Source of the DNA: Dolomedes plantarius
Lineage: Eukaryota > Arthropoda > Arachnida > Araneae > Dolomedidae
Reading direction: 5' to 3'
NCBI GenBank assembly: GCA_907164885.2
Contig: OU015497.1
Coordinates: 65,179,577-65,243,576, forward strand
Length of the DNA: 64,000 nucleotides
The translations under genes and the position numbers were made by a program. This document shows, in pieces, positions 1 through 64,000 of the stretch (position 1 is its first letter; each line of letters opens with the position of its first letter). The notes under the pieces were generated by a model. The model saw only the letters and a list, made by a program, of their open reading frames with translations, was not told the DNA's origin and ran no database searches.

Positions 1-510
1 ATCAAGGTTTGGGATGGCATCTCACGGTTTTCTTCAGACACTATTATAACCCTAAAAGGGAGATTGAATGCGAATGACTATGCCAAAATTTTAGCTCACT
101 GGTCCATCCCATGGTGGAAACGTTGTTTCTTGCAGGAGATGACGTTCTCCAGGATGATAATCCCCCTATACATACAGCTAAATCTATTAAGTATTGGTTT
201 GAAGAGCATGAAAAAGGAGTCAAATATCTTATCACGTCCTGTACAATCCCCCCGACTATATAACATCCAACCACCGTGATATGTTTATGCGGATAGAGCC
301 AGGTATCGATATACACCACAGCATCCCTACTGGAACTTTCAGGATTTTTCTCTGAAGAATGGTATAATATATTCTTAACCACTATTCATGACATGTATCA
401 TCCTATCCCAAGGTGAATCAGGTAGTATTACATAACAAAGGTGATACTGCGGCGTATTAATATAGGTTTTCATGATGTTTCATAGTGTTTCCATTATTTT
501 GATAACCACC
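1..510 (+). mobile_element. Tc1-like transposon, 3' part (family a), cut by window start
   Basis: Translation of bases 1-90 gives a typical Tc1 stretch (VWDGIS, GRLNANDYAKILA). After a frameshift near base 100 the reading continues as QDDNPPIHTAKSIKYWFEEH, which contains the second catalytic Asp of the DDE transposase. The right end reads GTTTCCATTATTTTGATAACCAC (488-509), the inverse of the terminal sequence at 25620-25645, so both are ends of one family. The third catalytic residue is not readable. The element ends against a (TA)n array, as expected for a TA target. It is a dead remnant and its 5' half lies outside the window. Confidence 0.8.

Positions 511-558
<48 letters not shown>
511..558. 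repeat. (TA)n microsatellite between two Tc1 elements
   Basis: This TA array has one TATATG interruption near its left end. It separates the 3' end of the family-a element from the TIR of the family-b element, so two TA-targeting elements share one array. Confidence 0.95.
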
Positions 559-561
<3 letters not shown>

Positions 562-1155
562 TCAAGAGCCAAAACATTATGACCACCTGTCAATAACGAG
601 TTGGCCCACCTTTGGAGCGCAACACAGCTTCAACCCGCCTTGGCATGGATGCCACAAGTCCTTGGTAGATGGCCAGAGACAGATTGTACCAGATGTTTAA
701 GCAACGGTCACGCAAATCCGAGATATTATGAATTGGTGGTCTTTGAACTCTGAGCTGCCGTCCCATGACATCCCAAATGACATGCGAGACAGTCTCCGAC
801 GACCTTTTTCTTTGATAGCGAGAGGACGTCCAACACCATGTCCTCTACTGCTGGTTTCACCGTCATTCATCCACTTTGCATAAGTACTAACAACTGTAGG
901 TCGCGAACAACCCACGAGTCGTGCAGTTTCGGAAATACTTGTTCCGAGCCTTCGAGCCATTACAATCTGCCCTCTATCAAAGTCGCTTAGATTCGCAGCC
1001 TTTCCCATCACACACAGAAGTAAGTGAAAGAATGATTCTTCAGACTCTCCAGCAGCAGTTAAATACCACTTCCACGTGATCACGTGTCTTCCACGTCATC
1101 CAGGCGAATTCATTGCAAAATGTAGGGGTGGTCATAATGTTTTGGCTCTTGAGTG
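559..1155 (-). mobile_element. Tc1/mariner element (family b), internally deleted 597-bp copy
   Basis: The ends are perfect inverted repeats beginning CACTCAAGAGCCAAAACATT and flanked by TA. The minus strand encodes the N-terminal helix-turn-helix part of the transposase (1009 down to about 775), with [18 protein letters not shown] and a GRP-like linker. It then jumps directly to sequence that in the longer copy at 11661-12862 lies close to the C-terminus (SEFKDHQF...). About 600 bp containing all catalytic residues is missing. This is a MITE-like derivative that could move only with help. Confidence 0.88.
697..1009 (-). pseudogene. Family-b transposase, N-terminal HTH fragment joined out of frame to C-terminus
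   Basis: Reading begins at a Met before [15 protein letters not shown] and covers the paired-like helix-turn-helix DNA-binding region for about 75 codons. The deletion then brings in the C-terminal region out of frame, and translation ends at 697. A longer open frame starting at 1083 includes upstream untranslated sequence that is shared with the other copies. The DDE domain is absent. Confidence 0.75.
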
Positions 1156-2448
<1,293 letters not shown>

Positions 2449-2938
2449 CTTGTTGGTTATCACCTACGGCTTATATATTTAAACTTATTAAATACTTAAG
2501 TACGTAACTTTGAATTCAAATTACATTTAAGATATTCATCCGAAACAGAAGCTTTTTGAAACAAAGTAGTCTTATTTAAACTAAAGCAATTTTATTCGAG
2601 GTTCCAAAGTAAAATCGTAATGAAATTTCTATGAAGTATCACATGTAATTCACTCCAGCTTACTTAAAACTAATAAAGTCTGAAAAAATACACACACGCA
2701 TATGTGTGTGCATATATATATATATATATATAGGTATACATAGATACTTTCTACTCATCTGGTGTTTCAATGCATATAAGTTAGGATCGGATAAAAAAGA
2801 AAGAAATATAGCGCAATAGGGCTGTATGTCTTCCGTTGAGAGATTGACACTTATTAAAATGTCAATCACTTTTGAATAACTGATGTGTGAGAAACATTCA
2901 CTGAACATTAACGATCTGGGAATACCGATGTGAAAACT

Positions 2939-3080
2939 TAGGGTCTGTTCACATAGAATCCATCAGCGTTAGCTTTAAAGATTTCGTTGCGCTGACTGGT
3001 TAAATGGTTCAATGATTTGTATATGATTGGTTAAAGATTGTTACGCTAACGCTAACGCATTCCATGTGAACAGGCCCTTA
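2939..3080. mobile_element. hAT-like MITE, 142 bp
   Basis: The ends are inverted: TAGGGTCTGTTCACATAGAA on the left, and TAAGGGCCTGTTCACATGGA on the right read in reverse. The flanks TGAAAACT and TAAAAACT match at seven of eight positions, which fits an 8-bp target duplication. The homologous positions at about 10010 and 13370 lack the insert. An 8-bp duplication with TAGGG ends is typical of hAT elements. The interior is noncoding. Confidence 0.75.
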
Positions 3081-3291
3081 TAAAAACTTATATAATAAGT
3101 GTACCTCTCTTATTGTTTTTCCCCTACTTTTATTTCTCGATAAGTGATATTCAGCCAAGTAGAGGAAAATCTTATAAACTGAGGAAATGTGGCGACAAAC
3201 AAATGAAAGCATTGCTGCGACTCTGAAATACAGCGCTGAAGAGGAAATGATAGAGAAGGGAGGATATAAATCAGGGTTCTTTTTTCCTCTT

Positions 3292-3895
3292 GAAAATTAA
3301 TAAAAATTGACATACAAATTAAATTAATTATCTCTCTTCAAAATTTTCTTTTAAAAAAATACCTACAAATTTCTACGATAATATTGATATACTCTTGGCA
3401 TTCGTCGATTTTGTCTCTGCGGAAGCTCAAAATAGAATTTGGCCTCGTGCGGTCCTCTTCCAGTAATTTGTGCTTGTGTCTTAAAAATAGAACAATAATT
3501 TTTTTGTGAAAAAATTGTATGTTCCTTAAAGGACAAAAAACACATAGAAATGAAAAAAAATCCTACATAGCTCTGCTACAGTAAAAAAATAAATATTTAT
3601 GTAGTGTTCTCTCTTGTGGCCTATTCTTAAACTTCCTCTTAAAGAAATGAATGAGACTCTCTCACTACTTTTATTAAAATGAGAGAGCCATTGTTGTGAT
3701 CATAGTTGTTAAAGCACGGGGATCAACTGGTCACTCACTGTCCTACAATATCTTTTCTTAGGACATTCTCTCTCTCTTTCAGCCAATCCTATTAGCTCCT
3801 CTTCACAACAATAGCAAGACATGCGTCCGAGGGCGTGGCCAAGATGGCGTTGTGATGCCAATTTATCTTGTTTGTTTTGCTGGACGTGAAAATTA
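3292..3895. mobile_element. Unclassified 588-bp insertion with 8-bp target duplication
   Basis: Sequence 3300-3887 is absent from the corresponding place in repeat-A copy 3, where CTCTTGAAAATTATTAGC is continuous (about 13582-13599). Here GAAAATTA stands on both sides (3292-3299 and 3888-3895). I find no inverted terminal repeats and no recognisable protein. The right part is less AT-rich (GGGCGTGGCCAAGATGGCG). It could be a retroposed fragment or an element with diverged ends. Confidence 0.6.
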
Positions 3896-4035
3896 TTAGC
3901 TTTCTATTCTAATGCAAGAAATTTATACATTACATATTGCAACATATTTTCTTCGATCTGTCGGTGGTTGGTTTAAAATGTGAAAACATTATAAATATAA
4001 ATCATTAAAATTATTTAAAACTCTGTGTTCACAAA

Positions 4036-4229
<194 letters not shown>

Positions 4230-4872
4230 GGGTGAGTGGGTGGTTGTGATTGATTCGGGAATCACACGTCTTAACTTTAAAACGATAAAAACTCATTTAT
4301 TAAAAGAACGATGATATGATGCAGTATGTACAGATGAAGAAACTTGCGATAAAAACTAAATACTCGGCTCCACAGCACTTGACTCTGCTGCTTATCCGCG
4401 CGCGCCCTGCTTTCCACTGCACATGTGTCTCCTTCACGAAACTCAAGGTCACTTCGTTCTTCCACTGCGTTAGACGAACGAACCGTCATCTCTTCTACGA
4501 GCGATTGAGCGACTGCCTGAATGCCAACTTGGCAACTTGGCAACTGTCTGGGTAGAAGTTCCTGGAAAATTTTTCCCTCTACTTCTAAAAATATCTTATG
4601 TTTTTTTTTTTGGAGTTGGCCTGAATTACAATTGACAGTGGAGCTGTTTGTAAAAGAGCGAAGTGTGTATTGTGATAGGTTCCTCGAATTTCTGCTTCCA
4701 GAGAGAGTTTAAAGAGAGAAGGAAAATTTAAAAGATAACAAAAAAGAGCGTTAGTAGAAACAGATATTTTTTACCTTGAGTTATGTTGCCATAGCTCAAG
4801 TATCAATTATAAAAGATTTTATTTTGTTTTTTACCGTAGACCTAAGTCTACGTAGTGATTTTGAGATTTTAA
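4230..4872. other. Unassigned sequence, locally less AT-rich
   Basis: Bases 4380-4560 are less AT-rich than the surroundings and open on both strands for 60-90 codons, but neither translation resembles a known protein. The rest is AT-rich with poly(T) runs. No terminal repeats were found. Confidence 0.5.
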
Positions 4873-5050
4873 AGTTTTTTTTTTTTTTTCATGGAAAGAT
4901 TTAGAAAAGGAGAGCCAGCCAGAACCAAGCCTAGAGTGCGTGATTAAGGTGGGACGGGAGGAAGGGAAAAAGACTGTCATATTGGAGGTTTGAACCCGCA
5001 ACCTACAGGATGGGAGTAGTGCGCTCTACCACTATTATGCCACCGAACAC
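4873..5050 (-). repeat. tRNA-derived SINE-like module with poly(A) tail
   Basis: Read on the minus strand, 5045-5022 matches an RNA polymerase III A box (GGTGGCATAATAGTGGTAGAGC) and 4997-4987 gives the B box GGGTTCAAACC. An unrelated pyrimidine-rich body of about 95 nt follows, ending in a run of about 16 A (T on the plus strand at 4875-4890). This is the layout of a tRNA-derived SINE. It starts within about 20 bp of the stop codon of the upstream LINE on the same strand, so it may instead be the LINE's own 3' end. Confidence 0.7.
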
Positions 5051-5068
5051 ACAGATGGAAGAGGAAAA

Positions 5069-7225
5069 TTACCAGTCAAAAGCAAGAGACGCTCTTGGTC
5101 TCTTCCTATTGAAGGGTTTCTTAAAATCATAGCTAGCTAAATCAGTTAAGAGGGTGATATTGTTAGACTCAATGCTATTGTAAACGTTAATATTTAAGGA
5201 GTTCATAAAGTTAGTTAAGGTGCGGAAGTATAGTAAATAAGAGGGGTGGGGAATTTTATAATTTCTAAAATAATAGGGGGCATTTACTATATCTCTAATA
5301 GTTCTATTCTGGGCAGCACAGATATTTGTAATATGGTATTTAGCACAGTAGGACCAGGACTGGCAAGCATAAGTTAGAATTGGTCTTAGAAATGCACTGT
5401 AGATAAGCAACTTCATATTTAGATTCATATAGCTATTCCGAGCAATTAGAAGGAAGAGTTTTATTTTAGCAGCTTGAAATTTATCAGTTATATGTTTTAT
5501 GGGGGGCGCCATGAGATTTTTTTTGTCAAGGATAATTCCTAAATATTTACAGGAGTTGGACCATGGCAGAGCTGTGTTGTTAATGATGATTTTGTGATCA
5601 TTGTAAGAGTCAAATCTTTTTTTGGAAAACATGACAGCAACAAATTTGTCTGTATTAAGTTTAATTTTCCATTTGTGTATCTATAATTTGATATTTTGAA
5701 GGTGTATGTTAAATTCGTTCACAGCAAAGTTAAGCTTGTTATGCGACATGTAAATAACTGTGTCATCTGCGTAGACTACTGTGTTTGTTCTGAAGTGTGT
5801 GGGAAAGTCGTTAACATATATATTGTAAAGCACAGGTCCAAGTAAGCTTCCCTGCGGAAGTCCACATTGAATACTCTGCTTGGGAGAGAGAATGTTTTGT
5901 AATTTAACTTGAAATGTTCTGTTTGTTAGGTAGCTGTGAATTAGGTGAATGATGTTGGGAGTGAAATTATAGTTAATTAGTTTGTGAATGAGTCCCTGTA
6001 TCCAAACAGAATCAAATGCCCTGCTAATATCAAGAAAGACAGCAACAGTGGATTTACTGTAAGTTTTAGCTTTAGTTAATTCATAAACAACTCTGTAAAG
6101 TTCATGGGGAGCTGAGAGAGAACGCCTAAATCCAAATTGATATGGGGAGAGGATATTATTATCTGCAAGGTGAGTGTTTATAGATTGTAAAATAAATTTT
6201 TCACCTAACTTACTAATTGTTGATAATAAAGTAATGGGTCTATAGTTAGAGGGGTCTTTGGGGGATTTACCAGGTTTATGATACTGACTATGATTGAGTT
6301 TTTCCAGGGAGTGGGGAAGTAGCTGGTGTGAATAATTGCATTAATAAGGGTAGTGATATTGCTATAGGTTTTTAAGTGCAAGTTTTTAAGCATGAAGCCA
6401 GTTATTTTATTTACTCCTGGTGCTTTATTGTTTTTAAGTTTTCTTATATGATTGATAACTTCAGAGGGGGAAATTTAAGGATCATACGGGGGAAAGAGGG
6501 TGTCAAAAAGGTTTTCAACATTATTTTGTACTTCTCTCTCAGTGGGGCGGTGAGAAAGGTTATGGGGGTTAATTGCTTAACAAGATTCCTAGCAATTAGT
6601 GCTGCTTTATCTTCCTGGGTAAGAGCATTGTCGTATTTGTAGAGTATTTGTAGTGTTGTCAATGAGGGGGGGGGGATATTGAATGTATTAGATTTGAATT
6701 GTTTGGTGGCTTTCAGATGGAGTTGTTTTCAGTAGTAAGGTTTGTTATATAGTATTCCCATCTGGTGTTAGATTTGTGTTTTATGTAGTTTTTTAAGTTT
6801 TCTTGAGCTTGGTTCATGAGTGTTTTGTGTTGTGGGTGTGTGGTTTGCTGCCATGGTTTCCTAGTTTTATTTCTGAGGTGTTTTAAGTGATTTAGTGTCC
6901 TATCGGTGGAATTCCTATTTAGATTATGATGTATAGTTTGAGTTGCATTGTTGTAAGCATTGCTAATGGTGTTTGTGATATAGTTTGTATAGATATCAAT
7001 TTCCTCAGGGGTGTTTGAAATATGGAAATTGTAAGGTGTAATTTTAAGTAAGGGATTAAATTAGTTCCAGTCAGTGATTGTTTTGATTGTCTTATGGGTG
7101 AGATTTCAATTTAAGATAATAGTTAGTTGTACTGGGAGGTGATCAGATATAAGTGCATTCAAAGTTTGCCTGTTCATGGGGTAAGGGACTCCCTTAAAAT
7201 CAAAATCAATTATTGAGCCATTACC
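5069..7225 (-). pseudogene. Jockey-type non-LTR retrotransposon (endonuclease end plus reverse transcriptase), 5'-truncated
   Basis: On the minus strand, the end of the apurinic endonuclease is visible near 7200-7120 (NALISDHLPVQLTI, with the SDHLPV motif). A degenerate linker follows, then reverse transcriptase: YRPITLLSTISKLGEK (about 6240-6195), FLDISRAFDSVW (about 6040-6000), LPQGSLLGP (about 5855) and the catalytic box VVYADDTVIY (5783-5754). The C-terminal part (5632-5069) contains ALPWSNSCKYLGIILDKK and a Jockey-like tail. At least one in-frame stop (about 5681) and earlier frameshifts show it is dead. Most of the endonuclease and ORF1 are missing, as in a 5'-truncated insertion. Assignment to Jockey rather than another RT clade is from remembered signatures. 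Confidence 0.85.
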
Positions 7226-7359
7226 TCCTGAGTGCCATTCGAACTGTCGGCCTTTTATACGAGTGCCCGGGAAACGTCTGCTTGCGTCACACTCGGAGGT
7301 GTTCGCCTTCTTCTATTCGCTATGCGTGGTGCCAGAAGTGGGATTCGGCTTCTTAGATT

Positions 7360-7413
7360 CCCATATATATATATATATATAAATATATGTATATATATAT
7401 ATTTATATATATA
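7360..7413. repeat. Interrupted (TA)n microsatellite
   Basis: This short TA array with AAATATATG interruptions borders the left half of repeat-A copy 2. Confidence 0.9.
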
Positions 7414-7415
7414 TA

Positions 7416-7615
7416 AACCTACAAATGATGTCGGTAATTACTTACGGTCTAAATAGTAGGAATTTTAAACAAGAACGTCTGTAACTTGAATTTAAATAAT
7501 GATATTTTTTATATTAAACCTCTAGGGAAAGTTATTACGATAATATTAATAAAATTTCTATGTAATATGATATTTAATTCCCTCCGAAATGGATCTAACA
7601 AGTTAGAAAAAAAAT
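7416..7615. repeat. Repeat A, copy 2, left part
   Basis: This part corresponds to 2450-2690 in copy 1, with conserved blocks around ACTTACGG-CTAAATA and AAATTTCTATG-A-TATGAT. It breaks off at the TA/TG array 7616-7672. The right part appears at 9877, beyond a Tc1 element and about 500 bp of unassigned sequence. Confidence 0.55.
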
Positions 7616-7672
7616 AATATATATATATATATATATATATTTGTGTGTGTGTGTGGGTGTGTATATATATAT
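7616..7672. repeat. Compound (TA)n(TG)n(TA)n microsatellite
   Basis: A TA run, a TG run with one GGG interruption, and TA again. Confidence 0.93.
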
Positions 7673-9838
<2,166 letters not shown>

Positions 9839-9876
9839 TATATATATATGCATATATATATATATATATATATATC
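9839..9876. repeat. Short (TA)n array right of family-c Tc1
   Basis: TA repeats with one GCATATAT interruption lie between the transposon end and repeat A. Confidence 0.9.
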
Positions 9877-10390
9877 TGGTTTCAACGTATGTAAGTTATA
9901 ACTAAATAACAATGGAAGAAATAATAGCGCCAATAAGTGTCAATCACTTTTGAATAACCTATATGTTAGGGGCATCCGCTGAACCTTAACGATCTCGGGA
10001 AAGCGCTGTGAAAACTTATTCTAACAAACATATGTCCATCTTCCTTACCTTTTTTTTATTTCTTTCTTCCAATTTCTCGGTAAGAAATATTTTACCACGT
10101 GGAGGAAAGTCATCGTATTAACTGAGGTAAAAAGACGACGAATATATGAAAGAATTGCTGCGATAATGAAATATAACGTTTCAGAGGGAATGATAGAGAA
10201 GGAAGTGTATAAATTATTTTTTATGACCTTGAAAATTTCTTGCTTTGTACTTTGTTGACATTTAATTTATTGATTATATAAAGGAACATATATTTTTTCA
10301 TCAGTTGGTTGTTGGTTTATAATACGGTATAAATTTAAAAAATTAATCCTAATATTTAATTAAAAGAATATAAATATGTTGCATTTTTTT
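9877..10390. repeat. Repeat A, copy 2, right part
   Basis: It shares GTCAATCACTTTTGAATAAC, CGCTGAACCTTAACGATCTC and GGAATGATAGAGAAGG with the other copies. The MITE and the 588-bp insertion of copy 1 are absent, which supplies their empty sites. Confidence 0.7.
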
Positions 10391-10494
10391 AGAATGGAAA
10401 AATAAGAATATTTTTTTGTATGTATTCCCTTCATCATTACCTTTGTGGAGAAATCTATTTACCGTTGTTACAGTTTTAATATTTGTAAAATATA

Positions 10495-11437
10495 CACCTA
10501 TAGGTATATTAAATTCTGCCTTGCAAGATTCCTCACTTGAAGTAGTACATAAAAATTACCAAAGAATTAAACCTCTACGACCCATAGTTTTCGAGAAACA
10601 TGCGCAAGATAAGTATGACGTCATATCCTGTACACGGGGAAAAAAGCTTTATTGGAAATATGAAAATCGAAACTTGCACATGTTTACATAGGAAGATGTT
10701 CAAAATGCCCATCGCGCATATCAAAGTATGTATGCTCACGTGGTACAAATGGCTTACTGCACATGATCAATCAGCGTGGTGTCCACAAAAGTACTTTTAG
10801 TATCAACACGAGCAACAAAGTATTTTAATGTCAAAACTGGAGATCTATAAACCAATTCCTTCAGATGGCCCCATAGGTGAAATCCAAATGCCAAATCTGG
10901 TGATCGTGGCAGTCGTAAATCCAGAACTCCAACGTATAATCCAGCGACCTGGGTATTCCCTGTCCAGCCAATCGTGTACAGAAGACCTGAAATGCGCAGC
11001 TGCTCCACCATGCTGCAACCAAAGATCATATGCATTATCGATAAGGGTATGTCATCGAGGAAATCCGTTAGTACATCACGGAAAAATACTAAATATGAAT
11101 GCTCCGTGAGCCATTCAGTCAGCAGATGGGGTCTATACATACGAATGTCCAGTGCGCCGGCTCACAACTTTACAGACCAGTGGACGTGATATCTCTATGG
11201 ACGGATTGCATGCGAATTGGACTCTCACCACATATAGCTGTTGTGACTGTTGAGGATCCTATCGCGGGTGAAGTAGGCTTTTATCACGTGCACCAGATAT
11301 GACGTCTTACTTATCTTTCGCATTTTTCTCTAAAACCATGGATCGTAGAGGTATAGTAATTCCCTCAATTTTTACGTACTCCAAGTGAGGAATCCAAGCG
11401 AGGTGCAGAGTTTATACGGTCTTGAGGGAACACCCTG
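10495..11437 (-). mobile_element. Tc1/mariner-superfamily remnant (family d) with long inverted ends
   Basis: The right end reads ...ACACCCTG followed by TA. Inside it, 11280-11390 is the inverse of 10525-10645. GATATGACGTC-TACTTATCTT, a run including ATGG-TCGTAGAGGT, and GTGAGGAATC are shared between the arms. The arms are thus over 100 bp and flank a degenerate transposase on the minus strand. The outermost left end has diverged, so the left boundary is uncertain by tens of bases. Confidence 0.7.
10690..11270 (-). pseudogene. Mariner-type transposase remnant (family d)
   Basis: The best-preserved part is minus-strand 11140-10754. It shows MYRPHLLTEWLTEHSYLVFFRDVL, then DLAFGFHLWGHLKELVYRSPV, and in a further frame the end YFDMRDGHFEHLPM before a stop at about 10690. 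The corresponding family pattern is RSPDLTPCDFFLWGHLK. Here the Asp before FFLWG is lost, so a catalytic acid is missing. Several stops lie upstream (11270-11150). It is inactive. Confidence 0.75.
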
Positions 11438-11450
11438 TATATCTACATAC

Positions 11451-11660
<210 letters not shown>

Positions 11661-12862
11661 CACTCAAGAGCCAAAACATTATGACCACCCCTACATTTTG
11701 CAATGAATTCATCTGGATGACGTGGAAGGCACGTGATCAGGTGGAAGTGGTATTTAACTGCTGCTGGAGAGTCTGAAGAATCATTCTTTCACTTACTTCT
11801 GTGTGTGATGGGAAAGGCTGCGGATCTAAGCGACTTTGATAGATGGCAGATTGTAATGGCTCGAAGGCTCGGAACAAGTATTTCCGGAACTGCACGACCC
11901 GTGGGTTGTTCGTGACCTACAGTTGTTAGTACTTATGCTAAGTGGATGAATGACGGTGAAACCAGCAGTAGACAACATGGTGTTGGACGTCCACACTCTA
12001 TCGAAGAAAAAGGTCGTCGGAGACTGTCTCGCATGGTGAAGCAAACCCTCAGCTGACAGCCCAATACAATGCAGAGCCAAGTAGAATAGTATCGCAGCAC
12101 ACTGTTCAGCGGACACTGTTGGATATGGGGCTACGCAGCAAACGTCCCACTCTTGTGCCTTTGCTGACCAAGCGTCATCGCCAACTGCGCCTGCGCTGGG
12201 CCCGGGAACATCGCGACTGGTCCTTGGATCAGTGGGAGAGAGTTGCCTGGTCAGATGAATCACGGATTTTCATTCATCACGCCGTTGGCCGTGTCAGGAT
12301 ACGCCGTCTTCCAGGCGAACTGTTGCTCCCTCAATGTACAGTAGGTCATACACAGGCCGATGGTGTCAATATTATGCTTTGGGGGACGTTCTCTTGGGCG
12401 TCTCTTGGACCCGTGGTTGTGGTAGAGCAGACCATGAATGCTACAGGGTATCTGAACATCATTGCGGACCAGTTGCACCCTTACATGGCCTCTGTTTTTC
12501 CAGCTGGAAATGGAATGTTCCAACAGGACAATGCCCCGTGTCACAAGGCTAAAATTGTGTTGGAGTGGTTCCAGGAACATGATGCTTAATTCCAGTTAAT
12601 GTCCTGGCCGCCTAACTCATTGGATCATAATCCGATAGAACACATTTGGGATGTCATGGGACGCAGCTCAGAGTTCAAAGACCACCAATTCGCAATATCT
12701 TGTATTTGCGTGACCGTTGCTTAAACATCTGGTACAATCTGTCTCCGGCCATCTACCAAGGACTTGTGGCATCCATGCCAAGGCGGGTTGAAGCTGTGTT
12801 GCGCGCCAAAGGTGGGCCAACTAGTTATTGACAGGTGGTCATAATGTTTTGGCTCTTGAGTG
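11661..12862 (+). mobile_element. Tc1/mariner element (family b), full-length 1202-bp copy
   Basis: Both ends carry CACTCAAGAGCCAAAACATTATGACCAC as inverted repeats with TA on each side. It sits between two long TA arrays. It is the reference for the deleted copies at 559-1155 and 46471-47179. The transposase is on the plus strand (11808-12831). Confidence 0.93.
11808..12831 (+). pseudogene. Family-b transposase, DD36E-type spacing, three stops or shifts
   Basis: ATG at 11808 starts MGKAADLSDFDRWQIVMARR (HTH). A stop follows GCS at 11915, and a frameshift or deletion lies near 12035. The DDE domain then reads VAWSDESRIFIHH (first Asp), MFQQDNAPCHKAK (second Asp) and HNPIEHIWDVMG (Glu). I count 36 residues between the second Asp and the Glu, including one stop at 12587, so the spacing is DD36E rather than DD34E. 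The C-terminus [18 protein letters not shown] ends at TGA 12829. All three catalytic residues remain, so the copy is broken but not old. Confidence 0.87.
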
Positions 12863-15195
<2,333 letters not shown>

Positions 15196-16214
15196 GAAAT
15201 CACCGCTGCCACAAGCCTCGGCATTGATTCAAAGAGTCTTTGGATGAGTTCTTGGGGTACAGCAGACCAAGCAGCTTCCACACGTTGCCAAAGTTGATCT
15301 GTTGTGGCAGCTGGGGTGGAATCTGGGTCAATCGTAAAGCAACCATGGACCACATGTTTTCTATCGGAGAAAGATCCGGAGAGCGAGGCGGCCAGGGAAG
15401 CAATTCAATCTGGCGATTGACGAAGAACCGTTGGACAATGCGTGCCACGTGTGGTCGCACATTATTCTGTTGAAATATGGCTGTGGCAAGCCCTGAAGGT
15501 AAGGAAGGACAACTGGCTCCAATACCTCAGAGATGTAGCGCTGGCTGTTTAAAGTACCGGCAATGCGTACTACAGGTGTGCGAGAGTGATATCCAATACC
15601 GCCCCATATCATAATACCCGGTGCAGGTCCAGTGTGGCGGTGCATAACGCAGCTGTTCAGCATCCTCTCTTCACGGTGTCTCCAGACTCGAATGCGACCA
15701 TCGTGGTGTTGCAGACAGAAGCGTGACTCGTCAGTAAAGACAATTTCATTCCATTCTGCCGTCCACATCCTTCTGTCATCGCACCATTGGCGGCGGAGAC
15801 GTCTGTGGTTCTGCGTCAAGGGTAGACAAAGCAATGGACGTCTTGCGGACAGACCACTCTGCTGTAAACGGCGTCGAATGGTACGCGCAGACACTGGATG
15901 ATGCGTTACAGACTGCATGTGCTGTGCTATGGTTCGTGATGTGACTGAGCGATCCGTCACTGCCATGCGCACAATTTGCCTGTCATCACGTGAAGTGGTG
16001 CGCTGAGGTGGATGCGATCGAACACGCCGGTCCATCGTACCCTCCTGTATCCAACGATCACATATCCGCATTACAGTTGTTTGGTTTCGTCTAACACGAC
16101 TACCGATTTCCCTGAAAGATCATCCACAATCTCGGTAGGCCACTATCCTTCCTCTGTCGAACTCGGATACTTGATCAAAAGATGATCGCTGTTTTCGACG
16201 AGGCATAATTGATC
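15196..16214 (-). pseudogene. Tc1 transposase (family f), one stop and two frameshifts, second catalytic Asp changed
   Basis: Translation from about 16207 reads MPRRKQRSSFDQVSEFDRGR. A TGA replaces Trp at about 16124. A long open stretch (16071-15450) covers the second HTH and first catalytic Asp (EWNEIVFTDESRF) and MIWGGIGYHSRTP. A one-base loss in PYFQQ near 15480 shifts the frame. In the other frame the second acidic residue reads QQNNVRPH, so Asp has become Asn. The Glu is kept in LSPIENMWS, with 34 residues between. Another shift follows, and the C-terminus ends at the element junction. Confidence 0.85.
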
Positions 16215-16437
16215 GGTTTTTTGAAAAACCACAAGAAAAACACAATTGCCGAACTTGAAATCGTCGAAATCACCAAGCCTTAAATAGCACTTTGAAGTGG
16301 CGCCACAGGCGCGCGTGATGTGCGTCTGCGCTGAAATTCTAATCATTTGCATATCTCACCTCCGCTAATGCATGTTGTTAATTTCATGTTATTTCCATGG
16401 TTCCTTCAGGGTGTTGCATTTACAGTGGCCAGCAGTG
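15196..16437 (-). mobile_element. Tc1 transposon (family f), 5' end intact, 3' end lost at a fusion point
   Basis: The 5' terminus on the minus strand is CACTGCTGGCCACTGTAAAT at 16437, with TA outside. The transposase runs leftwards almost to its C-terminus and breaks off at the junction with the family-e element near 15195, so the 3' untranslated arm and TIR are gone. The two elements converge tail to tail. Confidence 0.85.
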
Positions 16438-16869
16438 TATTTTCCTTCCACATTCAAAATTAAATCAAACGAAATTACATTTTATGTATATCATACGGAA
16501 GAATAAATTTGTTTCGATTTTTTGCAAAAAAAGAAAAAATGTTCCGAACATTCTTTTTATCCATTTTTTTTTCATTTTCTAAGATTTTTACAAACAGTCG
16601 GAAAGAGAAAGGGCAAAAATATTTCTTTCACCAAAAAGAAAGTTTAAAATATCGATTCAGTGCCTTCTAAGGATATATTAGAAGTACAAACATAAGAAGA
16701 GGTATGAAAAAGACTCTAAAATCATGTCTTTTTATAACAACTTTGTTCGGTGGTAGACGTAATTGTTTATAAGATAAAGCATTTTGCATTTGATTTATAA
16801 ATCTCTGTGTAAGAGAAATCGCTATGTAAGAGAGATATCTTTATAAATAAATAAATGAATATATATATA
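16438..16869. other. AT-rich spacer between two Tc1 elements
   Basis: No feature seen apart from poly(A)/poly(T) runs and a short TA run at the right end. Confidence 0.6.
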
Positions 16870-18366
16870 CTAGTTATCAAAAATTAAGGAAAAATCCCAA
16901 GAAGAGGGATAACACGTTCAAAACTAGGCCAATCTGGTTAAAATTTGGATATGTTGTTAAGTAAAAGGTGATAAACAATACTACATTATGCAAAATAGTG
17001 ACGCTGCAGTCAGAATACGTCATTTGCGAGGAGCATAAACGTGCATGTCTCAGAGCTATTCGGCAATTGTCGCTGTGACGCTGAGGTTAGACATCTGGAA
17101 TAGCAAAATTGCAACAATGACATCCAGGCATTATTTGAAGGAAGAACTGCGATTCCGAGCTATTGGGAGACAAGAGGCAGGACAAAGTCAGACAGAAGAC
17201 GCCAGTTGGCTAAATGTACGTCTGTGGTTCATATACTTTAGCAACAATTTCTAATCACGGATTCAGCATCCAGGAGGTTCAGTCAAGGACGGCCATACGC
17301 TACCACGAGTACCGATGACCAAAATTTGTCATTATGAGCACGAAGGAATAGAACCGCAACTCCGTCTGTAAGCTCCGTCTGCAGATCCTCCCTCGCAGCA
17401 ACATCTGGAAGGTTGGTATCAACGTCAACCGTGCGTAGAAGGCTTCACGAAAGTGGTCTTCTTGCGAGGCGATCAGATATTTGCGTCCCGTTCATGGCAC
17501 GCCATAGGCGGGAACGTTTGCAGCGGGCACGTCAACATGTCCACTGGACACGTGATCAATGGAGGGCTGTTCTCTTTACGGATGAGTTCCGTTTAGCCTC
17601 CAAAGCAATAGTAGGCATATTTTGATTTGAAGAGAACCTGGAACTCGATTTCATCCATCATACATCCGTGAAAGTGATGCAAACAAATCAGGCAGTGTCT
17701 GTGTTTGATGTGGTATCTCTTTGGGTGGACGTACAGACCTCCATGTGTTTCCCCGTGGAAATGTGAATACTCACATCTATAGAGATCACATCATTGATGC
17801 TTATGTGCGCCCTTATGCCGGGGCAATAGGTGATGCTTTCGTGCTACAGGAGATAACGTGAGATCGCACAGGGCTTGCATCACGAATGCTTATCTTGAAC
17901 TGGAAACAATTCAGCTCATGGAGTGGTCAGCTCGTTCACCAGACCTGAATCCTATCGCGCTTGTTTGGGACGATTTAGGACGACATATAGTTGCTTTCAA
18001 TCCTCCTCCTAAGACCCTAGCTACAATTTCAACTGCTTTGAAAGAGCAATGGCTCTCACTTACTACCGAACTCATAGGCCGCATAATTGACAGCATCACG
18101 CATCGCTGTATGTGCTGTATTGCTTCTCGGGGGGATCATACGCCATATTAAAGGTCATTTTCCTTTATCAAACTGACAGATCCTATTTGTTCATTGTATA
18201 CATATGCTAGTTTCTATAGCACCATAACTGTCTGGCGATTTCTTTTTATGCTATTTTATACCTACCTATGTGTTGTATAAAGTGTATAAGTTTCATTAAA
18301 TTCTATGAGAAACTTTTTCGGTAATCGCTATTCTTTTTACTTTTCCTTAATTTTTTATAACCAGCG
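16870..18366 (+). mobile_element. Tc1-like transposon (family g), full length, 1497 bp
   Basis: The ends are CTAGTTATCAAAAATTAAGG on the left and, in reverse, CGCTGGTTATAAAAAATTAA on the right, with TA at both sides. The transposase on the plus strand belongs to the Tc1 family that I associate with spider genomes (HVHWTRDQWRAVLFTDE; CIASRGDHTPY). Confidence 0.87.
17117..18151 (+). pseudogene. Tc1 transposase (family g), catalytic Glu replaced by Ala
   Basis: From ATG 17117 the HTH part reads MTSRHYLKEELRFRAIGRQE. Shifts occur around 17215 and 17400, after which VSTSTVRRRLHESGLLARRS and the first catalytic Asp in AVLFTDEFRL are open. A stop follows at 17623, then SVCV and GISLGGRTDLHVFPRGNVN. 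The second Asp sits in DNVRSHRA just after another frameshift. The third motif reads SPDLNPIALVWDDLG, with Ala where Glu is expected. The C-terminus matches the family up to TAA 18149. Inactive. Confidence 0.87.
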
Positions 18367-22045
<3,679 letters not shown>

Positions 22046-22060
22046 TATATATATACATAC

Positions 22061-22116
<56 letters not shown>
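22046..22116. repeat. (TA)n microsatellite left of the 866-bp duplication
   Basis: A TA run with ATACATACG at its left end. The duplicated unit starts directly after it. Confidence 0.93.
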
Positions 22117-23787
<1,671 letters not shown>

Positions 23788-23789
<2 letters not shown>

Positions 23790-24049
23790 CAACACATATA
23801 TACGTATATATATACAAAAAAGGTAAGCAACGATAAGTGATTCTACGTTAATAACCCGCGGAAATTTAGTTAGAAGAGACTACCTGAATTTTTTGTCCTT
23901 AGGTTAATATTGAGGTGAGCAAATGCAATAGGGTTAGTACACATAAGCCGTAAGAGCGATATTAACATTTCTCGTAAGTTCCATGTTATAAAATAAATAT
24001 GTTTTTCTTTTTCTGCACATGTTTCTTTTTTCACAGCAATAAGTCTCCT
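23788..24049. other. Unassigned AT-rich sequence
   Basis: No feature seen. Confidence 0.5.
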
Positions 24050-24330
24050 TACGAGAAACCTATACAAGATTTTCTCACATGCAGAAAAATCTTAAATCGC
24101 GGCTGGAGGTTTAAATATGGGTAATTACTATAGTTGTTATTAACCTATACAAGGTTTAAATTTCCCCCGTGATTTTGTACAGAAAAATCTTGAGTCGCGG
24201 CTGAAGGTTTAAATATGGGTAATTACCAAAGTTATGGTAAACCTGTATAAGTTATAAATTTCCCTCGTGACTTTGTACAGGAAAATCTTAAATCGTGGCT
24301 GGAGGTTTAAATATGGGTAATTAACAAAGT
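24050..24330. repeat. 98-bp tandem repeat, three units
   Basis: The block AGAAAAATCTT-A-TCGCGGCTG, continuing GAGGTTTAAATATGGGTAAT, starts at about 24082, 24180 and 24278, giving a period of 98 bp. The copies differ at scattered positions, so the array is moderately old. No coding function is apparent. Confidence 0.85.
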
Positions 24331-25580
24331 TAATAATCTTTTAATAATACAAAATGCTGTTAAATTCTTTTGAGTAGTCTACTTAAAATGTATACCATTT
24401 TTCCTTATTCTTTGCACGCCTTATTTTACTTCATTATTACTCAATTATACAAATATACTTTTCGTCACAATCTGGGTTACAGAAACTGGAAATTGTTAAA
24501 TTTAGAATACGGAGGTCCTATAGCTTCTAATGCGATTGTGGCATATGGTAATTTATTTAATTAAATTAAATTCTTTTTGGTTACTGATTTCATTTTTAAA
24601 AATATTAATTTTCAAACTGACTCGTAATATTTCAATCTGTTATTTCTTATTCAAAGCAAATATATACCAAATATGTTTTTTTGTACTTTTATATATAAAA
24701 TTGTAGATCTATACGATCATACTTAACGTTTAATCATGTTGGGGCTTTTTCCAATCAAATATATCTGTGTACCAGTACAAATAATCTTATTTAAAAATTC
24801 AGTAATTATATAACAGTTTCAAATAGTTATATTTTGCTGCGTATGGTTTAATTTCTTACTAGTTTAAAAAATAAACGCACGTATTCTTTAGATATTTTTA
24901 TAAGATGCATGTCACAAACATCTGCCAGAAGATATATTTTTGAAATGTTGTGCTTTAAATATCAAACTATTTGAAACTGTGCCTACATCCTTCCTATAGC
25001 TTTTATGAATAAGATAAAATCCAGGTGGTTTAATGGGCATGAAATATGAACTTAAAAAATTTAAGTCATATTTTATATGGATTCCAATGATTATACACAC
25101 ACACACACGCTATATATATGTATATATATATGAATATGTATAAATGTGCAGAGAAAGAACCCAGGGTTAAAGACTATTTTTGCCACCCAAAGTGATCTAA
25201 CTATTAAAATAATGCGAAGAGTCAGTCAGTTGCCTAAGTTCAGCTGAGTGGGAACTTAACTCACATTATGAGATAAGAGTGTTGCGTTAGAGAAGGTTTA
25301 TATTACATTGAATGTAGAGCTACCTTAAAACTGCAATGGACGAAGTAAAAAGGAAATGGGTGTAATAAGACTAAATATTAAATAATCAACTAACAATAAT
25401 ATAAATTAATTCATTAAAATTAAGAACGTTCAAGTATTAACGCTATTAAAATAATAATTAAAATATAATAAACTGTAAATAATAATTGATTAACTTTTAG
25501 CCAACGGGGCCTATTTTTCCGATTATCTCTTTAGAATGAGAAATTTCATTCCCCCTTTGTAAGAGCGGCTACTATGGGGA

Positions 25581-25583
<3 letters not shown>
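24331..25583. other. AT-rich region without recognised features
   Basis: A short (CA)n/(TA)n patch occurs at 25095-25130. No protein or RNA gene found. Confidence 0.5.

Positions 25584-25619
<36 letters not shown>
25584..25619. repeat. (TA)n microsatellite at the end of a family-a Tc1
   Basis: A short pure TA run. The transposon terminus CATGTGGTTATC follows directly. Confidence 0.93.
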
Positions 25620-25622
<3 letters not shown>

Positions 25623-26395
25623 GTGGTTATCAAAATAATGGAAACATTAAGGAATAACACGAAATTTTTCATTAATATGGCATAGGACCATCTATGGCAT
25701 TTAATACCACCTGAATTCACTAAGGAAATGAATTATGCAAGTCATGAATACTGGTTAATGGAATATTATACCATTCTTTAAGGATAAATCGTCAATGTTC
25801 CCGTAGAGATGCTGATGGTGGATATCCATTTCTGACTCTCTTCTCTAAAGCAGACCACAGCCGTTTTATGATATTGAGGTTTAGGGACTGTGCAGTCCTG
25901 AAAAGATGTTTGACTTGGTCTTTATGTTCCTCAAACCACGACCTAACACGTCTATCTGTATGGATCGGAGCATTATTATCGTGAAGAACGCTATCTCCTG
26001 CTTGAAACAATTTTTGCACCATAAGATGGATCTGGTCGGCTAAACGTTCGACATAGTCCCTCCCAATCAATCTCCCTTTCACGATTACAATAGATCCCTT
26101 TTGAAAACTATGAGATGGCCGCCGAAACCCTGAGAAATGTCCCTCCATGTTTGACAGTTGACATGGGAGAACATGATGATAAGCTTGTGTAGGTGTTCTT
26201 CAGACGTACGCACGTCCTGTTGCGGGGGAAGAAGTAAACAATAATTCATTTAGCCAACTGTTATATTTTGATGCATCACTCGACCAGAATAAGTGTGGAA
26301 CCACTGTAGAGGACGTTTTGTTTCCACATCTGTTACAAGTGGCTTGGGAATTAATTACTTTGCCATAAATGTTTTGTTTGTGAAGTTTTGTTGTG
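25620..26395 (-). mobile_element. Tc1-like transposon (family a), 3' two thirds
   Basis: The 3' end (left) carries CATGTGGTTATCAAAATAAT, the same terminal repeat as the element ending at 510. Recognisable transposase extends to about 26395 on the minus strand. No 5' inverted repeat was found to the right, so the copy is 5'-truncated or too decayed. Confidence 0.8.
25792..26395 (-). pseudogene. Tc1 transposase (family a), decayed DDE domain
   Basis: The clearest stretch is minus 26148-25792: VIVKGRLIGRDYVERLADQI, then LHDNNAPIHTDRRVRSWFEE and LNIIKRLWSALEKRVRNGYP. The second catalytic Asp is kept in LHDN. At the third position the usual I-E-x-L-W reads IIKRLW, so Glu has become Lys. Upstream, in other frames, lie FWSSDASKYNSW (a degenerate first-Asp motif, SDESKFN in relatives) and TKLHKQNIYGKV. 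Dead. Confidence 0.8.
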
Positions 26396-28481
26396 ATGAC
26401 AATTAATAGTTTTAGAAATAATTAACGTTTATATTAATATCGGGTAATGAGATAATTAAATTAGTAAAGTAAGTAAGTAAGTAAGTAAATTTTAGTAACG
26501 GTTGTGCTTTGTTTTAATCAATTTATTAAGCCTCTGCTAAATATATGTGAGGGTTAAACCTGTGGTGATCAAACATTAATTGATTTGATTAATGTCATAA
26601 CATTTGGAGAAGTGTGCGCAAATTTCTCTAAATGTTTTGACATTGAGAAGAATTAAGCTGAAATAGATCATCACATGTTACACCTTATTGTTAAATATAT
26701 TGATAAATTAATAAGCCTTATTTATAAACCTTGTGAGTGGCTGGTACGGTTTTTGGCTGGCGGTTTTTAATTTAAATGGTATAAGTTTTAGAAATAGTTA
26801 TTGTTTTCTTTCTGTCCGAAAAACTGACTCTGTGCCTAGGGACAGGCTTCGTTCGCTATCTTTTGCTGTCCTTGGGAATTTGATATGCCCGGTCTTCGCC
26901 ATTTTCTTCGTGATGCACAACCAAGCCCCCCCCCCCTCATGCCAGAGAGGAGAGAGGACTGGAATACCAGAACGGGCGGAGGGGTACAGCGTCCTGTGGA
27001 TGGCGGTAGCTCGGAGAAAATGTAATATGGCGTTGGTACGAGTTCAGAAGAGGAAATAAAATTAGACGACAGTTCCAGAAGATAGAAAATGGTGGCCTGC
27101 AACCTTTCACTCGAACCTGATGTCCCAAATAGTTGTCGTGCTGGCCGACTCTTTGCAATCATGCGGGCTGCGGACAACTACAAAATTTTGGAGCGGTGAC
27201 TCGGGAGCGGGGAAGTTGGAAAAAGAATTTTTTCGGGAGCCTGAACTGGTGGCGAGGGGAGCGGGCGAACCAAGCTGGGGGCCTCCCGGCCCAGGAGGCT
27301 CTGGCCTCGGGACGTTGCCAAGATCCCGGAGATTGACGATGGCCACGGGGGAATTACCCTTTTCCTTTCCTTTTCTTTCTGTAAATTCTATCCTTAAACT
27401 CTCTCCTTTTTGAAAGCTGCAGCAGAATCATTAAGATTCAATTTAAATTTAAAATTTATTTATGATTAGCAATTATACATAGAATAAATAAGTTTTTATT
27501 CGCCAGCCACTTCTTTTTTGAGTATTGAAATTTTCATTGTATTTATTTGATTGTGTTGAGAAGATATGAATTTTAGTTTTACAGCAATTGTATTATTGAT
27601 AATTGAATACTGGTATGTCGGAAATATGCTGATTAGAATTGATTACCAGATTGATGGTTATAATGTCAGTGAAATTGTTAATAAATTGTTATTATTAGTT
27701 TGTAAAGCTGTGTCATGTCGGTCCTTGCCTTTTTAGTTAATTTTCTGATTTTTAGCTTTAGGTTTTTTATTTCAGCAGATTTGAAGCCTTTTCTTTTAGG
27801 TGAAGTAATTTTATTTCTAGGTGTTCTCCAAGGTTAGATAAGTAAATTTATTAGATATAATTTCTCCTTTTATTTTTGGCTCATTAATCGCCACAGTGAT
27901 GCAACAGTGCATCGAACCTAGGGTAAATTTTAATTATTATATGTTTATGGGTTATTGCTACGTGACACAACGCAAAAACACAACGCAAGTCCTTAAAATG
28001 TACTAACCACTAATGGCTAATGGCATATATTGTACTTAAATTTAACTGAAACGCAGTATTAATTGTAAATTGAAGTAAATTGATATTAAAGATTGTAAAG
28101 AGTAATTCTAACTTAATTAATTAGTTAATTAAAATATTAAGATTTAAATAACCCCCCAACACAAATATCAACGTCACAGTTTTCACTTACCTGTAATGAC
28201 TGGTACTGGAACATGCAGATTTAGATGGAGCTCTATGGTCCCTTTGGCTGCAGTTGATTTTTTTTTATGTCACAATCCGCTTCAACACCCGTCAGTCTCC
28301 CTCACTTAGCTGTCACTTTCGTCCACTAATCTGTTTCACAGAGGATGTCTTGCTGTGCACCCTGAATGCCATCAGGACTTCCGGTACCATAGCTCGGTAA
28401 ACACCCGAAACCATGAGGATGTTGTAACAGATACTCCAATTAGAAGCGCTTCAACAATTTGTCCTCTCTACACTGTTCCCT

Positions 28482-28486
<5 letters not shown>
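26396..28486. other. Unassigned 2.1 kb with a GC-rich island
   Basis: It starts AT-rich, with a (GTAA)n run at 26466-26487. Bases 26930-27340 are much richer in G+C than anything else in the window and open in several frames, but no translation is recognisable (for example Pro/Gly/Ser-rich 27120-27413). The island could be a retroelement leader, a first exon or a CpG-rich regulatory segment. AT-rich sequence follows. Confidence 0.4.
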
Positions 28487-29814
<1,328 letters not shown>

Positions 29815-29990
29815 CCACTCAAATGGTATAGTGATTAGCGTTTTGGGTTCAAATCCCGAGAAAGGCTAAGACGTCCTCGTGATTTCCCCTTATACAGTGA
29901 AATGTTGGCTCACCCAAGTGGTACACCCATAGTAAAGTAGTCAGCAAGAATTAGCGGTGATGGGCGGATGTCAAAACCAGTGCTTGCCGC
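29815..29990 (+). repeat. tRNA-derived SINE-like fragment
   Basis: An A-box-like TGGTATAGTGATTAGCG (29824-29840) is followed only 5 bp later by a perfect B box GGTTCAAATCC (29846-29856). The anticodon region of the parental tRNA must therefore have been deleted. The following body includes TGGCTCACCCAAGTGGTACA. No poly(A) tail is obvious. It cannot be a functional tRNA. Confidence 0.5.
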
Positions 29991-31599
29991 AATGAAAAAT
30001 AATATATTCCTTTCATTGTAAGTTACTACTATTGAAGGAAATATGATGCAAGCAAATGAATCAATATTTAACTTACCGCACACAACAAGGCGTCCCGCGT
30101 TGCCCATATTGTTCGACAGATCTGTACAGTCCGTTCGGCGCCCAGGCCCATACTAATCTGAACCGAACAGGGGAAATGAACCCTAGGCTGAGTTTGCAGG
30201 TATTGCTACGCAGCGTCTGGTCTTCAGGTACTTCATGCGTGTGGCCTAACCGTCCGGGACGCTTATTATGCCGAATTGCCACACACAACAACCAGTTATG
30301 AGTTAATTTCCACTTTTTCTGTAACACAGGCCTGAAAAAAAAAAATTTAAAGCAGTTTGTACTTTGATAACTGATTTCTATGTATTTTGCAGTGCTGATT
30401 TCAAAAATGAAATACTTTTTTTTTCTATCACGTCAGGTTATCTCACAAAAAGGGTGTGTATTTTGGATGAAAAACTCCGTTTAATGCCATTTTGTACATT
30501 TTTTCTAAAGGTTCTAAATTTTAGTAAACACATAAAACATGCCATTTTTTATATTTACACAATAGAATATTGAAAAAAGTGCATGACTATAGAGTTTAGA
30601 GTTCTTGAAGAAGCGTTTTCGCTTCACATTAAAACTTATTATATTGCTCTTTGTCATAGGGACATGACAGTAGTGTCACGGCCAGGGGCAGGAGCATTGA
30701 AAAGTACAGGACAAAGTAAAATAATTGTTAAATGCAAGAAAGAAACATGGCAAATGACGGGCAATAAAAGAGAAGGGAAGAAAGCCAGCAATATACCGAA
30801 ACGAAATTTAGAGATTGTGTCTGTAGCAAGAAATAGAAGATAAAAGTTGAAGAGAGTGAGTTGCACGAATAGAAGAAAAGAAAATTTATGATGGCTATAA
30901 AACAGGCCACCCTGCTTCAAGCCGAAGAATGGGAAAGTTAAATTTGAGGGAGAATTTTATAAATCCCGCCCTCGATGCGCATTGGTAAAAAGGGGATTGA
31001 GAAGAGGCAGCCACGGACGAATGGCGATACCATGGTAAGAACATGACCAATGGAAATTATAAGAGGCGGAGTCAACATTAATAAGAAAATAGTATGAAAT
31101 GAGAAATAGAGGAAGGCAGAGATAACCTAACAATTCAGAGTTAGTCAGAAGTTTTTTAGATATAGAAGTGGTGTCGAGGCACATATACCTATGAGGAGGG
31201 TGAGTTAGAAGTTTGGAGATACAAGTTGTCGAGCACCCAGTATCCCGTGCCGAGGGTCTGCAAGGAGTGATGGAGTAAGATAATCGACGATGAGAGTAGA
31301 GTGTCTGCTATGACTTACGGAACCTTATACCAGACAAGAAAGTTCCCTAGTTCCGTGCGATGAGAAATACAACGAAGTTCGACATTACGAATGCCAGCTG
31401 CCCATAGAGATTCAACAGTCATCTTCCGAGGTACCGACTTTGCGTTTCCTTTTTATATTGCTATCATTGCTTCTCAGTGTGTAGCCATAATAATTAATAT
31501 AGAGCGCGATAAGTATGTAGTTGGAATATAAGATGTTAAGGAGATGACCGATAATTCGTACAAACAATTTAATATGATGTTATGCTTATATATATCAAT
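29991..31599. other. Unassigned sequence, locally GC-balanced
   Basis: Bases 30085-30290 are open on both strands for about 80 codons without recognisable similarity. Bases 30880-31450 have a TATAAA-like start and balanced composition and could be an old LTR or a gene leader, but no partner repeat was found in the window. Confidence 0.4.
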
Positions 31600-31910
31600 T
31601 AATTTAGTAGTAATAAAGTTAAGAGTAATGTGTAGATGCAGTACGACAGATTGTCATAATAATTGAATGAATTAAATATATGTGTCGTAGTAATGAAGTT
31701 GAGAGTAATACGTGTAGATGAAGTACGAAAGATTGTCAGAATAATTGAATGAATTAAATATATGTGTCGTAGTAATGAAATTGAGAGTAATATGTGTAGA
31801 TGAAGTACGAAGGATTGTAATGATAACTGAATGAATTAAATATAGGTGTTGTGGTGAATTAATTTAGTAGGAATGAAGTTGTGAATAATGTATAAATGCC
31901 GGAGGAAATA
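31600..31910. repeat. About 80-bp tandem repeat, three to four units
   Basis: GTAGTAATGAAGTTGAGAGT and ATTGAATGAATTAAATATAT recur at about 80-bp intervals (starting about 31606, 31687 and 31768, with a weaker fourth at about 31848). No coding function seen. Confidence 0.85.
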
Positions 31911-32101
31911 ATTAGTAACTTGTAGCGTATTATTTATGTGTTAATAATCAATAAATTAATTTGTCAGTATAAACCAGAGTTGTTTCCATTATTTGGGAAT
32001 CACAATCAATCAATGTACTAACTACAATCTTTAAGCAATGAATTTAAAATCATAATTACAACATTAGTAAGTATAATTCATATTCTAATAAACCCCCAAC
32101 A

Positions 32102-32338
32102 TTATAATTGACAATTCACTGCCACACTCTTCCTGCTGTGGACAGCTTGAGGATCGTCCCTTTTTAATATTCAGCAGTAATCCGCTATCATGTTAGCTTT
32201 AAATCCTCCTTGGTACCTTTTGTCCCATTTCCTTGATATCTTGATGGAACACTTCTCCCTGCTCTTCACTGACATCACCAAGATTTACAGGGTAGAAGTC
32301 AAGGTGTGTGTGGAGAAAATTAACTTTTATGCTCATAC
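32102..32338 (-). pseudogene. Repeat-family protein (HLDFYPVNLG motif), C-terminal part, split by a Helitron
   Basis: Minus-strand translation from the Helitron junction reads MSIKVNFLHTHLDFYPVNLG, then EEQGEVFHQDIKEMGQK, and after a one-base shift GGFKANMIADYC. A TGA follows in place of Trp, then ILKRDDPQAVHSRKS, with TAA at 32102-32104. The N-terminal continuation is at 43180-43686: joining the two across the Helitron restores G-C-N-M-S in frame. I recognise this as a multi-copy arthropod protein family found in repetitive DNA, but I cannot name its function. The copy was dead or died after the insertion. Confidence 0.75.
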
Positions 32339-33978
32339 TATCTGAAGTACCCGGCGTTGCCCGGGATTTAAAGAATGTTTGTTAACCAAAATCAATTTAA
32401 AATTTAACACAGTATAAATAACATAGAAAAAATATATGTGAAATGTTATACACATCTAAGAATTTAAGAATTTCAGCCTTTCATCATTGTAGCACTAAAA
32501 TCTGAAAAGTAAAAATGTCAAATTGTCTAATGTTTGTTAACCAAAATGAATTTAAAATTAAACACGGTTAAATATCATAGAAAAAAACATGTGAAATCTT
32601 ATACACATGAATAAAATAAAAACCCAATAAAAAATATATAAAATTTTAATAAACTCCTCAGAATTCAGCTAGATTTAGCGTTTTATCCTTTGGGCAAAAA
32701 AAGAAGCTGAAATTACAGATTTAGCAGAAATTTCCAATAGAACCATGAAATGACTCGAGCGTTGCCTCTTAAAAAATGAAGTGTTTGATTGAGAGCAGCA
32801 AATCGTTCAACTCCTCTCCACATTAAACTCCTATAAACATCCTCTACATATTAAATTCCTTTTCTCTCCATAATTAACTCCTCAGAATTTTGGTATATTC
32901 AGCCTTTCATCATAGTACCACTAAAAACTGAATCATCCTCTCCAGAAATATAAATTTATTAATTACAATAATTAAACTCACAAAAATGTATAGATTACAT
33001 AAAAGTTTTTTAACCAACATTTGAATAATTCGTAAACGAAAAAGCATATGAAAATAAAGATAATAAGAACTTTCGAAATCGAAATTAACTACCCTTAATA
33101 TTTAATTAATAAAAAACCAACATAATATGAATAAAAACGATAGTTGCTTAAAAGTATATGAAAATAAAGCTATTATAAAGATAATAATAAAAAAAGCATA
33201 TGAAAATAATGCTCGCGCATGAAGTTAACGTTGCGATATAAACATAGTAATAATAATATAAACCACGTGCATAAAATATTTAGCTTTTCAAGCGAAATAA
33301 ATTAATTTTTAGAAAAAAACTACTTTTAATCGAGAAATTAAATACATTGCACAAAATTTTGATTTTACCAACTTTCTACCCTACAATTTACACCCTACTT
33401 CTTTGAAGTTCGGTGTTGAAACATCCTCTTTGAAAAATTTACGCCCTACTTCTTTTTTTAAATAGGGTGTAAATATAAAGTTTTAACAGCCAATTGAATG
33501 CCAGTTAAAAATGATTGTTCTTTAAAATCATATGAATATTACGGTATTATAAAGATAATAAAAAAAGCATAGGAAAATAATGCATACGCATGAAGTTAAC
33601 GTTACTATATAAAGATAGTAATAATAATCTATATATATAAAACAGTTCCGTAACTGACTGACTGACTGACTGGCATACAACGTACAGACCAAACCGCGGG
33701 ACCTAAAGGGCTGAAATTTTGCATGGCGATTCTTCTTATAGTGTAGGGGTGCACTAAGAAAGATTTTTGAAAATTCTTCTTAGATATTTTAAAATTAAAT
33801 TTTTAATTTGTTTTAGTAACTTTTTTTACGTTTGCATTTAAAATAATAATTTGAGGGTTATAAAATTTATATCACGAAAAAGATCAGAAAAATTCCTTTA
33901 AAATGAAATCTTTTTCGAATCTTTACCTCCATTTTATGATTTTTGGTAAATTTTTAAAGATTAATTCTTAGAATTTAA

Positions 33979-35372
33979 CCTCTTACATGCCGCACTATGA
34001 TCCAGGAATAAAGTACCATATTTTGCTGCGTAACTTTGGTCGATAACTTCCAGGAAGTCGGTCCAACAGGTGAACTCCACCCATTCCTTTATTATATAAT
34101 TTTATAATGTAAGGAAAATCAACTTTTTTTATCTCGGACATATCTTTTGTTCTTCCTAATGGTTCATGAGTGATAAAATTTGATGTAATATATACAACAG
34201 AACTATCGTTCCAATGGCACATATAAACTTCTCCATCGCATCGGTAATCAAATTCTCCAAGTTGAAATTTAGACATTTCTTTTGCTGTTTTAAGAGGACA
34301 TTGTCCCATTATAGAATCTCGTACTATGCCGATTGCCTTAAAGCCTTTGTTAGATGAATCTGTCAGCAGACTGTGCGATGTAAAAAGTTGTAAAAAAATA
34401 TGTGTTTCTTTGGATTGTCAATAAAATCCAAGCAGCAAATTTTCCTGTTTCGAACTTTTACCACCGTAGATAGACATAGCATAAGGATAACCATTTGCTG
34501 AGCAGATCATCCAAACTTTGAAACGAAAGCGAATTGGCTTTCCACATATGAACACCTTAGCCGAACGATGTCCATAACACGGAAACATGGATTCATCGAT
34601 ACTCATATTTTCATGAAAAAATCCAAATTGACGAAAATTTTTTCCAATCTCTTTATAAAATGTTTCATAATTTATCACATGGTTCCAATTTACTATTATC
34701 AACAATGTTGAAATACTTTTTTAACATCCGAAATTAATTTCTGGGCATTGTATTGCTAACAATTAGGATATGGAAATCTTCCTGAGAGCTCCAATGTGTA
34801 TTTTCATCAGTTACTGAGTGGTAGCCACAAAACAACAGTAATCCAAGAAACTGCTGAATGTCATTTGCATCGATGTCCAAAGAGTCTCCTTTTTGTAGGG
34901 ATACAGCTTTGTAACTTCGGCTGAATTTTCTAAGTAATCAGACGGCAGAATCACTGATCGCGTGTGATATCACTGATTTTGTATATCGTTACATACCAAT
35001 GATCCTTTTTTGGAACATTGCATTTTTAAGCAGTCTTGAGAAACTATTTCTTGTTATTATTTTAATTTATTTTATTAACTCGTTAAAATTGTCCTTTGCA
35101 AGTACGATGGGGAAATTTTTGGGTGGATTTGAATTTTCAGGTATTTTATAAAATTTCTTTTCTTACGAACTGTAAAAATTGTAAAAAAAAAGCCGATCTT
35201 TAGAAATTTTTCTACGCTAAAATATTTATATTTGAAAAAAAAATTATATCTAAAAATCAATCATGCCTTCTGTAATAAACGGTATTTTTTTCAAAATGTA
35301 AGACATCACAGTTTATTTTTAAAAAAATATTAAACATGATGTTCCAAAAAAGAAACATTGGCATGTAAAAGG
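33979..35372 (-). mobile_element. piggyBac element, 1394 bp, TTAA duplication, inside Helitron B
   Basis: TTAA stands on both sides (33975-33978 and 35373-35376). The inverted ends are CCTCTTACATGCC and, in reverse, CCTTTTACATGCC. The second Helitron B copy has one TTAA at this point (GAATTTAATTTATTAAATGC, about 55984), the empty site. The element is shorter than usual piggyBac (about 2.4 kb). The N-terminal half of the transposase is missing. Confidence 0.92.
33995..34720 (-). pseudogene. piggyBac transposase (PGBD-like) remnant, one catalytic Asp lost
   Basis: Minus 34705-34418 gives FGFFHENMSIDESMFPCYGH (the Asp of SIDES is the first DDD residue) and SAKVFICGKPIRFRFKVW. After a frameshift, minus 34309-33995 gives QCPLKTAKEMSKFQLGEFDY, WNDSSVVYITSNF and YNKGMGGVHLLDRL. 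The conserved GGVD is GGVH, so the third catalytic Asp is replaced by His. The second Asp region (DNFF...) is broken. The Cys-rich C-terminal zinc domain is not found. Confidence 0.88.
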
Positions 35373-35729
35373 TTAATTTATTAAACGCTGATCACGTGCA
35401 TTCTTTTTCCGGTACTTTAAATAAATTTATCGTCACATAACAACGAAATAGACAAAAAAATAATTTTTTCTTGCTAATGCGGCAGACGATTCGACATTAT
35501 CCAAAAAAAATTAAAATCATGTTAAATATGTTTCTCAAACTGTACTATATTAACTATACTATATTCTTTAGTATGTCCTATGAGATTTAATTTGAATATT
35601 TTCTTCTACATTATTTTGTCTATAAAAATAACCCTTACGATTTTTTTATAAATATATTATTTTGTTTTTTTTACATCATTTGTATACATTGATCGCCGTA
35701 CTTATTTTATATATATATATATATATATA

Positions 35730-36640
35730 TGAAATAAATTTAAAACTATTTTTATTGTTTAACACGCCCTTTCCAAATTCTTCATCTTAACGCAACAGAA
35801 TACCGTCCCTGAACCTTGGATTGCGACCTAAATTCAACCAATATAAATCTATTTTTCCCCTAAAGCTGTCCCCTAAAGCTGTTACCACGCGCGGACCATT
35901 ATATAACAGTTATATAAGATCGAACCGGGTCGAACGCTCGAGAAACATCATCCGACAAGACGCGCTAGGGTCATGTGTTCGCTTCTGGCCAATTAAAAAG
36001 TCAGTGCGCCCATACCTGGCAGATCTTGGCGCTCTTTCTGCACTCTTTGTGTTCGAACCATGAAACTAACATGACGTAAGTTGAGCCTCCGTCCATATCT
36101 CGCAGTGCTCTGCGCTGACGGGGCCTTTTTTCCCGACATCGGTGGAATTAAACTTGTTATAATTATACTGTTATAATCCAAAATCTAAACTTGTCTAAAT
36201 CTAATCTAAACTTTTTATAATCCAAAAAGATGTCCAGCATCATTTTGGTAAATAAAACACTATTTTGTGACCTGATACCTCCTTCCATGGCGTTGAACTC
36301 AGTTATTCTCTTCATTTGCCAGCCACTTGTGTGTGAAAACAGCCTAACTACAACATTACGGATCAAAACGGAACTTTCCCGATCAATCATCCTTTTGGAG
36401 GTATTACATAAAAGTCGCGTTGGATGGGGAGTCCATCCGTAAAAATGAAAGTGAACTGTACATACGCCTAATCTGCAACGCTGTCCAATTTGTGATGATC
36501 CGTTAATTTTAAATATCGTTTCTGATGTTGGAGTGCACCGATCCTTCATTTCGCCTGCCCTTGTGCAATGACTACAGAATTGTCAGAAATACTACGAGTT
36601 CACCGGCCATTTGCATCGCCCCGCAACAGTAATCATTACA
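35730..36640 (+). repeat. 5' LTR of a nested retroelement (911 bp)
   Basis: It begins TGAAATAAATTTAAAAC next to a TA array and ends CAGTAATCATTACA, giving TG...CA ends. It is repeated in direct orientation at 40870-41710. The two differ by small indels, including about 55 bp extra at 36165-36225 here, plus point changes. A 108-128-codon frame is kept on the minus strand in both copies but has no recognised similarity. Confidence 0.82.
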
Positions 36641-38230
36641 ACAAGTCGGCAAGGATGGTTTCCTTCCGCGGGTAGATCCCCAGTTGGATTTCGAAGGCCA
36701 TGTTCCAGAGGTGTTTTTTTCTTCTAAGGAGAGATTTTTCCCCTTCGTTCGTCGTGTGTGCTTCGTGCGTGAGAATTTCTTTTTGTATTTCCTCGCGAGG
36801 AGCAGTTAGGATGTGCGATTTTCGACGACGGGAATGCAGAGGTGTTTTGTTTTCATCTGGATCGGCGGTTGTGAAAGAATTAAAATTTAGTGTGTGTGAA
36901 AAATTGGACGTCGGCGCTAGTTTTTTTTTTTCGTAGTGATCATGCTTCATGTAATCATGATTTGTGAATTTTGTGTTTCCGTGATGTGTGAAATGTTTGA
37001 CTCGGATGGAAACGGAAGAGTAAGAAATATTGTACAATTAAGAGTAAATCCAAAACTCGAGAGAACTCTCGGACATCATGTAAATTTAGAGGAATGACGC
37101 CAAGGACTTTTACGCGATTAAACCAATGTGCTGAAGATTTCCTTTTCTAATTAAATTGAATATTGATTTTAAAATAGTAATGAAAAAATTAAAATATGAT
37201 ATAAGGATTCTAAAGGTAAGTTAATATTTGTGAAGTAGTTTTAAAAGTGAAGTGATTTTACTTAAGTTACATTTTAATAAAAAATTATTATGAGTATATT
37301 TTAATGTAGTAAATAAAATGTTATTGATATTATATGTTTTAAATTTGGTAATAGTAGAATTATGTTAGTAAAGTTGAATAAATATGAGTAAATTAACATA
37401 ATTTATCAAGTAAATAATGACTTAAAGTTTTGAACAAAGCATGAGTAATTTCGACATGCTTCCTCAATTCACATACGGATCTGAGTTTTAAGTTGATTAT
37501 TATGTGATTATGAAAAGTACATGAATAATAATGAGAAAGGAAGTTTTCTGAATATTATAATAGGAAAAGTTGAAAGTTTACAATATAAGGATGTGGTGAT
37601 AATTTGATTCCATACTTTAAGATCTAATTTGCTTTTGATATATTTTAATGACCTCATTTATTGCTTATTTTAGTTCCACTGATTGATTTTTAGTGTGTTA
37701 TGAGATATTAAGTGCTATTAATAAATTGAAGAAGATATTAATATTTAGGATGATCATATTTTAGTGATTTAGTATGTTATGTTGTTATATGCACAGATGA
37801 GAAATAATATTTAGTGTCAATACCAGTGGTTTAATGTTTACATTTTTGTTTTGAAATTTTGTGGTACATATATTGCATAGAGATGGAATGTGCTAAATAA
37901 AAAAGTTTGAGAGTTTTTGTTAAACTAGGACTGAGAAGTGGTTAATAACCTCAGAAAAACTGTGTTTGAAAACTGTGTTCAGAAAAACTTTTAAACAAAT
38001 ATTCTCAGGTACAACAAGTTATCAAGTGTATGTTTAAAATATTTTGAAATTCTTTATTTTATATTAACAATTTTGATATTTTTGAATTTTGATGGGCCTT
38101 AGCTATTTAATAAGTGATTATTTTTTGTATCCGGATACTCTCAACAATAAACAATATTATACCTTAAGAGGAGATCAGGCCATCCATTAAAAATAAAAAT
38201 ATGAAAGATAAATGTGAATTCCTAGATATA
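36641..38230. other. Interior of the LTR element, 5' part, noncoding
   Basis: The first 300 bp are less AT-rich with a 78-codon frame (36700-36936 plus) of no known similarity. The rest is AT-rich with many stops. Confidence 0.6.
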
Positions 38231-39546
38231 CAGAGGCTGTTCACACATTTTTTAAACGATGTATATTGTATTCACAAAACTAAATTATTTTAAATTCTTG
38301 TGTTTTAAATGTTCTATTTGACATCCCTTATTCTGAACTATCTTTCGACACCGCAATTTCCAGGATAATAATGCTTTTTGAAGTGTCAGAAGAGGTATTC
38401 TATCCCATTCCTCCTGAACAGCTTTCCAGAGTCCTGTAAGGGTTTTGGGACGACGTTTAGATAATGCAGATTTTAAAAGTCCGAAAGCACAAAAATCCAT
38501 AGGTGATACATCGGGAGATTTAGTAGGGATATCAGTGAAGGGTATGGCCTTGATACCAGTTTTTTGTTCCATTTCTTTTAGGAAATTTACAGTGGATTTT
38601 GATGTGTGACTGCTAGCTTTGTCCTGATGGAGTCTCACAGATTGATGGCACTGTGGATAAAGCGATGGTATTTCATTCAGAAAAATTCGAGATAAAATAT
38701 ATTCCTGATAGTATTTGGAGTTAATCTTGACATTTTTTTCCACTCTCTTTATTTTTAACTTGCTATTATAAGAAAAACGAGCAACAATCATGAATCCCTT
38801 AGAAAAACTTTCTTTCGATTCTTTGAACCATGTACTTAAATTTTTTCTCCCCTTTTATGATAATAAATGGCTCTTTTATTGTTGCAATCATTTAAATACA
38901 CCCATGATTCATTCATCTATTGTGACAATTGTTTTCCATTTTTCTTTGGATAAGTGTTTCTCATATAGAATTCTGCAGCGTGTCCTGCGTTCAACGATAT
39001 GATTTGGGAGAAGACGATGCACATTACGTTTTTTCGCTTTCTTAAGATTTAAATCAGCGTTTATCATTTTGTTTACAGTGGACACCGAGCATTTTAATGA
39101 TTTTGCAACTGTCCTTTGACTAGGGGGATTTTCTTTTAACATTAAATAACGTACCTTTAAATAGTCGAAGATTCATTAGTCGAAAGTTCATTTATTCCTT
39201 CGATACTTGGTTGGAATTTTTGTCCCTCTTGAGGCTCCAATTTGACGTTTTTTCCTTTCTTGTTGACGATATTACCTATCGATGCTTTAGATATCACAAA
39301 ACCATGACTCTCAAATCGTTTTTGGATAACGGAGTATGCATATTTCTCTTCGGAAAGAGCATGAATGTAGCCTTCGAACCACTGCTTTGTTAAAAACGCT
39401 ATTTCGAATAAAAACAAAACTTTCAAGCCGCAGATGATAATTTTGACTTTTAAAAACATAGTACAATTGCAATTATTTCTTTTGCAGCAAGCGATTTTTT
39501 ATTACCGCTTACCAAAATCGTCTAAAAAATGTGCGAACAGCCTCTG
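38231..39546 (-). mobile_element. Mariner-superfamily DD41D element (family h), 1316 bp, inside the LTR element
   Basis: The inverted ends are CAGAGGCTGTTCACACATTT and, in reverse, CAGAGGCTGTTCGCACATTT, with TA on both sides. The transposase fills most of the minus strand. The ends are nearly perfect and the protein has only a few lesions, so this is among the youngest insertions in the nest. Confidence 0.92.
38285..39459 (-). pseudogene. DD41D transposase (rosa/VISITOR-like), three open pieces
   Basis: The N-terminal piece (39459-39157) reads LTKQWFEGYIHALSEEKYAY and SKASIGNIVNKKGKN. A frameshift near 39165 leads to LKENPPSQRTVAKSLKCSVS (HTH) and the first catalytic Asp in KTIVTIDE. A 4-bp direct duplication (GATGAATGAA, about 38910) then breaks the frame. 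The last piece (38791-38285) holds the second Asp in RLHQDKASSHTSK and the third in SPDVSPMDFCAFG. I count 41 residues between them, the DD41D spacing. The tail is NKGCQIEHLKHKNLK. All three acids are intact. The first 25 codons are uncertain. Confidence 0.88.
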
Positions 39547-40869
39547 TATATGTTAAAGTGATCCTGTATTTTTTTCTATCATAACCCTTTATATATTTTT
39601 TCCCTAATCTACCCTATTATCACATAAACGTGTACTCTTCTAACTAAATTCGAATATTTAAGAAAATTAATGATTTAAAACAATTTGCATCGAATTAAGT
39701 CAAAGAAATTTTTTCTTTCTGTAACCTAATCTCAACTTAATTGAAATTTAATTCCTTGTGAGTCGGTTCGACCCTGACCACAAATATGATATAATTCAAA
39801 TCCCAATTAAGTTGGTTAGACCCCGACCAAAATTTAATTTAATAATAATAAATCTTTGTGATTCGGTTCGACCCCGAACGCAAAATAATCCTATAACAAC
39901 CCAACCAATGGTAGCTCAGTGGGCCTGAATTTAGTGCGTTTTCGCCGGGCCTCTGCGGAATTTCACACCGTAGATTGTCACATTTGGAGACCTAGGCTAA
40001 GTTCATTGCTCCAGTAGTGTAAATCCATTTCTCCCTAACTTAATAAAATTAATGTTGAGTGTTTTGGTTGACGGAGAATTTTAAAACAACTTATAAGAGA
40101 ATTATTTTTAAAATCTTGTTTTTCCTAATTGAACTGTATTTTTAAAATTTATTTTATTAATTTGTTTCCATGGTGCATTTGAAAAAATTATAGTAGAAAA
40201 ACCTTTGAAGCTATTTACAAAAAAATTTAAGTAATTGAATTTACTAACCATAATGAAGCCTAAACCTGAACAGCGACCAACCTCATGAACCAGAGATCCT
40301 TTTTCAATTTTCATTTTTATTTTGGGGTGCCTAACACCTCTTGACTCTAGACTAGACCTTGAACTAGATGGTTAAACTTTGCGTGTCGTCCAAATAAAAA
40401 AAATATAAAAAATCTATCTTTTAAACTTTCTCTTGTAACCCGACTATGACAATTTTAAATTTTTTGTTCTTTTGAGTGTTTAAGTACTTATTTCATACGA
40501 AACAAGTGTTGTAATTTATTGTGTTCCTTAATATGTATATATTTTTTTCATTCCATTCTAAAGTGTATATTCAAGTTTTGTGAACATTGACTTACTCACA
40601 TATTCATCTTAGCATGTAACAAGTGTATTGATATTTTTATTTTGTTTTGTAATACTTTGTGATATATTGTATGATATTGCCATGTCTGGTGCGAACAAAG
40701 AGGTGATATTCTAAATTCTAAAATCCTAAACCAAAATTTTTCAAAAATTACTCCTCAAAAATGTTATTCCCAAATTTAATCTTTTTGTTACGTGGGTCTC
40801 GCCTGATGGAGAGCCTTGCTGAGGGAGTCGGCCCCTCATGCAAGTCTTTTCCGGAAGGGGGGGGGAAAT
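39547..40869. other. Interior of the LTR element, 3' part, ending in the polypurine tract
   Basis: This part is AT-rich. Three imperfect repeats of GGTTCGACCC-GA-C occur at about 39762, 39815 and 39866. TGGTAGCTCAGTGGG at 39908 resembles a tRNA A box, but no B box is placed to match. It ends with the purine tract at 40854-40869. Confidence 0.6.
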
Positions 40870-41706
40870 TAAAATAAATTAAAAAATTTTTTATTGTTTA
40901 GCACGCTCTTTTCAAATTCTTCATCTTAACGCAACAGAATACCGTTCCTTAACCTTGGATTGCAACCTAAATTCAACCAATATAAATCTATTTTTCTCCT
41001 AAAGCTGTTGCACGCGCGGACCATTATATAACAGTTATATAAAATCGAACCGGGTCGAACGCTCGAGAAACATCATCCGACATGACGCGCTAGGGTCATG
41101 TGTTCGCTTCTGGCCAATTAAAATGTCAGTGCGCCCATACCTGGCAGATCTTGGCGCTCTTTCTGTACTCCTTGTGTTCAAACCATGAAACTAACATGAC
41201 ATAAGTTGAGCCTCCGTCCATATCTCGCAGTGCTCTGCGCAGCCGGGGACTTTTTGCCCGACATCGGTGGAATTAAACTTGTTATAATCCTACTATAAGA
41301 TGCCCAGCATCATTTTGGTAAATAAAACACTATTTTGTGACCTGATACCTCCTTCAATGTCTTTGAACTCTGTTACTCTCTCCACTTGCCAGCCACTTGT
41401 GTGTGAAAACAGCCTGACTACAACATTACGAATCAAAACGGAACTTTCCCGATCAATCATCCTTTTGGAGGTATTACATAAAAGTCGCGTTGGATGGGGA
41501 GTCCATCCGTAAAAATGAAAGTGAACTGTACATACGCCTAATCTGCAACGCTGTCCAATTTGTGATGATCCGTTAATTTTAAATATCGTTTCTGATGTTG
41601 GAGTGCACCGAGCCTTCATTTCGCCTGCCCTTGTGCAATAACTACAGAATTGTCAGAAATACTACGAGTTCACAGGCCATTTGCATCACCCCGCCACAGT
41701 AATCAT

Positions 41707-41710
<4 letters not shown>
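40870..41710 (+). repeat. 3' LTR of the nested retroelement (841 bp)
   Basis: Direct copy of 35730-36640. It starts TAAAATAAATT, where the 5' LTR has TGAAATAAATT, so the terminal G has changed. It ends CAGTAATCATTACA before a TA array. Confidence 0.82.
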
Positions 41711-41749
<39 letters not shown>

Positions 41750-42437
41750 TTATATATATATATATATATAGGCATTAAATGCATACACAGACATTGTATT
41801 TAATTTGAATGTACTGCGTAGCGAAGTGCGGGTTTTCAGCTAGTATATTATTAAGATAAATTACAAATGGGTTGGAATTCTAAAAGTTTAAAATAATGGC
41901 ACCATCTACTGCACGTCTGTGAATCGAGAGTCGCATCCTTCAAAAATTGTTGGTTATTTATTAATGAATGTTTGTTAACCAAAATCAATTTAAAAACTAA
42001 ACACAGTATAAATAAAATAGAAAAGATTTAGCCTTTATCATTGGAGCAAAAAATCCTGAAAAGTTAAATATAAAATATATAAATTTATAATAAACCTACC
42101 AAAATCCATTAAAAAAATTAAACACAGTATAAAAAACATAGAAAAAAAGCATACGAAATGTTACACTCATTAATAATATGAAAACCCAATTTAAAATATA
42201 AATGTATAATAAACTCCCCAGATTTCAGCTATATTCGGTCTTTCATCATAAAAAAGCTGAAAAAAAATAAAATAAAATAAAAATGATAATTTAAAAATCA
42301 ATAAAATAAAATAATAATAATAATTTTAAAAAAATAATAATATAAAATAAAAATAATAATTAAAAAATAATAAAATAAAAGCTGAAATAAAAAAAAGTCT
42401 TCATAAAAAGCAAAAATTAAAGTTTAGCAAAATTTGC

Positions 42438-42508
42438 ACGATCCCGTATTCGAACCCGTGTCGTACAGGGTACCACGCGCGCGGTTTTACCGAATGCGCC
42501 ACAATGAC
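42438..42508 (-). other. tRNA-like sequence inside Helitron A
   Basis: On the minus strand TGGCGCATTCGGTAAAACC (42501-42483) resembles an A box and GGTTCGAATAC (42456-42446) a B box with two changes. The 45-50 bp spacing fits a tRNA. The acceptor ends GTCATTG and ACGGGATCG do not pair, so a working tRNA is unlikely. It may be a captured pseudo-tRNA or SINE head. Confidence 0.45.
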
Positions 42509-43129
42509 ACACTACACTCTTGAGTAAAGTAAAAGATATTCACACTGAGTTTTTTGAAAAGTTGCTATGGTTTGGTGAATATACATGCATTTATAGAGTA
42601 AGAGGAGTTTTAAGTGAGAAATAAGTTAACATGATAGAAGCTTAGTCTTTAACTCTTCAATAGACACAAAGATATAAGCGAGGGGGATTGCAGTAGCGAC
42701 TAAAAAAGATCTCGTGACACTTAGCGCGGTTGATTCGAATTTTCCATCGCGTGTGAAGAGTGTCAATATGCCGTTGGATCTGATCTATTTTAGAGTATAA
42801 AATCTGACTTGAAAGATAATTATTTTCATTTATTATTCGGGTTTAATATATGACTTGAAACTGTTTGATTGTATTTATTTTTCTATCGTTTTTGCTTCTC
42901 GCTGTTCTTTAAACCTAACATGTCGGCCTTTCAAATTGTGTACACGGCTGGGTGGCTCTTCCCTTTCTAGATTCACCCTTCAAAAATTGTTGGTTTTTTA
43001 TAATTAAAAATTAACGATAATTAATTTCGATGTTGGAAGTTCTTAAGACCCTCGGCTGTTTTTAAACACGCCTCTATGTAAAATTTCCCGATCGTTGCTC
43101 CTAAACTGTGGATTTCTATACAATTATAG

Positions 43130-43155
43130 ATAGATAGATAGATAGATAGACAGAC
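43130..43155. repeat. (GATA)n/(GACA)n near the Helitron A 5' end
   Basis: A TAGATAGATAGATA run passes into CAGACAAACA. Such short GTCT/ATCT repeats next to the 5' terminus are common in arthropod Helitrons, and Helitron B has (GACT)n in the same place. Confidence 0.85.
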
Positions 43156-43179
43156 AAACATTCATTTTTATATATCAGA

Positions 43180-43686
43180 TTACAACCCAGCTTCATGAAG
43201 TTGTCTAGCATGTCAGCGACGATTGACTTGTAATTTGGGTCCTTTTTGTTTCCCTGAAAACTGGTTAAAACTAGTTCAAAAGATACCTATGCGCTTTTTT
43301 CTTTTGTTTCCATTTCTTTTCTCAAAGCTGGCATCCCTCATTAGTTTTCTGATGTCAGGTCCGAAAAACACTCCTTCTTTTATCTCTACCTCCCATAACC
43401 CAGGAAATTGCTCACAAAGGTATTATCTAAAAATTCTACTTCTTTTGGCAATACCTTGACAAATTGTTTCACCAAACCCAATTTAATGAGTAGAAGTAAT
43501 GCCTTTTCGGGATCTACAAGACTCTTCCTCTCAACATTTTTAACTCCAACCTGCAAGGTTTTCCACGGCGGCCATTCTTTCTTTATATAATATTGCTTCC
43601 TGTCACGACTGTCCTATTCCCAGAGAAAGCAAGGGAACTTTGTGTAACCAATCTGTTGACCAAGCAACATTTAAAGCACTTAACTA
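43180..43686 (-). pseudogene. Repeat-family protein, central part, continuing at 32338-32102
   Basis: Minus-strand translation reads MLLGQQIGYTKFPCFLWE, a stop in place of Trp, DSRDRKQYYIKKEWPPWKTL, VDPEKALLLLIKLGLVKQFV and, after shifts and stops, GNKKDPNYKSIVADMLDNF then MKLGCN at the Helitron junction. The motifs LLGQQ-GYTK, C-F-L-x-x-W-D-S-R and LGL-K-FVKAL are shared by a multi-copy arthropod family I have seen in repetitive DNA. Its function is unknown to me. The 5' side is lost at about 43690, where a piggyBac fragment on the other strand begins. Confidence 0.78.
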
Positions 43687-43689
43687 CTA

Positions 43690-44102
43690 CAAAAACTACT
43701 AAAAAACTACTACAAAAATTGTTAAAGAAAAGAAAAAACCTATTCGTTCGGCTAAATCATATGATTGAAAGAAGTCCAAGGCAACACAGATGCAAATTGG
43801 AAGGATTTTCATACAAAACTACTTCATTTTGTGAGAAATGTGACGTATTTTTATGTTTTCATGCACAAAGAAATTGTTTCAAAATGTTTCACACAAAATA
43901 ATTGTAAACTGTATTTAAAATAAATTTTCACTTTTTGCTTAATTATAGCCTGGTGTCCTATTATTAGAAATTTTTTTAATTAGTTTGGTAATTGGCAGAA
44001 ACGTTATAATATTTTATATTTTAGATACTTACATATAGTGTAGCATATCTAACCACTCATTGATTTTTTATCTGCCCAATTAAAAATTCAGGGCCGAAGG
44101 GG
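43690..44102 (+). mobile_element. piggyBac 3' fragment with zinc domain and TTAA end
   Basis: Open codons 43760-43901 encode SPRQHRCKLEGFSYKTTSFC then EKCDVFLCFHAQRNCFKMFH and TAA. This is the Cys/His-rich C-terminal domain of piggyBac transposases. The 3' untranslated part ends GGGCCGAAGGGG at 44102, followed by TTAA, the expected target. No matching 5' end was found, so the element is truncated on the left. It is a different family from the one at 33979. Confidence 0.8.
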
Positions 44103-44154
44103 TTAAATCGCCACTAATCATCCATTTATGATATGAATAACAAATTTTCTTTAA

Positions 44155-44892
44155 GGGGTCAGGTACCTTTTAAAAGCTCAGAGACTCGACAAAGATATCC
44201 CTAGTTTAAATCATCAGTAGTCATGAATATCTTTCATTCAGGAATATGAAAATTTTACTGCGAGTTATACATACTTTCATCTTTATAAATATGGCTCTTA
44301 ATTTTTTCTAGCTTGAACATTATTTTTTTGTTTTTAAAAATTTCAACCATTGTATTTTTCAATGTTATGTTATTGAGCGCAGACTTGCGCTGTATATTAA
44401 TGAATATACATATTTTTTATTTTAAAAAATTAAGTTGTGTAATATATCTTTAAAATGACGAACTTTGAAATCAACATTTTTAGTTCTTCATATAAATAAA
44501 AATGTTTTTTTTAAATTATAAATTTCAGAAATTTTCTTGAAAACTTTTACCGTAATTAAATTATTTATGGTAGGAATGACATAATGGTTCGTCAATTTCA
44601 TGATACATGTTTATATTGAACGTGTATAAACTTTCATGGTGTTCTAGTCAACTGTTCTGGTGACATCATGTGTGTGCAATGACATAACAATGAAAAAACA
44701 ATGGTTCAAACTTTAAACAATTAAAAAATTTCTCTTCAAGCTAGATCAAATTGAGAGCCATAATTGTAAAGAAGGAAGAGTGTTTAACGCACAGTAAAAT
44801 TTTCATATTTCTTAATAAATTATTTTAGTAACTACTGATGATTGAAAATAGGGTTTGTCGAGTCTCTTGGTCTTTAAAAGGTACCCGACCTC
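44155..44892. mobile_element. Long-TIR MITE with TTAA duplication, 738 bp
   Basis: TTAA flanks both sides (44151-44154 and 44893-44896). The ends GGGGTCAGGTACCTTTTAAA and, in reverse, GAGGTCGGGTACCTTTTAAA begin inverted arms that stay alignable for about 200 bp (GAGACTCGACAAA; ATCATCAGTAGT; AATATGAAAATTTTACTG; ATGGCTCT-AATTT). There is no open frame of note. TTAA targets are used by piggyBac and Kolobok; the long arms leave the superfamily open. Confidence 0.85.
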
Positions 44893-44896
44893 TTAA

Positions 44897-46470
<1,574 letters not shown>

Positions 46471-47176
46471 CAGTTTTGGGTCAAATCATTCTGACCATCC
46501 CGATATTTTGCAATGAACTCATGTGGATGACGTGGAGAGCACGTGATCAGAAGGGAATGGTATTTAACTGCTTCTGGGGAGTCTGAGAAATCATTCTTGC
46601 CTTTGCTTCTTCGTGTGATGGGAAAGGTTGCTGATTTAAGCGACTTTAATAGAGGGCAGAATGTAGTAGACCAACGATGGTGGTGGTATTATGCTTTGGG
46701 GGAGGTTTTCATGAGCGTCCCTGGGACCCGTGTTTGTGATAGAACAGACCATGAAAGCTGCGACTATATGAACATCATTGCTATCTAGTTGTACCCTTAC
46801 ATGACGACTGTCTTCCCAACTGGAAATTGAGTCTTACAGCAGGAAAACGCTCCATATCACAAGGCTCGAATTGTGCTTGAGTGGTTTCAGGAACATAATA
46901 CTGAATTCCAGTTACTGTTCTGTCCGCCTACTCACCCGATCTTATTCTGATAGAGCACATTTGGATTGTCATGGAACGGCAGCTCAGAGCTCAAAAACCA
47001 CCATGTCGGAATACCCGGTATTTGCGTGACCACTGCTTGAACATCTGATACAATCTTTATCGGGCTATCTACCAAGGACTAGTGGCATCCATACCAAGGT
47101 GCGTTGCAGCTATTTTGCGGGCCAAAGGTGGGCCAACGCGTTATTAGGCAGGTGATCATAATGTTTTGGCTCTATA

Positions 47177-47179
<3 letters not shown>
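46471..47179 (+). mobile_element. Tc1/mariner element (family b), internally deleted 709-bp copy
   Basis: The right end GATCATAATGTTTTGGCTCTATACTG and the left part GATATTTTGCAATGAACTCATGTGGATGACG match family b, although the outermost TIR bases have drifted (CAGTTTTGGGTCAAATCATT). The HTH region (ATG 46618) joins directly to the MLWG-like part of the DDE domain at about 46668, deleting about 490 bp including the first catalytic Asp. LQQENAPYHKARI keeps the second motif with Asp changed to Glu (QQENAP). Confidence 0.85.
46618..47149 (+). pseudogene. Family-b transposase, deleted and shifted
   Basis: MGKVADLSDFNRGQNV is followed after the deletion by WWWYYALGEVFMSVPGTRV, then a shifted frame with VLQQENAPYHKARIVLEWFQ and HNTEFQLLF. 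A further shift near 46925 leaves the third motif unclear. The end reads [14 protein letters not shown] before TAG. Nonfunctional. Confidence 0.78.

Positions 47180-47215
<36 letters not shown>
47180..47215. repeat. (TA)n right of the family-b copy
   Basis: A short TA run followed by a T-rich stretch. Confidence 0.9.
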
Positions 47216-47220
<5 letters not shown>

Positions 47221-48011
47221 TTTTTTAATTAGAGAAGAGAAAATGAAGATAAATTATAACAATTATCGTCAAGCTTTTAAAATAGAAAGAATTAATGAAA
47301 TAAACAAATCGTGATATAAACAAAGTGTACATCACAATAAACAATTAATCTTTCATTTTTTGGGTAGGGTTCGTTCTCGATAAGAATAAAAAATATCTCC
47401 TTTTAGAATTTGCTAAAATTGACATATTTACAAATGCACACTCAGGAAACATCTTTACAAATTATCCTTTTTCCCCCGCATACTACTTTCCTGCAACTTT
47501 TTCGGCATGTCCATTTTAATCTACATTTGTTACACTTTTTATCATTTGTGTCGATTCAATGGTAGTTTTTTCTTTGGCACACTCTAAATTTGAAAATAAA
47601 TGCAATAATTTTTATAAAGCCTAAAAGCTGTATGGAGAAAATCATATACATTTTTGTATTGTATATATGTTTTTTTATTGCAATGAAGTCTAATGTGCTT
47701 TTAAATATCTCAAAAATTCATGTCTTTAATTTTACATTAAATAAACACTTATTTTACCATATAATCTGCAATGTCTAAGCAACACTTTCTTTTATAAAAA
47801 AAACATAACAATTTTAACCGTTTTTAATAATATTTCATTGCTGTAATAAAATGCTTTGGGGTAAATTTTTGATGGGAATACCGGAATATATTAAGAAAGG
47901 TAAAAATAAATAATGCGTCACAGTTCCTAAGAGAATATTCTTTTATGGGAAGCGGATGTATCTTCTATTATCCATTTTTTAACAAACCTTGAAAAACACA
48001 AAGGAAATATA
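47216..48011. other. AT-rich spacer
   Basis: No gene or terminal repeat recognised. A 62-codon frame at 47590-47778 has no similarity that I know of. Confidence 0.5.
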
Positions 48012-49330
48012 CACTCATGGACAAAAAAATTAGCACACCAAGAAGGAGTCTTCAAAATGAAACGAAATTTTTCATACGTAATGACTACTTTGATATAAGT
48101 AAATGATAAGAAAATCAAAGAAAAAGGATAATTTATTTCAGAGAAAAAGGCAAAAGAACGGAGGAGTTAATACTTCGTTGGATCCCCTCTAGCGCGAATG
48201 CACGATGCGATACGATCGGGCATTGAGACATACAAGTTCAGTATGATGTCTTCAGACATTTCGTCAAATCTGGGGATCGGGCAGGCCAAGGAAGGGTAGT
48301 AACAGTGCGGAGACAGTCTTGTGACACCCTTGCCGTATGAGGCCGAGCATTGTCTTGTTGAAAAATGGCTCCTGGGAGCCGTTGCATGAGTGGCAACACA
48401 TGTGGTTGCATGATTTCATGAACATACCGCTGGGCTGTCATGGTGCCACGGAACAATACTAGGGGTGACCGTGTATTGTAGGCAATGGCACCCCATACCA
48501 TCACACCAGCTGTGGGAGCGATGTGTCGCTGTACAGCAAAGGCAGGATTGAAGCGTTCACCACGGGCTCTCCACACACGAACACTATTGTCATCACTGCC
48601 GATATTGAATCTGGATTCGTCGCTAAAAACGACCTGGTTCCATTCCGCTGCAGTCCAGTTTCCTCGTGCTCGGCAAAACTCCAAACGGAGGCGTCGATGG
48701 GTGGGCGTCAAGGGCAGCGCATGTAATGGGCGCCGCGATACCAACTGTTCTTCAGCCAGGCGCCTTCGTATGGTTCGAGAAGACACAGAGGCCCCTAGTG
48801 AAGGTGCTACCTGCGCATGGATGGTGGCCGATGAAGCAGTTGGCTGTACGCGTGCATTTCTTACGATGTGGCGGTCTTCTCGACGACTGGTCTGTCGAAG
48901 GCATCCTGAGCCTTGTCTTCGCGTACATGACATCTCTCGGGTCCACTGGTCCCAACACCTCCTCACAACACAATCAGATCGGCCTAATTGACGAGCTACT
49001 CGCCTAGCTGACCACCCAGCTTCCATCGTCCCGACGATTCTCCCCTTCTCAAACTGCGACAACTGCTTATATTGTCTTCGAACACGGCATAATGGCATGT
49101 CTATCTCAGCTCTTCCTTTGTAAATGATTCAGCACACTCAAACAAGCTTTGGTTACTTGTTTTATACTCCACAGAGTACGATGTTCAACGCCCTCTACCG
49201 GCTATACGTAATGCGCAATCACGCTGCATTTCTAATCATTTGCATATCACCCCGACATGTACCTTCATTGCAAGTTTCGTTACGATCCCACAATTATTTC
49301 TTGGTGCGCTAATTTTTTTGTCCATGAGTG
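48012..49330 (-). mobile_element. Tc1 transposon (family e), complete 1319-bp copy
   Basis: Inverted ends CACTCATGGACAAAAAAATT, identical on both sides for 20 bp and similar for about 32 bp, flanked by TA. The transposase occupies the minus strand. Near-identical TIRs and a long open frame make it one of the youngest Tc1 copies in the window. Confidence 0.94.
48167..49098 (-). pseudogene. Tc1 transposase (family e), near-intact but deleted across the catalytic Glu
   Basis: From Met at 49098 the frame is open for 286 codons: MPLCRVRRQYKQLSQFEKGR (HTH), the second HTH with VSSRTIRRRLAEEQLVSRRP, the first catalytic Asp in WNQVVFSDESRF, GVMVWGAIAYNTRSP, and the second Asp in IFQQDNARPHTAR. After LPWPARSPDL, sequence that should encode the P-I-E-H-V-W-D region is missing. 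The rest, FDEMSEDIILNLYVSMPDRI to GDPTKY, continues in another frame to TAA at 48167. The loss removes roughly 35 codons including the third catalytic residue, so it cannot catalyse transposition although it could still bind its TIRs. Confidence 0.92.
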
Positions 49331-49403
49331 TAAAACAGACTCTTTTTCGAAAACCCCATGAAATACTCATATATTTATAGCATATACATTATATACTAAT
49401 ATA

Positions 49404-50648
49404 CAGTACCCTACAATAATGGACCGGACAGCAAGATGCGTTGGTATAAGGGAAAAAATACATGCTTTAATAGGGGATGGTCCCCCCACGTGCTGTAGTT
49501 ACACTATCAATTCTTCTGGGCATACTTTCAACAAGGTTTTAATACTCAACTGTGAGTATTTGTGTCCATTCTTGATGCAAGAATGTCTCCAGATCAGCTG
49601 CAAATTTCAGACGTAATTCCCTGGTCCGGGAGCGTCGCTCGAACTCGTCCCACAAATGTTCTATGGGGTTTAGATAGGGAGCAGGCCAGGGAAGACTTTT
49701 ACATCCATATCTTGATACCACTGATTGATAGAGGATGCAACATGAATGAAGCGTTGTCGTCCTGAAGTAACTTTCGTCCATTCCGTAAAAGTGCCAGAGC
49801 GTAGAAAGAATTTGATTGTCCAAAATGTCCATGTAGACGTCAGTATTCAGTTTACCAGGAACAATACACAAAGGTTCCAGACCATACCACGAAAAATACC
49901 CCCAAACAAATACAACACCACCATAGAATTTGAGAGTTGAAACTATGAACTCTGGTAACAGATTTCTCCTGGCATTAGGGAAACCCAAGCACGCCCATCC
50001 GACTGGAAGAGCGTGTAGCGTGACTCGTAGCTCCATAAAAAAAAGTCTTCCAGTGGTCCACAGCCCACTTGAGACGTTGGAAACACCAAGCGAGTCCACC
50101 GGCTTGTTGGATGGGGTGATGTTTGATTTTTGTGCGACAACACATCCTTGGATATTGAGGGCGTGCATTTCTTTCCGCAAGGTATTGGGGTGCACCGTAA
50201 CCCCTGCTGCCTGTTGAAACTCACTGTTGATGTTTTGAAGTGGTTTCTTGCAGTTCTTACTAACCTCAGGTTTTAGGACACGCCGATCCCGTTCGATCAG
50301 TTTATGGGGACGACCAACGTATGCAGTTCGTGTCTAAACCTCTGTAGTCTTCCACTTGTTCACGACATTACCAACAGTTGACCGTGGTTGTGATAATTCT
50401 ACCGCAAATGCCAGATTAGACATACCACTAATGTGACAACCAACTGTAACACCTCTTTCAAACTCACTAAGTTCCTTTCGTTTCGACATAATGTCACATT
50501 TTCACACAGAACTAATGACGTTACCACTTCGCGTATCGTATTTGACCTTAACAGACCACGTTCGAGCACTGTATTTTCATAAAATCTGACATGTAGTCGA
50601 ATTTTATGCAAATTGACTAGCACAAATCGACCATTAATGAAGGTAGTG
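49404..50648 (-). mobile_element. Tc1-like transposon (family i), about 1245 bp
   Basis: The left end CAGTACCCTACAATAATGGA and the reversed right end CACTACCTTCATTAATGGTC are diverged inverted repeats, each next to TA. Between them lies a minus-strand transposase. Identification of the right end is by partial similarity only. Confidence 0.78.
49539..50489 (-). pseudogene. Tc1 transposase (family i), decayed
   Basis: Met at 50489 starts MSKRKELSEFERGVTVGCHI (HTH), broken by a stop at about 50337 (TTEV then TAG). The second HTH reads VTVHPNTLRKEMHALNIQG. The DDE part has VGWACLGFPNARRNLLPEFI, VVFVWGYFSWYGLEPL, the second acidic motif in another frame (QDDNAS, about 49765) and the Glu in YLNPIEHLWDEFERR. 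The first catalytic Asp motif is not recognisable (VSNVSSGLWTTGRLFFMELR). The tail HQEWTQILTVEY ends at 49539. Confidence 0.83.

Positions 50649-51078
<430 letters not shown>

Positions 51079-51168
<90 letters not shown>
51079..51168. repeat. Compound (TA)n(TG)n microsatellite
   Basis: About 70 bp of TA passes into GTATGTGTGTGTGT. Confidence 0.95.
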
Positions 51169-51774
51169 ATAATAAAGTTCCACCTTTATTAATTAAGACA
51201 TATTATAAATTTTACAGTTAACGTTTCAATAAAGTATAGCCCCCTATTTCATATTATGACCTAAGTATAAATGAATTAACTAGTTAAATTGTCCCTTAAC
51301 GCACAAGCGCTGAACTGTAAAAGTTGATTTCAAAACATGATTCAGCATCACGAATTCATCTCGCACCTTCCGAAAGAAGATACGACTTCTCATGCACGAC
51401 ATCAGATGGTCACCTATAACCAATTAGAAATTTTTGGCCTCCTTGTGTAGAAAGTCATGAACCCTTCGTATAAACGATAGCAAGGGTTCTCTGCGGCTTT
51501 TTTCGTGACTGTCCTTGTATGTTGATGCTGTCCCGTCCATGCTTTGTGTCATCTTTGCCCTCTTTTGTGTTCTCTGCTCTATCGCTGCGCGCCCCGTCCC
51601 TTCTCCGTCCATCAAGATGTAACGTAGCTAAATTCTCCGACTGGTCCAAAATTTATATGTCCTTTTATGTCTGTTGTAACATGCTTAAAAAAACCTTCAT
51701 TGTGTATCCAGAATAAAGAAGGTCCTAAAAATCTATGGAGATTCATACGTCTACAAAACGAATGCCTACAGCTG

Positions 51775-51851
<77 letters not shown>

Positions 51852-52284
51852 TGTTTGTGTCAGAAATTAATTGGGGAAAGATTAATTAAATTAAATTTAA
51901 AGGAGGATTAGGGATTAATCATTTTCGTGACGCGAAAGAGCCACTAGTTTTCATATTTCCAGACGCGTGCGGGTAGAAAAAGTAGGTAATTCCCCATTTC
52001 AGTAATTGACCTTCGATTCGCGGTGGAATAAAGCTCCATGCAGATAGATTATTTTTAGATACTGTGCAGGTTTGGCGGGAAGATGCTTCTAGGAAATTCC
52101 AAATTGGGTTTTGCGCATGTGCCAGGAGAGTAGAGGAGCGATTTTTTACTTAGAACTAAGAAGATTGATTTGGGAACTCGCTGCGTGCGGTCGCCCTGCT
52201 CGGTTTCGCCGAATGTTAAAATGGCTAACTAGGGACAAAGACTTTGAGAGTGGTATTCTTAAGAAGAATTCATTAAAGTAATAA
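51169..52284. other. Unassigned sequence with one (TA)n(TG)n array
   Basis: The array lies at 51776-51862. The surrounding short frames (51424-51716) show no recognisable similarity. Confidence 0.5.
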
Positions 52285-53035
52285 GGGGGCTCACAACCTT
52301 TGAAACTTGAAAAAAATCGATTTTTGGTTTTTGCTATATTCTGATTTTTGAAGCATTTCTGAACAACATGCAAAAAACCGCATAAAAAATTTGCTTTATT
52401 TTTCGAGTTATGAGAGTTTATGTAAAGCTCAGTCTGTTGCCATAGCCATGTTATTCCAACTTTAACTTCAGTTTTCTCAAATATGTGAATTTTTGGATTG
52501 CGCGCACTGATACTCCCAAACTATGTGTGCAAGACACACAATTTTTTTATCAGATTTATATTATAAGCTTCTTTACACACTAAAACCAGAAAAGTTTTTT
52601 TAAAAAAATTTAATTTTTTACACTTGAAAATGTTTTAAAAAATTGCTAAATTTTAAATTTTTTAAAATTTTATGTAAATTTTTCAATTTAAACTATATTT
52701 TTTGTATATTTTTGGGTTTTACATCAAACTTGAGTGTATTATTAATTTAATTTGACCAAAAAATAGTTTCTGTATACATATTTCTTAATTTTATGATGCG
52801 CGAAACATACAATGTTTTTTTTTCCCTTTTTAGTAATGTGTACATTTAAAAATAAAATCTAAAAATTATTTATGGCTTTAGAAGTTCTATTTTTGTATAA
52901 AATATAACTTAAGACTTGTAATTTTGATATAAAACAAAAAAATTATATATATATACTAATATTATTGGAGTTTCAGTAGCTCGGTTTTGATCATGTTTAG
53001 GGTCATTTCCCAGAAGTCAAAGGTTGTGAGCCCCC
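52285..53035. mobile_element. Non-autonomous DNA transposon with 19-bp TIRs, 751 bp
   Basis: The left end GGGGGCTCACAACCTTTGA is exactly inverted at 53017-53035. The interior is very AT-rich and noncoding. I see no clear target duplication (GTAATAA on the left, AAGTGTG on the right), so the superfamily is undetermined. Confidence 0.8.
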
Positions 53036-53681
53036 AAGTGTGGACTGAAGTATTTTTCAATTCGTATTCCCACTCGCCACCAATGAATGAATCATGACTG
53101 CAATTTAAAGATGTTAGAACAGGCAAACCACACGCCTGTCATATATATATATAAGGAAACAGAAGGAAAGCAAGGTCAAATGATTTATGAAAGATCAGAG
53201 GCAAAAATTATAGTCAGTTTGCTATTTAAATGACGTCATTTAGGTGTTCAAGGTTACTTTATGTGCAAAAAAAATTAAACATAATGAGAAGACAATCTTA
53301 CATTTCAACGTCCATTCTTATTTTCAAGACAGATAAATTTCCATGTAAATGAAAACAGAAAACTACTGGTTATTATATATTCCTCTTCATTAAATAGACA
53401 TTATCAAGAATTGTGGTCTTAGCATGCACAAAAGAATAGAATTAGTGACATAAAATAAGGAAAAATTCCATATTTTCAAAGGTTTAAAAGATTTATAAGA
53501 CAATAATATTTTAATAATCCCTGGGAGTGTACATGTTTTGACTTCTAAAAAATGATAACTATCCGAAAGTAAAATCCTATTATATAATTTATGTTTTCTG
53601 AATTAGAGCTACATTGTTAAAAATTAGAATCCAAACTCATCAAACCAATAAACCAAACATATTTTTTGCATAAATTTTTAT
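53036..53681. other. AT-rich spacer
   Basis: No feature recognised. Confidence 0.5.
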
Positions 53682-54258
53682 CACTAGAAAAACTGCTGCC
53701 GTCATTTTGACGGTTTCGGACATACTATTGGCCGCCATATTTATGTCCTCAGATTTCTGAAATTTTGTGACTTTTTCTAATTTTACGTGAAATTTGCACT
53801 AACTTTTACAAAATTATATCCGATAATAAAGAGCGGGAGAAAACGTGTCATATACGTACTAAAACTGAAAACTGGCAATATGACAGCAATATAGTAAACA
53901 GGCAGAAATTTTTAAAATAATACCAGAAAAATGTTAGTTACTTTTCGTGTCTTCCCCCTTTTGAAAATAACAGAAATATTGGCTCTTCGGAACTATTGGT
54001 GTTGGAAAATAAGGACTGCACAAATCATGCATATACTTTTACGGTTAAAACCATACCAGGTTGTCAGCTCGGCATACCTGCATAAAAATATAGCTAAATA
54101 TTTACCAATTCATTATATATTGGTATGAAATAGTAAACTATTTTTAACCACTTTTTTTAAAATAAATGAATATTTTAAATTCTTGATTTTACTTTTAACC
54201 GTCAAAATGACGGTTCATCAGTCTTTTTAGTAAGAAGAAAATTCCCGTCTTTCTAGTG
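53682..54258. mobile_element. piggyBac-type MITE, 577 bp
   Basis: The right terminus, read inward, is CACTAGAAAGACGGG next to TTAA (54259-54262). The left terminus is CACTAGAAAAACTGC next to TTAT. Subterminal palindromes CCGTCATTTTGACGG (53699) and CCGTCAAAATGACGG (about 54200) are arranged as inverted repeats, a pattern I know from piggyBac-like ends. The 65-codon frame at 53931-54128 has no recognised similarity. Confidence 0.72.
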
Positions 54259-54262
54259 TTAA

Positions 54263-55587
54263 ATTTTTTCTTGAACTATATAAGTTATAAGTGTTCACTT
54301 AAATTTTTCCCTTTTACATAAGTTTTAACAGGGGCCGTTATCAATACTTCGTAAAACATTTTACATAGAATTTATTTTATAATAGAATTTATTTTTCTAA
54401 TAGAATTTATTTTATTTTTTGAAAAAGTTAAAGCAAAAGTGCTTATTCTATTTATCTAACGATATAACCAAACTTTCTGAGATCTTCAAAAAATTTCTAG
54501 TAATGTTCGTGCTACTTACTGAAATGCAACACCGAACTGTTAGTTGTAAAACCTCTTATAAAATTTAAATTTAATCTTAACAACATAAACCAGATGACTA
54601 GAAAATTTTGTATTAAAATCAATCTATTTATTTAAAATTATTTTAACTTCAAATATATTTAATGAATCTAACAAATAAAATAAAAATTAGTTATAAGAAT
54701 AAAAGATGGTAGACTATTTCTAGCTAAATATTCTTATATAATTAAAATAGATGACAATAAGAATATATTTTAAAAACAACTCAGAAATTAAATTGGTTTG
54801 TTTCTTCCTTTTTCCTTATTATCCTGTAAATTAATCCTTCTAAAAGTATTCTTGTAAATTGAATTAGCCTAAAATTGATACAATTGCAAAATAATCGAGT
54901 CCTTTTAAACTTTGTGAAATTTTTGGAGATATTCTATAGAACGGCAATTCAAATAAAGAAAATATTCTAAAATCAGGTATGAGTTCCACTCTTAGAAATT
55001 AGACTTATCTGCAAACAAACAATTAGGTGCCTTGCTATTATTTTCTTCGAATTCCTTTTGTTCCCAAATAATTATAACTGGCAGAACGCAATAGATTCCT
55101 CTGGTACCGGGGACCTAATTCTTCACCCTTTATTCCGTGAGTGATAAACAGAAACTCTGTCTTTCGCATCACTTTGAGAAGATCGGATTTAACCTTTTAA
55201 GTGCATCATTCCTTTCATCTGAAGCATTGCTTTTCTTTTCGCCCCCAAATTCAGTTAGATAGTCAAGTAACAATTCCGATTTCTTGTTCTCCCTCAAAAA
55301 GCAATCCTCAGAGCCGAAATTATTAGGACCATTGAAATTAAGCTGTTTAGATAATAAAAAGCAATCCAATAAAGCCATAATATTTACATCGTTATTGAAT
55401 TATTTCGTAAGAATTATTTCGCTAATTAGATAACAGATGATTATGTTATAAGGAAAAAAAAGTAAAGATAAAATACTCAATCTTTGACGTTCCTATCAAG
55501 TTCTCTCACCATTTGTATTCAATTAGCAGATCTGATGGCAAAAAGAGATTACTGGAAAATAATTTGGAAGCTAATCATTTCATTGAC

Positions 55588-55591
<4 letters not shown>
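54263..55591. other. AT-rich region; one short frame of normal composition
   Basis: The minus frame 55378-55169 (69 codons, MALLDCFLLSKQLNFNGPNN...) has a less repeat-like composition than its neighbours and could be an exon piece, but I recognise no family and no splice context. Nothing else seen. Confidence 0.4.

Positions 55592-55614
<23 letters not shown>
55592..55614. repeat. (TA)n microsatellite at the Helitron B 5' end
   Basis: A TA run merging with the TCTATATATATAAAAC-type start of the Helitron. Confidence 0.9.
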
Positions 55615-57693
<2,079 letters not shown>

Positions 57694-59025
57694 TTTTATA
57701 AATAAGGAGCAAGTTTTACGATTTTAAATTTTTATTTTAATTTCTAGAGGTTAAGATTTTTCCAAAATATTAAGCAATCAAGATTGCAAAGGACTATTTT
57801 GTTTACTTATTACCATTGTTTGTAAGTTATTGTTTATCAGTTATATAGTTTTTACAACCGTGCAACATATCTCAAGTTCATATCATGGCCTGTCGTAAGT
57901 TTTCCTTCAATGACTGAAATTTCAAATAATTTTCTAAGAAATTTTAGAACGTGTGAAATATTTTTCTTTCAGTTTCGTTTGTCACAATAATGCTGTTGTC
58001 CAAAATTAAAAATAGTAAAAAGGCAATCTGCAGTGAATAAACAAAGGAGTTTTATTTTTATGCTCAATTTGACTATAGGCCTAAACGATATCAATTTGAA
58101 CAACTTTGTTCAACTTGTAGCTACCATAGATAACGAGAAGCATAATATACTACTGAACGTCCATTTAAGATCTTAAATATAAGCCAAAACGTCGGATCTG
58201 AAGCTCCTAAATCGGCCTCAAACTAACTTTAATTTCAGAGGACTATGTTACTTCTGCCTGGTGAATATGGCGTTTCCCTCAAATCTTACACTCTTCGAAT
58301 CTCTCGCTGGATTGTACTTCTTAAGGAACTTTATCAAATTACCCCCAAACAATGGATTCATATTTTATCATTCACCATGAAAACCGAATTATATCTTCGA
58401 TGTTTATAATGGATTTTTGATTTAAATGTAAAAACAAGAATATTCAGTTACAAAATAAAAATTCTATTGCAATAAATCACAAAAGTAAGAAAAAAATATC
58501 ACTAATAGTGTATAATTGTATTTAAAACACTCTTAGGTACACTAGAAGAAGTCTCGTTTATCAGCGAGAAATCCGCGGATAGGAAATAAATTTTGAAAAA
58601 AAAAAAAATCAGTCATTGGCCTATAACATCTTGGTGCATCTTTTATTTTTATTGGAAATTTTTGGATTTCTTTCCTTAGGAAATCAAATCAGGATCATGC
58701 CCATTTCTTCACCACTTTATCGAACGCAACCTCAGCCACTTCATTAAATCATTACAGTCCACTCAAGCGGTTGATACCTTAATTCCAGGACTGATTCGGA
58801 GGTGGATATGGTAGGCGGACATTCTTATTGTTTTAGCTTTGCTAAGCTCCTTTTCCTCAAAGGAACAAGAACTATCCTTGACCTGCACTCCATTATATCT
58901 TTTGTATTATATATAAAGTGAAGAAAACGAAATACTGTACTATAAAGGAAGTAAAGACGTTACAAAACAAACATATTTTATTCGTTTTATAATTTGTCAC
59001 GTTAACGGAAGACTGTTTCTGTTTT

Positions 59026-59033
<8 letters not shown>
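57694..59033. other. AT-rich region without recognised features
   Basis: Bases 58620-58880 are slightly less AT-rich but have no open frame. Confidence 0.5.
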
Positions 59034-59097
<64 letters not shown>

Positions 59098-59099
59098 AT
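59034..59099. repeat. Compound (TA)n(TG)n microsatellite
   Basis: About 36 bp of TA followed by about 28 bp of TG. Confidence 0.94.
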
Positions 59100-61234
59100 A
59101 ATCTCATTAGAGAACCTTGATTCCGGAAAAATATTTCCTTGTTGTAACAAAATAATTGGAAAGAGTAAATTTCTTTTGTTGAAAAAAATTTCATTTTTAG
59201 AAAATATTATTGTGTGTGAAGCGGTGTAGATGATGTTTCAGTTAATAGTTTCAAAACCCTTCAGCAAAGCTTTATCATATTTTTTTTACCTGCTATACTT
59301 TTATACCTAAACCTTGTATTGCTTCAGCCTTAAGAATAAAGGGATTATCTAGTGTTTTTTTTTTGGTTCTTGGCTCTGTTTAAGTTATAATGCAATAGAT
59401 GTTTTCCATTATAGTCTCGTAACGTACATACTGTTACAAAGTACGTGGTTTTTTTTTCCATCCATTGTGTATTGGTGTTTAGTAAGGAAACTACATTTTG
59501 AATTCCAATACAATCATATGTACAAATGTGTACATATGATTGCATTAAATCACTTCCGGAGTATTGACCTTCAGTAGAGATGTAATACAATTACTATCTG
59601 TAGCAGTCTTTTTGGTTAAATAGGGAAGATCACCTTAAAACCTTCAAAAATTCAATTTTTTATTATGATTTAATTTGGAAGAATGGGATGTAAGGAATCT
59701 TTGTTAAAAAATTAAGACTATACTACCAATTATTTACCTGTTATTAGAACCGATTTTATGGCCAAACTTATAAAGCTATTAGTACAATAATATATAGAAA
59801 CTTAAAACGGCTTTTTCTAAAAACTGTTATTTTCAAACTTGTGTGCTACATTGCTTGTGCTTAAATTGCTAAAATTTTGTATACATGTATATCTAGTATG
59901 TTTATAAAATTTCCATCTAAATTTAGGTAGTACATATTACTAATTTTTTACAGCAATCTTTTGTGAAAATCATTTATGATATTTCTTATACATTACAATA
60001 TATTTTCCTGAATTTTTTTTTGTGAAATATGGTAATTATTTTATGTGTTGATTAAAGTATAACCTATGGCTAGAATATATAGAAATAATTTAATATATAT
60101 CTCTCATAGTTTTAAAAAATCTGCATTCAATGCATTCATTATTCATAAAACATTATTACTTTTTTTACAGAAAATAATATCTAATAATCTCCAAACCATT
60201 CTGCTTTTGTTTTCTAATAGATAAAGCTTTTGTACAGTTCACCCTAAAAAAATTGGTTTAAATTAATTGCAAATTAACTGTTTGACAACACATTAAGCTT
60301 GGTATTAAAATCAGTGCATTTTTACGAGTGCAAAGGAGATCTCCAGCCTTAAATTTAAAAGAAGAAAATAAAATTGTTTTGAAGCAAAGGAGATAAATAA
60401 TGGTCTTATTAAAACAACCCTGGTTAAGTAAAACATCAATTGGTAATAGGATAAATAAATACTTTATCCGGATTGAAAATTGGGTTAGTGAATTAAATGC
60501 AATTTACTGATGCATAACAGGTAAAAATAAATTATAACCGGAATTAAGAAATGGTGGAAGTTATAAACAGACGGGGCAGACTATATGTGAACTTGTTTAT
60601 CAAGGAGTGGGTTATCCGCGCTGTTTTTCGAATCAGAAATGAAACATGCTCCACTGTTTAAAATATGCCCGAAATGCATAGTGTCGCCATATTTTCAACG
60701 AAACTCTTTTGTTTTAATAACATATAATAAAAGAAAATGCAAAATTTGAAGCATCATCAATAATTTCCTAGCTTTAAAAAGTCTCAGTAATATTATAAAT
60801 TATATTGATTATCCTCAGCAACGCTCAAGCTGCAAATTTTTTATTTATTTTTTTTTGTCAAAGTACTCAGCGCTAGCCTCCTTCGGAAAAGTAATACGCA
60901 ATTTGTAATTTATTATCTGTGCTCTTCTGAAATGTATCAAGAGAAAAAAAATTCTTAAAGTAATTGTGTTTTTTTCTACTTTTCCAATAAACAAGACCAT
61001 GTAAGTTTAGAAAGCAAGTATTAAATATTTTGATGCATAGGAGTGCGTAGGATGCATAGGCTAAATAGGAGTACTTACGCCCTCCTTGGCCTTGTAATTC
61101 TGAGTAAAATAAATGGAGTTAAAATTTCATGGAAAGAACTATTTTTCCTAAAATCATATATTACTGTTCTATAAAAAATCAAATAATTAATAAAAAAATT
61201 GTTTACAGGGGTGGATATTTAAGAATTATTCTTT
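59100..61234. other. AT-rich region without recognised features
   Basis: Poly(A)/poly(T) tracts are frequent. No open frame, terminal repeat or RNA gene was recognised over 2.1 kb. Confidence 0.5.
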
Positions 61235-61495
61235 TCAAATAATATTTATTAATACCCAACCATTTTCAGATTTTATCTTTTTTCCAATATAACTGACCCG
61301 TTTCAACTTGATAGTTGCCATTTTATTCAACCAACAAATGCCACCCACTAGTTTACAATTTAATAAAATTGATCCGTCAGTGTGATCTGTATCAAATAAC
61401 ATTGAGATCACTTTCTTAATTAATTCATCAAGAGCTTTATCAATCCATTCGCATCTTATGACATGATAATAGAAATCATTCCCATATGAGATCAT
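61235..61495 (-). CDS. Hypothetical 86-codon frame in the first array unit
   Basis: The minus strand of unit 1 is open and reads CEWIDKALDELIKKVISMLF, then LNCKLVGGICWLNKMATIKL. The matching segment of unit 2 also reads FNKALDELIKKIISMLFHSD in frame before a stop. Later units keep only pieces (ELIKKG, ELFKKE). This could be a relic of tandemly duplicated exons or simply a chance frame in a satellite. I recognise no family, and expression is unknown. Confidence 0.25.
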   Translation of the reverse strand: MISYGNDFYYHVIRCEWIDKALDELIKKVISMLFDTDHTDGSILLNCKLVGGICWLNKMATIKLKRVSYIGKKIKSENGWVLINII

Positions 61496-62759
61496 AAGTC
61501 TATTTAAAGGAAACGTTACCTTCTAGTCCTAAGTAAACTTGTGCACTCCATCTTCAAGCAACTTTCTTCTACGAATTCAGACACGTATCGACAGAATTAC
61601 AGCCATTTTTATCATCCAAAAAATGTTACTCGATGGTTTTATCAATACATGGTAAAATTGATCTGTCAGTATGATCTGAATGAAATAACATTGAGATAAT
61701 CTTTTTAATTAATTCATCAAGGGCTTTATTGAACCATCCCCATCTTACAATATGCTAATAGAAATCATTCCCATTTCAGATCAGAAGTCTATTTAAAGAA
61801 AATGTTATCTTTTAATCCTAAGTAAACTTTTGTACTCCATCTTCAAGCAACTTTCTTTTATGAATTCAGACACGTATCAACCGGATTATTGCCATTTTAT
61901 TCTTCCAGCAAATGTTACTTGATAATTTTATCAATATATGGTAAAATTAATCTGCCAAAATTATCCCTATTACCTAACATTTTTCTGGATCCCCTTTTTA
62001 ATCAATTCAACTAGAACTTATGGAAATGTTCCAGTCTTACGATATTTTAAGGTAAACTCTCCATCTTCACTCAACTTTCTCCCATGATGTCAGATACGTT
62101 TCAACAGGATAATTGCCATTTCATTTATCCCATCAAAGTTACTCAATAGTTTGCAATCCAATGTAGTAAAATGGATTTTCTAAAATGATCACTATCACCT
62201 AACATTTCACGAGACCTCCTTCTTAAACAATTCATTGAGATCTTTAACGAACCATATTCCATTTACTATATGCCAAGGTAAAATCTAACTGACCTTGTTT
62301 TCACCATCTTCACTCAGCAACGAATTCAAACACATCTCAACAGTATTCTTGCCCTTTTATTCTTCCAATAAATGCCAATCCGTAGTATGCATTACAATAC
62401 ACTAGAATGGATCTGCCAAAATAATCATTATCACCTAACATTTAACGATATCCTCTTTTTAATCAATTCATCGAGAGCTTTAATGAAGGTTGCCCAACTT
62501 TAGATTTGTTAAGTCAAACTCTAAGTGAGCTTGTCTATTCCATCGAGAAACTTGCTCCTACGAACTCAGACATGTTTGAACATGATTTTTAAAAAATTTT
62601 ATTCATCTAACAATTGACAATAAATACTTTACAATTTTAAATACAGGGTTATCAGCAAAGAATCATCCGATTACAACATTTAATATTTTCTGTAATTACA
62701 AACAGAAAATTATAGTTAATATGTCATTGAAAAGGGAAAATTTTAAATTTTTTTCACAG

Positions 62760-62935
62760 GTATTCGATATGACTTCCTTTAGTCACTTGTATAAGATTAT
62801 TGCGATATGCCATTTCTTGGCAAACACGTTGTAATATTTCACTATCAACTGTTTGTAAAGCATCACAAATGCGTTGTTTAAGTTCAGGCAAACTTGTAGA
62901 CAAAGGTGGTATGAACACATGAGGTTAAGTCAGGT
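62760..62935 (-). pseudogene. Transposase C-terminus, left arm
   Basis: Read on the minus strand: FPRSPDLT, a deletion, then VFIPPLSTSLPELKQRICDA, EILQRVCQEMAYRNNLIQVT and GSHIEYL with a stop. It is the better preserved of the two copies at the C-terminus but has lost the DFFLWG box. It belongs to the mariner-superfamily group with the PRSPDLT-CDFFLWG signature, as does the element at 10495. Confidence 0.8.
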
Positions 62936-62999
62936 GACCTAGGAAAATAGCTGCGTAGCCGATTGGTCTCGGTGCAGCCGATGATTTAGTCCTACACAG

Positions 63000-63230
63000 C
63001 TACCCTCCTAGGTCACCGGATTTAACCCAATGCGACTTCTTCCTTTGGGGATATGTCAAAGATCTTGTGTTCATACCACCTTGCCAACAAGTGTTCCCGC
63101 ACTTAAACAACGCATTTCTGATGTTTTACAAACAGTTAATAGTGAAACATTACAACGTGTTTGGCAACAAATGGCATACCGCAATGATATTATACGGCTG
63201 ACTAAAGGAAGTCATATCGAACACCTGTGA
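63000..63230 (+). pseudogene. Transposase C-terminus, right arm
   Basis: Plus-strand reading gives SYPPRSPDLTQCDFFLWGYV (with the third catalytic Asp in QCD), KDLVFIPP, and after a frameshift VPALKQRISDVLQTVNSETL then GSHIEHL and TGA at 63230. It is the mirror of the left arm. The N-terminal two thirds of the transposase are absent from both arms. Confidence 0.82.
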
Positions 63231-64000
63231 AAAAAATTTTTTTTTTCTTTTACAACGACAAGTTAATTATAATTTTCTGTTTGTAATTATGAAAAAAATA
63301 TTAGATTTTGTAATCGGATGATTATTTCCTGATAACCCTGTATATTAAAATGGACCTACAAAATAATCCCTATCACCTAACTTTTAACAAAATTCCCTTT
63401 TTAATCAATTCGACGTGAGCTTTATCGAACGATTTCCATTTTACGATATGTTAAGGGAAACTCTAAGTGAACTTATCTACTCCATCTTCGCGCAGCTACG
63501 AATTCTGACATGTTTCAACATGATAATTGCCATTTTTTTTCCTCCAGAAAATATCACTCAATAGCTTACGATACAATATAGTAAAAGGTATCTGCCTAGA
63601 TAATCCGTATCGCCTAACATTTTACGAGTTCCCATTTTTAATCAATTCATCGAGAGCTTTATCTATCCGTTCCCAACATACGATATGTTAAAAGCCTCTG
63701 AGGAACGGATGACATAAAAACTCCTCCTATTCAATTATTGATGAATTCCCTCACCTGAAGTATTCAACAGGGTGTAATGAGCGTTCAAGAGCGCTGTATT
63801 GAAAAAAAATCTGAAATTTTTTTAAAAAATGTTTCTTATTTAAAAAAAAAATTAAAACGCAAACATTTAACTACTTACTAGGTTTATACTTCCTAAACAA
63901 TACTTATTAATACCCAAACATTTTCAGTTTCTTTTTTTCAATATAACTGGTATAAGATTTTAAAATTTTCAAGTACATAAAATGCTCAGACTTTATATCT

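What the first reader, a model, noticed from the sequence alone, without database searches (positions are those of the whole stretch)
32102..43686. Five-level nest of transposons readable as a dated stratigraphy
A decayed repeat-family gene is split by Helitron A. Helitron A is split by Helitron B. Helitron B holds both a piggyBac (33979-35372) and an LTR element (35730-41710), and the LTR element holds a DD41D mariner (38231-39546). Helitron B pieces of 351, 357 and 133 bp add up to the length of the intact copy at 55615-56472. Four transposition mechanisms are ordered in time within 11 kb.
Basis: partly seen in the sequence, partly recalled or inferred. Interest (0 to 1): 0.82.

Follow-up and report, generated by a model that had tools for sequence, protein, structure and literature searches.

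The report
Five-deep nest of dead transposons
In this stretch of animal (probably spider-like) DNA, a broken gene was interrupted by a rolling-circle transposon, which was hit by a second one, which received two more elements, one of them hit again, so the order of most events can be read directly; such nests are common, and the real surprise is that the bottom gene resembles RAG1, the enzyme that cuts our antibody genes.

Summary
Chain: transposase-like gene > Helitron A (32338-43179, minus) > Helitron B (33628-41843, plus) > LTR element (35730-41710) > DD41D mariner (38231-39546). A piggyBac (33979-35372) is a second, separate insert in Helitron B. Best proof: the flanks of Helitron A rejoin in frame (GCN|MSIK) and align collinearly with uninterrupted homologues; Helitron B copy 2 (55615-56472) holds the empty piggyBac site with a single TTAA.

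Nesting, and reading its order, are established knowledge, so interest is modest. The genome search did not complete; no other genomic copies or reads were examined.

The parts
32102..32337 (-). Downstream (C-terminal) part of the decayed RAG1-fold transposase-like gene; homology seen over 32126-32337
   Evidence: tblastn of P0066, P0065, P0095, P0101; frames
43180..43679 (-). Upstream part of the same gene, with frameshifts and stops; homology starts at residue 68 of P0066, earlier residues not found in the window
   Evidence: tblastn; frames; in-frame rejoining GCN|MSIK with the left part
32338..43179 (-). Helitron A, whole interval; its own DNA is 32338-33627 plus 41844-43179 (2626 bp), longest open stretch 64 aa
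   Evidence: TC 5' end, hairpin plus ATAG 3' end (DNA fold -5.3 kcal/mol, z -1.98), A|T insertion site
33628..41843 (+). Helitron B, whole interval; own pieces 33628-33978, 35373-35729, 41711-41843
   Evidence: TC...CTAG, A|T site, three collinear pieces against 55615-56472
33979..35372 (-). piggyBac element with broken transposase, TTAA at 33975-33978 and 35373-35376
   Evidence: PF13843 in three ORFs, E 1.3e-15, 5.4e-10, 1.8e-6; empty site in copy 2 at 55988-55991
35730..41710 (+). LTR element, non-autonomous; 5' LTR 35730-36640, 3' LTR 40870-41710, polypurine tract just before the 3' LTR (40853-40868)
   Evidence: no Pfam family above cut-off in the 12 open stretches scanned of 18 listed
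38231..39546 (-). DD41D mariner with broken transposase, flanked by TA
   Evidence: end repeats; 41 residues between D2 and D3; 61 homologues among 94 candidates
55615..56472 (+). Second Helitron B copy; reference with the empty piggyBac site

Best explanation
A transposase-like gene, probably of a RAG1/Transib-type DNA transposon, was hit by Helitron A (rolling-circle insertion between A and T, no target duplication). Helitron A was hit the same way by Helitron B. Helitron B then received, in unknown relative order, a piggyBac at a TTAA and a non-coding LTR element in a TA repeat. A DD41D mariner then landed at a TA inside the LTR element. Shown: the nesting, the ends and two empty-site tests. 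Inferred: that each was a separate event of the standard mechanism of its class, and that the base gene was mobile.
For: In-frame rejoining of the gene across Helitron A: the read-through query aligned over 100% of its length at 65% with P0065; 453 of 497 candidates had E <= 0.001. Exact empty piggyBac site in Helitron B copy 2: of 625 trial joins the five best, tied, are the TTAA and its 4-bp ambiguity. Collinear Helitron B pieces. LTR pair with TG...CA and polypurine tract. Mariner end repeats and DD41D. Divergences agree with the order: LTRs K80 0.048 (SE about 0.007), Helitron B against copy 2 0.074 (SE about 0.011; two of three pieces). Weak support: Helitron A's internal repeat reads through the Helitron B site, but the two sides agree for only about 4 bases beyond it.
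Against: No second copy of Helitron A, the LTR element or the mariner lies in the window, and the genome search did not complete. Target duplications of LTR and mariner are uninformative in TA-rich sites. The two divergences differ by only about two standard errors (my arithmetic). Helitron A's 3' end reads ATAG, not CTAG. The hairpin of nested Helitron B is not its best fold. For the base gene: hhalign with RAG1 negative, no PDB sequence match, no inverted ends.
Confidence: 0.88

Rival explanations
1. Assembly artefact: unrelated repeat copies were joined by the assembler.
For: Repeat-dense, TA-rich region; no reads or second assembly could be seen.
Against: Ends fall on class-specific sites (A|T, TTAA, TG...CA, TA) and the gene resumes in frame 10.8 kb away. 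A misjoin within the TA tracts next to the LTR element remains possible.
Confidence: 0.04
2. Part of the nest moved as a unit: for example Helitron B already carried piggyBac or LTR before it entered Helitron A, so insertion order and nesting order differ.
For: Helitrons can carry foreign DNA (recalled); entry of inserts into B and entry of B into A are logically separate.
Against: The one other Helitron B copy seen is empty; an 8.2-kb loaded Helitron B would have to transpose whole.
Confidence: 0.08
3. The base layer is a host gene (multi-copy or domesticated family), not a transposon gene.
For: No terminal repeats found around it; no mobile-element name among the 120 listed homologues; profile comparison with RAG1 negative.
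Against: RAG1-like fold in two models, DDE plus CxxC/HxxxxH conserved, several distinct copies in each of two spiders and relatives in two wasps, a tunicate and a frog (named rows).
Confidence: 0.15

Closest known systems
Nested transposons and interruption chronology (TRANScendence, PMC5657132; TinT, PMC3014933)
   Same: Order of insertion read from who interrupts whom
   Different: A single locus with several classes of element; no genome-wide matrix could be made
Insect and spider Helitrons (Hel1/Hel2, PMC6544945)
   Same: 5' TC, 3' CTRR type end, insertion between A and T; related elements reported in two spiders
   Different: Sequence families not compared with theirs; Helitron A's 3' end reads ATAG
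DD41D/VS Tc1/mariner family (as named in PMC8472432)
   Same: 41 residues between D2 and D3, TA site
   Different: No tree with named VS elements was made; this copy is dead
RAG1 / Transib / Chapaev transposase core (PMC4411706, PMC4914335)
   Same: Compared with RAG1 only: fold over the core; D, D, E plus CxxC and HxxxxH; D-to-C 19, C-to-C 3, H-to-H 5 residues as in RAG1
   Different: H-to-E 17 against 20; no profile-level sequence match; ends and target duplication unknown; Transib and Chapaev not compared

Membership tests
Helitron (A and B) | 5' TC and 3' CTRR ends, insertion between A and T without duplication | tested here: met
   B: TC...CTAG, A|T; A: TC...ATAG (first base of the 3' motif differs), A|T, gene frame restored
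Helitron (A and B) | Hairpin just before the 3' end | tested here: inconclusive
   Best fold in A (z -1.98) and in B copy 2 (z -0.54, 49 of 200 shuffles as good); not the best fold in nested B (z 0.39)
Helitron (A and B) | Rep/helicase protein in autonomous partner | not tested
   A has no open stretch over 64 aa in its own DNA; B's own DNA was not scanned for ORFs; partners could not be searched
piggyBac | TTAA duplication, matching short inverted ends, DDE_Tnp_1_7 transposase | tested here: met
LTR retrotransposon | Two long terminal repeats with TG...CA | tested here: met
   911 and 841 bp, 4.6% different; the 3' copy begins TA instead of TG
LTR retrotransposon | Polypurine tract before 3' LTR | tested here: met
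   GGAAGGGGGGGGGAAA at 40853-40868
LTR retrotransposon | tRNA primer site after 5' LTR | tested here: inconclusive
   No TGG directly after 36640 by eye; no tRNA set compared
LTR retrotransposon | gag-pol coding region | tested here: not met
   No Pfam family above cut-off in 12 of 18 open stretches listed at 48 aa or more; no sequence search for decayed gag-pol beyond that. Filed as a non-autonomous element, superfamily unknown
LTR retrotransposon | 4-6 bp target duplication | tested here: inconclusive
   Site is (TA)n on both sides
DD41D Tc1/mariner | 41 residues between D2 and D3; TA-flanked inverted ends | tested here: met
   the Pfam match (DDE_3, E 0.0066) is below its cut-off
DD41D Tc1/mariner | Groups with VS elements in a tree | not tested
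   No named VS sequence was at hand
RAG1/Transib-type transposase (base gene) | RAG1-core fold | tested here: met
RAG1/Transib-type transposase (base gene) | D, D, E and CxxC, HxxxxH | tested here: met
   21 of the 24 rows with letters in all seven columns; 35 rows examined, 11 lack one or both of the first two columns. The window copy has lost one C and one H
RAG1/Transib-type transposase (base gene) | Detectable sequence homology with RAG1 | tested here: not met
   hhalign probability 0.3%, profile (Neff 2.3) against one RAG1 sequence; no PDB match of the profile at E <= 1. For scale, RAG1 itself reaches the solved Transib transposase only at E 0.0033. Therefore described as RAG1-like in fold and motif, not filed as a member
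RAG1/Transib-type transposase (base gene) | Terminal inverted repeats and short target duplication | tested here: inconclusive
   None found around this truncated copy: best score 11, 20 shuffles 0-14, exact 10-base seeds; flanks of other copies not available

The most novel reading that the evidence does not exclude
The base-layer gene belongs to a large, unnamed family of RAG1-fold DDE transposases present in arthropods, a tunicate and an amphibian, not recognised as such so far and distinct from Transib and Chapaev.
Probability: 0.22. Interest if true: 0.62.

Novelty: new member of a known kind. Interest (0 to 1): 0.33.

Why it matters
As a nest it is a clean teaching example and a usable local marker: four successive insertions in one chain, most with base-exact ends, and an empty site in the same window. 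It does not change what is known about nesting. What may matter more is the bottom layer: a protein family with 453 homologues found, no Pfam domain on the 120 listed, and the RAG1 catalytic and zinc residues. If it is mobile, it would add to the RAG1 relatives used to reconstruct how V(D)J recombination arose, and would let genome projects stop annotating its copies as uncharacterised host genes.

Tried and rejected
Searching the window's own genome: nine attempts with the same request, none answered. Copies in other collections: for the base gene 10 and 9 stretches of viral contigs and 94 of prokaryote genome contigs matched a pattern, none was confirmed; a Helitron B 34-mer had no match in viral contigs. 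Terminal inverted repeats around the base gene: none above shuffles. Sequence match of the base family to RAG1 by hhalign: none; to any PDB chain by profile: none. The solved Transib transposase (6pqn and five others) and RAG1L (6b40) appear in the sequence search with RAG1 but not among the 50 rows shown for either model; this absence is not evidence that they differ. Motif strings of the base family in the paper library: 0 papers; Repbase and subscription papers were not searched, so 'unrecognised' is not established. Coding domain in the LTR element: none above cut-off in the 12 stretches scanned. piggyBac homologues: 3 of 8 candidates, none named, so no age could be drawn from them. ARAGORN and Rfam (gathering scores) on the whole window: no hits. 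Papers: PMC6544945, PMC8472432, PMC5657132, PMC4411706 and PMC4914335 were seen as passages found by term; all others, PMC3014933 included, as listings and abstract starts.

Full report
What was checked. The finding claims a nest of transposons at 32102-43686. I read the sequence, compared the region with the whole window, aligned each Helitron B piece and the two LTRs with their partners, and tested junctions in scripts. The claim holds.

Base layer. On the minus strand, protein homology runs over 43679-43180 and continues over 32337-32126. The right part ends ...GGTTGTAA and the left part starts TATGAGC..., which join to GGT TGT AAT ATG AGC, reading GCN-MS in frame. A read-through of this one broken protein (190 residues) had 453 homologues among 497 candidates at E <= 0.001 (120 listed); the best, P0065, aligned over 100% of the query at 65%. 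In an alignment with 8 of them the joint lies in a gap-free conserved stretch around LGCNM. So Helitron A split a gene that its relatives have whole.

Helitron A. Minus strand, 43179 (TCTGATATAT...) to 32338 (...CCCGGGCAACGCCGGGTACTTCAGATAG). Its 3' hairpin folds at -5.3 kcal/mol, 10 of 200 shuffles as good. It sits between A and T, as described for Helitrons (passages of PMC6544945). Own DNA 2626 bp, longest open stretch 64 aa: non-autonomous. No second copy in the window.

Helitron B. Plus strand, TC at 33628 to CTAG at 41843, between A and T. Pieces of 351, 357 and 133 bp match 55615-56472 in order. An internal repeat of Helitron A at 33170-33300 reads ...TAATAATAATATA where the other repeat copy is cut by Helitron B after TAATAATAA; beyond the cut the two agree for only about 4 bases, so this is weak support. 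Divergence from copy 2: 23 of 307, 18 of 276 and 5 of 60 aligned bases for the three pieces, repeat-rich stretches left out; the first two joined give 41 of 583, K80 0.074.

piggyBac. 33979-35372 between two TTAA. The second Helitron B copy reads TTTAGAATTTAATTTATT with one TTAA. Of 625 trial joins of the two flanks the five best, tied, are the TTAA and its 4-bp ambiguity. Three ORFs match PF13843 at profile positions 28-80, 106-184 and 211-333; their coordinates imply at least one frameshift and one in-frame stop.

LTR element and mariner. 35730-41710 with TG...CA, LTRs of 911 and 841 bp, 39 differences in 841 aligned bases, K80 0.048, polypurine tract before the 3' LTR. No coding family above cut-off in the 12 stretches scanned of 18 listed. 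It lies in a TA repeat, so its duplication cannot be seen. The mariner, 38231-39546, has 30-bp ends with 2 mismatches and 41 residues between D2 and D3, as in the DD41D/VS family (passages of PMC8472432); its reading frame is broken. Of 94 candidates 61 were homologues: 3 named Stegodyphus, 9 Araneus, 1 Diploptera, 48 without an organism name. The host is therefore probably an arachnid; this is inference.

Order. Nesting gives: gene, then A, then B, then LTR, then mariner; and B, then piggyBac. piggyBac cannot be ordered against LTR or mariner. The two divergences agree with B before LTR but differ by only about two standard errors, and no clock is available, so the locus is ordered in part and not dated. 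Reading order from interruptions is established (TRANScendence, passages of PMC5657132; TinT, listings).

Verdict. Real and cleanly resolved, but of a known kind. The stratigraphy needs two corrections (partial order; mobile-looking base). The RAG1-like base family is the part worth following.

Noticed in passing
43684-44102: Likely second piggyBac relic directly beside the base gene: P0064 residues 169-207 match 43773-43895 (E 0.001) and the DNA ends CAGGGCCGAAGGGG followed by TTAA; base-gene homology stops at a TTAA (43680-43683). No Pfam hit, and no matching inverted end seen on the left.
   Followed up: partly
44150-44897: Palindromic element with arms of about 225 bp, about 79% alike, and TTAA at both ends, like a piggyBac-type miniature element.
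   Followed up: no
42440-42510: Stretch in Helitron A that looks like a tRNA-derived piece (A- and B-box-like) by eye; ARAGORN does not call it.
   Followed up: no
8700-9161, 11972-12586, 14728-15120, 15364-16119, 48241-49128, 49542-50333: Six Tc1-like transposase ORFs (PF01498; the one at 49542 below its cut-off); also a DDE_3 ORF at 25795-26199 and a reverse transcriptase (PF00078) at 5684-6340.
   Followed up: no
9041-9580 and 17631-18139: Weak matches to relatives of the DD41D mariner transposase (22-28% identity); the first overlaps the Tc1-like ORF at 8700-9161, so these are probably Tc1-type relics.
   Followed up: no
39749-39884: Three copies of a 36-bp unit (69-100% alike) with GGTTCGACCC-like cores inside the LTR element.
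   Followed up: no
31607-31875: About three copies of an 82-bp tandem repeat next to the nest.
   Followed up: no
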